From NCBI RefSeq assembly GCF_007995085.1, contig NZ_VOQS01000003.1, positions 2,852,001 through 2,916,000 on the forward strand: a stretch of 64,000 nt of DNA, given 5' to 3'. The number at the start of each line of letters is the position of its first letter. The first letter of the stretch is position 1. A program made the translations under genes and the position numbers. The DNA is from Paraburkholderia azotifigens (GTDB taxonomy: Bacteria; Pseudomonadota; Gammaproteobacteria; Burkholderiales; Burkholderiaceae). The notes beneath the pieces are model-generated. The model saw only the letters and a list, made by a program, of their open reading frames with translations. It was not told the DNA's origin and searched no databases. This document shows positions 1 to 64,000 of the stretch, in pieces.

Positions 1-728
1 ACACTGCGCCCCAAAGCTACGCCTTCGCCACGAATGGCTGCCTCGATCGCCATGCTCCCATGACTGTATGCGGGTCCCCGCCCCTTGCGGCTCCTGACCA
101 CGCCCGCATAGGCAAACCATTGTTCCCAGTTCGCCAGCATCCGGTCCTCATGCAGCAACGTGCAACGGATGAGGCTGGCTGGCTCCGGGAGCCCGCCGAC
201 CTCATCTCGATACGCGGGACTGCAGACGGGCGTCACGGTTTCTTCGAGTATCCGTTCCGACTGGACGCGAGGATATCGACCACCACCGTAGCGCACGGCG
301 GCATCGACCTGACCATCGTCCATGTCAACGTTGCGGTCGGTCACATCGAGGTGCACGTCGAGTTCCGGATGCATTGCCTTAAATCGGTGAAGACGCGGAG
401 CGAGCCACTTTGTCGCAAACGAAACGCTTGTGCTGATGGTCATGCTCGCAACGCTATCGTGTCCGCGCAAACTCTCTGCTTCTCGCGTCAGTTCGCCGAG
501 TAACCGTGCCACGGCAAAGTGAAACTCAGCGCCTGCATCGGTCAGGACGATGCGGCGCGTGAGGCGGTGAAACAGTGGAACACCGAGATGATTCTCAAGC
601 GTCTTGATATGCCGGCTCACTGCGCCGTGCGTGACGTGCAGTTCTTCAGCAGCCAGCGTCATGCTCAACAATCGGGCTGTGGCCTCGAACGCGCGCAGGG
701 TTTGAAGGGGCGGGAGCCTGTCGAACAT
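1..728 (-). CDS. LysR-family regulator, GcvA-like (3' end beyond window)
   Basis: About 242 residues are visible, and the reading frame runs off the left window edge. The N-terminus starts MFDRLPPLQTLRAFEA and continues through a LysR winged helix-turn-helix (residues ~5-65, with VTHGAVSRHIKTLE as recognition helix region). The effector-binding domain follows, with AVRYGGG near residue 140, as in the GcvA/AmpR-type subgroup. The ATG at 728 gives a normal LysR start. The gene is divergent from the EamA transporter at 842 and the shared intergenic region carries two inverted repeats, so it probably controls that transporter and itself. The ligand cannot be told from sequence. Confidence 0.85.
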   Translation of the reverse strand, partial: MFDRLPPLQTLRAFEATARLLSMTLAAEELHVTHGAVSRHIKTLENHLGVPLFHRLTRRIVLTDAGAEFHFAVARLLGELTREAESLRGHDSVASMTISTSVSFATKWLAPRLHRFKAMHPELDVHLDVTDRNVDMDDGQVDAAVRYGGGRYPRVQSERILEETVTPVCSPAYRDEVGGLPEPASLIRCTLLHEDRMLANWEQWFAYAGVVRSRKGRGPAYSHGSMAIEAAIRGEGVALGRS

Positions 729-743
729 GCTGTTCCGAGACGT

Positions 744-785
744 GTGAGTTTCACTCACGCATTATATGACGACAAATCGTTTGTC
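744..785. promoter_or_regulatory. Divergent operator region with two inverted repeats
   Basis: Between the LysR and EamA genes lie GTGAG-N5-CTCAC (744-758) and a perfect GACAAA-TCG-TTTGTC (771-785). LysR regulators commonly bind dyads in such divergent spacers, so these are candidate operators for the neighbouring LysR protein. Assignment is by position only. Confidence 0.5.
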
Positions 786-841
786 AGAGGGGTGTGCGCG
801 CCCGAACATCTACCTTCGAGTTCACTATCACGAAAGCCCTA

Positions 842-1786
842 ATGTCGAGCCAAAGCCTGACTGATGTGCGTCCTGCCGTCATCATCGAAGATCACGCCCC
901 GAGGGGAATAACACTGCGGAGTATCGGCTCGATGCTGATGCTCGCGGTGATGTGGGGACTGTCTATCCCGGTGACGAAACTCGGGCTCGAGAGCCTCCCG
1001 CCTCTGACGCTAACCGCAATGCGGTTTGCCATCGCAGTGCCCCTGCTTCTCGTCTTTGCCGTGGGCCAAAATCCGTTGCCGCGTCGTGCCTTCCCTCGTG
1101 TCGCCGCGCTCGGTGTACTTGGCATTGGAATTGGCCAGGTCGCGCAGACGTTCGGTGTCTCAGGCACATCGGCCTCCGTCGGCACGATCATCTCTGCGAC
1201 CATTCCTGTTTTCATCGTGTTCTTTGCCGCGCTGAGACTGAAGCAGCACGTTTCGGGCTGGCAGAAGCTGGGACTGCTTGCCGCATTCGCGGGGATCGCC
1301 CTGGTCGCCTATGCGCGCGGGCACGGCACGACGGGCTCGTCCGGAACGAGTGTGGTAGGGGCGTTGTGCGTGCTCCTGTCCGCACTTGCTATCGCGTTCT
1401 ATTACGTCTGGAGCGTTGAACTCACGACCGCCTACGGTACCGCCACGGTAGCGGCATGGAGTACGCTGTTCGGCTTTCTTGCTTTGCTGCCGTGGGCCGC
1501 CTGGGAAATGTGGCAAGTTCCTTTCCACATCACGACATCGGGCATATCAGCCGCGGCGTACCTCGGCCTGATCGTGACCGTTTCGGGCCTTTTTCTATGG
1601 CTCAACCTGCTGCGCCACGTTCCCGCACGGGTTGCCGCGAGCGTGCAGTTCCTTCAGCCGGTATTCGGCATCGCGGCTGCATCGATGATGTTTGGCGACA
1701 GGCTCGGCCCATCATTCGTGGCCGGCGTGGCGCTCGTTCTCGTCGGACTCGCATTCTCGATGACTTCGCGCCGCGGTGCGCGATAG
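842..1786 (+). CDS. EamA/DMT-superfamily inner-membrane exporter
   Basis: A hydrophobic protein of 314 residues with about ten predicted membrane segments arranged as two EamA repeats. The first repeat holds the typical MWGLSIPVTKLGLESLPP stretch and the second ends in LGPSFVAGVALVLVGLAF. The drug/metabolite transporter family moves amino acids or other metabolites; the substrate is not predictable here. A GTG at 794 would extend the frame by 16 residues but sits just after the GACAAA/TTTGTC dyad, so the ATG at 842 (MSSQSLTD) is preferred, although its ribosome-binding site is weak. It is divergent from the LysR gene and is its likely target. Confidence 0.85.
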   Translation: MSSQSLTDVRPAVIIEDHAPRGITLRSIGSMLMLAVMWGLSIPVTKLGLESLPPLTLTAMRFAIAVPLLLVFAVGQNPLPRRAFPRVAALGVLGIGIGQVAQTFGVSGTSASVGTIISATIPVFIVFFAALRLKQHVSGWQKLGLLAAFAGIALVAYARGHGTTGSSGTSVVGALCVLLSALAIAFYYVWSVELTTAYGTATVAAWSTLFGFLALLPWAAWEMWQVPFHITTSGISAAAYLGLIVTVSGLFLWLNLLRHVPARVAASVQFLQPVFGIAAASMMFGDRLGPSFVAGVALVLVGLAFSMTSRRGAR

Positions 1787-1850
1787 CCACTCTCGAAAGC
1801 CCTCCGGTCTCTATCGTCAACGGTCATTGCTCCTGTGCTGACCAGCGAAG

Positions 1851-2210
1851 TCAGACGGACAGCGAGGGCGAGCATGGTATCTGCACGGTAAAGCGGGTAC
1901 CACCGTCTGATGATTCAACGCTTATTGTTCCCTGATGCGCGGAGGCGATGCAGCGGCAAATGTAAAGGCCAAGACCCATACCAGCGGCCATTCCGCTCCG
2001 GTCGGGCGAGGTTGCCCGCGTTAGCGGATCGAACAGCGTAGGGAGTGCGCGCTCCGGTATCGGATTGCCCTCGTTGGCGACGACCACGGTTACCTGTCCA
2101 TCGTGAGCACGCGCTTCGACGACAATCTGCCCTGAACCATATCGCACTGCGTTAGTTAGTAGATTGACTATCAACAGCGTTGTCACGTTAAGGTCTTCGA
2201 GACGCAAGTG
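1851..2210 (-). pseudogene. Histidine kinase remnant (ATPase domain only), cut by IS6 element
   Basis: The minus-strand frame encodes the C-terminal ATP-binding core of a sensor kinase. An N box (NLLTNAVRYGSG), an F-like segment (PTLFDPLTRA) and a G box (GMGLGLYICRCIASAHQG) are followed by the usual end, GGTRFTVQIP. Everything upstream (sensor, dimerisation/His box) is missing: the frame enters the IS6-family element near 2210 and no kinase coding appears on the far side of the element. This is therefore a dead 3' fragment, probably left by an IS-mediated deletion. Confidence 0.8.
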
Positions 2211-3006
2211 GGCACAGAACGTACATTTGCTCAGAAATCGGACGGATCTTGGGTAAGCCCAGTGAAGCGATGCCATCCGGCAAAGCGTGCGGCGAGCTGT
2301 TTGCGATAGAGTGATGCACGCAGTAAATGTCGCTTGAGCGCGAAGTGCTGGCGAATCGGTCCGAAGCTCGATAAGAACGCTTGTGTGCGATCAGGATCGC
2401 GGAAACCACGCATCCGGCGCTCGCGCTCACGCGTGGGTTGATGGTTATTTTCGGCACGGTTGTTCACCCGAGCGCTGGCTTTGACGAAGACGTGTTTGAT
2501 GTTTGCCAGTTCGGGAATTTCGGCCTTCGCGGCCGGATAGCTGCGCAACTGATCGGTGACAATCCTTCGCGGCGCGTCGGGACAGGCGGCCAGCACGCGT
2601 TTGAAGAAGTACTTTGCTGCGGCCTTATCGCGATGTTTCTGCAGCAGGATGTCGAGTTCGGCGCCGTGTTGGTCGACTGCCCGCCAGAGCAGATAAGGCT
2701 CACCGCGCAACGTAACGAAGACTTCGTCAAGATGCCATGTGCTGCCGGGTTTGCGGCGAGCCGCCTTGACGCGATGTGCGAAGCCCGCGCCGAATTTATC
2801 GCACCAGCGGCGGATCGTCTCGTAACTGACGATGACACCGCGCTCGAATAGCAGCTCTTCAATATCACGCAGGCTGAGTTGGAACCGGAAGTACCACCGA
2901 ACCGCGTGGCTAATGACCGTCGCCGGGAACCGATGGCCGTGATAAAGCGATTTTGTCTTCTTCATCGCGACATCTTACGTGACCACCTCGCCAACGTGAC
3001 AGAGCC
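2211..3006 (-). mobile_element. IS6-family insertion sequence (~0.8 kb)
   Basis: The element contains a single IS6-type transposase. Candidate imperfect terminal repeats are GGCACAGAACGT at 2211-2222 and, on the other strand, GGCTCTGTCACGT ending at 3006; they match as GGCxCxGx-ACGT. The resulting length (796 bp) suits the family. No 8-bp target duplication is visible (left flank CGCAAGTG, right flank ACCCAAAC), which fits replicative transposition with adjacent deletion or later rearrangement. The ends are approximate. Confidence 0.7.
2231..2965 (-). CDS. IS6-family transposase
   Basis: A 244-residue DDE transposase. An N-terminal helix-turn-helix region (SLRDIEELLFERGVIVSYE) precedes the catalytic domain. 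The acidic residues are visible as D in TWHLDEVFVTL, D in RIVTDQLRSY and E in RAENNHQPTRERERRMRGF, the classic IS6/IS26 signature. The length matches IS26-like enzymes (~235-245 aa) and the frame is intact, so it may still be active. The stop lies about 20 bp inside the proposed left end. It inserts next to, and has truncated, a histidine kinase gene. Confidence 0.95.
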   Translation of the reverse strand: MKKTKSLYHGHRFPATVISHAVRWYFRFQLSLRDIEELLFERGVIVSYETIRRWCDKFGAGFAHRVKAARRKPGSTWHLDEVFVTLRGEPYLLWRAVDQHGAELDILLQKHRDKAAAKYFFKRVLAACPDAPRRIVTDQLRSYPAAKAEIPELANIKHVFVKASARVNNRAENNHQPTRERERRMRGFRDPDRTQAFLSSFGPIRQHFALKRHLLRASLYRKQLAARFAGWHRFTGLTQDPSDF

Positions 3007-3209
3007 ACCCAAACGCCATGTGACTTTGCGACCCGGTACGCAAATGCACCTCAACGAGGACATACGCAGGGAAGTTGAATAAATGCTGTATTAGCCCTCG
3101 CTGGCGCGCGTTCCCTGAAGAATTGCACAAATCGGGCGACTGTACCGCAACGCTTCGCAACTTCACAAATGACAACCCCCACGCTCGACCGGGTCCAGTC
3201 TTCTGTAAT

Positions 3210-3560
3210 TCACGCGTCATCCGCCTCAGCATCACCCGGGTCGAATCGAGCTATCAGGTTCCTGCATGCCTGCAGAGCAAATGACCTTGCCCACTCCTCT
3301 GTCCGTTTGAGTTCTGGATCGAGGCGAGCAAGAGCTTCGGGAGCCCAGAGATGCCGCTGAGCTTCAAGAGGCAAATGATCGGTTTCAGACATGATGACTA
3401 GAAAGACGCCAAAATCAGCATCACGCTCGGCAATACCAATTAACCGATTCTTTATGGTGTGCACCTGTACTGCCCCCTCAAGGAACGACACCTTGCCGTC
3501 AAGCATGGCATGAGCCAACTCGACCAATCTTCGGCGCTCCATCATCTCGCGTTCATTCAT
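3210..3560 (-). CDS. Candidate CDI immunity protein
   Basis: A small soluble, acidic-leaning protein of 116 residues starting MNEREMMERRRLVELA. No signal peptide or membrane segment is seen. It starts 13 bp after the stop of the giant CdiA-like gene and on the same strand, exactly where the cognate immunity gene lies in cdiAI/bcpAI loci. I do not recognise the fold or family. The role (binding and neutralising the C-terminal toxin of CdiA in the cytoplasm) is inferred from position and size. The ~200 bp between it and the IS6 element hold no convincing gene; if the locus once had further toxin/immunity cassettes, the IS may have removed them. Confidence 0.65.
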   Translation of the reverse strand: MNEREMMERRRLVELAHAMLDGKVSFLEGAVQVHTIKNRLIGIAERDADFGVFLVIMSETDHLPLEAQRHLWAPEALARLDPELKRTEEWARSFALQACRNLIARFDPGDAEADDA

Positions 3561-3573
3561 TGCTTGCTACCAC

Positions 3574-6500
3574 TCATTTCAATGGGATCGATTTTGGTTC
3601 CACGACTCGACCGGTCACGGCATTTCTATATGCATGAATTTCGAACTGTGTTCCGTCGGCCGCCGTATAACTTGAACTACTCACCTTACTCCAATCGCTG
3701 AGCTGCCCTCCATATTCCGATACCAAGCGAGGAGCATCCCTGAGAATAACACCTGTCCCGTTGCCCGAAGTAGCCACTCCGTTCCCGGACATCAACTCGG
3801 ACAACTGCTGCTGGCTTGCCAATGACTTGTTGAGATTTAACCCGTTGACCGCGTTTGCTGCACTGTCCGACCCAGCTGCACTGCTTGTGGACCGACTGCC
3901 AAGTCCTGTAATTCCATCAACCGCGCCAGAGGCGTCCAATGGCGAGATTCCGGCAAATATGGTCGCCCACGCCGATGAGCCCGACGAAGCCAGCATTGCC
4001 TGATATTGATTCTGTTGGGCAACCGCATTGGAAACGCTGTTCCAGTTCGACGTTGCAAGGGACTTCGCACTGGAAGCCTGATTTGCCAACGACTCCATGA
4101 ACTGCGCACATTTGGTGCCACCCTGGCAGGCCGCCTCGATGTCGGCTTCGCTTACTCCACCCGATTGCATCGCGTCGTATTGCACCTGCTGACAGCCAGA
4201 CGGGCTGTTGCAATTCTGTGCAGCCTGTTGCTGCTGCGTTGAGATCGATTGGTAAGTCGCTACCGTCAGGCTTACACAACTCGTATCACCTGGCGCGCAA
4301 CCCTTCAATGTAGCCAGAAGACTTTGCACTTGCCTGTGATTCAAGTAGTTATTGAGCGTCTCGTTTTGGGCCGCCGTCACCGCACCCTGAACATTGAACC
4401 CGAGGGCGCCTGCAATGCTGCCGCTCACCAATGTTTCGATGCCAGCCAAGGCTGCGGCTGGAATGTTGCCATTGGCGTCAAGAATCGGGTTCAGGCCAGC
4501 CGACACTACGCCACCGATTGCCCCTCCTGCGCAACCTGTTCCCTCCAGCGCGCTTGCCGCGCATCCGAGGCCAGCATGGGCAGCAAGGTACGCGAACCTC
4601 CCGCCCACTGAACCCAGGTCACCTACCAGGCCATCTTTTGCATCTCCAATCTCCGAGGCACCGGCCGCAGCCAACTCACTCGTTAACGCATTCACGAATG
4701 AGCTGGCGAGGCTTCCTCCTTCAATTGCAGTGCTCACCCCAGCGGCAATGCCCGCGTCGGCAAGCATCGCGAGACCTCGTTGGGTCAGCGTTGCAGTGGT
4801 CGTTGTCGACTGGTTTACGTTGGTCCCTGCAATCTGGCTAACGCCCGCAAGACTCGCAAGAGATTGGGTCGCTCCATTAAGAGCCAGAGGCTGCGTCGTA
4901 AAGTCGAGACCTGACTGTGCGTTATACGTGATGCCATTGGTGAGACCGGCCGTGAGACCCGCAACACCGGCGGCCTCAAACGCGTTTGCCCAGTTCAACT
5001 GACCTGTCATGGTCAGTTGCGATGCGATGCTCGACGTGAAGCCCGCAGCGGCAGCCGACAATGCGATATTGGCCAGCCCGGCCGAAGTCGCGACGCCGTT
5101 GGCTGCCGCCGTCGCGGTCGCCGCACTGGCAAATGCCCCGCCTTCCGCGCCAGCTGTCGCGCCAATTGCGGCGCTCGCGGCTCCGGCCGTCATGATGGCT
5201 ACGACTACTGCGAACACCATACCGACGATCTGAGACGCACCAAACCCGCCCTGCGCCACAAAATCCGTATGCAGGTTGTCCGTAACGGTCGTCTGCGTGA
5301 AGCTGGTACCGAGCTGTTGCTGCAGTTGCGCCAGCAACTGCTGGGTTCCAGCCTGGTCAATGGTGCCGTCAGCATTGAGTTGCTGCAGTGCCCCGCCGAT
5401 CTGGTTGAGCGTCTGGACGTTCAGGTCCATGCCCGCCGCGCTCATGAAACCGCCGGGCTGGACAGCCGTACCGGTCGTGTTGGAGTACCCCACCTCGTTG
5501 ATATAGCTCCAGATCTGACCCACATCGACCTGGTTGGCCCGGTTGGTCAGCGTCCCCGTGTTGACCGTGAGCGTATTGGAGGCGGTGATATCGCCCGTGT
5601 TGAGGATACTGCCGTTGCCATCCTTGTTGAAGTTGAGCGTAACATCCTTGCCCGTGATGGTCCCGTCCGCAGACATCGCGCTCCAGTTCTGCGGCAGATA
5701 CACCTGCGGCATGAGTGCCGTCACCGTCGGACAAGTGACCGGGCCTGTCGACACACAGCTCGGGTCGGGAACGGACTGCTGCACGTACCAGAGCATCGGC
5801 TCGCTCAGCGTGCTGAGCTGCGTTTGCGTCAGTGCATCTCCGAGTTGCAGGTTGTTGGTCTTCGCGTAGTCAACCGCGTTCTGATACAGGATCTCCTTTT
5901 CCTGCGCAGTGACGGACAGGTTGTGCTCACTGTCGTACGTCAATCCATCGATAAAGCTCGCCTTGCCCGTCTGCTGCAGCGCCGCCTGCTGAAGCATCAG
6001 GTCTTCCGCCTGCGGATTGTAGTAAAAGAGCGTCGAACCCGGCTGAAGATTCGCGGGCAGGTTGTCGAGCAGCGCCTGCGGACCGAGCGGATCGAGTGCC
6101 GAACCGCCGAGCGAGCCCGTCACATACGATGCCTGTCCCGCTACTGGGATGGGCAGCGGTGCGCCGACCGAGCGCGGCGTCGTCAGATTCAGTCCGGGAA
6201 GATTGACGCCGCTCAGCGAAATGATCTGCGACGGCGAATTGACGTGCGGCGTGTAGGTATTCGCCGCCGTAATGCCGTTGATGAGCCGCTGTCCCGTCAA
6301 CGTCACCGACGTGCCGATCACGTTCCCGACGTTCTGGATCTCACCTCCAGACGAAACCGACAGGTTCGGCGCCTGAATCGTTGCAGCAATATTGCCGACT
6401 GGCGTGGGCGGATCGATCGTACCGCCGACATTTGTATAGGCACTGCCATAGAGTGCTGTACATTCCTCGGGTGAACCGCATGCCCATACGTCATGTCGCT

Positions 6501-9500
6501 TGTCCGGACTAAAATCCCCGGTCTCCTGGACCCAGTGCGAGTGCCAGTACGCATTGAGCGTTTGCGCTTCGTTCACGACAGGCCCTGCGACAGCAATCGT
6601 CGCGTTGTTGCCCGCCGCAATCAGGCTGCCAATGTTAGTAAGGCTTCCAGCATTGAGCTGGAGGTTATTTCCCGCGCTGATGACCGACGAATTCCCCGCC
6701 TGCTGGTCAACGTAACCTTCGCAATAGCTCTCCTTGTAGCCGCCCACCGTCATACAGCCAGAGTATTGTTCTTTCGCGCCGTAATCCGAGTGCACAGGAA
6801 CGGGTGGAGGCAGGTTATTGGTGATCGCGCCCGAAACGTTGAGCGTGATGTTGTTACCGGCGATGATGTTGCCAGACGTGTTGTTCAGGCTCTGCGCCGC
6901 CGTCGTGGAGGTGGCTGTCGTACCGACGCCACCAATGACAATGTTGTGCCCCGCCAGCAAGTTGCCGTACGTGTTGTTGATCTGCCCCGCAGCGATGACC
7001 AAATCATTGCCCGCGAACACTGTCGCGTTTTGCTGCGCATACGAGAACGTGGTCGAATTCGGATTATCGCCACGAAACGAGTTGTTTGCGTAGCCACACT
7101 CCGCGCCGCTTACACCGGTAGCGCAACCGGGCTGCGTAGAAGTAGCGGAATTGTATTGCCCCTGATTTGCAAATGATTGCGCGGCGCTCGCGTTGAAATT
7201 GTTGCCTGCATACAGCAATCCGCCGTTCACCAGATTCCCGCCGGACAGATTCATGTTGCGCCCAGCGATAATCTGCCCTTGTGCTCCGAACGCCGTTGTC
7301 GTACTGGTCACGCTCGGCGGCACATTCGCGCTCGAATTGAATGAAACGGTCGACTCCGGCACCACCGTTCCGGAAATACCTATGCCGACTGTCCCGTAGA
7401 CGCCGACGACGCCCAACGCATTCATCTGCGCCATGAACGCGTCGAGTTGTGCCTTATCAACCGTATCGACAATGGTCGCAACGGCATTGCCTACCGGTGC
7501 GTTGTTGAGCGACTGCAGGTTCAGGTTGACATCAAGTCCGGCCGAGATCGTGCTGCCGGCGTTCGATAGGGTGCCTGCCGTGATATTGACGCTGCCGCCG
7601 GCCGCAATCACCCCAGGAGTTACGGACCCGGGTGCAGTGATCGTCCGGTCGATCCCAGGCAACGCGATGTACTGGTGTTGCCCTGCCGTGGAGTTGCCAA
7701 CCTCTACGTCCTGACAGGCGCTCGGATCGCCATAGCATGTGCTTCCGCCGCTGCGGACATCGACGTATCCGCCACTCATGTTCGGCAACAAGGTGGCGAT
7801 AGTGGCGGTCTGCGAGTACTGGTACAGATAGCAGTCGCCCTGGCTGTTCTGGCAGTACCAGCCAGACAATGCTCCGACCACGATCTGGCTCAAGAGATCC
7901 GGATCCGCCGAAGCGCCGACCAGTTGTGTGGACGTTTGTGTCGCGCCCTGCAACGCATCGTTGATGACCGCGCCGGCATTGATATTGATGTTGCCGCCGG
8001 CAAGAATCGTCCCGACCGTGTTATAGACGGTCGCGCCCGTGGTGATGCTGATACTGCCGTTCGCCTGCGTCGTGCCGTACTGATTGTCGTAGTTGCCGCC
8101 GCCGTTGAACGTCAGGTTCCCTGCGCTCTCGATCGTGCCGCGATTCGTGACGCTGCCGTTCAATGTGATCGAACTGCCGCTATGCACGACCGCGTTGGTC
8201 GCATTGTTCAATGCGCCGTTGAAGGCGATGTCATTGCCCGTCAATTGACCGAAGTTGCTGAACGTCCCGTAAGTGGTCAGCGACAGCGGCGCCGTGCCGG
8301 TGATCATGCCGTAGTTGTTGATTCCGTTCAGGCCAACGACAGTTGCGCCCTGACCACCAAAGTTCCACGTGCCGCTGTTACCGATGAATCCGGCCGTCAG
8401 CGAGAGCTGTCCACCGTAACTGATCGTGCCCTGCGAGGGGTCGAACGTCGCATTGGCTGCACCGACGCCCATATTGCGCTGCGAGAGCAACTGACCGCCT
8501 ACGTTGTAGAAGGCGCCACCGCCGCCGTTGATTGTGAGCGACACATCGCCCGTGACGGGGCCTCCCGGCGTGTTCGGATTGCCCGCGAAGATCAACCCGT
8601 TCTGGTTATTCAGCGTCCCAGTGTTGATGTTGAGGCTGTTGACGGCCATCAGCGAGCCGCCGATGTTATTCATTGCGCCCGCGACGTAAATGTTCGTGGT
8701 CGCGCCGTTCACCAGACCCGCATTCGTGAAGTTCGTCGCGGTGATGTTCGTCGTGACCGTCGACGCGAGCGAGCCCGTCGCGGCATTCGTCAGATTGGGC
8801 GCGCTGACGGTCAGCGCGCCGCCTGCCAGCACGTTGCTCGCGTTGTAGAAGGCGTTTTGCGACACGAAGGTCGCCGCGCCGACCACGTCGACATTGCCGC
8901 CCACCAGCGACAACTGGTTCGATGCGCGCGCATCGAGCGTACCGCCGACAATCGCGTTGCCGAGCGTGACATTCGTGCCCGCAACCTGAAGGTTCTTCGA
9001 CGACACGATGGACGACTGTCCCGCGTTGACGGTGCCCGTCGCGTTGATCGAAATGTCTTTCGATCCGCTCGCCGTTCCGCTCATCGTGACGTTGTTGCCG
9101 GAGAGCGCGAGTTCGCCCGCGGCAACGCTGTTGCCCGACAGCGTGAGCGTCTGTCCGGCATGCAGGCTCGCATCGCCATTCGACGACACGCCGCCCACCG
9201 TCACGTTGCCGTTGGTGCCCGTGACGTTGACCGTGCCCATCGACGCGATGCCGCCCGTCGCCGATGCATTGTTCGCCGCGCTGATTGTCGCGTTGCCGCC
9301 CGTCTGCACCTGTCCGCTGAACGCGACGCTGCCCGCGTGCGACGTCGCGACGATATCGCCCACGGCCGTCGCCGCGCCGAACGACATGTCGCCGTTCGAG
9401 GTCGCCGTGAATTTTCCAGCGCCCTGCACTTCGCCGAGCGCAACGCCGCCGCCCGCGTTGACGGCGATGTCCTTGCCGAAAGTCAGCGCGCCGCCGCCGT

Positions 9501-12500
9501 TGATCGAGCCGCCTGCATTGATGTTGGCAAGACCCAGGCCCATCAATGCACCGCCGAGCGTCGTCGTGCCGCCCGACGTCACATTCGTATCGCCATTGAT
9601 CAGGCCGCCCGACAGCAACGCGAGATTCCCGCCCGCGTTTGCCGTGAGATTGCCTTGCGTCGTGATCGCGCCGCCGACGCCCAGCGCGCCCGTCGTTGCC
9701 GTCAACGCGATGTTGTCGTTCGAGCCCGCCGCGCCGCCAATCAGCAGATTGCGTGCAGCGGAGACATTCACTGCATCCGCTGACGAAACCGATCCGCCGA
9801 TCAATGCATCGCGCGTTGCCGTAATCGATGTCGTCGAACCCGAGATGACGTCGCCCGCCACCACTACATCGCCTGCGCTGTTGTGGCCTTGTGCGTTCAA
9901 CCGCAGCGTACCGCCCGCCTGCGCCGCGCCCAGCGAGATATCGTTGCCCGCCGTTACGGCAAGGCTGCCGTTTGTGCCCACCACGCCTGTCACGTTGACA
10001 CTGCCGCCTGCGTTCACGGTCGCCTGCTGGCCGAATCCAACCGAACCTGCGTTGATGTCGCCGCCCGCCGTCAGCGTGCCCGTGTTCTGCGCGCCGATGC
10101 CGCCCGTCAGCGTCATGTTGCCGCCGGACGTCAAATGCGCATCGCCGCCCACCGTCGTCACGCCGGAAAAGGCCAGAGCCTGTGCCGCGTTCACATTCAA
10201 CTGGCCTTGCGTCGTGACGTTGCCCGCCGAGCCGTTGCCACTCGTCGCCGTGAGCGTGAGGTCGCCTGCCGAGTTCACATCGCCGAGCGCGAAGTTGCGC
10301 GCCGCGTTGACGGTCGTCGTGCCGCCCGTGTTGATCGCACCGGCTGCCGTCACGTCGCGCGTGCCATTCAGGAGCATCGTGCCGAATGCGGTGGCGCTGC
10401 CCGCAAACGTGACGTCGCCGCCGCCCGCGTTGCCGTTGGCCCTCACGGTCAGATCGCCGGTCACGGCTTGCACACTGCCGAGGCCCGCGTTGTTGCCGCC
10501 AATGATGGAAACAGTCGATCCTTGCAACGCGCCCGTCAGCGCAAGATCGCGCGCTGACGTCAGCGTCGCGGCCTGCGCAAATGCTGCCGACCCAGCGCCG
10601 TTGATGTCCCGGCCCGCGTTGAGCACCCCGTCCATCTGTCCCGCGACAACGCCCGTCAGCGCGATATCGCGACCTGCCTGAACGTTGATCTGCTTCGCCG
10701 CTGCAATCTGTCCGCCGAGTTGCGTATCGAGCGCCGATACAACATTGAACGCGCCCGCCGTCGCCGCCGTTCCCGTGAAGGACGCGCTGCCCGTCATCGC
10801 CGTCGCGTTGAGATCACCGGTCGATTCGATGGTGCCCGTCACCGTCACGTTGCGTTGGCCTGTCAGCGTCAACGCGTCGCCGCTCGCGAGCGAGCCGCTC
10901 ACGATGGCATCGCGTGCGCCCGTCAGATGGATCGCCCCTGGCGCCGTCGCGGTGCCCGTGATCGCCGCATCGCCCGCGCCTGCGTTGCCATTTGCCGTGA
11001 CGTCGAGCGTCGTCGCCGATATCACGTCATGCAGCGCGGCATTATTGCCGCCCGTTGCCGTTACGACGTTCGCCTGCACGCCACCCATCAGCGCGATATC
11101 GTGCTGCGCGGCAAAGCTTGCCGTCTCCGTGATCTTCTGCGTGCCGCCGCCCGTGATATCGCGTGCCGCCGTGACAGTTGCATTCGAGCCGCCGACCATC
11201 GTGCCGTTCAGCACGGCGTCGCGTCCCGCCGTCAGCGTGATGTCGTTGACGGCACTCGTGCTGCTGCCGAGCGACAGGTCGAGGCCCGTCGTGATAGCGA
11301 GCTTGCCGCCGCTGTTGATGCCGCCCGTCGCGGACAGGCTGCCCGTCTGCGCATTGAGCGTTGCATCGCCGACCGACTCGACTGCGCCGTCGATATTGAT
11401 GTTGTGTTGTGCCGTGACAGACGTCGTCGTGCCGCTCGCAATCTTTCCGCTCGATGTGACGGAGACGTCGTTGTTCGCATCGACGGTCACAGTGCCCGCC
11501 GCTGCCGCAGCGCCCGTCACCGTGACGTTGCCCGCGCCGTTGACGCTGTTCGTGCCGTTCGCCCGCAATGCAATCATGCTCGCGGATTCGATGTTGTTGA
11601 CGGTCGCGTTGCCCGCCACAGTGATATCGACGGACTGGCCCTGCACGAGCCCGCCTTGCACGATGTCGCGATTCGCGGCAAGTGTCGCGGCCTGCGCGAA
11701 AGTCAGCGTCCCCGCCCCGCCGATGTCGCGGCCCGCTGTCACCGTCCCTTGTCCCAGACCTGCGAGCATGCCCGTCACGTTGACATCGCGCGCTGCGTTG
11801 AGCATCGCATCCGATGCGGCCGTCGTGGTGCCGCCCAGATTGATATCCGTGCCTGCAAGCGCGGTGAACGTGCTGTTGCTGTTGATAACGCCCGTCGAGC
11901 CGATGCTGCCCGCCGCCGCGTTCAGCAGCATGTCGCTGGACGACTGGATCGAACCCGTCACGCCGCTGTTCCGCCCGGCATTCAGCACAACAGTCGAACC
12001 GCCGACCACGGCGCCCGTGATGTTCAGATCGTTGGTTGCGTTGAGCGCAAGCGTCGATGCCGCCTGCACGTCGTGCAGCGACGCCGAGCCACCCGCATTG
12101 GTTTGCACTGTTCCCGCGCGCAGCGAACCTGTGAGATTCGTATCGCCGCCCGACGCCACGTTTGCATTCAGCCCAAGCGCGATGGTTGCACTGCCGCCGA
12201 TTGCATCGCCCGCGTTGAACGTTCCGTTGCCTTGCGCGACGACGGAGCCGTTAATCGTCAGATTCTGGCCGGCCGTCACGTCGATATCGCCGAGCGACGA
12301 CGTGCCCTGCGTACCGAGATCGACGGATTGCGCGGCGCTGATGTTGAGATTGCCGCCCGACTGGATGTTGCCCTTGCTCGTCAGGTTGCCCGATGCGTTC
12401 GTGAGCGTCATATCGCCATTGGACTGCACGGTGCCCGCGTTCGTCGTGTCGCGTCCGCTCGTTACGCTCAACGCGTTCGCGCTTTGCAACGTGCCGTTCG

Positions 12501-15312
12501 AACTCACGCTGATATCGCGTGCGGAGTTCAGGGTCGCCGTCGAAAGCGAGGTGACCGTGCCGCCAATCGCAATGTCGCCTGCGTTGGTTATCACCTGCAA
12601 TGCCGCGTTGGACACGACGTTATTCAGCGACACTGAGTTCACCGCCGAGAAGCTGACGGCATTGCCTTGCAATGCGCCCGTCACCGACAGATCATTGCCC
12701 GCCGTCGCGTTCACATCGCCTGCAAAGCCGCTATTGCCGCCCGCGACGATGTCATGCCCCGCCGACAACATCGCCTTCGCCTGTCCGGCCAGCGAGCCGC
12801 CTATCGTCAGATCGTGACCCGCGTTGAGCGTGACGTCGTTGACGGCGCTCGTGTCGCCCGTCAGCGAAACGTCCTGTGCCGCGTTCACCGAAAGCGCGGA
12901 CGCACCGTTGACCGTTCCCGTCGACGTCACGCTTCCCGTCGCCGCAGTGATCGAAAGGTCGCCGACCGACTGCACCGTGCCCGCATTCGCGACGTTGACA
13001 TTGCGTTGCGCAGTAAGCGCCGTTTGCGCGCCACCGGCTAAGGTTCCGTTCACGGCGATATCGCGGGCCGCCTGCACGTTCGTCGCGCCGACACTCGCTG
13101 CATTGCCATTGAACGTGACGTCGCCGCCGCCCGCGTTGCCGTTCGCCGTCACGGCAAACGCGCCGCCCGCCTGCACTGCGGCAAGCGTGACGTTGTTTGC
13201 GCCCGTGACGGTCAGATCGTTGGCGAGCAGTTTGCCCGTCAGTGCAACGTCGTGCCCTGCGTTCAACGTTCCGCTTTGTCCGAACGCGATCGATCCGCTG
13301 CCTGTCACATCGTTCTGTGCATCGAACGCGCCGTTGTGCTGGACGATCGATACCCCCGATACATCCAGATTGCGCCCCGCCGATACCTGTGCGTCCGTGC
13401 CGACCATCAGCGAACCCGACACCGACGTATCGCGGCCCGATGTCGAACTGAACGTCGCGCCGCTCGCGAGCGACCCGCTCACCGACAGATCGCGTCCTGC
13501 CGCTGCCGTCACTGCGTTTTGCGCAGTGGCCTGCGCCGCAATCGACGTGTCCTGCCCCGATGTGAGCGTCAGGTTTGCGCCGCTGTTGACGTTGGCGTTC
13601 GCGTTGATATTGCCCTGCGTAGCGGACACGGTTGCATCGCTGGCCGTCTGCACGGCTGCCGTCACGTTGACGTTGCGCTGCGCCGTCGCCTGCAATGTGC
13701 CGCTGTTCGTCTGGCCGGCAATGTTCACATCGCGTGCGGCCTGCAGCGTCGTCGCGCCGCTGACCACGGCAGTGCCGTTCAGGTTGACATCGCCCGCAGC
13801 CGATACGCTCACCGCGCCGCCGCCCTGCACATCGCCCAGCGTGACATTCGAACCCGCCGACATCGCGATATCGCCATTCGCCTGCGTGTTCGCGAGATTG
13901 ACGTTGCCGCCCGCTGTCACGTCGAGTTTCGCGCCGGACTGCAGCGTACCCGTCGACGTCACATCGCCATTCGCATTGATCGTGTAGCCGCCGACGCCGA
14001 CGTGCGCGCCCGTCATCGATACGTTGCCCGCCGACTGTAATGTCGCCTGCTTCTGCGCGGCCGTGCCCGCCACCGATACATCGCCGTTCGCCGACAGCAG
14101 CAGATCGCCCGCATTGGCGGCAAGTTGCGCATCACTGCGCACGCCCATGCCTGCTGCCGTGCTGATCACCTGGATCTGGCCCGCCGTCATCGCGCCGAAT
14201 GCCGTGGCATCGATCGCAAGACCGTTGTTCGCGTTGCCGTTTGCGCCATTGATGGCCGCCGCCGTATTCACGCTGCCATTCGACGATGTGCCATACGTCG
14301 TACCCACATCGGACACCGCGCCCGGCGACACGAACTGACGCCCGGCAATTGCATTGATGCGACTGCCCGCAAAGAGCGGCGCATTCACGCCGATGGTTTC
14401 GGCGATCAGATCGATCGTGCCGACCGTGCCTTCGATCCCTGCGCCCGGACCGTTCGCGCCAGCATTCCCTTCGATCTGGATATGCCCGCCCGTCACGTTG
14501 TAGCCGACGGCCGTCGCGTGAATGAAGTCGGTGCGCGTGCCGTTCATGTCGCTGAGAAACTGCGGCGTGCCTGTGGTCAGCGTGACGCCGATCGTGTTCG
14601 TGAAGCCTGTGCCGCGTGTCGTGATGCCGTTCGGGTTCGCGATGATGACGGTCGCGGGTGCGCCGAACACTTCGAGCGGGCCATTGAGCAGACTGGCATA
14701 CGCCGCGCCGTTCGACGTCACCTGATTGACGATCACACTCGCCGTGCGCCCCGCCAGATTCGTGTTCGCCGCGACGTTGCCGCCCGTGAGCGACGTGCCC
14801 GACATCAGGCTGTTGTTCAGGATCAGCCCGATGGGATCGATATTGAAGCTCTGATACTGGTTCAGCGAGATCCCCGCCGTGTTCGGCGCGGTGATATTGA
14901 CGACGGGCACGCCGCCGTTCGCGCCCGTGCTCTGCGTGATCTTCGGCTGGAAGGTGATGGGCGCATTCGGATCGACGATGGGCGTCGCGAAAGCCTGCTG
15001 CATCATGACGCGCACACGCAACCCAGTCAGGTCGCGGAGCTGTTGCCATGCGTCGTCGTCGAAGCGTTTGCTGCCCGCTGCAAGCATGCCTGCCGCCGAT
15101 TCGCTCTGCTCGAACGTAACCGTCAGCGGTCCGATGAACAGCGTCGCGGCCACCACAGCGGATACGCTGCGTTGCCACACGCTGTACGTTCGTACCTTCG
15201 AGGCGACGGTCCAGATCTGGCCGGACGTTTCGTGCAGGCGCGCACGCAGCACATCCCGCATCGTCCGGACGTGTTCAAGTTGCCGCAAGGCATTACGCGT
15301 CGAAACTCTCAT
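3574..15312 (-). CDS. cdiA: Giant CdiA/FhaB-like hemagglutinin (TpsA exoprotein, contact-dependent inhibition)
   Basis: 3912 residues. An extended N-terminal region with a hydrophobic segment at ~48-67 acts as the signal. The TPS secretion domain follows, with the NPNGI motif at 226-230. A very long array of filamentous-hemagglutinin repeats comes next (pattern AGxDxxxxGxL, about 390-2100). A non-repeat region with Cys-containing segments follows, then a hydrophobic Ala/Gly-rich pretoxin region (FAVVVAIMTAGAASAAIGA), a NNYLNHRQ segment and a short C-terminal module of ~89 residues. That module contains RLVSEYGG, DWSKVSSSSY and DGTQFEIHAY. The family is exported by a TpsB partner, forms a surface filament and delivers its C-terminus into neighbouring cells. 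The TpsB gene lies two genes upstream. The tip has no nuclease motif I can name; its activity is unknown. Confidence 0.93.
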   Translation of the reverse strand: MRVSTRNALRQLEHVRTMRDVLRARLHETSGQIWTVASKVRTYSVWQRSVSAVVAATLFIGPLTVTFEQSESAAGMLAAGSKRFDDDAWQQLRDLTGLRVRVMMQQAFATPIVDPNAPITFQPKITQSTGANGGVPVVNITAPNTAGISLNQYQSFNIDPIGLILNNSLMSGTSLTGGNVAANTNLAGRTASVIVNQVTSNGAAYASLLNGPLEVFGAPATVIIANPNGITTRGTGFTNTIGVTLTTGTPQFLSDMNGTRTDFIHATAVGYNVTGGHIQIEGNAGANGPGAGIEGTVGTIDLIAETIGVNAPLFAGSRINAIAGRQFVSPGAVSDVGTTYGTSSNGSVNTAAAINGANGNANNGLAIDATAFGAMTAGQIQVISTAAGMGVRSDAQLAANAGDLLLSANGDVSVAGTAAQKQATLQSAGNVSMTGAHVGVGGYTINANGDVTSTGTLQSGAKLDVTAGGNVNLANTQANGDIAMSAGSNVTLGDVQGGGAVSVSAAGDVNLNGTAVVSGATTLQAARDVNIAGQTNSGTLQATAQRNVNVTAAVQTASDATVSATQGNINANANVNSGANLTLTSGQDTSIAAQATAQNAVTAAAGRDLSVSGSLASGATFSSTSGRDTSVSGSLMVGTDAQVSAGRNLDVSGVSIVQHNGAFDAQNDVTGSGSIAFGQSGTLNAGHDVALTGKLLANDLTVTGANNVTLAAVQAGGAFAVTANGNAGGGDVTFNGNAASVGATNVQAARDIAVNGTLAGGAQTALTAQRNVNVANAGTVQSVGDLSITAATGSVTSTGTVNGASALSVNAAQDVSLTGDTSAVNDVTLNAGHDLTIGGSLAGQAKAMLSAGHDIVAGGNSGFAGDVNATAGNDLSVTGALQGNAVSFSAVNSVSLNNVVSNAALQVITNAGDIAIGGTVTSLSTATLNSARDISVSSNGTLQSANALSVTSGRDTTNAGTVQSNGDMTLTNASGNLTSKGNIQSGGNLNISAAQSVDLGTQGTSSLGDIDVTAGQNLTINGSVVAQGNGTFNAGDAIGGSATIALGLNANVASGGDTNLTGSLRAGTVQTNAGGSASLHDVQAASTLALNATNDLNITGAVVGGSTVVLNAGRNSGVTGSIQSSSDMLLNAAAGSIGSTGVINSNSTFTALAGTDINLGGTTTAASDAMLNAARDVNVTGMLAGLGQGTVTAGRDIGGAGTLTFAQAATLAANRDIVQGGLVQGQSVDITVAGNATVNNIESASMIALRANGTNSVNGAGNVTVTGAAAAAGTVTVDANNDVSVTSSGKIASGTTTSVTAQHNINIDGAVESVGDATLNAQTGSLSATGGINSGGKLAITTGLDLSLGSSTSAVNDITLTAGRDAVLNGTMVGGSNATVTAARDITGGGTQKITETASFAAQHDIALMGGVQANVVTATGGNNAALHDVISATTLDVTANGNAGAGDAAITGTATAPGAIHLTGARDAIVSGSLASGDALTLTGQRNVTVTGTIESTGDLNATAMTGSASFTGTAATAGAFNVVSALDTQLGGQIAAAKQINVQAGRDIALTGVVAGQMDGVLNAGRDINGAGSAAFAQAATLTSARDLALTGALQGSTVSIIGGNNAGLGSVQAVTGDLTVRANGNAGGGDVTFAGSATAFGTMLLNGTRDVTAAGAINTGGTTTVNAARNFALGDVNSAGDLTLTATSGNGSAGNVTTQGQLNVNAAQALAFSGVTTVGGDAHLTSGGNMTLTGGIGAQNTGTLTAGGDINAGSVGFGQQATVNAGGSVNVTGVVGTNGSLAVTAGNDISLGAAQAGGTLRLNAQGHNSAGDVVVAGDVISGSTTSITATRDALIGGSVSSADAVNVSAARNLLIGGAAGSNDNIALTATTGALGVGGAITTQGNLTANAGGNLALLSGGLINGDTNVTSGGTTTLGGALMGLGLANINAGGSINGGGALTFGKDIAVNAGGGVALGEVQGAGKFTATSNGDMSFGAATAVGDIVATSHAGSVAFSGQVQTGGNATISAANNASATGGIASMGTVNVTGTNGNVTVGGVSSNGDASLHAGQTLTLSGNSVAAGELALSGNNVTMSGTASGSKDISINATGTVNAGQSSIVSSKNLQVAGTNVTLGNAIVGGTLDARASNQLSLVGGNVDVVGAATFVSQNAFYNASNVLAGGALTVSAPNLTNAATGSLASTVTTNITATNFTNAGLVNGATTNIYVAGAMNNIGGSLMAVNSLNINTGTLNNQNGLIFAGNPNTPGGPVTGDVSLTINGGGGAFYNVGGQLLSQRNMGVGAANATFDPSQGTISYGGQLSLTAGFIGNSGTWNFGGQGATVVGLNGINNYGMITGTAPLSLTTYGTFSNFGQLTGNDIAFNGALNNATNAVVHSGSSITLNGSVTNRGTIESAGNLTFNGGGNYDNQYGTTQANGSISITTGATVYNTVGTILAGGNININAGAVINDALQGATQTSTQLVGASADPDLLSQIVVGALSGWYCQNSQGDCYLYQYSQTATIATLLPNMSGGYVDVRSGGSTCYGDPSACQDVEVGNSTAGQHQYIALPGIDRTITAPGSVTPGVIAAGGSVNITAGTLSNAGSTISAGLDVNLNLQSLNNAPVGNAVATIVDTVDKAQLDAFMAQMNALGVVGVYGTVGIGISGTVVPESTVSFNSSANVPPSVTSTTTAFGAQGQIIAGRNMNLSGGNLVNGGLLYAGNNFNASAAQSFANQGQYNSATSTQPGCATGVSGAECGYANNSFRGDNPNSTTFSYAQQNATVFAGNDLVIAAGQINNTYGNLLAGHNIVIGGVGTTATSTTAAQSLNNTSGNIIAGNNITLNVSGAITNNLPPPVPVHSDYGAKEQYSGCMTVGGYKESYCEGYVDQQAGNSSVISAGNNLQLNAGSLTNIGSLIAAGNNATIAVAGPVVNEAQTLNAYWHSHWVQETGDFSPDKRHDVWACGSPEECTALYGSAYTNVGGTIDPPTPVGNIAATIQAPNLSVSSGGEIQNVGNVIGTSVTLTGQRLINGITAANTYTPHVNSPSQIISLSGVNLPGLNLTTPRSVGAPLPIPVAGQASYVTGSLGGSALDPLGPQALLDNLPANLQPGSTLFYYNPQAEDLMLQQAALQQTGKASFIDGLTYDSEHNLSVTAQEKEILYQNAVDYAKTNNLQLGDALTQTQLSTLSEPMLWYVQQSVPDPSCVSTGPVTCPTVTALMPQVYLPQNWSAMSADGTITGKDVTLNFNKDGNGSILNTGDITASNTLTVNTGTLTNRANQVDVGQIWSYINEVGYSNTTGTAVQPGGFMSAAGMDLNVQTLNQIGGALQQLNADGTIDQAGTQQLLAQLQQQLGTSFTQTTVTDNLHTDFVAQGGFGASQIVGMVFAVVVAIMTAGAASAAIGATAGAEGGAFASAATATAAANGVATSAGLANIALSAAAAGFTSSIASQLTMTGQLNWANAFEAAGVAGLTAGLTNGITYNAQSGLDFTTQPLALNGATQSLASLAGVSQIAGTNVNQSTTTTATLTQRGLAMLADAGIAAGVSTAIEGGSLASSFVNALTSELAAAGASEIGDAKDGLVGDLGSVGGRFAYLAAHAGLGCAASALEGTGCAGGAIGGVVSAGLNPILDANGNIPAAALAGIETLVSGSIAGALGFNVQGAVTAAQNETLNNYLNHRQVQSLLATLKGCAPGDTSCVSLTVATYQSISTQQQQAAQNCNSPSGCQQVQYDAMQSGGVSEADIEAACQGGTKCAQFMESLANQASSAKSLATSNWNSVSNAVAQQNQYQAMLASSGSSAWATIFAGISPLDASGAVDGITGLGSRSTSSAAGSDSAANAVNGLNLNKSLASQQQLSELMSGNGVATSGNGTGVILRDAPRLVSEYGGQLSDWSKVSSSSYTAADGTQFEIHAYRNAVTGRVVEPKSIPLK
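9000..14150 (-). repeat. Hemagglutinin beta-helix repeat array inside cdiA
   Basis: This part of cdiA encodes dozens of degenerate ~20-residue units. Each follows a pattern like AGRDINVTGxL or NAARDVNVTGML, alternating with AxxxVTLxAxxDL. On DNA level the same GC-rich words recur many times without being identical. The units are expected to stack as a beta-helix and form the shaft of the exoprotein. The array makes the opposite strand open over long stretches, which produces spurious frames. Confidence 0.85.
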
Positions 15313-15439
15313 GATGTTCTCGTTCTTCGTCGTTTCTTGTTCGTCATGAGGCGAGCTGGCCGACTCGCCTCACGTTTGCAGCAGGTATTTCCCCGCCTGC
15401 TGCGGGCCTCGTACGCGCGAAGCCTCTCGTGCTTCTGTC

Positions 15440-16351
15440 TTACTGCTGCTGAATGGTCGCGCTCTTCATCAGATCGACCACCACCTGCGCGGTCGCTTTT
15501 TGCAGCGCGACCTGCTCGAGTTGCTGACGCAACGCAGGCTTCGTCGTCTCGTAGTCGGGAATCTGCGTCGCGCGCGACTGATCCATCTTCACGATCCAGA
15601 AGGCGTCGCCCACCTGAACCGGCGTCGTCGTGATGCCGCCTTGCGGCAGCTTCACCATCGCCTCGGCGACGGGTTGCGGCCAGCCTTGCGTCGCGCCCGG
15701 CTGGATCGGCGTCTTGAACGACACCCAGTTCATCGCGCCACCCTGCTGAGCCGCCGGGCCCTGGCTGTACTGCTTCGCCAGTTGCGCGAAGTCGGTCCCC
15801 TTCTTCAGTTGCGCGAGCACGTCCTTTGCGGTCGCTTCGTCCTTCACGGCGATCACGCTCGGCTTGTATTCCTTGTCGCCGAGCGTCGCGACGATCGCGT
15901 CGTAGCGCGCCTTCACGTCGGCGTCGGTGACGGGCGAAGGCTTCACCTGATCGCGCAGATACGCTTGCGTCATCGCGAGCGACTTCGCCTGTTCGGCGGC
16001 TTCGATCACCTGCGGACGCGTGTCGTAGTGCTGCTTCTCGGCGGCCTGGCGGAACAGTTCGCGTGCGATCAGCTGGCTTTTGATCGCCGAGCGCGTTTGC
16101 GGCGTGTCGGGTGCATTGGCCGCCTTCAGCAGCGCGTCGACCTGGTCCTGCGTGATCAGCACGCTGTTCACGCGTGCAACGGCATTGGCGGGCAGCGGGC
16201 CCGACGCAGCGACGGGTGCAGCCGCCTCCGCATGCGACGACGATGGCTTGGTGGCCGCCATCGACTGCACTGCGAAGACAGACAAGCCGACAGTCAGCGC
16301 AAGCGCAGCGACGCAACGGCTGAACGTGATGTGATTACGATGGCGTTTCAT
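15440..16351 (-). CDS. Periplasmic parvulin-type peptidyl-prolyl isomerase (PpiC/SurA-like)
   Basis: 303 residues. A signal peptide (MKRHRNHITFSRC...VFAVQSMAA) is followed by a SurA-N-like helical domain and a PpiC rotamase domain at roughly 160-260 (KDVLAQLKKGTDFAQLAKQYSQGP, then GGAMNWV and VQVGDAFWIVKM). It would assist folding of outer-membrane or exported proteins in the periplasm. The ATG at 16351 is chosen over one 15 bp upstream because AAGGAG sits at the right distance. It lies between the TpsB gene (11 bp away) and cdiA (127 bp away), so it is probably a dedicated chaperone for one or both exoproteins. Bordetella Par27, a parvulin that handles FHA, is a known parallel. Confidence 0.9.
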   Translation of the reverse strand: MKRHRNHITFSRCVAALALTVGLSVFAVQSMAATKPSSSHAEAAAPVAASGPLPANAVARVNSVLITQDQVDALLKAANAPDTPQTRSAIKSQLIARELFRQAAEKQHYDTRPQVIEAAEQAKSLAMTQAYLRDQVKPSPVTDADVKARYDAIVATLGDKEYKPSVIAVKDEATAKDVLAQLKKGTDFAQLAKQYSQGPAAQQGGAMNWVSFKTPIQPGATQGWPQPVAEAMVKLPQGGITTTPVQVGDAFWIVKMDQSRATQIPDYETTKPALRQQLEQVALQKATAQVVVDLMKSATIQQQ

Positions 16352-16362
16352 GTCGATCTCCT

Positions 16363-18165
16363 TCATTCCGACCAGTTAAGAGTGGCGAGCAGCACGGTGG
16401 CCTTGTGACCCAGCGCGGCAGGCTGAATCAATGCCTGGCCGAGCAGTACCTCGCCTGTGATGGTTTGCGCGTTGTGCCGCCATTCGGCTCGCGCGCCGAT
16501 GCCGGTACCGACGAGCGTCGGCCAGCCGCCTTGTGCTACGAGATGGGATTTGCCGCCGTCGAGAAACACATAGGGTTCGACGCGCGCGTCGTGCCATGCG
16601 GGCACGTTCTGCCATGCGGCCTCGTTCCGGATATAAGCGCCGCTGTCGCCGGCGATGCCGCCTTCCGTGAAGCCGCGCACCGAGTCCATGCCGCCGAGAT
16701 AGATCTGCTGCGTGCCGAACAGCGCGACCCGGCTGAACTGTCCTCGCAATGTGCCGCGATACGCCCATTGCGTGCCCAGCAGCGAGCCGAGCGTCATCTG
16801 CAACGTCGCGGTTGCATCGAGCCTGGTGAACTGGCTGTGGGCGTCCGACTTGCCGATCTCGCTATCGTCATGACTGGCGGCGAGCCAGGGCAGACCTTGC
16901 GAGATGCCGAAGTCCCACGTCGCGGCGGCGCCTTGATCGTTTGCCACGAAACGCTGCAATCCATTCAGCGCGACACGCGCGACCGTCAGGTCTTGCGGCG
17001 ACAGGTCGATGCCGTTCACGCTGCGCTCGGTGCGCATCTTGTTCAGCGTGACGTCGACGCTCATGCGGCCCGACTTCGAGCGCGCGAGCACATCGTTCCA
17101 GCCGAGAATCTGGCTGAACGTGCGCCCTTGCAGCAACGCCGTATCGCCGATCGTCTGCTGATACTCGGAATACGAGGTCGTATAGCTCAGCGTCTGATAG
17201 CCGAACGGAACGGCAGCGGAGAAGACCAGCGCGTTGCTGTCTTCCGTGCCGACATAGTTGAGCGACAGCGATTCCTGCAGACCGATCACGTTGTCGGCCT
17301 CGACGCCGCCGCGATAGCGCAGTGTGCCCGTTTGCGAACTGCCGTAATTGTCGATGCCGAGGTTGTAGAACGTGCGGTCGCCGTAGCGGTTCGAGATCGC
17401 GACGATCGAATCGCCGGGCGCTTCGCCGGGCATGATCTGGATTTCCGCCTGATTGCGGCGCAGCCGGTTGATCTGGTCGACGCCCTGTTCGAGATCGGGA
17501 AGGCGCAGCACGTCGCCGACACTGTCGCCGAATGACCACGCTGTGCCCGCATCGGTGAGCAGGCCGCCGCCGTGAGTGTCGTACCAGGGCTCGTTCGGAT
17601 CGCGTGGACGCAGCGGCTTGCCGTTCAGCGTAAAGCCCGCCACCTTGCCCGCGACGATATTGACCTTGAGCGTCCCCGACGCAAGGTTCTGCGCACCGAG
17701 ATAAGCGCGCGTCGTGATATAGCCGCGCGCGATGAACGCCTCCGTCACGCGACGCAGCAGCAGATTGATCCGGTTTCGTCCAAGCTGCTTGCCGACGAAC
17801 GGCTCCGCAATGCGGTCCAGTTCTTTCTGGCTCAACACGCGATCGCCGATGAACTCGATGTGACTGATCTCGAACATCGGTTCGACGTCGGGCAGCGTCT
17901 CGACGTCCGCGCCTTCAGGCAGATTCGGCAACGCGGGCACTTCGGGCGCGGCGATCTGCGCGGGCGCCTGCTGGATTTCCTTGCGGCGCTGTCTGTCCTG
18001 CTGCTCCTGCAACAGCCGTTGACCCGGATCCTGTTCCGCGCGACCGGGCAATGCATTCAACCCGCCTGGCGGCAATGGTGGAAGAGTCTGTGCGAACGCA
18101 CCCGCGTGCACGCTGACCGCGAACACGGCAACACAACTGCGCAGGATCACAGGGCGTCGTTTCAT
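16363..18165 (-). CDS. TpsB/CdiB-type two-partner secretion transporter (FhaC/ShlB family)
   Basis: 600 residues. A signal peptide (MKRRPVILRSC...GAFAQ) is followed by a Gln/Arg-rich linker with HlyB-type QQDRQRRKEIQQ, then POTRA domains (~95-250, FEISHIEFIGDRVLSQKELD) and a 16-strand Omp85-type barrel. The diagnostic L6 motif is seen as GGMDSVRGFTEGG. The ATG overlaps the stop of the upstream tpsA gene (ATGA), implying translational coupling. A longer frame reaching 18615 is only an extension inside tpsA. It is the only TpsB in the window and is therefore expected to export both the 715-aa and the 3912-aa exoproteins. Confidence 0.95.
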   Translation of the reverse strand: MKRRPVILRSCVAVFAVSVHAGAFAQTLPPLPPGGLNALPGRAEQDPGQRLLQEQQDRQRRKEIQQAPAQIAAPEVPALPNLPEGADVETLPDVEPMFEISHIEFIGDRVLSQKELDRIAEPFVGKQLGRNRINLLLRRVTEAFIARGYITTRAYLGAQNLASGTLKVNIVAGKVAGFTLNGKPLRPRDPNEPWYDTHGGGLLTDAGTAWSFGDSVGDVLRLPDLEQGVDQINRLRRNQAEIQIMPGEAPGDSIVAISNRYGDRTFYNLGIDNYGSSQTGTLRYRGGVEADNVIGLQESLSLNYVGTEDSNALVFSAAVPFGYQTLSYTTSYSEYQQTIGDTALLQGRTFSQILGWNDVLARSKSGRMSVDVTLNKMRTERSVNGIDLSPQDLTVARVALNGLQRFVANDQGAAATWDFGISQGLPWLAASHDDSEIGKSDAHSQFTRLDATATLQMTLGSLLGTQWAYRGTLRGQFSRVALFGTQQIYLGGMDSVRGFTEGGIAGDSGAYIRNEAAWQNVPAWHDARVEPYVFLDGGKSHLVAQGGWPTLVGTGIGARAEWRHNAQTITGEVLLGQALIQPAALGHKATVLLATLNWSE

Positions 18166-20309
18166 AGACCGAACCACGAAACGAGGCCGAGGTGATTGTG
18201 ATTGCCGATCGTCACGGGCGCGCGGTACGGCAAGCGGATCGTGTTGACGCCGCCTGCCGCGTGAATGCCGCCCGGCGCGTTGAACGCGCCGCCGTCGATG
18301 TCCGCTTCGCCCGTCAGTTCGACCTGGCCGTTGCCGCCCGTGAAGATGCCGCCCGTATCGGCTGCGTAAATGGCGGCCCATGTGTTGCCGAACCAGGTCT
18401 TCAGATCGTTGCGCCGGTTGATGACCGTGTAGCCGAGCACACCCTGCGCAAGGGTCTTCGGTGCATCGAGCTTCAGATTGCCGATCGCGATCACCGTGCC
18501 GCCCGTGTTCGTGATCTGTGTGCCCGCCTTGAGCGTGATGTCCTTGCCCGCCTCCATCACGCCGCCGAAGGCTTGCACATTGCTCGACGCGCTTGCGCTG
18601 CAAAAGATGAAGCACGACTGGTGATACGACGCCTGCCCGGCAAATACGCCTTGCGTCAGCAGATTCTGCGCAGCCGTGATCGAGATGCTGCCGTCGTTCG
18701 ACAGGATCGAGCCGCCGACGTTGTTGACGTTGCGCGCGTTGATCGTAACGTTGCCGCTATCGGCCGTGATGTACGAGAGCTTGTCGGGGTCTCCCAGCGC
18801 GCCGTAGTCGACTGTGAAGCCGTTCTCGTGGTGCTGCACGAAAATCAGTCGCCAGCTCTTTTCCGAATAGCCGACGGCCGTGCCGCCATTCACGCCGCTC
18901 GAATGATCGATGATGTTGCCGACGTCGCCCGCTGCCGTGAGCGTCACGTTGCTGTTCGACAGGATGCGCGCATCCTCGTTGGTGATGTTGCCGCCTGCAT
19001 TGACGACGACATCGCCGTTGACGCCGAACAGCACACCAAGCTTCGAGGTCGTAGTCGATTGATTCAACACGTTGCCCGATGCGTTCAGCGTGACTGCGCC
19101 TTTGGAGTCGCTGTCGCTCGTCGTTTGCGTTTGGCCTTGAATCAGCGAGCCGACATTCACGATGTCCTGACTGCTTTTGACGACGACGCCCGCATTCGAA
19201 GAAGCGATCACCGTCTGCGGACCGCTGTCGTTGTACAGCTTCACGCCGCCGCCACTCAGATTGATACCGCTGCCCGCCAATAGCGACGTGCCGTTGAATG
19301 TCAGCAAACCCGTCGATGCAATCGTGGCCGCATTGCCCGCTTGCATCTGCGTCGAAATGGCCGTCAGCGTGTCCTGCACCTGCATGTTCACGCTGCCGTT
19401 CGCCTGCAGGGTTGTATTCGAGAACTCGACAGCGCCATTCGATGCGAGCGTGAAGTCGCCGAGCGTCGCGTTCATCGGGCCCGCGCTGCGCACGCCAGGC
19501 CCTTTGTCGGTCACGATCAGCTGCACGCGGCCGCTGGTGAGCGAGCCCGCTGCCGTGATGTCGACGGCAAATGAATTTGCCGTGCCGTGCGTTGCGGAGG
19601 CGTTGAGCGAGAGCCAGTCGTTTGCATTGTCGTTCGGCGAAACGCCCGTATTGAGCGTGACGTTGCTCGTCCCGCCGAGCAGGCGCACGGTCGCCGTCGG
19701 CGAGGTGAAGGTGTTATTGAGCGGTCCGTTGACGAAGATGTTCTTCGCGATGAGATCGAGTGCAACGAGCGCGCTCGACAGTCCTTGCGGTCCGACGATG
19801 ATCGTTCCCGTCCTCGTATCGAGCACGACGTTACGCTGTAGCACGGACCCTGTCATGACATCGTTGAAGCTGACCTGCCCCGTCGACAGCGCCACATGAC
19901 CCGTGTTGACGAACGAGCCGCCGTTGATCGTGATGCCGTTCGGATTGGCGAGCACGACATTCGCGCGCGAACCGAGCACGGCGAGTTGGCCCGAGATCAC
20001 ACTTGGATCCGTGCTCGTCACCTGGTTGACGATGGTTCGCGCGTTGATGCCGACGTTGTTGAGATCGACGCCCGCACTGCCGACGTTGAAGTGGCTATAC
20101 GTGTTGTGCGATACGCCGCCCGTGGCGGGCGCGATGTTGACGGTCTGATGCCCGTTCGCAGCCGTCGATACGGATGTGGCCGTGCCACCGTCCGCCACCA
20201 CACCGGCCGCGTGCACGTGCATGGACGCCAGCGTCAAACAAAACAAACACAACTGCACTATCCGCCGGCCTGTGCCGCCGGCGCCTTCGTTGACAGATTC
20301 CCTCGACAT
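18162..20309 (-). CDS. Short filamentous-hemagglutinin-type exoprotein (TpsA)
   Basis: 715 residues. A signal peptide (RIVQLCLFCLTLASMHVHAAG) leads into a TPS domain with the typical HNTYSHFNV and NPNGI motifs (~60-280), then a limited set of beta-helix repeats. It ends without the pretoxin or toxin modules seen in the giant partner. The two cysteines in SCFIFCSAS are notable for this family. It heads the operon tpsA-tpsB-parvulin-cdiA-immunity and overlaps tpsB by four bases. Possible roles are an adhesin or a structural partner of the giant protein. The start at 20309 has a weak ribosome-binding site and could be shifted slightly. Confidence 0.9.
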   Translation of the reverse strand: MSRESVNEGAGGTGRRIVQLCLFCLTLASMHVHAAGVVADGGTATSVSTAANGHQTVNIAPATGGVSHNTYSHFNVGSAGVDLNNVGINARTIVNQVTSTDPSVISGQLAVLGSRANVVLANPNGITINGGSFVNTGHVALSTGQVSFNDVMTGSVLQRNVVLDTRTGTIIVGPQGLSSALVALDLIAKNIFVNGPLNNTFTSPTATVRLLGGTSNVTLNTGVSPNDNANDWLSLNASATHGTANSFAVDITAAGSLTSGRVQLIVTDKGPGVRSAGPMNATLGDFTLASNGAVEFSNTTLQANGSVNMQVQDTLTAISTQMQAGNAATIASTGLLTFNGTSLLAGSGINLSGGGVKLYNDSGPQTVIASSNAGVVVKSSQDIVNVGSLIQGQTQTTSDSDSKGAVTLNASGNVLNQSTTTSKLGVLFGVNGDVVVNAGGNITNEDARILSNSNVTLTAAGDVGNIIDHSSGVNGGTAVGYSEKSWRLIFVQHHENGFTVDYGALGDPDKLSYITADSGNVTINARNVNNVGGSILSNDGSISITAAQNLLTQGVFAGQASYHQSCFIFCSASASSNVQAFGGVMEAGKDITLKAGTQITNTGGTVIAIGNLKLDAPKTLAQGVLGYTVINRRNDLKTWFGNTWAAIYAADTGGIFTGGNGQVELTGEADIDGGAFNAPGGIHAAGGVNTIRLPYRAPVTIGNHNHLGLVSWFGL

Positions 20310-20478
20310 ACCGCTGCCTGGCCGCTCTCAGTCGGCCAGTTCCCCGTTTGGTCTTTGATTTATGCAGATCGTATAAACGCCTGCGCGAATTCATGGGTCG
20401 GATGTCGGCAGCACTTACGAAAACTTTAGGAATATTTCCTTTAAAAGAAACGTCGAAACAACCAAGAATCGTTAAACG

Positions 20479-20506
20479 GTTATATTTACGTGAATTGTAA
20501 AATCAA
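20479..20506 (-). promoter_or_regulatory. Candidate sigma70 promoter for the tps/cdi operon
   Basis: On the minus strand TTGATT (20506-20501) is separated by 16 bp from TATAAC (20484-20479). It sits in an AT-rich stretch (20410-20520) that stands out from the GC-rich surroundings. It would give a leader of about 160 nt before the tpsA start. AT-rich promoters of surface-protein operons are often silenced by H-NS-like proteins; that is only a suggestion here. Confidence 0.4.
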
Positions 20507-20891
20507 ATGGTTATTCGAGCCCGGTCTTACCGAAAGGATATTGAAACTACGTTGAATGGTTTGGCACCAGCACGCTGAGATTTCAGATTTCGCTTCTTGA
20601 GGTCCGCCATGTTCCGAATCGCCTCCGGGCAGCCGTCATTGTCGTGCCCGATGGGTAATGAGGTCACGAAACCCTCTGCTCGTCGTCGCCCCTGAGATTG
20701 TTCGGAATGAGCCTGTCTTTTCGTCGAGAGGTTGCCCGAAGAAGATCCTCGAGCCCAACACCGCTGAAGGTCGCCTCACTGACATTCGCCAACCCGTGTC
20801 GACGAATGTCTCGCCCCTCTATTTGCGAATGGGTCTTCCCGACCCGGAGCGGTCAATCAATGCGTCCGATAGCGGACATTCAGAATGTTGG
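20507..20891. other. Intergenic stretch without a supported gene
   Basis: Short frames exist on the plus strand (for example 20658-20948), but they lack ribosome-binding sites and any recognisable protein features. The segment contains scattered GACAT/ATGTC words such as GCGGACATTC near 20872, reminiscent of decayed intergenic repeats. I see no RNA gene. Confidence 0.5.
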
Positions 20892-21212
20892 CTAAGTCAA
20901 CGCCCATTGCCAGTTGCCCGCGTAGTCTCGCTCCACAGTTTCCTGTGACTGGAAAGTGAATGTGAGCACTTGGACGATTTCTTCGGAGCATTCGTACGCC
21001 CGAAACACAGCCTTGAATTCCTTCAGGAGCCCCTCGTCACCGGTAAGCCGGTCGCGCTCCGCATCCGTGCTTGTTTTGACCAGAAACCAAGGTTGGGTTG
21101 GCTCAAGGGCGAGCGCCGTTCCGGCGCAATCTGCTACGTATTTCCGAGCCCGCGATCGTATTTCGGCTTCGGCGTATATCGCTATGAGGCGAAAACTGGT
21201 TGTCAGCGGCAT
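20892..21212 (-). CDS. Small hypothetical protein downstream of Rap1a-like gene
   Basis: 106 residues, predicted soluble, starting MPLTTSFRLIAIYAEAE and ending DYAGNWQWALT. No family is recognised. It begins 7 bp after the stop of the Rap1a/Tai-like gene, so the two are probably co-transcribed. Its size, charge and position beside a toxin-delivery locus would suit an orphan immunity protein, but there is no direct evidence. The ribosome-binding site is weak. Confidence 0.5.
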   Translation of the reverse strand: MPLTTSFRLIAIYAEAEIRSRARKYVADCAGTALALEPTQPWFLVKTSTDAERDRLTGDEGLLKEFKAVFRAYECSEEIVQVLTFTFQSQETVERDYAGNWQWALT

Positions 21213-21219
21213 CTACCGA

Positions 21220-21558
21220 TCAATGGTTGCATTTCGGCGACGTGAGCGCGCGATTAATCAATAACTGTGCGCCATCAGGCCATTGATCGGGATTAGCGTC
21301 AATGTACGCACGGACCGTTCGCAGTTCGTCGTTCGTTGAGTGCAGCCCAGATTCGTCACAAACGAGTCCCAATGTCCGTCCATACTCTGCGCTTCCATGA
21401 ACGTATCCAGTGACGTAGGTGGCGAGTTGGGTAATAGAGGATGCTTTACCGCCTAGCGCTTGATCCAGACCGCGCATCAGTTCGTCAACAGTAAGGGCAA
21501 AACAGCCCTGCGTTACAGTCAGTGCTACGGCAAAAACACCTACCGATTTTCTATACAT
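21220..21558 (-). CDS. Rap1a/Tai-like small secreted protein
   Basis: 112 residues from the ATG at 21558 (MYRKSVGVFAVALTV...CFA signal peptide). The mature part has the family pattern: a YVTGYVHG segment, then LVCDESG, a helix with VRAYIDANPDQWPDGAQLLINRAL and a terminal Cys (SPKCNH). Rap1a/Tai proteins are periplasmic, and some are immunity proteins against T6SS amidase effectors. No effector gene is adjacent, so this may be an orphan immunity gene or a general envelope protein. An ATG 9 bp upstream (21567), directly after GAGGG, is a possible alternative start. Confidence 0.65.
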   Translation of the reverse strand: MYRKSVGVFAVALTVTQGCFALTVDELMRGLDQALGGKASSITQLATYVTGYVHGSAEYGRTLGLVCDESGLHSTNDELRTVRAYIDANPDQWPDGAQLLINRALTSPKCNH

Positions 21559-21635
21559 CCTCGACATCCCTCGTTCAAATCGAGTCAGACACCGCGCCTG
21601 GTGCGAATGAATCTTGAATCGGCAAGGCATTGGTG

Positions 21636-21679
21636 GTCAACGATTCGGGCACCAGTGTCCAACGACCGAAACTGGGCCG
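21636..21679. repeat. Dispersed repeat, copy A
   Basis: A 44-bp segment beginning GTCAACGATTCGGGC and ending CCGAAACTGGGCCG. It matches copy B at about 32 of 40 positions without gaps and copy C more weakly. It lies between the small membrane-protein gene and the Rap1a-like gene. Confidence 0.6.
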
Positions 21680-21713
21680 AACCAAGCCATCGCGTCTATC
21701 GAAGTGTTCGTTG

Positions 21714-21902
21714 TCACCTGCGTTGAGCAGCTGTAAGGTGCATCCATCGAACTGCGACTATGCAAACAACAACTCCAACGACAATGACGGTAACCCACGC
21801 TAACCATCCCTTCTTCGTCGTCGGAAGATCCCCTGCTGCCGCTACAGTGAGCAGTAACAATACGATGGTCAGCGTGCACCGAAAATTCCCCGATGCAGCC
21901 AT
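21714..21902 (-). CDS. Small two-helix membrane protein
   Basis: 62 residues with two hydrophobic segments, CTLTIVLLLLTVAAAG (~9-24) and WLAWVTVIVVGVVVCIVAV (~33-51), joined by a short DLPTTKKG loop, and a basic tail. GAGGTG lies about 6 bp before the ATG, a good ribosome-binding site. No family is recognised. It is the first of three small minus-strand genes that end at 20892. It could be a small toxin-like or accessory membrane protein; function unknown. Confidence 0.55.
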   Translation of the reverse strand: MAASGNFRCTLTIVLLLLTVAAAGDLPTTKKGWLAWVTVIVVGVVVCIVAVRWMHLTAAQRR

Positions 21903-22220
21903 GAGAACACCTCGGTCGCACGATTGACCAGACTCCCTTCGCGATAGGGATTTTTCGGCGGGCGTCGAAACTCGGGTCTCTTACTAAACAACATTTTTGA
22001 AAGTGTTTATTGATGGACTACTCGACGGTCCACCGTTGTCATCGGGATTGAAAACCTAGTTGATGGTCAAATTGTCGACGATTCGCGCGCTCATGTCGAA
22101 CGGCCGAAACTGGCCGCACTACGTCTCCCGGCCGAAGGGACACTCCTCCCGTGCTTGCGACCCATGCGGACCGCATAGGCCCGTTCGGAACTGTCGTCCG
22201 ACAAACTGCAAATGGCTGTT
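21903..22220. other. Intergenic stretch left of IS1111-type element
   Basis: No supported gene. It contains dispersed repeat copy B and ends at the proposed left boundary of the insertion sequence. Small frames on both strands lack ribosome-binding sites and do not look protein-like. Confidence 0.5.
22074..22116. repeat. Dispersed repeat, copy B
   Basis: A 43-bp segment beginning GTCGACGATTCGCGC and ending CCGAAACTGGCCG. It is about 80 percent identical to copy A and 75 percent to copy C over the first 40 bases. It lies about 105 bp left of the IS110-family element. Confidence 0.6.
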
Positions 22221-22227
22221 TAGGCAG

Positions 22228-22241
22228 TATGACTTTCCGTG
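22228..22241 (+). repeat. Left subterminal inverted repeat of IS1111-type element
   Basis: TATGACTTTCCGTG, perfectly complementary to 23733-23746. Confidence 0.9.
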
Positions 22242-22349
22242 AGCCAGTGGCTGGCCCGCCGTGAGGAACCAAACGCGGGTTAGCATCACTGCCAGAGCCG
22301 CACGATGTGCACAGGGCACACCCCGGCGATTTCCAGCGCGGAGGCCAGC

Positions 22350-23480
22350 GTGAACCACGATAGCACGGTGTTTGTCGGTCTGGATGTTCACAAGGAGTCG
22401 ATCACGGTGGCGTACGCAATCGATATGGCCGACGTGGAACTGTTGGGCAAGATCGGAACGCTGAAGGCGGATATCGATCGCTTGTGCAAGCGTGTTCAGT
22501 CGAAGGCGCGCCATGTCCGCGTTGTCTATGAAGCCGGCCCCTGCGGCTACGGACTCTACAGGGAGCTCGTTGAAAGAGGATTCGACTGCGTGGTATGCGC
22601 GCCGTCCCTGATCCCGAAGAAACCGGGCGAGCGCGTCAAGACGGACCGGCGCGATGCGGTCAAGCTCGTACGCGCACTGCGCGCTGGCGACCTGTCAGCG
22701 GTACACGTGCCGGATGTTGAAGATGAGGCGTTCCGGGACCTGGCGCGCACATGGGCGGCAGCGAAAGCAGATCTCAGACAGGCCCGCCAGCGATTGAAGT
22801 CCTTCCTGCTATCGCATGGAGTCCGCTACTCAGGTAACGCCAACTGGGGTCCCGCGCACCGGCGATGGATAAGCGTATTTGCATTCCCAAACCACTGGCA
22901 GCAACTGGCCTTCGACGAGTGCCGTCGCACGATCGAAGACAGGTTTGCGCAATGTGAGCGCCTCGAGGCGACCCTGCACGAAGCTGTCGTCGGCTGGCGA
23001 TTTTATCCGGCCATTCTCGGTCTGCAGACCATGCGCGGCATACAGTTCATCACCGCCGTGGGCATGCTCTCCGAATTGGGAGATCTCTCCCGCTTCGAGC
23101 ACCCGCGTCAACTGATGGCCTGGCTGGGCGTGACGCCCTCAGAACATTCTTCGGGTGAGCGGCGGCGTCAGGGCAGCATCACGAAGAACGGCAATAGCTA
23201 TGCAAGAAAGCTGCTCGTCGAGGCCGCCTGGAGCTACAGATACCCGGCACGCGTGAGCCCGGAAATTCAGCGCCGACATGAAGGCATCCCCAAGCGCATC
23301 CTCGACCGTGCCTGGGACGCACAGGTCCGACTCTGCCGCCGATACCGCAAGCTGGCAGCACGCGGCAAGAATGTGAACATCGCTGTCGTCGCCGTCGCAC
23401 GCGAACTTGCGGGGTTCATCTGGGACATCAGCAAGCTCGCAATGTCGCTCGCCGTAACGCGAAACGAGCAGCCGGCGTAG
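22350..23480 (+). CDS. IS110-family (IS1111-type) transposase/recombinase
   Basis: 376 residues from the GTG at 22350, chosen because GCGGAGG lies 5 bp upstream. The N-terminal DEDD (RuvC-like) domain shows D in VGLDVHK, E in VYEAGPCGYG and the pair in KTDRRDAVKL. The C-terminal Transposase_20 domain shows GIQFITAVGMLSELGDL, RQLMAWLGVTPSEHSSG and GSITKNGNSYARKLLVEAAW, with the serine nucleophile expected there. The frame is intact. These enzymes excise and insert using a structured RNA encoded in the element, here expected on the 3' side. Confidence 0.95.
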   Translation: MNHDSTVFVGLDVHKESITVAYAIDMADVELLGKIGTLKADIDRLCKRVQSKARHVRVVYEAGPCGYGLYRELVERGFDCVVCAPSLIPKKPGERVKTDRRDAVKLVRALRAGDLSAVHVPDVEDEAFRDLARTWAAAKADLRQARQRLKSFLLSHGVRYSGNANWGPAHRRWISVFAFPNHWQQLAFDECRRTIEDRFAQCERLEATLHEAVVGWRFYPAILGLQTMRGIQFITAVGMLSELGDLSRFEHPRQLMAWLGVTPSEHSSGERRRQGSITKNGNSYARKLLVEAAWSYRYPARVSPEIQRRHEGIPKRILDRAWDAQVRLCRRYRKLAARGKNVNIAVVAVARELAGFIWDISKLAMSLAVTRNEQPA

Positions 23481-23732
23481 CGCTGAGCTTGGCTACACAG
23501 ATTTGACGAGTTTCCTGAAGGCGGCGTAGCCCGGCACCCGAGCAACCCGCGGCTGGACTATGCAACGGACATCATTCGATTTGCGACTTTAGATAGCGGC
23601 AGGCTCAAGGGGCGGACCTCTGTAATGCGGTACCCAACCCGCGAATATCAGTGCGATCCACCGTCGAGACTTACTGCTACGTCGCCCTCAGGAAATTCAT
23701 GTGTCTTCCAAACGAAAACCGATCCCGATTGA
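23481..23732 (+). ncRNA. Candidate bridge/seek RNA region of IS1111-type element
   Basis: About 250 bp between the transposase stop and the right subterminal repeat carry no gene. In IS1111-type elements this is where the guide RNA (bridge RNA or seekRNA) is encoded. GC-rich self-complementary words such as ATGCGG...ACCCGCG near 23625-23643 are present, but I could not define an RNA boundary or guide loops by eye. Confidence 0.4.
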
Positions 23733-23746
23733 CACGGAAAGTCATA
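23733..23746 (-). repeat. Right subterminal inverted repeat of IS1111-type element
   Basis: CACGGAAAGTCATA, the exact reverse complement of 22228-22241. Confidence 0.9.
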
Positions 23747-23765
23747 TCAGTCTTCCCGTTGACCG

Positions 23766-24488
23766 CTAATCGTTAATCGGCGGAGCAGGTTCGAAGACAT
23801 CCTCCGACACCCACTGCATTTCAACGATTGGCATCGGTACCGTCCGACCGTTGATCTGTACGTCTGGCAACCGCAGGAGATATCGGGTCCGTGGAGTGGC
23901 CGGGGTCGCATTAATGGTCAGCTCGGACGTTACGTTGAGCCACTTGCCGGAGCCCAGTTGTAGCGTATTAGTCACTTTCCTCAATTCGGCTCCATGAAGC
24001 AAGCTCGTAGGCGCGATCGTATAAGCGAACATTGTGCCCTTACCCCACGAGTACTCACGCGTGACGACCGGGCCGTCGGAAAGAGATGTATTAGCGATCG
24101 AGCACTCGCGTTCGGGCGGCGGCTTGCAATAGTTTGTGAATCTCATCGACGCGATCTCGCCGGTCGATATCGTGGCTCCGTCCCCGTCAAGCCAAGCCAA
24201 ACCGCGTGACGTCCATTTGAACGTCGTTCCGCCCGCCAGCCTCATCGACATATAGACTAGAGGCAACTTCCCGGGGCTTCCCTGTACCAAAAAATCCAAT
24301 AAGACGCCTTGCTCGGGGCTAAAGCTAAGACGCCTTGGCGACGATGAATAGTCTCGGAGAGAGTCAGGCCGATCACCAATGGATAACCGATAGAAAGACT
24401 CTCGCACGGTGCGGCCGCATCCAGAAATCAGTATCAGAGCAAGGCACAGCAATGCCGTAGCGGCAGAAATTCGGCGAGTAACGCTCAT
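23766..24488 (-). CDS. Putative outer-membrane or periplasmic lipoprotein, unknown function
   Basis: 240 residues. The N-terminus MSVTRRISAATALLCLALILISGC has a lipobox (LISGC) and so is a lipoprotein signal. The rest looks beta-rich and soluble (SFSPEQGVLLDFLVQG, WTSRGLAWLDGDG, MPIVEMQWVSEDVFEP), with two further cysteines in NYCKPPPERECS. No family is recognised. An ATG 30 bp upstream is possible but would place ten extra residues before the signal. The much longer frame reaching 25136 is spurious, since it crosses the Lrp gene in another frame. It lies directly right of the IS1111-type element. Confidence 0.75.
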   Translation of the reverse strand: MSVTRRISAATALLCLALILISGCGRTVRESFYRLSIGDRPDSLRDYSSSPRRLSFSPEQGVLLDFLVQGSPGKLPLVYMSMRLAGGTTFKWTSRGLAWLDGDGATISTGEIASMRFTNYCKPPPERECSIANTSLSDGPVVTREYSWGKGTMFAYTIAPTSLLHGAELRKVTNTLQLGSGKWLNVTSELTINATPATPRTRYLLRLPDVQINGRTVPMPIVEMQWVSEDVFEPAPPIND

Positions 24489-24523
24489 CGGCTTTCTGTT
24501 CAGGGATCGAAGTGACATGGATT

Positions 24524-24567
24524 GTCGGCGATCCACGCGCGGTTGTCGAACGACCGCTCCTGGCCCG
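24524..24567. repeat. Dispersed repeat, copy C
   Basis: A 44-bp segment beginning GTCGGCGATCCACGCGCGG and ending CTCCTGGCCCG. About 30 of 40 positions match copy B. It lies just upstream of the lipoprotein gene. Confidence 0.5.
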
Positions 24568-24661
24568 ACTGCACCCACTCGTCGCCCTCGCGATTCCCGA
24601 CCGACGGCGAACGCACCAAACCGACCCTGAGCGGACACCCGCCTCTCTACGTAGCAGCCGC

Positions 24662-25120
24662 TCAAAGTAGCGAGCCGCGGATCGTCTTCGGGGGATAACT
24701 CGCCAGTACGACAGCCGTGGTCACCGGCCCGAACTTCGCCAGTGTGTCGATCGCCACCTCCAGTTGCGCCATGTCTTCGACCACAATCCGCACCATGAAG
24801 CAGTCTTCGCCTGTGATGCGATGCGCCTCGATGATTTCGGGCATTCCTTCGAAGGCACTCAGGCAATGTTTGATCTGGGCATGCGTGGTCCTGATCCGGA
24901 CGATGGCTGCAATCCCACGGCCTACGAGACCGGGATTGATCCGCGCCGCGTAACCTTCGATTACCCCTTGCTCCTCGAGTCGTTTTATGCGGGCAGTGAC
25001 CGCTGGCTGCGAAAGTCCGATCTGCTTGCCAAGTTCGGTGTTGCTGATCCGCGCATTGCTCTGAAGAGCCTCTAGTATTCGCCAATCCAGCCGGTCCAAC
25101 TTTGTCTGCTTGGGTTTCAT
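24662..25120 (-). CDS. Lrp/AsnC-family regulator
   Basis: 152 residues from MKPKQTKLDRLDWRILEAL. The winged helix-turn-helix (~8-60, NTELGKQIGLSQPAVTARIKRLEEQGVI) is followed by an AsnC-type ligand-binding (RAM) domain ending ASYPPKTIRGSLL. The ATG at 25120 gives the usual family length; a start at 25165 would add a 15-residue tail with no ribosome-binding site. It is divergent from the small serine hydrolase at 25244, which it may regulate along with itself. The effector is probably an amino acid, as is common in the family. Confidence 0.9.
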   Translation of the reverse strand: MKPKQTKLDRLDWRILEALQSNARISNTELGKQIGLSQPAVTARIKRLEEQGVIEGYAARINPGLVGRGIAAIVRIRTTHAQIKHCLSAFEGMPEIIEAHRITGEDCFMVRIVVEDMAQLEVAIDTLAKFGPVTTAVVLASYPPKTIRGSLL

Positions 25121-25243
25121 TTGTGCGGTCGGGCAACTTCGGTCGATTTGACTGGTTGAGGCCATTAATTCATTTGATTTGGCATGTTGCCAGAATTCGC
25201 GCGCTTTTACACTGGAGGCTCATTAATGATGGAGAGTTAGCAG

Positions 25244-25807
25244 ATGGCCTACCCCGTGTTCGTTGTTCCCGGTATTGGAAATTCCGGTCCACTCCACTGG
25301 CAAAGTGTATGGGAGGCATCGCATCCCGACTGGCAGCGACTCGTTGTCGAGGACTGGGATCAGGTTGCATGCGACGATTGGGTGTCTGCAATCGAACATC
25401 AATTGGCGCAAAGCGACGACGACACTCTTATCGTGGCGCACAGCCTCGGATGCCTCGCGGTGGCGCATTGGGCGAGCCGATATTCGCCCCGAGTTCGTGG
25501 AGTGCTGCTCGTCGCAGTGCCGGACCCTTCCGCATCGGCGTTTCCCGTGGCGGCCGCAACCGGATTTGCTCCTTTGCCATCGAAACAGCTACCCTTTCCT
25601 ACTATCCTTGTATCCAGTTCCAACGACCCGTATGGCAGCATTGAGCACGGAGGTCGCTGCGCGAGAGCGTGGGGTAGCAAGCTTGTCGAAGTTGGAGCGC
25701 AAGGACATCTCAATGCAGATAGCAACCTGGGCGATTGGCCTGAAGGATTCAGACTGCTGCAATCGCTGGGCCAGGAAGGTTATTGCGATGATATCGTGCC
25801 TCGGTGA
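25244..25807 (+). CDS. RBBP9/YdeN-family alpha/beta serine hydrolase
   Basis: 187 residues, a compact single-domain hydrolase. It has the family start FVVPGIGNSGPLHWQSVWE, the nucleophile elbow IVAHSLGCLA (Ser ~70), an acidic loop SSSNDPYGSIEH with the catalytic Asp and the final His in GHLNADSNLGDWPEG. GGAGAG lies upstream of the ATG. The physiological substrate of bacterial RBBP9 relatives is unclear. It is divergent from the Lrp gene. Confidence 0.9.
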   Translation: MAYPVFVVPGIGNSGPLHWQSVWEASHPDWQRLVVEDWDQVACDDWVSAIEHQLAQSDDDTLIVAHSLGCLAVAHWASRYSPRVRGVLLVAVPDPSASAFPVAAATGFAPLPSKQLPFPTILVSSSNDPYGSIEHGGRCARAWGSKLVEVGAQGHLNADSNLGDWPEGFRLLQSLGQEGYCDDIVPR

Positions 25808-25997
25808 CGAGATTGTCGCCGATCTCCGGTATGAGGCGGAATGACCGTTCGTGGCGAAGCTTGCCGGTCATCACCTCGCGCGTCAGACTACAGGCGTTGC
25901 GTAGCTCGTCCGACCGTAAACGAGGCGCAGTTGTCATTCGGTCGCGGGAACAGCCGCCCCACGTCTGGGAAAGACGCTAGCTCGCTCAACGGGCGCA

Positions 25998-26411
25998 TCA
26001 TCCGTTGAGCGGAAGCTTCGCAACGACTTTGATCTCAAAGTCGAAGCCATAAAGCCATGTCACTCCGACTGCGGTGAGCGTCGGATGCGGCGCGTCGCCC
26101 CAAAACTCGGGCACGACCTGCCAGACGCGCTCGAATGTTGATTGCGGATCGACCATAAACACCGTGACGTCCATCACATCGTTGAACGTGCATCCGGCCT
26201 CCCGCAGGATCGCATTCAGGTTTCGGAAAGCGAGCCGCACCTGTTCCTGCAGATCCGGCTCAGGCGTTCCGTCCTCGCGACTGCCGACTTGACCCGATAC
26301 GAACAGCAAACCACTCGCCCGTACGGCTGGAGAATACTTGTTACGCTCGTAAAGCTCCCGACGTCCCAAAGGAAACACCACATCGCGCTTGCCCACTTTC
26401 ACCTCTGTCAT
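25998..26411 (-). CDS. RidA/YjgF-family protein
   Basis: 137 residues with the YjgF core: YSPAVRASGLLFVSGQVGSR, QVRLAFRNLNAILREAGCTFNDVMDVTVFMVD and the final PHPTLTAVGVTWL...FEIKVVAKLP. The conserved Arg of true RidA deaminases (RxCxxV near the end) is not present in that form, so it may belong to another subfamily of the Rid group rather than an enamine/imine deaminase. It is divergent from the LysR gene at 26519 and probably under its control. The 190 bp between it and the hydrolase hold no gene. Confidence 0.9.
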   Translation of the reverse strand: MTEVKVGKRDVVFPLGRRELYERNKYSPAVRASGLLFVSGQVGSREDGTPEPDLQEQVRLAFRNLNAILREAGCTFNDVMDVTVFMVDPQSTFERVWQVVPEFWGDAPHPTLTAVGVTWLYGFDFEIKVVAKLPLNG

Positions 26412-26476
26412 TGGTTTCGATCAGATCACTCTACCGATCGGCGCCTGCGCGATAAACCATCAACCCTGTTCCTGAC

Positions 26477-26515
26477 TGTTTGTAAAATGCAAACAATTCA
26501 AACACGAGGCAAACA
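26477..26515. promoter_or_regulatory. LysR operator candidate: dyad plus three CAAACA repeats
   Basis: TGTTTG-N7-CAAACA (26477-26495) contains a T-N11-A core. Two further direct copies of CAAACA follow at 26499-26504 and 26510-26515, just before the LysR start at 26519. The array lies between ridA-like and lysR and is well placed for autoregulation and control of the divergent gene. Confidence 0.6.
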
Positions 26516-26518
26516 CTC

Positions 26519-27436
26519 ATGGACCGCTTCGACGCGATGCGCGCTTTCGTCCGGGTAGTCGAGGCAGGCAGCTTCACGAAAGCGGCCGAGACGCTTCATA
26601 TGAGCAAGACCACGGTGACGCATCTGGTCCAGCAACTCGAAGCGCGCTTGCGCGTCAGGCTGCTGAACAGGACGACGCGCAGAATCAACGTCACGCCGGA
26701 TGGGATCGCGTACTACGAGCGCGTGACCCGGCTGCTTGCCGATATGGACGACGCCGAGACGAGCCTGTCGAGCGCATCTTCGGTGCCGCGAGGCCGCCTT
26801 CGCGTGGACGTGCCGAGCCCGTTCGCCCGCCTGATCCTCATCCCGGCGCTGCCGGCATTCCTCGCCCGCTATCCCGACATTCAACTTGACATGGGTGTAA
26901 GTGACCGCACCGTCGATATCATCAGCGAGAACGTCGACTGTGTTGTGCGAGGAGGCGAGCCGAACAATCAGTCCATGGTCGCCCGCCGCGTGGCGGAGCT
27001 TCCGCTCGGCGTGTTCACGTCGCCCGGATATCTTGCGTTGGCAGGTACGCCTTCGCATCCGGGGGAACTCGAGAACTCACATCACCGCATCATCGGGTTC
27101 TCGTGGGGACGCGCGGGCAACCTCTATCCGCTGGTCATGCATCGCCGCGGCGAAACGGTAAAGGTGCAAAGCCGTTACGCGCTCGCTGTGGATGACGGCA
27201 ACGCCTATCTCGCAGCTGGAGTAGCGGGCCTCGGCATCATGTGGCTCCCACGTTATATGTCGAAGACCCATCTGGGACGGGGCGAACTCGTCGCGCTATT
27301 CGAGGACTGGCAACTCGATCCAATGCCGCTCTACATCGCATATCCGCCGAACCGCCATGTCAGCGCAAAGCTGCGTGTGTTCATCGACTGGGTCGTCGAA
27401 CTGATGAACGAAGGTGCTTCCGTGCACAAGCAATGA
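26519..27436 (+). CDS. LysR-family regulator
   Basis: 305 residues. The N-terminal helix-turn-helix (MDRFDAMRAFVRVVEAGSFTKAAETLHMSKTTVTHLVQQLE) is of the common AaeR/DmlR-like subgroup, and the substrate-binding domain starts at ~90 (PRGRLRVDVPSPFARLILIPALP). GAGG lies 9 bp before the ATG. It is divergent from the RidA-family gene across a CAAACA-rich operator. The effector is unknown. Confidence 0.92.
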   Translation: MDRFDAMRAFVRVVEAGSFTKAAETLHMSKTTVTHLVQQLEARLRVRLLNRTTRRINVTPDGIAYYERVTRLLADMDDAETSLSSASSVPRGRLRVDVPSPFARLILIPALPAFLARYPDIQLDMGVSDRTVDIISENVDCVVRGGEPNNQSMVARRVAELPLGVFTSPGYLALAGTPSHPGELENSHHRIIGFSWGRAGNLYPLVMHRRGETVKVQSRYALAVDDGNAYLAAGVAGLGIMWLPRYMSKTHLGRGELVALFEDWQLDPMPLYIAYPPNRHVSAKLRVFIDWVVELMNEGASVHKQ

Positions 27437-27530
27437 GCCCGCAAGCATGGCGCTTCGCCATGATCGTTCGGCGCGCCGAAGCCTTCCGCTTTACAGCATC
27501 GGGCCGTTGTGGCGCACTGAACAGGGGACA

Positions 27531-27965
27531 TTAAGAACCTGATTGCAGAAACCCTGCGTTACGCAGTGCTTCCTCAGCGGCCTCATGATCTTGAACGGAT
27601 GTTCCGCCAGAAATACCGATGCCCCCAACGAGACGCCCTTCGTGGAAGATCGGTACGCCACCGCCGACCGCCATCAGCCGCGGATGGTGCGCCAGCGGGG
27701 CGACAGCGGGCTCGGCCATGTACTGATTCCATTGGTGCGTGGCCATGCCGAACGACGCGGCGGTCCATGCCTTGTCGATGGCGACGTCAGCCGTGAGGAA
27801 CGGGGCGGAATCCGCGCGCTCGAAAGCGCGCAGGTGGCCTCCTGCATCGGTCACGGCGATTGTCGCGGCGAACCCGCGCGCGGCGCAGGCGCGCCGCGCT
27901 TCTGCCAGTAATGCCTGCGCAGCTTCCAGGCTGATCGTTGTCGTGTTGATGATTTGCGATGTCAT
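27531..27965 (-). CDS. GlcG/HbpS-family protein
   Basis: 144 residues with the family pattern: LLAEARRACAARGFAATIAVTDAGGHLRAFERADSAP, then AIDKAWTAASFGM, HPRLMAVGGGVPIFHEGRLVGGIGISGG and an EALRNAGF end. Members bind haem or cobalamin or sit beside glycolate-type dehydrogenases; the role is rarely known. It lies 24 bp downstream of the alcohol dehydrogenase-like gene on the same strand and is probably co-transcribed with it. Confidence 0.9.
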   Translation of the reverse strand: MTSQIINTTTISLEAAQALLAEARRACAARGFAATIAVTDAGGHLRAFERADSAPFLTADVAIDKAWTAASFGMATHQWNQYMAEPAVAPLAHHPRLMAVGGGVPIFHEGRLVGGIGISGGTSVQDHEAAEEALRNAGFLQSGS

Positions 27966-27989
27966 GTTGATGCTCGTTGTCAGAAGGGT

Positions 27990-29003
27990 TCAGCGGTTGG
28001 CGACGACGACCTTGCCGATCATGTTACCCGCCTCGACCAGCGTATGCGCCTCGATCAGACCTGCGGCGTTGATGCCGTCAATGCGTCGCGTCAGCGTGTG
28101 CTTGAGGCGCCCCAGATCGACCAGTTCTGCCGCGCGGCGCAGCAAGGCCTGTTGCCGTGCGAGGGTGTCGGTGGTGAACATCGCGCGGGTGAACATCAGT
28201 TCCCAGTGAATCGAAATGGATTTCCCCTTGAACGGACCGATGTCCAGACCCACCGGGTCGTCGATGAGGGCGAACTGGCCCTCCGGGCGCAGCACGGCGG
28301 CGATCTGAGGCACGTAGGCGGCGCTGTTGTTCAACCCTGCAACATGGGTGACGTGCCCGATACCGAGCGCAGCCAGCTGGGCTGCCCAGGGCTGATGGTG
28401 ATCGAGGACGTAATGCGCGCCATGAGCCAGCACCCACTCGCGGGTTTCCGGCCGCGAGGCCGTGCCGATCACGGTCATACCAGTCAGTTCACGTGCGAGT
28501 TGGGTCAAAATCGAGCCGACGCCGCCCGCCGCTCCGATTACGAGCAGCACGTTGTGGTCGGTCGGATCCGCTGCCTGAACACGCAGACGGTCGAACAGCA
28601 GCTCCCACGCGGTGATCGCGGTCAGCGGCAACGAAGCGGCTTCTGCGAAATCCAGCGATGCCGGCATGGGTCCGACGATGCGTTCGTCCACGGCGTGCAG
28701 TTCGCTGTTGCAGCCGGGCCGCTTGATATCGCCTGCGTACCACACACGGTCGCCTGGCTTGAAGCGGGTGGCCAGTGCACCGGTCGCGCGGACGATTCCC
28801 GCGGCGTCCCAGCCGGCGATGCGCGCACCGCCTTCCGGAATATCTCCGCCGCGCCGGATTTTGGTATCGACCGGGTTGACCGATACAGCTTTCACTTCCA
28901 CCAGCAGATCGTGGTCGCGCAGTTCCGGCGTCGGTAGCTCGATATCCTGCAGCGCCTGCGGGTGGCTGATGGGCTGGTTCTGATAGAAGCCGATGGCTTT
29001 CAT
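27990..29003 (-). CDS. Zinc-type alcohol dehydrogenase-like / quinone oxidoreductase-family protein
   Basis: 337 residues of the medium-chain dehydrogenase superfamily. A GroES-like domain (~1-125, VEVKAVSVNPVDTKIRRGG, IAGWDAAGIV) precedes a Rossmann domain with the glycine motif VIGAAGGVGSILTQLA. The structural zinc cysteine cluster is absent, as in the zinc-independent quinone-oxidoreductase-like branch. The ATG at 29003 (MKAIGFYQNQP) has GGAG 9 bp upstream and is preferred over a start at 29018. It is divergent from a LysR gene 92 bp away, the likely regulator. Confidence 0.9.
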   Translation of the reverse strand: MKAIGFYQNQPISHPQALQDIELPTPELRDHDLLVEVKAVSVNPVDTKIRRGGDIPEGGARIAGWDAAGIVRATGALATRFKPGDRVWYAGDIKRPGCNSELHAVDERIVGPMPASLDFAEAASLPLTAITAWELLFDRLRVQAADPTDHNVLLVIGAAGGVGSILTQLARELTGMTVIGTASRPETREWVLAHGAHYVLDHHQPWAAQLAALGIGHVTHVAGLNNSAAYVPQIAAVLRPEGQFALIDDPVGLDIGPFKGKSISIHWELMFTRAMFTTDTLARQQALLRRAAELVDLGRLKHTLTRRIDGINAAGLIEAHTLVEAGNMIGKVVVANR

Positions 29004-29094
29004 ACATGCACTCTCCAAGGGGGTATGAGATCATGTTATCTTTCGCCGATATACGGATAAATACCCGCGAAGCCAAAATAATTTCGGCATTTCA

Positions 29095-30030
29095 ATGAAA
29101 ATGGTTCGACTCGATGACGTTCAGATCTTCGTGCACACGGTGGACTACGGCAGCTTCTCGGAGGCGGCGCGCCAGTTGAATATCGCGCCCGCCCATGCGA
29201 GTGCGTCAGTGCAGCGACTCGAAAAGGCGCTGGACACGCGCCTGTTCACTCGTTCGACGCGAAGCATGCAACTTTCGGACGCCGGGGAGCGATACCTGCC
29301 GCATGCGCGGGTCATGATTGGTGCACTGGAGCAAGGCGAGCAGGCCCTGGCAGGCGGCCGCGGGGCGCTGTCCGGGCCGCTGCGACTGTCCGCTCCATCT
29401 GACTTTGGTCGAAACCTGCTGTTGCCGTGGCTGGATGAATTCCAGCACCTGCACCCTGGGTTGTCGCTGCACCTGAAAATGAGCGACCGGGCGGCTGACC
29501 TGATCCGCCAGCCGCTGGATGCCGTAGTGCGCTACGGAGCGCTACCTGATTCGTCTCTTCTGGCCATGAAGCTGGTCGACAACAACCGACGTGCATTGTG
29601 TGCCGCGCCGTCATACCTCGAACGGCACGGCGCACCGGCCAAAGTTGAGGACCTGCGACGACACAACTGCCTGCGGTATGTCTGGAGCGAGCAGATACAC
29701 GAACGCTGGTGCTTTACCCCGCCTGGTGATGAACGCACCGTGGCAGTCACGGGCAATCGCATCAGCGACGATGCCGATGTCGTTCGTCGCTGGGCGATAG
29801 CCGGGGAAGGCATTGTCTACAAGTCGCGTCTGGACCTCATCGACGATTTGAAGGCCGGACGACTGCTGGAGATCTTCCCGCCAGAGTATTGCGAACTCGC
29901 GCCGCTGCACCTTATTTGTGCTCACCGTGCGCAACTGTCGCCGGCGATTAACGCGTTGCATGCTTTCTTGCGGGAGCGATGCGCTGCATTGCTTGCCAGC
30001 CATCCAAGTGCAGGGAAACGGAATTTTTGA
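29095..30030 (+). CDS. LysR-family regulator
   Basis: 311 residues, or 309 if the second ATG at 29101 is used. The helix-turn-helix is at ~4-62 (LDDVQIFVHTVDYGSFSEAARQLNIAPAHASASVQRLE), and the effector domain begins GPLRLSAPSDFGRNLLLPWL. It is divergent from the dehydrogenase/GlcG pair, which is the probable target. No strong ribosome-binding site is seen for either start. Confidence 0.92.
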   Translation: MKMVRLDDVQIFVHTVDYGSFSEAARQLNIAPAHASASVQRLEKALDTRLFTRSTRSMQLSDAGERYLPHARVMIGALEQGEQALAGGRGALSGPLRLSAPSDFGRNLLLPWLDEFQHLHPGLSLHLKMSDRAADLIRQPLDAVVRYGALPDSSLLAMKLVDNNRRALCAAPSYLERHGAPAKVEDLRRHNCLRYVWSEQIHERWCFTPPGDERTVAVTGNRISDDADVVRRWAIAGEGIVYKSRLDLIDDLKAGRLLEIFPPEYCELAPLHLICAHRAQLSPAINALHAFLRERCAALLASHPSAGKRNF

Positions 30031-30186
30031 GACTGGAGACGTAGTTCGTGAAAATGAAAAGACCGATTGATGAGACTGCCGGGTCCCGATAACGGGGGGC
30101 GGCGGCGACACGGTCGCGAGCGGGCGCTCGATGAACAACCGTAGCACCCGGCATAGGGCTCGTCCGAACCGGAGCAGCCTTTCCAA

Positions 30187-30921
30187 TCAGCCCTTGGTGT
30201 TTTGGTCGCGCCATTTCCGCTCTTCTTCCTTCAAGTCGATACCGTCGACACCCAAGAAGAATTCGTGCTGGCTGAAGCGCTTGATCTGCACTCTGGCAGG
30301 GTCATGTCGGCAGGGCAGGCGCAGGTCAAGACTTTCGCCGCCGAACGCCTCAATCGCGCTGGAAAGCAATTCTCCGAGTGCCGTCCATGCTTCGAACGCG
30401 ACGTCGAGTAGATCTCGGTCCGGGAACTGCGGAATCATCCACGTGCGCCACAGTGCGGGCGCCGAATCGCAGTCTGGACCGAGGCCGCGAAGCAACTTGT
30501 CCGCCTTACACAGAGCCTTGTATCGCTCGTACGCTTCGTCGGATGTCTCCCACGGGTGGACAGCGAAGGGGAAGGCCATTTTGATTGTGGCGCCTTCTGT
30601 AGTGCCGATGCGGCCGTGACTTTTGAGGTTGAGCGCCCCATGATGAACAACGAAGTCGCGTCGTTTGCCAAGCGTATTCAAGAGGACGTTTGCGGACGCT
30701 GCCTCTAGCAGCGGCTTGATCTTTGCCTTCTCGCTTGGATGATGCTGCAAATCGTTAGATAGGGCCTGGGGAACTTCCTTAACCGCACGCAGGAACGAAT
30801 TGCAGGAATACCGGAATGGCTCCGGCTCGTGGTCATTGGCTTCCATCTGATGCAGATACCAGTGACACTCCTGCCACCGATCGAGTGAAAGCTCCACATT
30901 GGAATGTGCGCAGGTGCCCAT
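30187..30921 (-). CDS. Hypothetical protein
   Basis: 244 residues from MGTCAHSNVELSLDRWQECHW, a start chosen because AAGGA lies 4 bp upstream; ATGs at 30936 and 31023 extend the frame. The protein is soluble and mixed alpha/beta, with DRWQECHWYLHQMEANDHEPEPFRY near the start and RKWRDQNTKG at the end. Composition is balanced, so it reads as a real gene. I recognise no family. Its 5' end faces the decayed sterol-desaturase remnant on the other strand. Confidence 0.65.
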   Translation of the reverse strand: MGTCAHSNVELSLDRWQECHWYLHQMEANDHEPEPFRYSCNSFLRAVKEVPQALSNDLQHHPSEKAKIKPLLEAASANVLLNTLGKRRDFVVHHGALNLKSHGRIGTTEGATIKMAFPFAVHPWETSDEAYERYKALCKADKLLRGLGPDCDSAPALWRTWMIPQFPDRDLLDVAFEAWTALGELLSSAIEAFGGESLDLRLPCRHDPARVQIKRFSQHEFFLGVDGIDLKEEERKWRDQNTKG

Positions 30922-30939
30922 CAAATCCTTGTCCATTCG

Positions 30940-31222
30940 TGGTGTGCTGATTGTGTTCGACCGGCTTTTTGGCGCGTATATCGCGGAACGACATGACTTG
31001 CCGTGTCGCTTCGGTCTCGTCAAGCCGATTACGACCTACAACCTGCTTGCAATCGAGTTTGAACACTGGTGTGCGTTGTGGCGTGATCTGCGTTCGGCGC
31101 AATCGCTATGTGATATATACGGATTTATCGTCGAACCACCAAGCTGGCGACCAGATGGCAATGGTGAGACGACCGAAGAGCTAAGGCATCGCGCCGATCG
31201 AAGATCCGAAGGCTGTCGATGA
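30940..31222 (+). pseudogene. 3' remnant of a sterol desaturase/fatty-acid hydroxylase-family gene
   Basis: The plus-strand frame reads GVLIVFDRLFGAYIAERHDLPCRFGLVKPI...EFEHWCALWRDLRSA...PPSWRPDGNGETTEELRHRA. This matches the C-terminal end of sterol-desaturase-family proteins (LIVFDRLFGTY, YGLxKPxxTYNP, PPGWxPxGxGxTTEELR). The membrane and histidine-box parts that make the enzyme are missing upstream, where an unrelated gene runs on the opposite strand. It is therefore a non-functional fragment. Confidence 0.65.
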
Positions 31223-31318
31223 CTTTACGTTCGATGCAACTCATATCCTTCGTCGTGTTATACCCTCGTGGAGGCGATCCATCCGATGAGAGCGATCGTG
31301 ACCGACGGTGTTCCAGAT

Positions 31319-32275
31319 CTACCGGAGGCTCGTTTGAAAAAACTCAAGCGCCCTCTCGTCAAACTGCTTGTGAAAGGCTGTTCTATCAAAGCCGTTCGCG
31401 TCCACGCAAAGTGCCGGCGCATCGTTACCTACTGCTGACGGGCATGGTGCGAGAAAGGCAAAATGCGCCGCGTCAGAAACGAGATGATATTCAGGTTTGT
31501 GAGGAAGCGTGTTGGCCGGTGCGAGCGCGTTTCGTGGCAGCACGCCGTCGCCGCCGAACTCAGAGGCCCAGAGCTGAATCGGCGCTTTAACGTTCTTCAG
31601 GCTCTCCACAGTAGGAAACGCATTGAACGGGTCTGCAAGGACAAAGGCCTTGATCCTCCCGTCACGAGTTAGTGGACCCGCGGATACTTCTCCGCGTCGG
31701 ATCTGTTGGCAAATCGGGGCTGTTGAGTCCAGGCACGGGACGTCCGCGTGCTGGAAATCTGGAGTTCCGCCTGCTAGCACAAGGCCCGTATAGCCGCCGC
31801 GCGAAAAACCAAAAAAACCTATTCGTCCCGGGTCGATTCGAGCTGCATCGGGCGCGGCTTTCAACATGTAGTCGATAAGCCGCTTTATGTCGGTCGGTCG
31901 CTCGACGAACTCAGACATCTCTTCCGCGCGACTCATATCGGAAAATGTATCGCCTGGATGATTGATTGCCGCTACCACGAAACCGTTGTCCGCAAGCGTT
32001 TCGGCGAGGTCATGGTGGCCGAGGAATGATCCGCCATCACCACGTGAGATAACGATCAGGGGAAGCCTTTCGCCAACAGTTGGACAATCGCGGTTTCCCT
32101 TCAGGACATATGACCCGACCGGTACCTCCTGGGCGGACTTTGCGCACGGTGTCCATGCCATCGCTTTTAACGTCGGGCCGGCTGCATCAGACGGCACCTG
32201 AACGAACTTTATTCCCGCTGCATGGGCGAGCGTTGTAGACAGGCACACGACAAGAGCCGATATGATCACTTTCAT
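31319..32275 (-). CDS. Secreted dienelactone/PAF-acetylhydrolase-like alpha/beta hydrolase
   Basis: 318 residues. A signal peptide (MKVIISALVVCLSTTLAHA) precedes an alpha/beta-hydrolase with an oxyanion region (LPLIVISRGDGGSFLGHHDLAETLADNGFVVAAINHPGD), the nucleophile elbow GFFGFSRGGYTG (Ser ~166) and a late His in SDAAHFAFLAPC. Paired cysteines (PCLDSTAPICQQ, APCPSA...ALCVDA) fit periplasmic disulfides. The substrate is unknown; relatives annotated as predicted dienelactone hydrolases are of uncertain function. Confidence 0.85.
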   Translation of the reverse strand: MKVIISALVVCLSTTLAHAAGIKFVQVPSDAAGPTLKAMAWTPCAKSAQEVPVGSYVLKGNRDCPTVGERLPLIVISRGDGGSFLGHHDLAETLADNGFVVAAINHPGDTFSDMSRAEEMSEFVERPTDIKRLIDYMLKAAPDAARIDPGRIGFFGFSRGGYTGLVLAGGTPDFQHADVPCLDSTAPICQQIRRGEVSAGPLTRDGRIKAFVLADPFNAFPTVESLKNVKAPIQLWASEFGGDGVLPRNALAPANTLPHKPEYHLVSDAAHFAFLAPCPSAVGNDAPALCVDANGFDRTAFHKQFDERALEFFQTSLR

Positions 32276-32662
32276 ATGGGTTGGAGAGGCTAACTGTTTG
32301 GTTTCAATACCCCAATTTGCGGTGCAACGGCGAGGCGGGTTAAAGCCTCAACGCGAATATGCCGGGATTTTATATTGTCGCTGACGACAGGCGCTCCGCG
32401 ATCAGGGATGGCGACAATGGTCGCGACTCCGTTTAGCTCCGGTTTTTCCTTAGAGAATGAAACGGACGTCTCCTCCCGCTGGCGTCGGTGAACGTTCGCA
32501 ACCGCATCCTGGTACATTGATGCCGACTCGCGGCTTCTGCCGCGGCGTCGGGATGGGGAAGTCGTTTTATTCTCCAAGTGGGCTGGCATCGAAATTGTCT
32601 CCGCACTGTGGAGACAATTTCGGCTGCCCAGCGACGCCCGAGCGCGATGCTAATGGGCGCGC
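32276..32662. other. Intergenic stretch with a strong inverted repeat
   Basis: No supported gene. A minus-strand frame (32290-32589) has no ribosome-binding site or recognisable features. The notable item is the 13-bp inverted repeat at 32590-32622. Confidence 0.5.
32590..32622. repeat. Perfect 13-bp inverted repeat with 7-nt loop
   Basis: CGAAATTGTCTCC, loop GCACTGT, GGAGACAATTTCG. It is about 40 bp beyond the stop of the binding-protein gene on the minus strand, so it may terminate that transcript, though no T-run follows. It could also be the end of an old mobile segment. Confidence 0.5.
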
Positions 32663-33694
32663 TTACTTGGACTGCCAGGCGTACCAGCGCTTGGCGATCG
32701 CGTCGCGATTGTCGGCCCAGTACTTCATGTCCAGATTGATCTGCGAGATCTTGTACTGGTCCGGCAACGTCTTCGCGACGGCCGGCGGCATCAGCGCGGC
32801 CGACTTCACGTTGATCGGCGCGTAGCCGGTGTTCTGCGCAAACTTCTCCTGCGCCTGTGCACTCGTTGCGGCAGCGATGAACTTCATCGCCTCGGCCTTG
32901 TGCTTCGCGCCCTTCGGGATCACGAGCATGTCCGCGGCCGTGAGGTTCTGGTTCCATGACACGCCGACCGGCACGCCCGTCTGTTCGAGCGCATGCAGAC
33001 GCCCGTTCCAGAACATGCCGATAGGCGCTTCGCCCGAAGCCAGCAATTGCTGCGATTGCGCGCCGCCGCTCCACCAGACGATGTCGCCCTTGATTGTGTC
33101 GAGTTTCTTGAATGCGCGATCGAGGTCAAGCGGATAGAGTTTGTCGGCGGCCACGCCGTCGGCCAGCAGCGCAATTTCGAGCACGCCCGGCGCCGACCAC
33201 TTGTAGAACGTGCGCTTGCCGGGGAATTTCTTCGTGTCGAACAGATCGGCCCACGTCTGCGGCTGCGCGCCCGTATACTTCGACTTGTTGTAGCCGAGCA
33301 CGAACGAGTAATAGAAACTGCCCACCGCCGAGGCGGTCGAGAAACGCGGATCGAGTTCATCCTTCTTGACGACGGAGTAATCGATTGGCTCAATCAGTCC
33401 GGCCTTTTGCGCGGCGTAGGCGAAGTCGCCTTCGACGTCGACGACATCCCAGTTCACATTGCCACTGTCGACCATCGCCTTGAGCTTGCCGTAGTCGGTC
33501 GGACCGTCCATCAGCACGTTGATGCCCGTTGCCTGGGTGAAAGGCTGCGCCCAGTCCTTCTGCTGCGACGATTGTGTGGTGCCACCCCAGCTCGTGAAAA
33601 CGATCGGGTCTGCGGCAAGCGCCGGGGTCGCCAAAAAGGCTGTCGCGCAAAGTGCGATCAGCGGCGAAAAACACGTGGTGCTTCTACTACTCAT
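32663..33694 (-). CDS. ABC-transporter substrate-binding protein, polyamine (PotD) type, copy 1
   Basis: 343 residues. A signal peptide (...FLATPALAADP) precedes a class-II periplasmic binding fold typical of spermidine/putrescine-type binders: IVFTSWGGTTQSSQQKDWAQPF, VNWDVVDVEGDFAYAA, YNKSKYTGAQPQTWADLFD and GDIVWWSGGAQSQQLLASGEAPIGM. No permease or ATPase is adjacent; the nearest gene upstream on the strand is amt, 112 bp away. The protein is almost identical (8 differences in the last 212 residues) to the partial copy at 63265, which does belong to an ABC operon. It may be a duplicated orphan that uses that transporter. Confidence 0.93.
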   Translation of the reverse strand: MSSRSTTCFSPLIALCATAFLATPALAADPIVFTSWGGTTQSSQQKDWAQPFTQATGINVLMDGPTDYGKLKAMVDSGNVNWDVVDVEGDFAYAAQKAGLIEPIDYSVVKKDELDPRFSTASAVGSFYYSFVLGYNKSKYTGAQPQTWADLFDTKKFPGKRTFYKWSAPGVLEIALLADGVAADKLYPLDLDRAFKKLDTIKGDIVWWSGGAQSQQLLASGEAPIGMFWNGRLHALEQTGVPVGVSWNQNLTAADMLVIPKGAKHKAEAMKFIAAATSAQAQEKFAQNTGYAPINVKSAALMPPAVAKTLPDQYKISQINLDMKYWADNRDAIAKRWYAWQSK

Positions 33695-33806
33695 GTCGAA
33701 CTCCGGAAGTCTGAGTGGTTTCCAAAAAACGGGTACGGCGCCCGGTCAGTGCCGCCTCTGCCGGGCGGTAACGAGGCACTGTTGGGGCGCGGGCAGATGC
33801 GCGCAC

Positions 33807-35189
33807 CTATGAGTGATATGCGTTTTCGCCGTGCGAGCTGAGGTCAAGGCCATCTCGCTCGCGATCCTGTTCGACGCGCAGGCCGATCGTCATATCGACC
33901 AGCTTGAACGCGATCACTGACACCACGCCCGACCACACCAGCGATGTCCCCACGCCCCAGCACTGCGAGATGAGTTGATCGACTATGCTGTAGTCGCCGA
34001 CCTTATTGGCGACATAGTCGTAGACGCCTGTGCCGCCCAGCCGCGGCGATGCGAACACGCCGGTCAGGAGCGCGCCGACGATGCCACCCAGACAATGCAC
34101 GCCGAACACGTCAAGCGAATCGTCGACGCCGAGCAGGCGCTTAAGCCCATTGACGCCCCAGTAGCAGGCAATGCCCGCTGCAAAGCCCATCACGATCGAG
34201 CCCATCGGTCCGACGAAGCCGCATGCTGGCGTAATCACGACGAGTCCCGCTATCGCACCCGACACGGCGCCCAGCATCGACGGCTTGCCCTTGAGGGTCC
34301 ATTCGACGAAGGTCCACGCCACGGTGGCCGCGCAGGTTGCCAGCAGAGTCGTAACGAAGGCGAGCGCGGCCGCGCCGTTCGCTTCGAGATTCGAACCCAC
34401 GTTGAAGCCGAACCAGCCGACCCACAGCAGTGATCCACCCACCATCGTCAGCGTGAGGTTGTGCGGTGCCATTGCTTCGCGTCCATAGCCCGCGCGCTTG
34501 CCGATCATGATCGCGCCAACCAGCGCCGCAATCCCCGCATTGATATGTACGACCGTGCCGCCCGCAAAGTCGATCGCGCCCTTCTGGAACAGGAAACCTG
34601 CCGTGGCAGTGGCCTTTTCACCCGCTGCTGCGCTGGTGTACGCATCGGGGCCCGGCCAGTACCAGACCATGTGCGCGATGGGCAGATAGGAGAACGTGAA
34701 CCACAGCACCATGAACAGCAATACCGCGGAAAACTTCGCGCGCTCCGCGATACCGCCGATAATCAGCGCCGGCGTGATCGCCGCGAAAGTCAGCTGGAAA
34801 GCGACATAGATGAATTCGGGAATTACCACACCCTTGCTGAACGTCGCTGCCGTCGTGTCCGGCGTGACACCCGCGAGAAACGTCTTGCTCAATCCCCCGA
34901 AGAACGCATTGCCTTCCGTGAACGCGACGCTATATCCATAGAGCGCCCACAGTACGCCGAGCAGACAGAACACGACGAGCGTCTGCATCAGCACCGACAG
35001 CATGTTCTTCGCGCGCACCATGCCACCGTAGAACAACCCAAGTCCCGGCGCGGCCATCATCACGACGAGTAGTGTCGCAACGATCATCCACGCAGTGTCG
35101 CCTTTGTTCGGCACCGGGTCGGCGGCAAATGCTGGCATCGCTAGCGCCAGCATCATGATTAACGCAACAGATCTGATCAGTCTTTTCAT
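33807..35189 (-). CDS. amt: Ammonium/methylammonium channel (Amt)
   Basis: 460 residues. A cleavable signal peptide (MKRLIRSVALIMMLALAMPAFAADP) is followed by 11 membrane helices. Family landmarks are GLGLFYGGMVRAKNMLSVLMQ, AERAKFSAVLLFMVLWF, the first pore His in PIAHMVWYW, the GTVVHINAGIAALVG signature and the second pore His in DVFGVHCLGG. The protein conducts ammonium or methylammonium across the inner membrane. It lies downstream of glnT-glxBCD on the same strand (164 bp from glxD), consistent with capture of the amine used or released by that pathway. No glnK is adjacent. Confidence 0.95.
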   Translation of the reverse strand: MKRLIRSVALIMMLALAMPAFAADPVPNKGDTAWMIVATLLVVMMAAPGLGLFYGGMVRAKNMLSVLMQTLVVFCLLGVLWALYGYSVAFTEGNAFFGGLSKTFLAGVTPDTTAATFSKGVVIPEFIYVAFQLTFAAITPALIIGGIAERAKFSAVLLFMVLWFTFSYLPIAHMVWYWPGPDAYTSAAAGEKATATAGFLFQKGAIDFAGGTVVHINAGIAALVGAIMIGKRAGYGREAMAPHNLTLTMVGGSLLWVGWFGFNVGSNLEANGAAALAFVTTLLATCAATVAWTFVEWTLKGKPSMLGAVSGAIAGLVVITPACGFVGPMGSIVMGFAAGIACYWGVNGLKRLLGVDDSLDVFGVHCLGGIVGALLTGVFASPRLGGTGVYDYVANKVGDYSIVDQLISQCWGVGTSLVWSGVVSVIAFKLVDMTIGLRVEQDRERDGLDLSSHGENAYHS

Positions 35190-35314
35190 GGCGCGAACCT
35201 TTGAAAATTGCCGCCGCTTCCCGGCAGCGATAGCGGGGAAGCGTCGACAGTAGGTGTGGATGTAGAGAACTGCGGAAAGCGAAGAAACTACGAACTTGCG
35301 GATTGCGTCAGGCG

Positions 35315-35334
35315 AGCGGGCGTGACCGCCCGCT
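35315..35334. terminator. Hairpin between glxD and amt
   Basis: AGCGGGCG, loop TGAC, CGCCCGCT: a perfect 8-bp stem 20 bp beyond the glxD stop. No T-run follows on the minus strand, so it may attenuate rather than fully terminate, or may stabilise the glx mRNA. Confidence 0.35.
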
Positions 35335-35353
35335 TTCCCTCAGTGCTTCTGAA

Positions 35354-36712
35354 TCAGTACTGCTGCCCCGGAATCCACGACGTGCCTGCGAGCGGAATAC
35401 GCGCCATCGCCGCCGCCTCGACGGTCAGCGCGACAAGATCTTCCGGCTCGAGGTGATGTACGTTCTGCTTGCCGCAGGCACGTGCAATCGTCGTCAGCTC
35501 CATGTTCAGCGTCTTCAGGTAGTTGCGCACGCGGCGCGAGCCTTCTTCCGGCTGCAGACGTTGCTCCAGCACGGCATCCTGCGTCGTCACGCCGACGGGG
35601 CACTTGCCCGTATGGCAGTGATGGCAAAAGCCCGGCGACGTATTGAGCGCCGCGTAATCGGCCATAGCGGAATGCAGCGCGCCGTCCTTGAAGTACGTGT
35701 CACTGTTGCAGCCGAGCGCCATCAGCACGCCCTGCCCGATCGCCACGGCATCCGCGCCGAGCGCGAGCGCCTTCGCCACATCGGCACCCGTGCGAATACC
35801 GCCCGAGACGATCAGTTGCACCTGTCCTTTCATGTTCAGGTCTTCGAGCGCATCGACGGCCTGGCGCACGGCGGCGAGCGTCGGAATGCCGACGTTCTCA
35901 ATGAAGCACGTTTGTGTCGCCGCCGTGCCACCCTGCATCCCGTCGATCACGACGACATCGGCGCCCGCATGCACGGCGAGCTTCACATCGTTGAAGGTGC
36001 GGGTCGCGCCGACCTTCACGTAGATCGGCTTTTCCCAGTCGGTGATTTCGCGCAGTTCCTGAATCTTGATCGCGAGATCGTCCGGGCCGGTCCAGTCGGG
36101 ATGACGGCTGGCCGAACGTTGATCGACGCCAGCAGGCAGCGTGCGCATCGAGGCCACACGCGGATTGACCTTCTGACCGAGCAGCATGCCGCCGCCGCCC
36201 GGCTTCGCGCCCTGGCCGATCACGACTTCGATCGCATCGGCGCGACGCACGTCGTCGGGATTGAAGCCGTAGCGCGACGGCAGGCACTGATACACCAGCG
36301 TCTTCGACGAACGGCGCTCTTCCTGCGTCATGCCGCCGTCGCCTGTCGTCGTCGAGGTGCCGGCCGCCGTGGCCGCGCGGCCAAGCGCTTCCTTCACGTT
36401 TGCCGACAGTGCGCCGAAGCTCATGCCCGCAATCGTGATCGGAATGTCGAGCACAACGGGCTTCTTCGCGAAGCGCGTGCCGAGCAGCGTCTGCGTCGAA
36501 CACTTCTCGCGATACCCTTCGAGCGGATAGCGCGACAACGATGCGCCCAGAAATAACAGGTCGTCGAAGTGCGGCACGCGGCGTTTCGCTCCAAGACCGC
36601 GAATTTCATAGAGACCGCGCTGAGCGGCCGTGTGGATATAGTCGATCGTCTTGCGGTCGTAGCCTTGCGACTCTTCCTGTTGCAAGCGGGCGAAATGGAT
36701 AGGCTTTTCCAT
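35354..36712 (-). CDS. glxD: FMN-binding glutamate-synthase-like subunit (GlxD / MgsC type)
   Basis: 452 residues, equivalent to the central FMN domain of glutamate synthase. The TIM-barrel features include DIPITIAGMSFGALS, GDGGMTQEER, PGGGGMLLGQKV, IVSGGIRTGADVAKALALGADAVAIGQ and the Cys cluster FCHHCHTGKCPVGVTTQD for an Fe-S centre. With GlxC and GlxB it should form a three-part enzyme that transfers an amine to 2-oxoglutarate. It may be a glutamate synthase variant or N-methylglutamate synthase (MgsABC), which has the same architecture. The ATG at 36712 starts MEKPIHFARLQ; the longer frame to 37066 only re-reads glxC. It is 20 bp downstream of glxC. Confidence 0.92.
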   Translation of the reverse strand: MEKPIHFARLQQEESQGYDRKTIDYIHTAAQRGLYEIRGLGAKRRVPHFDDLLFLGASLSRYPLEGYREKCSTQTLLGTRFAKKPVVLDIPITIAGMSFGALSANVKEALGRAATAAGTSTTTGDGGMTQEERRSSKTLVYQCLPSRYGFNPDDVRRADAIEVVIGQGAKPGGGGMLLGQKVNPRVASMRTLPAGVDQRSASRHPDWTGPDDLAIKIQELREITDWEKPIYVKVGATRTFNDVKLAVHAGADVVVIDGMQGGTAATQTCFIENVGIPTLAAVRQAVDALEDLNMKGQVQLIVSGGIRTGADVAKALALGADAVAIGQGVLMALGCNSDTYFKDGALHSAMADYAALNTSPGFCHHCHTGKCPVGVTTQDAVLEQRLQPEEGSRRVRNYLKTLNMELTTIARACGKQNVHHLEPEDLVALTVEAAAMARIPLAGTSWIPGQQY

Positions 36713-36732
36713 GGGGACGTTCTCGATGAGGT

Positions 36733-37422
36733 TCAATATTCCTGGTCCGCGTCGGCGTTCCAGTGATAGAGCGTTCGTGCCGATGCAATGCGTTTGAACG
36801 CACGCGGGTCGTGTTGCAGCCCCGCAGCATCGAGAAGCGACGCCACAGCCGTGTAGTCCGCATCCGTCATCGCTTCGAACTGCGCGTCGGCGCCGAGCGA
36901 CTTCACGTTGCCCTTCACGTACAACACCGCTTCGTAGAGCGAGTCGCCGAGCGCATCGCCAGCGTCGCCGCAAATCACCATGCGGCCGGCCTGTGCCATG
37001 AAGGCGGAGAAACTCCCCACCGAACCGCCGACCACGATATCGCCGCCTTTCAGGGAAATGCCGCAACGCAGGCCCGCATCGCCGTCGATCACGAGCAGTC
37101 CGCCATGCGCGGACGCACCGGCGCCGTTCGACGCGAAGCCCTTCACATGCACCTTGCCGCTCATCATGTTTTCGGCGACGCCCGTACCTGCGCTGCCATC
37201 GACGACAATCGTCGCGTGCTTGTTCATCCCGCCCGCGTAGTAGCCCGCGTGGCCGTCGACGGTGATTTTCACTTCGGCGTCCACACCGACGGCAATGTTG
37301 TGCGCGCCGTTCGGCGACGTCACCGTAATCTGCTGGCCTTTGAGCACGGCCGCATCGCCATGCAGATACTGGTTCAATTCCCTGACCGATCCGCTCTCAA
37401 GGTCAAACGTCAAGCTTTCCAT
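36733..37422 (-). CDS. glxC: Glutamate-synthase GXGXG-domain subunit (GlxC / MgsB type)
   Basis: 229 residues, equivalent to the C-terminal GXGXG domain of glutamate synthase. A right-handed beta-helix of Gly-rich turns is visible: GHAGYYAGGMNKHATIVVDG, GTGVAENMMSGKVHVKG, GDAGLRCGISLKGGDIVVGG. It bridges the amidotransferase and FMN subunits. The start overlaps the glxB stop by 13 bp, so translation is coupled. Confidence 0.92.
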   Translation of the reverse strand: MESLTFDLESGSVRELNQYLHGDAAVLKGQQITVTSPNGAHNIAVGVDAEVKITVDGHAGYYAGGMNKHATIVVDGSAGTGVAENMMSGKVHVKGFASNGAGASAHGGLLVIDGDAGLRCGISLKGGDIVVGGSVGSFSAFMAQAGRMVICGDAGDALGDSLYEAVLYVKGNVKSLGADAQFEAMTDADYTAVASLLDAAGLQHDPRAFKRIASARTLYHWNADADQEY

Positions 37423-38318
37423 ACATACATCTCCTCGGGTGCCGGTTCGAATACCTTCGCGTTCTTGATATCGGGCAGATGCGCGAGCGAGCGAAACTCC
37501 GACGCGATTGCCACGTAATCGTCGTTCTCAGCGACGACGGCAGGCTTGCAGGCAAACGGATCGCGAATCAATGCCAGTTCCGTCGTCGTCCCCATCAGGA
37601 ACGTGTAGAAGCCGTCAAGTTCTTCGAAGCCTTTTTGCAGCGCGTCCGGCAACGTATCGCCTTCACGCAGGCGCCATTCGAGAAAACGGCAAGCCGCCTC
37701 CGTATCGTTGTCGGTGTCAAAGTGAATGCCCTGCGGCTCCAGCTTGCGGCGTACGCCATACGGATTCGACAATGAGCCGTTGTGCACCAGGCAGAAGTCC
37801 TCACCCGCCGTGAAGGGGTGCGCGCGATCCGGCGTCACGGCCGACTCGGTCGCCATTCGCGTATGACCGACCAGATGCGATCCCTTCAGGTTGGCGAAGT
37901 CATAGCGGTCCGCTACCTGCGCGGGCGTACCAATGTCCTTGTAAAGATCGATCGAGCGGCCTGTCGACAGCAGATACAGCTTCGGATAATGCTCGCGCAA
38001 CCAGCTCTTCACGTTGTCCGCATTGCCTTGCAGCGTGAGCACCGCGTGATTCCCTTTCGCCTCGATGCGCGCCGTCACGTCCATCGCGGCGTTCAACGCG
38101 TCGAGCAGCGGCGTCCACGCAAAGCGATCGCCCTCTTCCGTGAAGCCCGCATACAGACTCAGCTTGCGCTGGCTGGCGTCGACTGCCTTGCCGAACACTG
38201 CAAGGCCCGCCGAATCAGGACCACGCTCGGTCATGCCAATCAGCATCGGCACCATCAGTTCGCCTAGCCGTTCGCGCAGTGCCGGTGTCTTCACCAGCAG
38301 ACCTACGATTCCACACAT
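37410..38318 (-). CDS. glxB: Class-II glutamine amidotransferase subunit (GlxB / MgsA type)
   Basis: 302 residues starting MCGIVGLLVKTPALRERLGE. The Cys at position 2 is the N-terminal nucleophile after Met removal. Other Ntn-amidotransferase landmarks are GMTERGPDSAGLAVFG, HLVGHTRMATESAVTPDRAHPF, FCLVHNGSLSNPYGVRR and DTDNDTEAACRFLEW. It releases ammonia (or methylamine from gamma-glutamylmethylamide in the Mgs reading) for the FMN subunit. AAGGAGGA lies 6 bp before the ATG, a strong start. The longer frame to 38651 re-reads the synthetase gene and is spurious. Confidence 0.92.
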   Translation of the reverse strand: MCGIVGLLVKTPALRERLGELMVPMLIGMTERGPDSAGLAVFGKAVDASQRKLSLYAGFTEEGDRFAWTPLLDALNAAMDVTARIEAKGNHAVLTLQGNADNVKSWLREHYPKLYLLSTGRSIDLYKDIGTPAQVADRYDFANLKGSHLVGHTRMATESAVTPDRAHPFTAGEDFCLVHNGSLSNPYGVRRKLEPQGIHFDTDNDTEAACRFLEWRLREGDTLPDALQKGFEELDGFYTFLMGTTTELALIRDPFACKPAVVAENDDYVAIASEFRSLAHLPDIKNAKVFEPAPEEMYVWKA

Positions 38319-38338
38319 ACTCTTCCTCCTTGAAATCC

Positions 38339-39727
38339 TTAGAAAAATTCGAGGTAGCTTTTCAGTTCCCAGTCCGAGACATGACGCATGTATTCGAGCC
38401 ACTCCATGCGCTTCAATTTGAGGAACTCGTCGGCGACGGGGCCGAGCGCATCGCAGATCAACCGATCCGATTCGAGCGCGTCGAGTGCCTGTTCGAGGTT
38501 CTGCGGCAACACGCCGATCTGGCGCTCCTGTAATTGCTGCGGCGACCACGTGTAGAGGTTGTCGTTGGCAGGCTGGCCCGGCGACAGTTCGCGCTCGACG
38601 CCATCCAGCCCGGCCGCGATCACCGCGGCAGTCGCGAGGTACGGATTGCACGAGCCATCGGGCAGGCGCAGTTCGATGCGCTCGCCGGGCATGCGCACCA
38701 TCGTCGAGCGGTTGTTATCGCCGTAGCTCACATATGCGGGCGCCCACGTCGCGCCCGTCAGCGAGCGTCCTACTACGAGGCGCTTGTACGAATTGACGGT
38801 CGGGTTGCACAACGCCGTCAGCGCGGGCGCGTGGGCAAGCAGGCCCGCCGTGAACTGATAGCCAAGCTTTGACAGCCCCATGCCGAGCGGATCGTTTTTG
38901 TCCGCGAACAGGTTTCGCTCACCGTCGCCGATCGACATGTGCATGTGCATGCCGTTGCCTGGCCGGTTTGCAAACGGCTTTGCCATGAACGAACAGATCA
39001 TGCCGAGTTCGTTGGCGATTTCGGAGGCGGCCATCTTGAAGAAGACGTAGTGATCGCATGAAGTCAGGCAATCGGTGTACGTGTAGTTGATTTCGAACTG
39101 GCCGTTCGCGTCCTCGTGATCGATCTGATACACGTCGATGCCGACATCGCGCATCGATTCGGTGAGCTTTTCCAGGAAAACGCGCGTGCGCGACAGGCCC
39201 TTGTAGTCGTAGCAGGGCTTGGCGAGTGTATCGCTCGGGTCACAGGGTTCCAGCACGCCCGATGCCGAGCGGCGCAACAGCGAGAATTCAGGTTCGAGGC
39301 CCGTGTAGAGCGTCCAGCCGTGCGCCGTCATCCGCGCGACCTGTTTTTTCAGCGTCACGCGCGAATCATAGGTCCACGGCTTGCCGTCCACGTGGCCGTC
39401 GCAGACAATGCGCGCGAGGCCCGTCTGCCACGGCATCGTCGTAAGGGTCGACAGGTCGCCGACCGCCATGAAGTCAGGCCCATTCGGCTCAATCCCCACG
39501 CCCCAGATCGCGAACCCGGCAAAACCCGCCCCCGCCTTCAAGATGCTCTTCAGATGCGCGACGGGCACCGACTTCGCTTTCGCCACGCCATGAATATCCA
39601 CGAATTGCGCCAGCACGTATTTCACGCCCTGCTGAGAAAGCCAGGCCTGCGCGTCCTCTGCCGTCTCGAAGCGGGGCACGCTTCCTAGCTCATTGACGGG
39701 CAGTTTGCTCGCGTCGTTCAGGTTCAT
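38339..39727 (-). CDS. glnT: GlnT/GmaS-type glutamine synthetase-family enzyme
   Basis: 462 residues of the GS fold. The N-terminal beta-grasp ([23 protein letters not shown]) precedes the catalytic domain with [47 protein letters not shown] and the adenylylation-type end region [16 protein letters not shown]. The ATG at 39727 (MNLNDASKL) has AAGGAG upstream and is preferred over a start 21 bp earlier. Such enzymes make glutamine or gamma-glutamyl-alkylamides; gene order with glxBCD and amt makes gamma-glutamylmethylamide synthetase (gmaS) a serious alternative. It is divergent from the XRE-cupin regulator. Confidence 0.9.
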
Positions 39728-39855
39728 CGCCACTCCTTGCAACAACATGCTTCGATGGTTTCAAAATGCCACGCGTGCGACGCATGACCCTGCTGCGCGA
39801 GCATCCCTGGACGCCAATGGCGTACTTCAGGTATGTCCGCAGTGTGCGAGTAAAT

Positions 39856-39875
39856 TTATTGTTATGTAACAATAA
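39856..39875. promoter_or_regulatory. Perfect palindrome in the glnT / XRE-cupin divergent spacer
   Basis: TTATTGTTA-TG-TAACAATAA, 9-bp arms with a 2-bp centre, lies about midway between the two starts (129 bp from glnT, 98 bp from the regulator). It is the obvious candidate operator for the divergent XRE-cupin regulator and stands out as AT-rich in GC-rich DNA. Confidence 0.7.
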
Positions 39876-39972
39876 TTCCCCACAGGAAACTTCATAAGCG
39901 CGACTTCGCCGTCCTTCTGTTCATGGCGAAATCTTGCGATCTGCTAACCTTGCCTTTTATTCGAGGCCAACC

Positions 39973-40575
39973 ATGCAAAACGGGGACGACAGCAAATCAC
40001 CGCTCGAACGCTATCTCGGCACAACGATCCGCGAGCTGCGTCAGTCACACGGACTGACCATTGCGCAGGTCTCGGAGCAGGCCGGCATCAGCCGCGGGAT
40101 GCTCTCGAAGATCGAGAACGCGCAGACCGCAGCCGGACTCGACGTGCTCCACCGCATCGCGCAGGCGCTCGGTGTGTCGATGTCCACGCTCTTTCGTAAC
40201 TTCGACGTTCCCCAAGGCGGTGCCCAACTCGTCAAGAAAGGCGCCGGCATGGAGGTCGTCCGCAAAGGCACCAAACGTGGGCACACCTATCACCTGCTTG
40301 CCTACGACCAGGGACCGCGCAAACTCTTCGAGCCGTTCCTGATCACGATGGAAGATGAGGCAGAGCGTTTCCCCGTCTTCGAACACCCGGGCACCGAGTT
40401 CATCCACATGCTCAAGGGCGTGATCGAGTACCGTCACGGCCAGCAAACCTACATCCTGCATCCCGGCGACACGCTCACCTTTCGGGCCGACATCCCGCAT
40501 GGCCCCGAGCGGTTGATCAAGACGCCGATCCAGTTCCTGTCGATCTTCGTCTATTCGCAGCCCGCCACCGAGTGA
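39973..40575 (+). CDS. XRE-family regulator with C-terminal cupin
   Basis: 200 residues from MQNGDDSKSPLERYLGTTI. The helix-turn-helix is at ~18-72 (IRELRQSHGLTIAQVSEQAGISRGMLSKIENAQTAAGLDVLHRIAQAL), and the cupin domain is at ~120-195 (HPGTEFIHMLKGVIEYRHGQQTYILHPGDTLTFRADIPHGPE). The architecture is that of PuuR/SutR-type repressors that sense a small metabolite. GAGG lies 7 bp before the ATG at 39973. It most likely binds the palindrome at 39856 and controls glnT-glxBCD-amt. The ~210 bp after it hold no gene. Confidence 0.92.
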   Translation: MQNGDDSKSPLERYLGTTIRELRQSHGLTIAQVSEQAGISRGMLSKIENAQTAAGLDVLHRIAQALGVSMSTLFRNFDVPQGGAQLVKKGAGMEVVRKGTKRGHTYHLLAYDQGPRKLFEPFLITMEDEAERFPVFEHPGTEFIHMLKGVIEYRHGQQTYILHPGDTLTFRADIPHGPERLIKTPIQFLSIFVYSQPATE

Positions 40576-40788
40576 ACCGCACTTGCGTCTTTCTCTATGC
40601 AACGTCTGTGCCACGTTTAACTATGAGAATCAAAAATTCCTGCTAATAAACACTGGCGGCGCTCTTCGGCGTTTCAGCACATTTCCAGCCTCAACGGTTA
40701 CTGCCTGACTGCGGTGCGGCCGGATCAGGATACGGTGCGCGCCTGCACTGAAACGGAAAAGCGGGTTACGACGGTGTATCAGCGTTTC

Positions 40789-41586
40789 TTATAACGTGAT
40801 CAGAGCGGCGAGCGCGTTGTCGAACATGCGGCGCAGCACCGGCTGCACGCTCGCGGCGCGCTCCAGTTCATAGGCGAACGGAAAGCGCTCGTTCATATAG
40901 GTCGACTGACACATCTCCAGTTGGATCGCATGAACGCCCTCACCCGGTGAACCGAAATGACGGGTGATATAGCCCCCCTTGAAGCGTCCGTTTGCGATCC
41001 ACGTGTAAGGGCCGCTCGATGCGGCGGACTCGACGGCTGCCTGCAACGCGGGCGCGGCAGTGCGGCCATCCTGCGTGCCGAGATTGAGGTCCGGCAGCTT
41101 GCCGTCGAAAAGACGCGGCAATACGCTGGCAATCGAGTGTGCTTCCCACAGCAGCACATGCGCGTGACGCTCGCGCAGGCGCGCAAGTTCGGCACGCAGT
41201 GCGTCGTGATACGGTTGCCAGTACCGCGCGACGCGGCGCTGTTTCTCGCTGGCGTCCGGCTCGCAGCCCGCGCGATAGACGAGGTCACCCCGAAACGTTT
41301 CAGTCGGACACAGCCCCGTCGTCGTTTGTCCCGGATAGAGGCTCTCATCGTTCGGTGGACGGTTCAGGTCGATCACATAGCGCGACACTTTCGCGCCGAG
41401 CAGCGTCGCGCCGAGCTGCGACGACACGAAGTCGTACAGACGATCGAGATGCCAGTCTGTGTCGACGAACGTGAGCGCTTCATCGGTGTACAGATGCCGC
41501 AGATCGGATGGGATCGCATGACCCAGATGAGGAATTGAAACCAGCAGCGGTGCATCACCGCGCTGAAATGTGAAGAGTTCGTCCAT
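40789..41586 (-). CDS. hutG: N-formylglutamate amidohydrolase (HutG type)
   Basis: 265 residues. The family pattern is LLVSIPHLGHAIP, TDWHLDRLYDF, SRYVIDLNRPPNDESLYPGQTTTGLCPTETFRG, YHDALRAELARLRERHAHVLLWEAHSIASVLPRLFDGKLPDLNLGT and GYITRHFGSPGEGVHAIQLEMCQSTYMNE. It hydrolyses N-formylglutamate to glutamate and formate, the last step of one histidine route. The ATG at 41586 has AGGGGAGA 5 bp upstream; a TTG three bases earlier is not preferred. No hutH, hutU or hutI is in the window. It lies 27 bp downstream of a LysR gene and may be co-transcribed. Confidence 0.93.
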   Translation of the reverse strand: MDELFTFQRGDAPLLVSIPHLGHAIPSDLRHLYTDEALTFVDTDWHLDRLYDFVSSQLGATLLGAKVSRYVIDLNRPPNDESLYPGQTTTGLCPTETFRGDLVYRAGCEPDASEKQRRVARYWQPYHDALRAELARLRERHAHVLLWEAHSIASVLPRLFDGKLPDLNLGTQDGRTAAPALQAAVESAASSGPYTWIANGRFKGGYITRHFGSPGEGVHAIQLEMCQSTYMNERFPFAYELERAASVQPVLRRMFDNALAALITL

Positions 41587-41613
41587 CAATTCTCCCCTGA
41601 ACTATGACTACGG

Positions 41614-42579
41614 TTAGCCTATAGCGTCATCGGGCCACTGCGGCACCGCTCGCGCCAAGGCGGGTTCGATAGAACGGTCAATGACCGTACGGGTCAACGC
41701 CACGATCTCTTTGGCGAAGTCTTCCCATTCGCCCTCCCGGTGCAGCAGGAAGAAATCGCGCCGGCTCAGCCTTCCCGACGGCAGCGGCAATACGGCGATC
41801 TCATCAAGATAGTGGCGGGCCTGCCATAGACAAAGCGGCGTGGAAATCGCGAAGCCGAGACGCGCGGCCACGAGACTCAGCAAGGGATCGGTAGCATCGA
41901 ATTCAAAGCGGCGCGGGCTGTTGATTCCCAGATGTCGTGCAAAGCGTTCGACCTGCTGTCCGATGACCGAGCGCGCGGTATAGCGTATGAGCGGCAGTTC
42001 CTTGACCAGGGTTCGCCAGTCCACGGACGCCCGCCCCGACAGATGGCTGCGCGCCACCACGGCCACGAACGCCTCCGAGAACATCGGCACTTCTACGATC
42101 CGCGGGTCAGTCAGCGTCGTCTGGGTACATACAGCAACGTCCAGCTCGCGGTCGTGTAACTGCTTCGAAAGGCCGGGGGTCAATCCTGACCATAGTGAGA
42201 TCTGCCGCTTCGAACTTGACACGGCCCGTATCAGCTCGGGCCCGACCGTCGCCGCAAAGGAGTCCACACACCCTAGCCGTACCGGCAACCGGCCAGCGCT
42301 GGATGTGTCACCCATCTGTGCGCTAACCATCTGGGCGTGTTCGAGCAGCGGTCCTGCCAGTTCGAGCAACATACGTCCCGCCACGTTCGCACGCGGCGGA
42401 CGGCTGTCACGGTCGAATAGCGTCATGCCCTGATCGCGTTCGAGCGTCGAGACGGCCTGGCTGATCGCACTCTGGCTTACGCCGAGTTGCTTAGCCGCGG
42501 CGGTCATCGATCCTGTTTCACACACAGAGACGAAAGCCTGTAGTGCGCGCAGATCCAGTGGGATTTGGGTACGTCTCAT
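41614..42579 (-). CDS. LysR-family regulator
   Basis: 321 residues. The helix-turn-helix is at ~8-66 (LRALQAFVSVCETGSMTAAAKQLGVSQSAISQAVSTLE), and the effector domain begins LPVRLGCVDSFAATVGPELI. It is divergent from the flavoenzyme-etfBA-hutD-ETF-QO operon at 42760 and precedes hutG on its own strand, so it is the likely regulator of both. The 180-bp spacer contains candidate dyads. Confidence 0.92.
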   Translation of the reverse strand: MRRTQIPLDLRALQAFVSVCETGSMTAAAKQLGVSQSAISQAVSTLERDQGMTLFDRDSRPPRANVAGRMLLELAGPLLEHAQMVSAQMGDTSSAGRLPVRLGCVDSFAATVGPELIRAVSSSKRQISLWSGLTPGLSKQLHDRELDVAVCTQTTLTDPRIVEVPMFSEAFVAVVARSHLSGRASVDWRTLVKELPLIRYTARSVIGQQVERFARHLGINSPRRFEFDATDPLLSLVAARLGFAISTPLCLWQARHYLDEIAVLPLPSGRLSRRDFFLLHREGEWEDFAKEIVALTRTVIDRSIEPALARAVPQWPDDAIG

Positions 42580-42680
42580 TGCGACTCCTTCGCGTCCGCG
42601 GCCATGTCGGCACCCAACGACGCGGCATCATGGCCAATCAAAATCCGCCGACCGTCACGATGAGCGAATTGAGGAATACG

Positions 42681-42708
42681 TTATAAGTTTGCCTAATACA
42701 AAATTTTG
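42681..42708. promoter_or_regulatory. Candidate LysR-binding dyads upstream of the flavoenzyme operon
   Basis: An imperfect dyad TTATAAG-TTTGC-CTAATA (42681-42698) is followed directly by the perfect 10-bp palindrome CAAAATTTTG (42699-42708). The position, ~50-80 bp upstream of the flavoenzyme start and ~100 bp from lysR, suits activation by the divergent regulator. Confidence 0.5.
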
Positions 42709-42759
42709 ACGCGATTGATCTTTCTAGAATCGGCTCCATCGTCTTTCCAGAGGGTCCAC

Positions 42760-43947
42760 ATGAGCCACTATGACTTTGTCGTAATAGGCGCCGGAGTGAT
42801 CGGCACGTCGGTCGCACACCATCTCGCCGCCCTTGGCGCGAAAAGCGTCCTTGTTCTCGAGCGCGGTACGATTGGCGCGGGTACGACGTCGCAATCGTCG
42901 GGCTTGCTACGAACGCACTATTCGGTGCGCCAGAACGTCGAACTGGCGCGCTCGTCATGGTGGGCGTTCAACAACTTCGCGGAGTACGTCGGCGATGAAG
43001 AAGCATCGTGCGGACTTGTGAAATGCGGCTACATGATCTGCGCGCCCGAAGGCGACAAGCTCGATCCGCTGCGCGCATCGCTCGATGCACAGCGCGACAT
43101 GGGTATCGAAGTGCAGTTGCTTGGCCGCGATGAAGCGCGCGAACGTCTGCCCATCGCCAGCTTCGACGCCGCCGCCCTGATCGGCTACGAGCCCGAAGCC
43201 GGTTTCGCCGATGCGTATCTGGTCGCCACCAGTTTTGCGAAATCGGCGCGCCGCCGTGGCGTGAAGATCATCGAGGGCGCGACAGTGACGGGCGTCATTC
43301 GCGAAGGCCGACGCGTGGTCGGGGTTGAAACGACGGCGGGAAACTTCAGTTGCGGCACGCTGATCAGCACGCAGAACATCTGGACGCCCGAACTGGCCGG
43401 CTGGATTGGCGTGTCGCTGCCCGTCAAACCGGAGCGTCACACCGTTCTCGCGCTCGAATGCGATCAGGGCGCGTACACGTTCAAGATGCCCGCGTTCAAG
43501 GATCTCGGCTCGCCCGGCATGCTGTATTTCCGCAGCTACGGCGGCAGTCAGATGCTCGTCTCCGAAGGCGTGGTCGGCGAGACGCTGAATGCGCCGGAGA
43601 CGGAACAGGGCGACATCTCGCTCGATTACGTCGCGGAAGTCGGTGCGCAGGTCGCCGAGCGTTTTCCTGCTTATGAAACGGCGGGACTCGCATCGTCGTG
43701 GACAGGTGTGTATGACGTTACGCCGGACTGGAATCCCGTGCTCGGGAACGTCGGCGATGTCGAAGGGTTGGTGGTCGGCTTTGGCTTCTCAGGGCACGGT
43801 TTCAAGCTGTCGCCCGGTATCGGCAAGCTGCTTGCCCAGCATGCGCTCGGCCAGCCGACGGATGTATCGCTCGCGCCTTACGCGCTCGACCGCTTCTCGA
43901 CGGGCGCGTTGCTCGTCGGCAAGTACGGTTCGGGCGCCGTGTCCTGA
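42760..43947 (+). CDS. DAO-family FAD oxidoreductase (sarcosine/dimethylglycine dehydrogenase-like)
   Basis: 395 residues. The N-terminal FAD-binding motif GAGVIGTSVAHHLAALG and the following ERGTIGAGTTSQSSGLLRTHYS are typical of amine-oxidising DAO enzymes. The C-terminal SSWTGVYDVTPDWNPVLG and GFGFSGHGFKLSPGIGKLLA close the FAD domain. AGAGGG lies upstream of the ATG at 42760. Because etfB, etfA and ETF-QO follow in the same direction, it should act as a dehydrogenase passing electrons to ETF rather than as an oxidase. The substrate is probably a secondary or N-methylated amine or amino acid; the hutD and hutG neighbours hint at a histidine-related compound. Confidence 0.9.
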   Translation: MSHYDFVVIGAGVIGTSVAHHLAALGAKSVLVLERGTIGAGTTSQSSGLLRTHYSVRQNVELARSSWWAFNNFAEYVGDEEASCGLVKCGYMICAPEGDKLDPLRASLDAQRDMGIEVQLLGRDEARERLPIASFDAAALIGYEPEAGFADAYLVATSFAKSARRRGVKIIEGATVTGVIREGRRVVGVETTAGNFSCGTLISTQNIWTPELAGWIGVSLPVKPERHTVLALECDQGAYTFKMPAFKDLGSPGMLYFRSYGGSQMLVSEGVVGETLNAPETEQGDISLDYVAEVGAQVAERFPAYETAGLASSWTGVYDVTPDWNPVLGNVGDVEGLVVGFGFSGHGFKLSPGIGKLLAQHALGQPTDVSLAPYALDRFSTGALLVGKYGSGAVS

Positions 43948-43962
43948 TTCATGGAGATTGTC

Positions 43963-44745
43963 ATGTCCATCAAGATCCTCGTTCCCGTCAAACGCGTCGT
44001 CGATCCCAATGTCCGCGTGCGTGTCAGCGCCAGCGGCACGATCGAGACCGCCGGTCTGAAGATGTCGCTCAATCCGTTCGATGAATGCGCGGTCGAAAAG
44101 GCGCTGCAACTGAAAGAAGCTGGCCATGCTTCGCACGTCACCGTCATTACGTGCGGACAGGCGACGAGCCAGGACGTGCTACGCACTGCCCTTGCCATGG
44201 GCGCCGACGACGCCGTGCTGCTCGACACCGGCGCAGCGACATCGACACTCGATTCACTCGCGGTCGCGCGCCTCTTGCAGTCGTACCTGTCGACGCAAGA
44301 TCCTTACGGTCTCGTGCTGTGTGGCAAGCAGGCCATCGACGGCGATACGGGCGGGGTGGCCGCAATGCTCGCGGGTCTGCTCGACTTGCCGCAGGCGCTC
44401 GATGCATGCGCCATCGAAGCCGATGGCACGGGCTGGCGTGTGGCATGCGGCGACGATACAGGAACGGTAACGTGGCGCCTCGAGGGTGCGGCTGTCGTCA
44501 GCGCAGACCTCCGTCTCGCGGAGCCGCGACGCGTGACCTTGCCTAGCATCGTCAAGGCCAAACAGAAGCCACTCGCGACAATCGACGCGGCGACCTTCAA
44601 CATCGACCTTGCGCCGCGCGCGCAAATCGTCGAATTGAACGATCCCCCTGCACGTGAGGCAGGTATCAAGGTCAAGGACACGGCCACGCTGATTGAGGCG
44701 CTTGCGTCCCATCGTGTGTTCGAACAGGCAGGAGCCGTCGTATGA
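43963..44745 (+). CDS. etfB: Electron-transfer flavoprotein beta subunit
   Basis: 260 residues. It starts MSIKILVPVKRVVDPNVRVRV (FixA/EtfB start) and contains KMSLNPFDECAVEKALQLKE, VITCGQATSQDVLRTALAMGADDAVLL, LCGKQAIDGDTGGVAAMLAGLL and LPSIVKAKQKPL, the standard EtfB core with the AMP site. The ATG at 43963 has GGAG 6 bp upstream. It overlaps etfA by four bases. It forms the heterodimer that accepts electrons from the upstream flavoenzyme. Confidence 0.95.
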   Translation: MSIKILVPVKRVVDPNVRVRVSASGTIETAGLKMSLNPFDECAVEKALQLKEAGHASHVTVITCGQATSQDVLRTALAMGADDAVLLDTGAATSTLDSLAVARLLQSYLSTQDPYGLVLCGKQAIDGDTGGVAAMLAGLLDLPQALDACAIEADGTGWRVACGDDTGTVTWRLEGAAVVSADLRLAEPRRVTLPSIVKAKQKPLATIDAATFNIDLAPRAQIVELNDPPAREAGIKVKDTATLIEALASHRVFEQAGAVV

Positions 44746-45674
44746 AAACACTCGTTCTGGTTGAAATCGACAACGGCATGGTCAGCGACGCAACCTTGCG
44801 GGCGATCGGCGCGGCGACCCGATATGGCACGCCCGTCGATCTGCTCGCGCTCGACGCGACGGCCGCACAGGCCGCCGCGCAAGTCGCAGGCATCGAGCGG
44901 GTCTTGCTGGCCGCCTACGACGTCGCCCCGACGGCCGAAACGCTGGCTTGCCTGCTCCGTGCCGTCTCTGGCGACTATGCGCTGATCGCTGCGGCGCATC
45001 GTGCGCTGGCACGAGGTGCGTTTCCGCGCGCGGCTGCGCTGACGGGCTGCGCGTTTTTCCCCGATGTGACGGGCGTGCACGGCAACGGCCGCTTCATGCG
45101 CAGGCTCTATGCGGGGAGCGTAGTGGCGAGCGTCGTGAGCGACAGCACGCTGACTTTCGTCACGTTCCGCGCGTCCTCGTTTGCACCCGTCATGCGTGAA
45201 GGAGGCCAGGTGCCCATCGTGGCGCTGGACGCGCCGCGCGCTTTCGGCAAAACAACGCTCGTCGAGCGTCACTCGGTACAGCAGGCGGGACACGATCTGT
45301 CCACCGCACGCCTTGTCGTCTCCGGTGGGCGTGGCCTGGGTTCGAATGAGAGCATGGCGCGACTCGGCGCATTCGCCGATGGCATCGGTGCCGCGCTGGG
45401 CGCTTCCCGCGCCGCCGTGGATGCGGGCTATGCACCGAATGCCGCGCAGGTCGGACAGACGGGCAAGACAGTCGCACCGGACGTGTATCTGGCCTTCGGC
45501 ATTTCCGGCGCGATACAGCATCTGGCCGGGATGAAGGACTCGAAAATTATCGTCGCCGTCAACAAGGACCCGGACGCGCCGATTTTTTCGGTAGCGGATG
45601 TCGGGCTCGTGGGTGACCTGTTCGAGACACTTCACGAACTCGAAGCCCACGTCGATGCCAGGAGCCCATCATGA
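44742..45674 (+). CDS. etfA: Electron-transfer flavoprotein alpha subunit
   Basis: 310 residues. The N-terminal domain ([25 protein letters not shown]) is followed by the FAD-binding domain with [54 protein letters not shown] and [27 protein letters not shown]. It overlaps etfB (ATGA) and hutD (ATGATG), so the three are translationally coupled. Confidence 0.95.
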
Positions 45675-46318
45675 TGGACTCGGCAGTGTGCGGCCGTCCG
45701 GGTGTGCAAAGACGCATGATGACCGGCGTGACGACGCAGTCGCATCGATCGATTCATTTCTTCGACTGCGCGAAGCTCGCGCCGGAAATGTGGGCGAATG
45801 GCGGCGGCATGACGCGCACCATCGCAAAGCGATGCGCCGACGATCACACGGTGGACTGGCGTGTGAGTGTCGCGACGCTAAACGGCTCAGCAAAATTTTC
45901 GCTCTTTCCTGGCCTGGACCGGACGTTGCTGCCGCTCGACGAAGGCGCGGTCGATCTGCACTCTCCGGACGGCGCGTCAATCGCCCGTCCTGGTCAGCCA
46001 GTGCGGTTTTCCGGCGATCTGCAGATTTGGGCAAGCGTCTCTGCACAGCCGGTCAACGTTTTGAACGTGATGACACGCCGCGGCGCCTGGCAGGCAGGTG
46101 TAAGTGTCTCGACACACTCGCTTCGCGTCACGCCGGCGTCGACGCATCTCGTGTTGTGCGTCGCTGGGGAATGGCGGGTCGGCAGTTCGCTGCTCAACAA
46201 CGTGTCACTGCTTCCGTTGACGGGAATCTGGTTCGACGGCAGACGCGAAGAGGTTGACCTGCATGCCGTTGGGCCACACGCCCGGCTGGTTTCGATTGCC
46301 ATTGATCCTGTGGAATAG
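45671..46318 (+). CDS. hutD: HutD-family cupin protein
   Basis: 215 residues with the HutD/Ves double-cupin pattern: FFDCAKLAPEMWANGGGMTRTIAKR, WRVSVATLNGSAKFSLFPGLDRTLLPLDEGAVDL, PVRFSGDLQIWA and VNVLNVMTRRG. AGGAG lies 6 bp before the ATG at 45671, which overlaps the etfA stop. HutD is usually found in histidine-utilisation loci, where it is thought to moderate the pathway rather than act as an enzyme. Its place inside an etf operon is unusual. Confidence 0.88.
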   Translation: MMDSAVCGRPGVQRRMMTGVTTQSHRSIHFFDCAKLAPEMWANGGGMTRTIAKRCADDHTVDWRVSVATLNGSAKFSLFPGLDRTLLPLDEGAVDLHSPDGASIARPGQPVRFSGDLQIWASVSAQPVNVLNVMTRRGAWQAGVSVSTHSLRVTPASTHLVLCVAGEWRVGSSLLNNVSLLPLTGIWFDGRREEVDLHAVGPHARLVSIAIDPVE

Positions 46319-46324
46319 TAACTG

Positions 46325-47998
46325 ATGACGGAAGCAATATTGCTCGAACAGTTCGGCCCGCGCGAGTCGATGGAATATGACGTGGTGATCGTCGGCGGCG
46401 GCCCGGCGGGCCTGTCGGCGGCCATTCGCCTGAAGCAGCGCGCCGCCGAAAAAGGCGTCGAAATCGGCGTCTGCGTGCTCGAAAAAGGCTCGGAAATCGG
46501 GGCGCATATCCTCTCGGGCGCAGTGATGGACCCGCGCGCCATCAACGAACTGATCCCGGACTGGAAGGAAAAAGGCGCGCCGCTGGATGTCGAAGTGACG
46601 GAAGACCGCTTCCTGTTTCTGAATGAAACGGGCGCGAGGTCCGTGCCGAACTGGGCGCTCCCCGACAACTTCAAGAATCACGGTAACTACGTGATCAGCC
46701 TTGCCAACGTCACGCGATGGCTGGGTCAGCAGGCCGAAGCGCTGGGCGTCGAGATTTTCCCCGGTTTTCCTGCCGCGGAAGTGCTCTACAACGATGACGG
46801 CTCGGTCAAGGGCGTCGCGACGGGCAACCTCGGCATCGGCAAGGACGGCGAGCCGACGGAGAATTTCCAGCTCGGCATGGAACTGCACGCCAAATACACG
46901 CTGTTTTGCGAAGGCGCGCGCGGGCATCTGGGCCGCCAGCTTTCGGACAAGTTCAGGCTGCGCGACGGCGCCGATCCGCAGGTGTACGGCATCGGCATCA
47001 AGGAGCTGTGGGAAATCGATCCGGCGAAGCACAAACCAGGTCTCGTGATTCACACCGCAGGCTGGCCGCTCGATACGCAGACTTACGGCGGCTCGTTTCT
47101 GTATCACATCGACAACAACCAGGTGATGGTGGGCTTCGTGGTCGGCCTCGGCTATTCGAATCCGTACCTGTCGCCGTTCGAAGAATTCCAGCGCTACAAG
47201 ACGCACCCGGAAATCCGCAAGTTTCTTGAAGGCGGTAAACGTGTGTCGTATGGCGCGCGGGCGATCACGGCAGGCGGACTGCTGTCGCTGCCGAAGCTCG
47301 CATTCCCGGGCGGCGCACTGGTCGGCGACGATGCGGGCTTCCTGAATGCGTCGCGGATCAAGGGCTCGCATGCGGCGATCAAGACGGGTATGCTCGCCGC
47401 CGATGCCGCATTCGACGCCGTTCGAGCAGGTCGTCACAACGACGAACTCGTGGCGTATCCCGAGTCGTTCAAGACGTCGTGGCTGCACACCGAGCTGTAT
47501 CGCGCGCGCAACTTCAAGCAGTGGATGAGCAAGGGCCTGTATCTCGGCACGCTGATGGTCGGCATCGAACAGAAGCTGATGGGCGGCAATGTGCCGTGGA
47601 CGCTGCATCACCAGCATTGGGATCACGAGATGCTGAAGCCGGCGTCGCAGTGCAAGCCGATCGAGTATCCGAAGCCAGACGGCAAGCTGACGTTCGATCG
47701 TCTATCGTCGGTGTTCATCTCGAACACGAATCACGAAGAGAACCAGCCCGCGCATTTGACGCTCAAGGACGCGAGCGTGCCCGTGAAAGTCAACCTGCAG
47801 ACCTACGGGGGGCCGGAGGCGCGTTTCTGTCCGGCAGGTGTCTATGAATTCGTGAAAACGGCCGATAACGAAGCCCGCCTGCAGATCAACGCGCAGAACT
47901 GCGTTCACTGCAAGACGTGCGACATCAAGGACCCGACGCAGAACATCGTGTGGGTCACGCCCGAAGGTGGCGGCGGTCCGAACTATTCAAACATGTGA
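46325..47998 (+). CDS. Electron-transfer flavoprotein-ubiquinone oxidoreductase
   Basis: 557 residues, the full family length. The N-terminal FAD motif VVIVGGGPAGLSAAIRLKQRA, the ALPDNFKNHGNYVISL region, the membrane-surface ubiquinone part (GGSFLYHIDNNQVMVGFVVGLGYSNPYLSPFEEFQ) and the C-terminal [4Fe-4S] site are all visible, the last in FCPAGVYEF and NCVHCKTCDIKDP. It moves electrons from ETF into the quinone pool at the inner membrane. It is the last gene of the flavoenzyme-etfBA-hutD operon, 6 bp after hutD, making the module self-sufficient. Confidence 0.95.
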   Translation: MTEAILLEQFGPRESMEYDVVIVGGGPAGLSAAIRLKQRAAEKGVEIGVCVLEKGSEIGAHILSGAVMDPRAINELIPDWKEKGAPLDVEVTEDRFLFLNETGARSVPNWALPDNFKNHGNYVISLANVTRWLGQQAEALGVEIFPGFPAAEVLYNDDGSVKGVATGNLGIGKDGEPTENFQLGMELHAKYTLFCEGARGHLGRQLSDKFRLRDGADPQVYGIGIKELWEIDPAKHKPGLVIHTAGWPLDTQTYGGSFLYHIDNNQVMVGFVVGLGYSNPYLSPFEEFQRYKTHPEIRKFLEGGKRVSYGARAITAGGLLSLPKLAFPGGALVGDDAGFLNASRIKGSHAAIKTGMLAADAAFDAVRAGRHNDELVAYPESFKTSWLHTELYRARNFKQWMSKGLYLGTLMVGIEQKLMGGNVPWTLHHQHWDHEMLKPASQCKPIEYPKPDGKLTFDRLSSVFISNTNHEENQPAHLTLKDASVPVKVNLQTYGGPEARFCPAGVYEFVKTADNEARLQINAQNCVHCKTCDIKDPTQNIVWVTPEGGGGPNYSNM

Positions 47999-48162
47999 GC
48001 CGCCGCCGGCAGCGCTGACGCGGTCCCCTCGCCCCTTTCAACCCACGCTTGCGGTGCGCATAGCAACTTCACCAAGACGTGTAGCCGCGCGGAAGAATAG
48101 CCTCTTCGATGCCCGCCGAGGCTTACCACTCCGTCATCTTTTCAGGGGCAGCAGAAGCGGAA

Positions 48163-48453
48163 CTACGCGGCGAGCCCTTCGACGATCGCCACTTGCGCGA
48201 TGCAGTGGCCGTCCCGCTTCAGTTTTGCCGCCTGATATTCCTGTGAATGGTAACAATCCAGTGCGGTTTGCAGATCCTTGAACTGAATCACGACATGACG
48301 CTCGAACGACGTTCCTTCGAGCGATCTTGACTCTCCTCCGCGCGCCAGGAAAACGGCGCCGAACTTCTTGAACGCCAGCGGCGCGATGTCGGTGTAATCC
48401 TTGTACTTCACCGGATCAAGCACGGTGACATGGGCGATCCAATACGCAGTCAT
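48163..48453 (-). CDS. DUF1330 family protein
   Basis: 96 residues of ferredoxin-like fold. The family pattern is seen in MTAYWIAHVTVLDPVKYKDYTDIA, FLARGGESRSLEGTSFERHVVIQFKDLQTALDCYHSQEYQAA and the end HCIAQVAIVEGL. Members are small dimeric alpha-beta-barrel proteins of uncertain function, often near catabolic genes. It sits divergent from the DUF1185-led cluster (245 bp away). Confidence 0.9.
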   Translation of the reverse strand: MTAYWIAHVTVLDPVKYKDYTDIAPLAFKKFGAVFLARGGESRSLEGTSFERHVVIQFKDLQTALDCYHSQEYQAAKLKRDGHCIAQVAIVEGLAA

Positions 48454-48635
48454 CTTTGCTCCTTTTCACTCTCGTTAATCCACTGTCCCGAAGCCTGCAT
48501 GAGCGCGCCCATCGGCGACACCCTGACTCCCACACCGCCGCGCCGGATGTCTCGAACGACGCCTTCGGCGCACACGACGTCCCGCCGGCCTCTTTTATTT
48601 TCAAGGCATCAATCCCCTTCCAGGGTTAACACTCA

Positions 48636-48660
48636 TGGTACGCCGTACTATGGCATACCA
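48636..48660. promoter_or_regulatory. Nested palindrome upstream of DUF1185-led cluster
   Basis: TGGTA (48636-48640) and TACCA (48656-48660) flank a 15-bp spacer, and the palindrome GTACGCCGTAC lies at 48638-48648. Short TGGT/ACCA dyads are typical of GntR-type operators. It lies about 40 bp before the first gene of the cluster. Confidence 0.5.
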
Positions 48661-48697
48661 CAATTCTCCCATCATTAACTGAACGTGGGAAGTTGCA

Positions 48698-49300
48698 ATG
48701 AGCCTGATTCGCAAATCCATCCTCCATGTCGAGAACGTATTCGTCGACGGCGGGAAAGAGGCGGCAAAGCCGTTGAAGTTGATCGGCGCAGTGGCTGTCA
48801 TCAAGAACCCCTGGGCAGGCCGCGGCTTTGTCGAAGATCTGTCACCGGAAATTCGCGCGATCGCGCCGCAACTCAGCGAGCACCTGACGAAGCTCATCAT
48901 CGATGAGGCAGGTTCGGGCGAAGCCGTCGAGGCGTTCGGCAAGAGCGCAATCGTCGGTCTCGACGGCGAACTGGAACACGCTTCAGCGCTGATCCACACG
49001 CTGCACTTCGGCAACACGTATCGCAAGGCTGTCGGTGCCAAGTCGTATCTGGCCTTCAACAACACACGTGGCCCGGCCAATGCGCCGCTGCTGATCCCGA
49101 TGATGGACAAGAACGATGAGGGCCGCCGCTCGCACTACCTGACGCTGCAGTTCGCCATTCCCGATGCGCCGGCCGCAGACGAGATCGTGATCGCAATCGG
49201 CGGCGCGACGGGCGGCCGTCCGCACCACCGCATCGGCGATCGTTATAAAGACCTTGCAGAGCTCGGAAATGACGTCAACAACCCTGCAGCTGTCAAATAA
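48698..49300 (+). CDS. Amino-acid-synthesis-family protein (DUF1185)
   Basis: 200 residues. The family features are LIGAVAVIKNPWAGRGFVEDLSPEI, EAGSGEAVEAFGKSAIVGLDGELEHASALIHTLHFGN, SYLAFNNTRGPANAPLLIPMMDKND and RSHYLTLQFAIPDAPAADEIVIAIGGATGGRPHHRIGDRYKDL. The name comes from old annotation; no reaction is established to my knowledge. It is the first gene of a six-gene cluster and overlaps the next gene by 32 bp. Confidence 0.88.
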   Translation: MSLIRKSILHVENVFVDGGKEAAKPLKLIGAVAVIKNPWAGRGFVEDLSPEIRAIAPQLSEHLTKLIIDEAGSGEAVEAFGKSAIVGLDGELEHASALIHTLHFGNTYRKAVGAKSYLAFNNTRGPANAPLLIPMMDKNDEGRRSHYLTLQFAIPDAPAADEIVIAIGGATGGRPHHRIGDRYKDLAELGNDVNNPAAVK

Positions 49301-50087
49301 TCGCGTCGCGCACTATCTCGAACAGGGGGCCGGCGAGCCGCTGGTCCTGATTCACGGCGTGGGCATGCAGGCACAAGCCTGGTATCCGCAGATCGACGAA
49401 CTGTCGTCGGGCTTCCGGGTGATTTCGGTCGATATGCCCGGTCACGGCGACAGCACCGCGTTGAACGAAGACGCAGGCTTGCAGCAGTTCGTGGCATGGG
49501 CCATCGAGTTCATCGAAGCGCTGGGCGTCGGCCCCGTCAATCTCGCGGGCCATTCGATGGGCTCGCTGATCGCCGCAGGCGTGGCCGTCACGCGCCCCGA
49601 ACTGACCAAGCGCGTGGCGGTTCTGAATGGCGTCTATCGCCGCACAGCAGACGCGCGCGACGCTGTGCTGCAACGGGCGGCCGAACTGCGCTCGGGCGCC
49701 ATCGACATCGAAACGCCACTCAAGCGCTGGTTCAACGCGGAGGAAGCACAACAAGTCGCCGCGCAGAAGGTCGAGTCCTGGCTGAAATCCGTCGATATCG
49801 CGGGTTACGCGACCGCGTACACGGCCTTCGCGAAGGGAGACGAAGTGTATGCCGACGGCTGGCACAACATTGCCTGCCCTGCTCTCGTGCTGACGGGTTC
49901 GGACGATCCGAACTCCACACCGGAGATGGCAAGGCAGATGGCGGCCGCAGCCCAGAACGGATTTGCCGTCGTGATCGAAAACGAGCGGCACATGGTGAAC
50001 CTGACCGCTCCTGCGGAAGTCAATCGTGCGCTGCGCGCCTGGTTGCAGACCGAACGGGTGGCCGAAACAATCAAGTCGGAGGCGTGA
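49269..50087 (+). CDS. Alpha/beta hydrolase
   Basis: 272 residues from MTSTTLQLSNNRVAHYLEQG. The oxyanion motif is VLIHGVGMQAQAWYPQ, the nucleophile elbow is NLAGHSMGSLIAAG (Ser ~97), the acid is in VLTGSDDPNSTPE and the His is in ENERHMVNLTAP. It resembles RutD/esterase/C-C hydrolase types. A TTG 15 bp upstream is less likely. It starts inside the DUF1185 gene and ends one base before the flavin reductase start. It probably opens or cleaves a product of the monooxygenase. Confidence 0.9.
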   Translation: MTSTTLQLSNNRVAHYLEQGAGEPLVLIHGVGMQAQAWYPQIDELSSGFRVISVDMPGHGDSTALNEDAGLQQFVAWAIEFIEALGVGPVNLAGHSMGSLIAAGVAVTRPELTKRVAVLNGVYRRTADARDAVLQRAAELRSGAIDIETPLKRWFNAEEAQQVAAQKVESWLKSVDIAGYATAYTAFAKGDEVYADGWHNIACPALVLTGSDDPNSTPEMARQMAAAAQNGFAVVIENERHMVNLTAPAEVNRALRAWLQTERVAETIKSEA

Positions 50088-50088
50088 C

Positions 50089-51012
50089 ATGAGCCAGCAA
50101 CCCGCCCAGATCAACACGCGCGAACTGCGCGACGCATTCGGCGCCTTCATGACGGGCGTCACGATCGTCACCACGACACGCGACGATGGCCAGCCGCTTG
50201 GCTTTACGGCGAACTCGTTCTCGTCCGTGTCGCTGGACCCTGCCTTGCTGCTGGTCAGCATCGCGAAGACGTCGGGCAACTATCAGACGTTCTCCACGAC
50301 GGGGCACTTCGCCATCAACATCCTCGCGGAAGGCCAGAAGGATCTGTCCAATACGTTCGCGCGGCCCAGCGAGGATCGCTTCGCCAACGTGGACTGGCAA
50401 ATAAGCGCGAACAGGAACCCGCTCCTCGGCGACGTCAGTGCCTGGTTTGACTGCACGACGCACGCCGTAATCGACGCGGGAGATCACGCGCTCATCATCG
50501 GCAAGGTCGAAGCATTCCACTCGGCGGGTTACGCCGGCCTCGGATACTACCGCGGTGGCTATTTCACGCCCGCCAAGGTCTCCGCCGAGGTCATCGCGGG
50601 TCCGAAGGTCATCGTCAGTGCGATCATCGCGCGCGACGACAAGGTGCTGCTGACGCGCACCGCGGACAACAAGTGGAGCCTGCCGTCGAAGCAGATCGGC
50701 ACGGAAGGCGCCGACAAGGCGCTCGCCGATCTCTTCGCGAAGTACCAGCCAGATGCATCGGCAAGTTTCATCTACTCGATCTACAACAACACCGAAACGT
50801 CCTATCAGTACATTTCGTTTCTCTGCAGCGCGCCCGACGAGGCCGCCATCTTGGGCGAATTCGTGAACCTCGACGACATCGAGCCGGCCCAGTTCCAGGA
50901 CAGTGCGCTCGCCAGCATGCTCGAGCGCTACCGCAAGGAAAGCCAGTTGAAGAGCTACGGCATGTACTACGGCGACCACAGCAGCGGCACGGTCCGCCCG
51001 CTTCTCTCCTGA
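50089..51012 (+). CDS. Flavin reductase fused to a degenerate Nudix-like domain
   Basis: 307 residues. The N-terminal part (~1-165) is a flavin-reductase-like domain: RELRDAFGAFMTGVTIVTTTRDDGQPLGFTANSFSSVSLDPALLLVSIAKTSGNY and HFAINILAEGQKDLS. The C-terminal ~130 residues (VIVSAIIARDDKVLLTRTADNKWSLPSKQI...EGADKAL) have the layout of a Nudix fold, but the catalytic box is lost (the REUXEE glutamates are absent), so it may bind rather than hydrolyse a nucleotide. It would supply reduced FMN to the LLM monooxygenase 10 bp downstream. The ATG at 50089 directly follows the hydrolase stop. Confidence 0.88.
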   Translation: MSQQPAQINTRELRDAFGAFMTGVTIVTTTRDDGQPLGFTANSFSSVSLDPALLLVSIAKTSGNYQTFSTTGHFAINILAEGQKDLSNTFARPSEDRFANVDWQISANRNPLLGDVSAWFDCTTHAVIDAGDHALIIGKVEAFHSAGYAGLGYYRGGYFTPAKVSAEVIAGPKVIVSAIIARDDKVLLTRTADNKWSLPSKQIGTEGADKALADLFAKYQPDASASFIYSIYNNTETSYQYISFLCSAPDEAAILGEFVNLDDIEPAQFQDSALASMLERYRKESQLKSYGMYYGDHSSGTVRPLLS

Positions 51013-51022
51013 AAGGTATCCA

Positions 51023-52060
51023 ATGCGCTTTTCCCTTTTCGCTCACATGGAGCGCGTCTCCGACAAGACGAGCCAGAAGCAGCTTTACGAAGAGATGGTC
51101 GAGCTGTGCCAGATCGCGGACCGTGGCGGCATGCACGCCGTCTGGACGGGCGAGCATCACGCGATGGACTTCACGATCGCGCCGAATCCGTTCCTCAATC
51201 TCGTGGATCTGGCCAACAAGACGAAGCACGCCCGGCTCGGCACGGGCACGGTGATCGCACCGTTCTGGCACCCGATCAAACTCGCGGGCGAAGCCGCGAT
51301 GACCGACATCATCACGAATGGCCGGCTCGAACTGGGCATCGCGCGCGGTGCCTATTCGTTCGAGTACGAGCGCCTGATGCCGGGCCTCGACGCGTGGGGC
51401 GCGGGTCAGAGAATGCGCGAACTCATTCCCGCCGTGAAGAAGCTGTGGGAAGGCGATTACGCGCACGAAGGCGAGTTCTGGAAATTCCCGTCGACGACCT
51501 CGTCGCCGATGCCGCTGCAACAGCCGCATCCGCCCATCTGGGTCGCTGCGCGCGATCCGAACAGCCACGAGTTCGCTGTCGCCAACGGCTGCAACGTGCA
51601 GGTCACGCCGCTGCATCTCGGCGATGAGGAAGTCGAGAAGCTGGTCGGCCACTTCAACGCCGCGTGCGAGAAGTTCAGCGACGTGCCGCGTCCGCAGATC
51701 ATGCTGCTGCGTCATACCTATGTCGCGAGCAGCGAAGACGACGCGCAAGTCGCCGCCGACGAAGTGAACGTGTTCTACAACTACTTCGGCGCATGGTTCA
51801 AGAACGAGCGGCCCGTGAGCCGTGGCCTGATCAAGACGCTGAGCCAGGAAGAGATCAAGGCTCACCCGTTCTACACGCCGGAAGCGATGCGCAAGAACAA
51901 CGTCATCGGCACGCCGGAAGAAGTGATCGCGCGCCTGAAAGCCTACGAGGCACTCGGGTTCGACGAATACTCGTTCTGGATCGACACCGGCATGAGCTTC
52001 GAGCGCAAGAAGGCGTCGCTCGAACGGATGATCAACGACGTGATGCCTGCCTTTAAGTGA
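51023..52060 (+). CDS. Luciferase-like (LLM) flavin-dependent monooxygenase
   Basis: 345 residues of the bacterial-luciferase TIM-barrel family: MRFSLFAHMERVSD, ADRGGMHAVWTGEHHAMDF, ARLGTGTVIAPFWHPIKLAGEAAMTD, NGRLELGIARGAYSFEYERL and PPIWVAARDPNSHEFAVANG. AAAGG lies upstream of the ATG. Group-C two-component monooxygenases use FMNH2 from a separate reductase, here encoded by the gene before. The substrate is unknown; RutA (uracil) and NTA/EDTA monooxygenases are relatives in the superfamily. Confidence 0.93.
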   Translation: MRFSLFAHMERVSDKTSQKQLYEEMVELCQIADRGGMHAVWTGEHHAMDFTIAPNPFLNLVDLANKTKHARLGTGTVIAPFWHPIKLAGEAAMTDIITNGRLELGIARGAYSFEYERLMPGLDAWGAGQRMRELIPAVKKLWEGDYAHEGEFWKFPSTTSSPMPLQQPHPPIWVAARDPNSHEFAVANGCNVQVTPLHLGDEEVEKLVGHFNAACEKFSDVPRPQIMLLRHTYVASSEDDAQVAADEVNVFYNYFGAWFKNERPVSRGLIKTLSQEEIKAHPFYTPEAMRKNNVIGTPEEVIARLKAYEALGFDEYSFWIDTGMSFERKKASLERMINDVMPAFK

Positions 52061-52072
52061 GGTTCTGAATCC

Positions 52073-53542
52073 ATGAGTTTCGATTTCCAGCTGTATATCG
52101 ACGGCCAGTTCGAGCCGGGCGCCGCCACCTTCGGCAGCGTGGACCCGTCCACGGGCCAGGTCTGGGCGCAGATGCCCGAAGCCCGCACGGGCGAAGTGAA
52201 CCGCGCCGTGGCAGCAGCCAGCCGCGCGCTCGGCGAAGCCGCGTGGTCAGGGCTGACCGCGTCGGCGCGAGGGAAGCTGTTGTACAAACTCGCGGATCTT
52301 CTCGAGAAGGCCGCGCCGCGGCTCGCTGAAATCGAAACGCGCGATACGGGCAAGATCATCCGCGAGACGTCGAGCCAGATCGCGTATGTCGCCGAGTACT
52401 ACCGCTATTACGCCGGTATCGCCGACAAGATCGAAGGCAGCCACGTCCCCGTCGACAAGCCCGACATGCAGGTCTGGCTCGACCGGCAACCCGTCGGCGT
52501 GGTGGCCGCCATCGTTCCATGGAATAGCCAGTTGTTTCTCTCCGCCGTGAAGCTCGGCCCGGCGCTCGCCGCCGGTTGCACGGTCGTGCTCAAGGCGTCG
52601 GAGGAAGCGCCCGGACCGCTGCTCGAATTCGCCCGGCTCGTGCACGAAGCCGGTTTCCCGGCGGGCGTCGTGAACGTGATCACGGGCTTCGGCCCGGAAT
52701 GCGGCGCGGTGCTGAGCGGCCATCCCGACGTGGACAAGGTCGCCTTCACGGGCGGCCCCGACACGGCGCGGCATATCGTCAGGAACACCGCGAATAATCT
52801 CGCGAAGGTGTCGCTGGAACTGGGCGGCAAATCGCCCTTCATCGTTTTCGCCGACACCGACATCCAGAGTGCCGTCAACGCGCAGGTCGCGGCCATCTTC
52901 GCCGCGAGCGGCCAGAGTTGCGTCGCGGGTTCGCGGCTGCTGATCGAGGCGTCCGTGAAGGACCAGTTCCTTGCGTTGCTGGTGGAACGTGTCTCGCGCA
53001 TTCGCGTCGGCGCACCGGGCGAGATGGAAACGGAATACGGTCCGCTGTGCACGGAGCGGCAACGTCGACTCATTCAGTCGGTTGTCGAAAGCTCCGTGCG
53101 TCAGGGCGCGAAAGTGCTCGCTGGCGGGAAGGCGATCGAGCGCGCCGGCTACTACTACGCGCCGACGATTCTGGACTGCACAGGTGTCGCGAACGCAGAC
53201 AGCATCACAACCGAACTCTTCGGGCCAGTGCTGTCGGTCGATACCTTTACGACCGAGCAGGAAGCGATCGACAAGGCGAACAGCACGGCTTACGGTCTCG
53301 CCGCCGGCATTTTCACCACCAATCTCACGCGCGCCCACCGCGTGTCGAAGCGCGTTCAATCGGGCATCGTCTGGATCAATACGTATCGGGCGGTGTCGCC
53401 GCTCGTGCCGTTCGGCGGCTTCGGCTTGTCGGGGCATGGCCGCGAAGGCGGATTCGCCGCGGCGCTCGAATACACGACAACGAAGTCCGTGTGGCTTCGC
53501 ACGTCGGACGAACCGATCAGCGATCCGTTCGTCATGCGCTAG
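52073..53542 (+). CDS. NAD(P)-dependent aldehyde dehydrogenase
   Basis: 489 residues. Features are the cofactor region (VVAAIVPWNSQLFLSAVKLGPALAAGCTVVLKASEEAP), FTGGPDTARHI, the catalytic Glu in VSLELGGKSPFIVF, the nucleophile Cys in ASGQSCVAGSRLLI and the C-terminal FGGFGLSGHGREGGFAAALEYTTTKSVW. The YIDGQFEPG start fits betaine- or hydroxymuconic-type aldehyde dehydrogenases. GAGG lies upstream of the ATG, 12 bp after the monooxygenase stop. It would oxidise an aldehyde released by the hydrolase or monooxygenase step. Confidence 0.93.
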   Translation: MSFDFQLYIDGQFEPGAATFGSVDPSTGQVWAQMPEARTGEVNRAVAAASRALGEAAWSGLTASARGKLLYKLADLLEKAAPRLAEIETRDTGKIIRETSSQIAYVAEYYRYYAGIADKIEGSHVPVDKPDMQVWLDRQPVGVVAAIVPWNSQLFLSAVKLGPALAAGCTVVLKASEEAPGPLLEFARLVHEAGFPAGVVNVITGFGPECGAVLSGHPDVDKVAFTGGPDTARHIVRNTANNLAKVSLELGGKSPFIVFADTDIQSAVNAQVAAIFAASGQSCVAGSRLLIEASVKDQFLALLVERVSRIRVGAPGEMETEYGPLCTERQRRLIQSVVESSVRQGAKVLAGGKAIERAGYYYAPTILDCTGVANADSITTELFGPVLSVDTFTTEQEAIDKANSTAYGLAAGIFTTNLTRAHRVSKRVQSGIVWINTYRAVSPLVPFGGFGLSGHGREGGFAAALEYTTTKSVWLRTSDEPISDPFVMR

Positions 53543-53656
53543 ACGCGCGCGTGTTCACTGCAGTATCGACTCACGGCCGTAAAGGCTGTGCTTCGTCGCG
53601 CCCATAGCGTTCAGAGCACGGCCGACGCGGCGCAGCCTGGCAATAAAGATGGAGAC

Positions 53657-55072
53657 ATGATGACAAACCCGTCGAACGACAACAGCGTTCTGACTATCGA
53701 AAGCAACTCGATCGAGTATGTTCCCCCAGAGAACCGCCACGGCAAGCCAGCCGATCTCTTCACCCTGTGGTTCTGCACGAACGTCGCGCCACTCGCGGTC
53801 ATTTCCGGCGCCACCTCCGTGCTGGTCTTTCACCTGGATCTGATCAGCGCCATTCTCGCCATCGTGGCGGGGCAATTCTTCGGCGCCATTTTCCACGCCC
53901 TCACTTCCGCGCAGGGTCCGCTCGTTGGCGTGCCGCAGATGATCCAGAGCCGCGCGCAATTCGGCCGCTACGGATCGCTGCTCGTGGTGGGTTTCACCAC
54001 ACTGATCTACCTCGGCTTCTTCGTTTCGAACATCATTCTCGCGGGCAAGACACTCAACGCCGCTATCCCTGTCGTTCCAATTCATATCGCGACGGTGCTG
54101 GGCGCGATTCTGGCGACCCTGGTCGGCGTGATCGGCTATCACTTCATCCATCGTTTCAACAAGATTGGTGCGTGGTTCATGGGCAGCGCGCTCCTGATCG
54201 GTCTGATCCTGATGGCGCCCGGTCTCGACGCTCGCGTTCTCCAGCAAGGCCACTTCGATCTTTCCGGCTGGTTTGCGATGTTCGGACTCTGCGCGGTGTG
54301 GCAAATCAGTTTCGCACCGTACACGTCCGACTATTCGCGCTACCTGCCGACCACCACCGGATTCGCCAGGACGTTTGCATTCACGTATTTCGGCACGTCG
54401 CTGGGAACGATCTTCGCGTTCGTGTTCGGCGTCGTGGCCGTGAGTACAGGCCACGCCACCGACGCGATGCAGGCGATCCGCACGCAAACGGGCATGTTCG
54501 GCTACGTGCTGATCTTCCTGTTTCTCGTCAACATCATTGGCCATAACGGCATGAATCTGTACGGCGCAGTGCTGTCGTTCATCACGGCTGCACAGACGTT
54601 CCGTCCGCACTGGGTGCCTGGCCGCAATGTTCGCGTCGCGGTGTCGACGGTCGTACTGGTGGCTTCCACAGCGACCGCGCTGTGGGCGTCGAGCAACTTC
54701 ATTGCCATCTTCCTCAATGCGATCTTCGCGATGCGCATCGTGCTCGCGCCTTGGATCGCGATCAACCTCGTCGACTTCTATCTCGTCAGCAAGCGGCACT
54801 ATCACGTAGCGGAAATCGTCAGCAGCAACGGCGGCATGTACGGTTCGTTCAACGTCAAGGCGATCGCGCTTTACGTCTTCGGCATCGCGGTTCAGGTGCC
54901 GTTCATGGAAGAGAGCTTCTTTCATGGCCCGCTCGCTTCGATCCTCGGCGGTGCAGACGTGTCGTGGATGGTCGGTCTCGTCGCAACGGCGCTCGCGTAC
55001 TATCTGCTCTCGTCGAACGACAGCTCGCGCGCGCCTCGCCGCTCTCCGGCTGGCGCCACGGCTTCCGAATAA
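53657..55072 (+). CDS. NCS1-family purine/cytosine-type permease
   Basis: 471 residues with ~12 membrane segments. It contains the typical ENRHGKPADLFTLWFCTNVAPLAVISGATSVLVFHL, HALTSAQGPLVGVPQMIQSRAQFGRYGSLL, SFAPYTSDYSRYLP and ILAPW-like IVLAPWIAINLVDFYL. NCS1 carriers take up nucleobases, hydantoins, allantoin, thiamine and similar N-heterocycles. Its place at the end of the LLM cluster suggests it imports that pathway's substrate. GGAG lies upstream of the ATG at 53657; a start at 53588 lacks support. A strong hairpin follows. Confidence 0.92.
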   Translation: MMTNPSNDNSVLTIESNSIEYVPPENRHGKPADLFTLWFCTNVAPLAVISGATSVLVFHLDLISAILAIVAGQFFGAIFHALTSAQGPLVGVPQMIQSRAQFGRYGSLLVVGFTTLIYLGFFVSNIILAGKTLNAAIPVVPIHIATVLGAILATLVGVIGYHFIHRFNKIGAWFMGSALLIGLILMAPGLDARVLQQGHFDLSGWFAMFGLCAVWQISFAPYTSDYSRYLPTTTGFARTFAFTYFGTSLGTIFAFVFGVVAVSTGHATDAMQAIRTQTGMFGYVLIFLFLVNIIGHNGMNLYGAVLSFITAAQTFRPHWVPGRNVRVAVSTVVLVASTATALWASSNFIAIFLNAIFAMRIVLAPWIAINLVDFYLVSKRHYHVAEIVSSNGGMYGSFNVKAIALYVFGIAVQVPFMEESFFHGPLASILGGADVSWMVGLVATALAYYLLSSNDSSRAPRRSPAGATASE

Positions 55073-55096
55073 GCGCGTTTGTCGTGTCGTAAACGC

Positions 55097-55127
55097 AAGC
55101 CGGCTCGTTGTTTCAACGAGCCGGCTT
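55097..55127. terminator. Bidirectional rho-independent-type terminator
   Basis: A perfect 14-bp stem, AAGCCGGCTCGTTG / CAACGAGCCGGCTT, with a TTT loop. TTTGCTTT follows on the plus strand. It lies between the converging permease and chemoreceptor genes and probably stops both transcripts. Confidence 0.85.
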
Positions 55128-55144
55128 TGCTTTGAGGCTGCGGA

Positions 55145-56719
55145 TTATGTGCGCTGCTCTACTGGCTCCGCGACGACAAACACCGAGACCGCGTGCTTCA
55201 GATCCTTCGCGTGGTCTTCGAGCGACTGCGCCGCCGCGGCAGCCTGCTCGACAAGCGCCGCATTCTGCTGCGTAACCTTGTCCATCAGATTCACAGCCTG
55301 ATTCACCTGCTCGATGCCGCGGCTCTGTTCGTCCGATGCCGCCGCGATCTCGCTCACGATGTCGGCCACCTGTCTGATCGCGAACTTCACTTCAGTCATC
55401 GTAGTGCCCGCGTCCTGAGCCTGCCTGGCCCCGCTCTGGATCGTCTCCACCGACGTGCCGATCAGTTGCTTGATCTCGCGCGCGGCGGTTGCGGAGCGTT
55501 GCGCAAGCGCGCGCACCTCATTCGCCACGACGGCGAACCCACGCCCCTGATCGCCTGCCCGCGCGGCTTCGACGGCCGCGTTCAAGGCCAGGATGTTCGT
55601 CTGAAAAGCGATGCCTTCGATCACAGCGGTGATTTCGGAAATCTCGTCCGAGCTGCCGCTGATGCGGCCTATCACCTCGACCATGCCACGCACCGCTTCG
55701 TTGCCCGTGTCGGCGATGCCGGATGCACGCGTCGCCAGCGTGCTCGCCTGACGTGCGTTGTCCGCATTCTGGCGCACGGTTTCCGTCAGTTGCGTCATGC
55801 TTGCCGCCGTCTCCTCCAGCGAACTCGCCTGCTCTTCGGTGCGCGACGACAGATCGAGATTGCCCGCGGCGATCTCGCTTGACGCGGAAGCGATGCGATC
55901 GGCGCTCGAACGAACGCCACCTACGATGCTCGCGAGACTTTCGTTCATCGTTTTCATCGCCAGCATCAGTTGCCCCGTTTCGTCCGCCGATGTCGCATCG
56001 ATGCGATTCGTCAGATCGCCGTCGGCGACGCTGCTTGCCACCTGCACGGCCTCTCTCAATGGCCGCGAAATGGAACGCGACAGCCACCGCCCCGCGAGAA
56101 TCGACGCAAGCACGGCAATCAGCGACGCGCTGAGCACACTGACGTAGATCGACGTGCGCAACGTATCGAGCTGTGCACGATTCGCCAGCATGCGCTGCTG
56201 TTCGTAGTTCTCCAGCTTGCCGACCGCCGCAATCAGCTTTTCAGTCCCCAGATATGAGCCGAAGCTCTCGGTCAACGCAGAGAGATCGGCCACGCCCGCC
56301 GAGAAGGCGTCCACCTTCCTGCGCATGTCCACCAGCGGGTCGACGACGGTTTTCAGCCACGCGTCGTATTCCTGTTGGCCCTCCCGGGCTAATGAGGCGC
56401 CTTCGGGCGTCGCATCCATCTGGCTGATCTTCATCAGCTTGCTATCGAAGTCAGCACGGTGATCGATGATCCACTTCCCGTGCGACGCTTTCCCGTTCAG
56501 ATTGTTCGCCAGCACCGCCCAGATGATGTTCAGATAGTCGCCCGTGCCGTCCTTCAACAGCAGCAACATCTGCTCCGATGCCTCGATCTCTTTCTGCTTC
56601 TGGTCGATCGCCCGGACGCTGTAGAGACAGATGCATGTGCTGACGATAAAAGCAAAAATCGCGCTTGAAAACGCGACTGAAATCTTGCTCCCGATAGGCA
56701 GGTCTTTTATGGTTTTCAT
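55145..56719 (-). CDS. Methyl-accepting chemotaxis protein
   Basis: 524 residues. TM1 is at ~12-34, followed by a periplasmic four-helix-bundle-type sensor (~35-190), TM2 at ~191-212 ([21 protein letters not shown]), HAMP (~212-265) and the cytoplasmic signalling domain. The hairpin tip reads [35 protein letters not shown]. There is no CheB/CheR-binding pentapeptide at the C-terminus (ends VEPVEQRT). It starts 30 bp after the MFS gene on the same strand, so it may sense the compound that the upstream ABC/MFS operon takes up. Confidence 0.95.
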
Positions 56720-56749
56720 GGTGAAACATGCAAGTTATGGTTGTGTGAA

Positions 56750-58126
56750 TCAGTCGCGGGAAGAGGCCGCGCGCTGGCGCGGCACCAATAGCACGGCAAT
56801 GGCGGCCAGCAGCCCCACGGCGGCAAAGACGTAGAAGTTCCATGCAAGCGCCACGCCCCCTTGCGCCAAAGCGCCGCCGATCAACGGCCCCGCGATCGCG
56901 CCGAAGCGCCCTATACCGAGCGCCCAGCCGATTCCCGTCGTCCGGTTGCGGGCCGGGTAGTACCGCGTGATATAGGCGCCGAGCAGCATCGTGTTGCCGA
57001 TCGCGCCCACTCCCGCGAGCCCGACCAGCACATAGGTCAGCACGACGTCATGCGTGAGGGGCAACGCGCACAGGCTGGCCGCGGCGAGCAGATAAAGCGC
57101 GCTGACCACGCGCTTCGAACCGACATGATCGGCCAACGCGCCGCCGAACAGCGAACCCACGGCGGCGGCGAGATTGAGCGTCATGAGCAGCGCGAGACTC
57201 GATCCGAGCGGATAGCCCGCTCTGCGCATCAATTGGGGCAGCCACGTGCTCAGGCCGTACAGCAGAAGCAGGCCCATGAACATCGCCAGCCAGAATGCCA
57301 GCGTGGCAAAGATGAAGTGACGATCGAACAGTGAACGGACGGGCGCGTGGGCTTCTTCATGAGTGACACGCTGTTGTTCCTCGCGCTGGCTATCGAGCAC
57401 CGTGTGACGGATTCGCAGCGCACTCGCCAGCGACCGTGCCTCGGCAAAGCGCTTCCTCGCGATCAGGAAATCGAGCGACTCCGGCACGGACCGAGCCACT
57501 GCGAACACGAGAAGCAAAGGCAGCGCGCCTAGGCCGAACAGCCATCGCCAGCCGTGCGACGGCAGCCATGCGATCGCCAGCAGCGCGACGAGAATGCCGC
57601 CCAGGGAATAGCCCGTGTAGATCAACGCATAGTTGAACGAGCGGCGATGCGGCGGAGAATATTCGACCGTGAGCGCTGCGGCAGTCGGAACGACCCCGCC
57701 TAGACCCAGGCCGCCAATCACGCGCGCGATGACGAAAGCCGTGGGCGTAGGCGCGAGTGCCGCCGCACCCATCATCGCCGAGAACAACGCCACGCTGCCC
57801 AGGAGTACGCGGCGGCGTCCGATCAGGTCGCTCACGGTCCCGGCGAACATCGCACCGATCATCATGCCTGCCAGCGAGCAGCTCGCGATCGCGCCCAACT
57901 GGAAGGGCGAGAGTGACCAGTTCGCGCCGTGCGCGAGCATCGGCAGCACCGCGCCGTAGATCGCGACGTCGTAGCCTTCGGCGAGGATCATCGCGAGACA
58001 GATCGCGACAACGCGTATCGTCACCGGCAACGGTATGGTGACCGAGCCGGCTTCGATTTCATTCGACGCTGCGCCGTGCAAACGGTTCGCGCCTGTTTCA
58101 TCGTTAGTGGAAGACCACGTACTCAT
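56750..58126 (-). CDS. MFS transporter, aromatic/organic acid:H+ symporter type
   Basis: 458 residues, 12 membrane helices. The N-terminal VVAICLAMILAEGYDVAIYGAVLPML carries the acidic residues typical of the AAHS branch. The loop 2-3 motif is GTVSDLIGRRRVLLG and the loop 8-9 counterpart is GGALADHVGSKRVV. The ATG at 58126 is preferred to a TTG six bases upstream. It lies 36 bp after the aldehyde dehydrogenase gene, so it belongs to the same operon. It probably imports a carboxylate feeding the dehydrogenase; the exact substrate is unknown. Confidence 0.9.
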   Translation of the reverse strand: MSTWSSTNDETGANRLHGAASNEIEAGSVTIPLPVTIRVVAICLAMILAEGYDVAIYGAVLPMLAHGANWSLSPFQLGAIASCSLAGMMIGAMFAGTVSDLIGRRRVLLGSVALFSAMMGAAALAPTPTAFVIARVIGGLGLGGVVPTAAALTVEYSPPHRRSFNYALIYTGYSLGGILVALLAIAWLPSHGWRWLFGLGALPLLLVFAVARSVPESLDFLIARKRFAEARSLASALRIRHTVLDSQREEQQRVTHEEAHAPVRSLFDRHFIFATLAFWLAMFMGLLLLYGLSTWLPQLMRRAGYPLGSSLALLMTLNLAAAVGSLFGGALADHVGSKRVVSALYLLAAASLCALPLTHDVVLTYVLVGLAGVGAIGNTMLLGAYITRYYPARNRTTGIGWALGIGRFGAIAGPLIGGALAQGGVALAWNFYVFAAVGLLAAIAVLLVPRQRAASSRD

Positions 58127-58162
58127 GTTCAAGCGCCCTCTTTTGCACGGTGTTATGTCAGG

Positions 58163-59623
58163 TCAAACCGCCATGCAGAGATATTTGATGACGACGTAGT
58201 CGTCGATGCCGTAGTGCGAACCTTCACGCCCCATGCCCGACTGCTTCACGCCACCGAACGGCGCGACTTCATTGGAGATCAGCCCTGTGTTCACGCCGAC
58301 CATCCCGTACTCCAATGCTTCCGCGACCTTCCAGACGCGCGCAAAGTCGCGGCTATAGAAATACGCGGCGAGACCGAACTCGGTGTCGTTCGCGAAGCGG
58401 ATCACCTCGTCGTCGCAGCTGAATCTGAAGAGCGGCGCGAGCGGGCCGAACGTCTCGTCTTTCGCCACCTTCATTGCTGGCGTCACATCCCTCAGCACCG
58501 TGGGTTCGAAAAAGCCGTGGCCCAGCGCATGGCGTTTGCCGCCGGTGACGACGGACGCGCCTTTCGCGAGCGCATCGGCGATATGCGCTTCGACCTTCTG
58601 CACGGCTGCTTCGTTGATGAGCGGGCCTTGCGCGACATCGGGCTCGGTGCCACGTCCGACCTTCAGACGGCCGACAGCGGCAGCGAGCTTTTCCGCGAAC
58701 TGGTCATACACGGCGTCGTGCACATAGAAGCGGTTCGTGCAGACACACGTTTGCCCGCTATTGCGATACTTCGATGCGATGGCGCCTTGCACGGCCGCGT
58801 CGATGTCCGCATCGTCGAACACGATGAACGGCGCATTGCCGCCGAGTTCCAGCGATACCTTTTTGACTGTCGCAGCACACTGGCTCATCAGCACGCGACC
58901 CACCTGGGTCGACCCCGTGAACGACAGTTTGCGCACGATGGGATTCGACGTCAGTTCGCCGCCGATCGCCTTCGGATCGCCCGTCACGACGCTGAACACG
59001 CCAGCCGGCACGCCCGCGCGTTCGGCCAGCACCGCCAGCGCCAACGCGGAGAACGGCGTCGCCTCGGCGGGCTTGACGACGATCGTGCAACCGGCCGCCA
59101 ACGCGGGGCCGACCTTGCGCGTGATCATCGCAGCCGGGAAATTCCACGGCGTAATCGCGGCACACACGCCGACCGGCTCTTTCACCACGACAATGCGCTT
59201 GTCGCTCGCGGGCGTTGGAATCGTATCGCCGTACACGCGCTTGCCTTCTTCGGCGAACCATTCGAAGAACGACGCCGCATAGCCGATTTCACCGCGCGCC
59301 TCGGCGAGCGACTTGCCTTGCTCGGTCGACAGGATCAGCGCGAGGTCATCGGCGTTTTCCAGCATCAGATCGTGCCATTTGCGCAGAATCGCGCCGCGCT
59401 CTTTCGCGGTCTTCTTGCGCCACGCGGGCCAGGCCGCGTTCGCCGCGTCGATTGCCTGACGCGTTTCCGCCGCGCCCATCAAAGGAACATTGCCGACGAT
59501 CGCGCCCGTCGCGGGATCGTTCACCTCGAACGACTCTGCGCTCAGAGCGTTCTGCCATTCGCCGTTGACGTAAGCCTGTTGTCGAAGCAGCAGCGGGTCC
59601 TTCAACCGGGTTCCCAATTCCAT
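58163..59623 (-). CDS. gabD: NAD(P)-dependent succinate-semialdehyde dehydrogenase type
   Basis: 486 residues. The N-terminus KDPLLLRQQAYVNGEWQNA is typical of GabD. The cofactor region is AAITPWNFPAAMITRKVGPALAAGCTIVVKPAEATP, the catalytic Glu is in VSLELGGNAPFIVFDDAD, the Cys is in SGQTCVCTNRFYVHD and the C-terminus is GGVKQSGMGREGSHYGIDDYVVIKYLCM. It would oxidise succinate semialdehyde or glutarate semialdehyde from GABA or polyamine breakdown. AGGAAAG lies upstream of the ATG. Context (polyamine-type ABC transporter, GntR) supports an amine-derived substrate. Confidence 0.9.
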   Translation of the reverse strand: MELGTRLKDPLLLRQQAYVNGEWQNALSAESFEVNDPATGAIVGNVPLMGAAETRQAIDAANAAWPAWRKKTAKERGAILRKWHDLMLENADDLALILSTEQGKSLAEARGEIGYAASFFEWFAEEGKRVYGDTIPTPASDKRIVVVKEPVGVCAAITPWNFPAAMITRKVGPALAAGCTIVVKPAEATPFSALALAVLAERAGVPAGVFSVVTGDPKAIGGELTSNPIVRKLSFTGSTQVGRVLMSQCAATVKKVSLELGGNAPFIVFDDADIDAAVQGAIASKYRNSGQTCVCTNRFYVHDAVYDQFAEKLAAAVGRLKVGRGTEPDVAQGPLINEAAVQKVEAHIADALAKGASVVTGGKRHALGHGFFEPTVLRDVTPAMKVAKDETFGPLAPLFRFSCDDEVIRFANDTEFGLAAYFYSRDFARVWKVAEALEYGMVGVNTGLISNEVAPFGGVKQSGMGREGSHYGIDDYVVIKYLCMAV

Positions 59624-59675
59624 AGTCTTTCCTACAAGGGTTGCTAAATAAGTGTGGTGCGATGGGATGGCGACA

Positions 59676-60383
59676 TCAGCCCGCGCGTTTCAGCGTCAGG
59701 TGTTGCTGTCCGTCGAGCAACAGGTTCCTCGCGATTTCCAGCACGCGGTTGATGTGGCTGATGGCAGCGTCGCGTGCGGCGGCCTCGTCCTTCGTCCTGA
59801 TTGCGGCCAGCACCTCACGCATTTCCATCACCGCCTGGCTGCCCCGATCATTGGACGAGATGGTCAACGCTCGCAGACGGTTGATTCGCGCCATCAGCGA
59901 CTGCACGATTTCCCATGCGACCTGTTTGTGTCCCGCCGTGAACATGCGCTCGTAAAAAGCTGTCGTGAGCGCCCGGACTTCGCGATAGTCCTGATCATGA
60001 AACGCTCGCTCGATGCGATCGATGCACGCTTCCAGTTCGTCGATGGTCTGCGCGTCGGCGTGCCGGGCACAGGCGGACGCCGCCTCGCCCTCCAGCAGCC
60101 CACGGATCTCGTAGATTTCGATTGCCGTGTCGATATCGAGCACGGCGACGATGGGCCCCTGATTCGGCAGGGTATCGACGAGCCCTTCCGTCTCCAGATG
60201 GCGCAGCACCTCGCGCACGACGGTGCGGCTCACGCCCAGTTCCGCGCACAGCGTGCGTTCGACCAGCCGGTCGCCCGGCTGGAACCGCGCGTCGAGAATC
60301 GCGCTGCGCATTTTCTCGAGCGCAAGCTCTCGGAGCGTCGTCGTTCGACGCTCGACTTTCAATGACGATGTCGGCTCGTCCAT
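59676..60383 (-). CDS. GntR-family regulator (FadR/FCD subgroup)
   Basis: 235 residues. The winged helix-turn-helix is at ~17-82 (ALEKMRSAILDARFQPGDRLVERTLCAELGVSRTVVREVLRHLETEGLV), followed by an all-helical FCD domain (~90-225) with metal/ligand residues in YEIRGLLEGEAA, TTAFYERMF and a late AAISHINRVLE. It lies 12 bp after the ABC ATPase gene and 52 bp before gabD, inside the operon that it probably represses. Confidence 0.92.
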   Translation of the reverse strand: MDEPTSSLKVERRTTTLRELALEKMRSAILDARFQPGDRLVERTLCAELGVSRTVVREVLRHLETEGLVDTLPNQGPIVAVLDIDTAIEIYEIRGLLEGEAASACARHADAQTIDELEACIDRIERAFHDQDYREVRALTTAFYERMFTAGHKQVAWEIVQSLMARINRLRALTISSNDRGSQAVMEMREVLAAIRTKDEAAARDAAISHINRVLEIARNLLLDGQQHLTLKRAG

Positions 60384-60395
60384 TGCTGTATCCCG

Positions 60396-61481
<1,086 letters not shown>

Positions 61482-61506
61482 GTCATGTACCTCGCTGTTA
61501 CATCGA

Positions 61507-62301
61507 TTAGCGCGCGCGGCGCAGCACGGCGCCCGCCAGCATCAAAACGGTTGTCAGTCCCACGAGCAGCGAAGACGCTGCCGCAACGACGGGTGTCAGG
61601 TCCTGCCGCAGCGTCGCCCAGATGCGTACGGGCAGCGTCTGCAAGGTCGGGCTCGACATGAAGATCGAAACGACCACCTCGTCCCATGACGCGAGGAACG
61701 CGAAGATCGCTGCGGCGAACAGACCGAGCCGGATCGCGGGCAAGGTCACGCGCAGCTTCACTTCGAGCGGCGATGCCCCGCAGATCAACGCGGCGTCTTC
61801 GAGGGCGGTGTCGAAGCTCGACAGCGAGTTGCTGATGGAAATGATCGAGAACGGCAGCGCGATGATCAGATGCCCGATCACGAAGCCCGTCATCGTGCCG
61901 TTCAGGCCGATGCGCAGAAAGAACGCATACAGCGCGACGGCCAGCACCACGACAGGCAGCACCATCGGCGTGAGGAAAAACGCCTTCGCCACGTTGCGTC
62001 CCCGGAATTTGCCGCGCACCAGTGCAAGCGACGCGAGAAAGCCGATGAACACGGACAGCACCGTGACGATCACGGCGAGCTTCGCGCTCGTCAGCAGCGA
62101 ATCGATCCAGCCCGGGTCAGTGAACAACTGGCGATACCACTCCAGCGTCCAGCCTGGCGGCGGAAAGATCAGCCATTGCGAGTTGCCGAACGACAAGGCG
62201 ACGATGAACAGGATCGGCAGCAGAAGAAACAGCGCGACTGCCGCGCTAATTGCGAGCAGCGCCCAGCGCAGCGCGCCAAGACGATCGAAGTCGAGCAACA
62301 T
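61507..62301 (-). CDS. ABC-transporter permease, PotC type
   Basis: 264 residues with six membrane segments. The EAA loop that contacts the ATPase is ALEDAALICGASPLEVKLRVTLPAIRLGL. It starts right after the upstream permease stop and lies 25 bp before the ATPase gene. Confidence 0.93.
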   Translation of the reverse strand: MLLDFDRLGALRWALLAISAAVALFLLLPILFIVALSFGNSQWLIFPPPGWTLEWYRQLFTDPGWIDSLLTSAKLAVIVTVLSVFIGFLASLALVRGKFRGRNVAKAFFLTPMVLPVVVLAVALYAFFLRIGLNGTMTGFVIGHLIIALPFSIISISNSLSSFDTALEDAALICGASPLEVKLRVTLPAIRLGLFAAAIFAFLASWDEVVVSIFMSSPTLQTLPVRIWATLRQDLTPVVAAASSLLVGLTTVLMLAGAVLRRAR

Positions 62302-62302
62302 C

Positions 62303-63184
62303 TCAGAGACCTCCGCTAGTGGCGCGTGCGCCAGTGAAGCGCAGTTGCAGCGCGTAGAGGCCGAGCGTCACGGCGAGCAGCACGAGTGCGGCGGCGCCGG
62401 CGAGTCCCCAGTTCAGCAATTGCTGCACGAGTTGCGCGATCAGCTCCGCGAGCATCATGTATTGCGCGCCGCCGAGCAGTGCCGGGGTCACGAAATAGCC
62501 GAGCGCCATCACGAACACCATCAGCGCGCCCGATGCGATACCCGGCATCGCCAGCGGCACCAGGATGCGCCAGAAGGCCTGCCAGCGCCTCGCGCCGCAG
62601 ACGGCGGCGGCGCGCAGCGTCGACGGGTCGATGCTGCGCAGCGTCGCGTGCAGCGGCATCACGAGAAACGGCAACATGATGTAGGTCATGCCGATCGTCA
62701 CACCGACCAGGTTGTTGACGAGCGCCAGCGGCTCGCTGATCAGACCGATTGCCATCAGCATGCGGTTGATCGGGCCTGTCGCCTGAAGCAGAACCATCCA
62801 GGCAAACGTGCGTGCCAGCAGGTTGGTCCACATCGACAGCAGCAGGATCGAGAACAGCAGCGAAGTCAGGCGGCGCGGCGCAATCGCAAGCAGCCACGCA
62901 GTCGGAAAACCGATCGCGACGGTCACCAGCGTCACCACGGTCGCGACCAGGAACGTGTTGCCGAACACGCGCAGATAGGTCGACGAGCCCACCAGTTGCA
63001 CGTAGTTTTGCAGCCCGGGGGTCGGCTCCAGCACGCTGCGCAGCAGGAGCGACAGCACCGGCAGCATGAAGAAGATCACAAGGAGAAGGAGGCCCGGTAT
63101 CAGCAGGCGAAGGTTGCGCCAGTCGCGACGCTGGCGTGAGGGTGTCACCGGCGCATGCGCGACGGTAGTTAGAACGTTGGGCAT
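62303..63184 (-). CDS. ABC-transporter permease, PotB type
   Basis: 293 residues with six membrane segments after a hydrophilic N-terminus. The EAA loop is seen as LRAAAVCGARRWQAFWRILVPLAMPGI. It is 80 bp downstream of the binding-protein gene and directly abuts the second permease, so the four transporter genes form one operon. Confidence 0.93.
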   Translation of the reverse strand: MPNVLTTVAHAPVTPSRQRRDWRNLRLLIPGLLLLVIFFMLPVLSLLLRSVLEPTPGLQNYVQLVGSSTYLRVFGNTFLVATVVTLVTVAIGFPTAWLLAIAPRRLTSLLFSILLLSMWTNLLARTFAWMVLLQATGPINRMLMAIGLISEPLALVNNLVGVTIGMTYIMLPFLVMPLHATLRSIDPSTLRAAAVCGARRWQAFWRILVPLAMPGIASGALMVFVMALGYFVTPALLGGAQYMMLAELIAQLVQQLLNWGLAGAAALVLLAVTLGLYALQLRFTGARATSGGL

Positions 63185-63264
63185 CGTTTCTCCTGCATTT
63201 CTCGGATACTGCTACACGCTTTCGGCTTGGCCTTTGCTTCGGGGCATAACCATTACGCTGACGC

Positions 63265-64000
63265 TTATTTCGACTGCCATGCGTACCAGCGCTTGGCGAT
63301 CGCGTCGCGGTTGTCCGCCCAGTACTTCATGTCAAGATTGATCTGCGAGGTCTTGTACTGGTCGGGCAGCGTCTTCGCGACAGCGGGCGGCATCAGCGCG
63401 GCCGACTTCACGTTGACCGGCGCATAGCCGGTGTTCTGCGCGAACTTTGCCTGCGCCTGAGCACTCGTTGCGGCAGCGAGGAACTTCATCGCTTCGGCCT
63501 TGTGCTTCGCGCCCTTCGGAATCACGAGCATATCGGCGGCCGTCAGGTTCTGGTTCCATGAAATGCCGACCGGCACGCCCGTCTGTTCGAGCGCATGCAG
63601 ACGCCCATTCCAGAACATGCCGATCGGCGCTTCGCCCGAAGCCAGCAGTTGCTGTGATTGCGCGCCACCGCTCCACCACACGATGTCGCTCTTGATCGTG
63701 TCGAGCTTCTTGAAGGCGCGGTCGAGGTCGAGCGGATAGAGCTTGTCGGCCGGCACGCCGTCGGCCAGCAGCGCAATTTCGAGCACGCCAGGCGCTGACC
63801 ACTTGTAGAACGTGCGCTTACCGGGGAATTTCTTGGTGTCGAACAGGTCGGCCCAGTTTTGCGGCTGCGCGCCCGTGTACTTCGACTTGTTGTAACCGAG
63901 CACGAACGAGTAATAGAAGCTGCCTACAGCAGCCGGCGTCGAAAAGCGCGGATCGAGTTCATCCTTCTTGACGACCGAATAATCGATTGGCTCAATCAGT
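63265..64000 (-). CDS. ABC-transporter substrate-binding protein, polyamine (PotD) type, copy 2 (5' end beyond window)
   Basis: The last ~245 residues are visible; the frame continues past the right window edge. It reads PIDYSVVKKDELDPRFST, GYNKSKYTGAQPQNWADLFD, GDIVWW-type SDIVWWSGGAQSQQLL and ends NRDAIAKRWYAWQSK. Over the last 212 residues it differs from copy 1 (32663-33694) at 8 positions. It heads the ABC operon binding protein-permease-permease-ATPase-GntR-gabD-MFS. Confidence 0.95.
   Translation of the reverse strand, partial: LIEPIDYSVVKKDELDPRFSTPAAVGSFYYSFVLGYNKSKYTGAQPQNWADLFDTKKFPGKRTFYKWSAPGVLEIALLADGVPADKLYPLDLDRAFKKLDTIKSDIVWWSGGAQSQQLLASGEAPIGMFWNGRLHALEQTGVPVGISWNQNLTAADMLVIPKGAKHKAEAMKFLAAATSAQAQAKFAQNTGYAPVNVKSAALMPPAVAKTLPDQYKTSQINLDMKYWADNRDAIAKRWYAWQSK

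Follow-up and report, generated by a model that had tools for sequence, protein, structure and literature searches.

A probable CDI locus type of Burkholderiaceae with two exoproteins and one TpsB transporter

A five-gene locus of the soil bacterium Paraburkholderia azotifigens, located in a 64,000-nucleotide stretch of contig NZ_VOQS01000003.1 (positions 2,852,001 to 2,916,000; hereafter the window), probably represents a type of contact-dependent growth inhibition (CDI) locus that combines two exoproteins with one transporter, a short TpsA protein serving as an accessory of a giant CdiA. In the usual picture, a CDI system has a single exoprotein, one transporter for it and one immunity protein. 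If true, a widespread two-exoprotein class would mean that display or delivery of the toxin can need a surface partner and that one TpsB can serve two different built-in substrates. Both questions lend themselves to direct testing in genomes that have one TpsB and no TPS proteins other than the short one and the giant.

All five open reading frames that the preliminary description had placed at 3210–20309 are present on the minus strand. Along that strand they are the short tpsA (18162–20309, 715 aa), tpsB (16363–18165, 600 aa), a gene for a parvulin-type peptidyl-prolyl isomerase (15440–16366, 308 aa), the giant tpsA of CdiA type (3574–15312, 3912 aa) and a small DUF2489-like gene (3210–3560, 116 aa). 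Overlaps of 4 nt join tpsA to tpsB and tpsB to the parvulin gene, gaps of 127 nt and 13 nt separate the parvulin gene from the giant and the giant from the small gene, and a promoter and terminator scan of the locus gave results at chance level. The short protein consists of a signal peptide (by eye), a TPS secretion domain (PF05860, 118.9 bits; 19425–20207, contig coordinates G000:C3:2871425-2872207) and a beta-helix, and the giant has a TPS domain of its own (PF05860; 14071–14925, G000:C3:2866071-2866925) together with TIGR01901 and DUF637 matches. TpsB contains POTRA_2, POTRA_3 and ShlB domains (ShlB, 246.5 bits), and VRGF is readable in its sequence. Two TPS-domain exoproteins and one POTRA/ShlB TpsB make the locus a two-partner secretion (type Vb) system. 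The nearest named short TpsA proteins, 90–93% identical, belong to P. bengalensis, P. hospita, P. terrae, P. caribensis, P. largidicola and others. On the upstream side of the operon, window positions 21220–21630 resemble Rap1a weakly, at 22.7 bits and thus below the cut-off of 27.7.

The five-gene order exceeds chance, because the same one-strand order with one TpsB recurs in 34 loci, the window's included. In a family survey of 249 genomes the short TpsA was matched in 57 (E ≤ 1e-20) and the N-terminus of the giant in 49 (E ≤ 1e-40); the relatives include full-length short TpsA matches, and six of the 57 (75–85 bits) were taken as TPS-domain cross-matches. Fifty short-TpsA loci, the window among them, were fetched. 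The first order, short–TpsB–parvulin–giant, was found in 34 of them on one strand with one TpsB each, a count that includes loci with split genes (L076, L078) and loci in which the contig or the fetched stretch ends in the giant (L038, L047). A second order, with the giant upstream, was found in 15 loci from 14 genomes. In 14 of these loci the giant is on the same strand at a distance of 0.6–7.9 kb, and in the fifteenth (G095) the distance is about 17 kb; the B. ambifaria plasmid pBMC401 is a named example. The last of the 50 (L083) stops at a contig end after the parvulin gene. The five-gene order is one of two orders within a wider family. Outside the 50 loci stood G147, the fragments of G078, G138 and G245, and the degraded second copy L088 of G051. 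An in-frame TpsB start lies −16 to +4 nt of the tpsA stop in 46 of the 50 loci, with an exact ATGA at this junction in 16. Loss of the giant from L061–L072, L074, L079 and L080 was considered and rejected, since the search with the giant N-terminus placed it upstream; on the downstream side, L061 and the degraded L088 retain N-terminal remnants of giants. A related-locus search from a single protein yielded four loci only.

By its make-up the giant is probably a CDI-type polymorphic toxin (CdiA), and the DUF2489-like gene is probably its immunity gene. This assignment is drawn from a conserved backbone with a variable tail, differing downstream genes, the lower G+C of tail and immunity gene, and C-terminal fragments. 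The TPS domain of the giant is followed by DUF637 (PF04830; 4510–5064, residues 3417–3601; 66.2 bits against a cut-off of 26.6), the junction motif QNETLNN (4348–4368, residues 3649–3655) and a variable C-terminus of 257 aa (3577–4347), the probable toxin region. The motif form (Q/E/D/A)NExxNN occurs near the C-terminal end of 31 of the 34 first-order giants, the window's included; the other three end at a contig end (L047), are split (L076) or have a different tail (L075). NExxNN with any first letter occurs in 11 of the 15 second-order giants and in one (G443) of three giants of far relatives examined, being absent from the other two. Comparison of the 31 giants gave 465 pairs. Counted as aligned when more than 70% of the shorter piece was covered, the 250 residues before the motif aligned in 396 pairs and the parts after it in 6. 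The giants therefore have the conserved backbone and the polymorphic C-terminus past a fixed motif that characterize CDI exoproteins.

The same divergence appears at close range on plasmids of P. largidicola and P. caribensis that carry the same locus. In steps of 200 residues their giants are 81–94% identical to the window's up to residue 3400, 66–77% in the next step and 18–30% in the last two, and the genes that follow them differ from the window's, that of P. largidicola being Imm74. The G+C content is 0.635 in the backbone, 0.522 in the last 105 codons of the giant, 0.569 in the stretch preceding these and 0.536 in the probable immunity gene. By an eye count, 14 of the other 33 loci of the first order have additional C-terminal fragments of giants on their downstream side. 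The small gene exceeds the DUF2489 (PF10675) cut-off of 27.0 by 0.1 bit (27.1 bits), and the expectation of an immunity gene directly 3′ of cdiA is borne out by position alone (13 nt past the giant here; Imm74 in P. largidicola). The description of the giant as toxin-tipped thus agrees with its make-up, and that of the short protein as toxin-less with domain and fold searches, in which no toxin or other added domain was found. A search of the toxin tail against PDB sequences returned zero matches at E ≤ 1, and we therefore propose no activity for it.

The short TpsA is most likely a toxin-free surface accessory of CdiA, for instance an adhesin or docking partner, given its co-occurrence with the giant and its fold. 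Of 49 giant-bearing genomes, 48 also match the short TpsA (best place at least 262 bits; some copies split or broken), and in the remaining one (G038) the giant sits on a 3.9-kb contig that begins inside tpsB. A Fisher test of the co-occurrence gave p ~1e-46, a value in which kinship among the genomes overstates independence. Among plasmids, a match covering at least 93% of the short TpsA was found in 12 Burkholderia and Paraburkholderia records, each of which also has a match to the giant; in one further P. caribensis record the short TpsA match amounts to no more than 18%. The AF2 model of the short protein (23 sequences, mean pLDDT 67.5, pTM 0.58) is made up of a signal helix and a beta-helix; confidence is poor at residues 196–282, 471–489 and 625–651 and at both ends, and its Foldseek matches at E ≤ 0.001 were TPS beta-helix proteins only (HpmA, HxuA and EtpA, with low TM-scores). 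Its sole cysteines beyond the signal peptide, Cys566 and Cys570 (18600–18614), are matched by cysteines at both positions in all 43 aligned short TpsA proteins, the window's included (8 lower-scoring rows of 51 were omitted). In L044 (G189) the parvulin is 85% and the short TpsA 62% identical to the window's, which suggests a patchwork exchange of sequence inside the locus.

An independent adhesin that has only its operon and transporter in common with CdiA is an unlikely but serious alternative for the short protein. Its own TPS domain and the ordinary TPS proteins that are its nearest folds would fit such a role, and adhesins with a common transporter are described in the passages on Moraxella catarrhalis MhaB1/MhaB2/MhaC (PMC3699455, PMC9465073). 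However, an independent adhesin would not be expected to accompany the giant in 48 of 49 genomes, to stay with it when the gene order changes and in distant relatives, or to occur without it in just three of 249 genomes, G078, G138 and G245, where the short copies are partial and the giant has no match at E ≤ 1e-40.

The pairing also extends to far relatives. The last 315 residues of the short TpsA, used as a query against 398 genomes of the phylum (E ≤ 1e-8), matched two genomes besides the window's own, namely G443, from another family of the same taxonomic order, with short–TpsB–giant, and G351, from the same phylum, with the giant divergent from short–TpsB. On a Thioclava plasmid short–TpsB converges with the giant, as it does on a Tritonibacter plasmid (L159), where the giant spans the record start and an Imm63 gene adjoins its end. 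Absence of the giant from the latter was considered and rejected, because open frames of 1110 and 1862 codons stand at the record ends, the first holding the TPS region of the giant and the second ending beside Imm63. On this plasmid a TPR-annotated gene precedes the short TpsA and TpsB genes, and an RTX calcium-binding gene follows. The trio of short TpsA, giant and TpsB is thus kept in four far relatives, and the parvulin model had no match in these four stretches. A CxxxC or CxxxxC pair is present in the short TpsA proteins of Thioclava, G443 and G351. A 32-row tree of TPS domains contained three groups, namely the short proteins, near and far (support 93), the giants, near and far (96), and two BcpA-like domains; 44 short proteins and 35 giants were also set apart in a larger tree restricted to near relatives. 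The two trees disagreed on whether the BcpA-like domains lie nearer the short proteins or the giants, and in view of this, and of gappy rows and long branches, the depth that they give to the split between short proteins and giants is only suggestive. A bolder reading, which we advance tentatively, is that the loci form a distinct and old CDI class, in which CdiA would work only with a second, short and toxin-free TpsA that leaves through the same TpsB. The obligate accessory might then cap or dock the filament or set up TpsB, with the Cys pair as the functional site and, in Burkholderiaceae, a locus-encoded parvulin.

The preliminary description had proposed that a single TpsB exports both exoproteins, a claim that a second tpsB near by would have spoken against. 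None is present, as the only TpsB match in the window is that at 16363–18165. The genome as a whole has six TPS-domain and four TpsB matches; of the three other TpsB matches, those on the same contig are about 0.9 and 1.1 Mb distant and the remaining one is on another contig, and in this organism another of the four could export the giant. We took a census of TpsB (PF03865) and TPS (PF05860) matches in 51 genomes (35 + 16), some of them drafts. Exactly two TPS matches were found in nine, and in eight of these both listed places are the short protein and the giant; in the ninth (G015) the second place falls past those listed, and the giant was found by N-terminus search. Four of the 51 genomes (G189, G098, G443 and G351) combine a single TpsB with two TPS proteins, the short one and the giant. 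Because these genomes hold one TpsB and only these two TPS proteins, it is strongly indicated by gene content that one TpsB serves both there, if both are secreted, with the reservation that drafts could miss genes. The claim of a single exporter is thereby supported more firmly in four genomes than in P. azotifigens, with its four TpsB.

It is improbable that the TpsB of the locus exports the short protein only and that the giant leaves through another TpsB, such as a BcpB. More than one TpsB match was found in 47 of the 51 genomes, the window's own included (some matches weak or broken), and passages of one study describe TpsB specificity in Burkholderia as relaxed and BcpB transporters as promiscuous (PMC10449530). 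Against export by another TpsB stand the four genomes whose single TpsB is accompanied by the short protein and the giant only, the single TpsB that every one of the 34 first-order loci contains, and the separation of the giant TPS domains from BcpA-like ones. Elsewhere in the window's own genome a further TPS giant of 3113 aa (L085, G000:C3:1615972-1616715) had no TpsB match within the 20 kb fetched and may use the transporter of another locus.

The parvulin matches the Rotamase_2 (53.3 bits), Rotamase_3 and Rotamase families and gave PrsA/SurA-type matches in library and PDB searches, and its parvulin domain and signal peptide (by eye) point to a periplasmic protein that resembles Par27 in domain type. 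Its gene follows that of TpsB in 34 of 34 first-order and 14 of 15 second-order loci. Parvulins 38–52% identical to the window's were found in 31 further loci (L089–L119), with a TpsB match in one only (L119, about 7 kb away). In six genomes with all PF05860 places listed (G049, G169, G181, G193, G211 and G223), no TPS genes were found within 60 kb of ten parvulin loci. Restriction of this parvulin to TPS neighbourhoods was therefore rejected, as the same group occurs away from TPS genes. In L103 (G095:C4:73501-93500) two giant TPS genes flank a member of the same parvulin group, possibly another arrangement; the TPS models missed both genes, and divergent TPS genes can escape them. The earlier view of a dedicated chaperone is accordingly the weaker part of that proposal: the parvulin follows TpsB in nearly all of these loci, but its group also occurs elsewhere, and the parvulin model had no match in the far loci. 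We read it as a periplasmic chaperone that probably joined the locus in Burkholderiaceae. For Bordetella, a passage on a par27 mutant reports normal FHA secretion (PMC8151025).

For a CDI locus with two exoproteins and one transporter we envisage the following sequence. Sec would export both TpsA proteins, the parvulin would hold them unfolded in the periplasm, and the single TpsB, judging from gene content, would recognise each TPS domain and export both. The giant would form the CdiA filament, with the part after DUF637 and NETLNN as an exchangeable toxin, and the DUF2489-like protein, as the anatomy of the locus suggests, would neutralise the toxin in the producer. The short TpsA would stand at the surface as a beta-helical rod with an invariant Cys pair, aiding contact or display.

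As proposed earlier, the order fits neither bcpAIOB nor cdiBAI, being either short-B-parvulin-A-I or A-I-short-B-parvulin. With cdiBAI and cdiBCAI the locus has in common a transporter upstream of CdiA and CdiI after it, and in E. coli-type CDI DUF637 precedes the toxin, as here. In contrast to cdiBAI, an extra short TpsA precedes TpsB, the junction is NExxNN rather than VENN and a giant-first second order exists; neither the B-A-I order nor VENN/PT-VENN is found, the giant giving no Pfam match to PT-VENN (PF04829). In Bordetella no toxin/immunity pair is known beside FhaC, and the Par27 gene is unlinked. The likeness to Bordetella lies in FhaC with more than one TpsA and in Par27, a parvulin that binds a TpsA (PMC8151025). 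The passages on cdiBCAI place CdiC where this locus has the parvulin. M. catarrhalis MhaB1/MhaB2/MhaC also combines one TpsB with two exoproteins (PMC3699455, PMC9465073); unlike the short protein and giant here, MhaB1 and MhaB2 are given there as 99% identical over aa 72–399, and those passages show no CDI features. The passages on bcpAIOB describe a giant with a polymorphic C-terminus past a conserved motif, a small gene directly 3′, a TpsB in the locus and overlapping host genera (PMC3415462), all shared here, whereas its A-I-O-B order, single exoprotein, Nx(E/Q)LYN and BcpO contrast with two exoproteins and NExxNN. Neither A-I-(O)-B nor Nx(E/Q)LYN is found, and TpsB is 26–27% identical to the genome's own two BcpB-like proteins, named so from gene order. 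It is very improbable that the locus is an ordinary cdiBAI or bcpAIOB into which genes for a parvulin and an adhesin were inserted by chance, for although TpsB-CdiA-CdiI, with the parvulin in between, resembles cdiBAI, such an insertion is contradicted by conservation in 34 + 15 loci and opposed by the NExxNN junction, the unreported PT-VENN and the low identity of TpsB to BcpB-like proteins. In searches of the open-licence literature we came across no account of a CDI locus in which a parvulin and a second TpsA occur together.

The tail of the window's giant is rare, occurring in 2 of the 249 genomes, its own included. Four other hemagglutinin-type proteins, of Burkholderia, Herbaspirillum, Cupriavidus and Yersinia origin, match it over roughly the last hundred residues. 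In G054 two DUF2489-like matches come after a related tail, a linkage in line with the probable immunity gene, and G133 has, about 4 kb after its own giant, a copy of the last 17 residues of the tail (88%) and an 85% identical immunity gene. A second DUF2489-like gene of the window's own genome (G000:C3:3078412-3078705) is 46% identical to the probable immunity gene. Just past the latter lies an IS6/IS240-type transposase gene (window 2231–2965), and an IS6 transposase is similarly placed after the immunity gene on the P. largidicola plasmid; an IS6-type element is perhaps a route of tail exchange.
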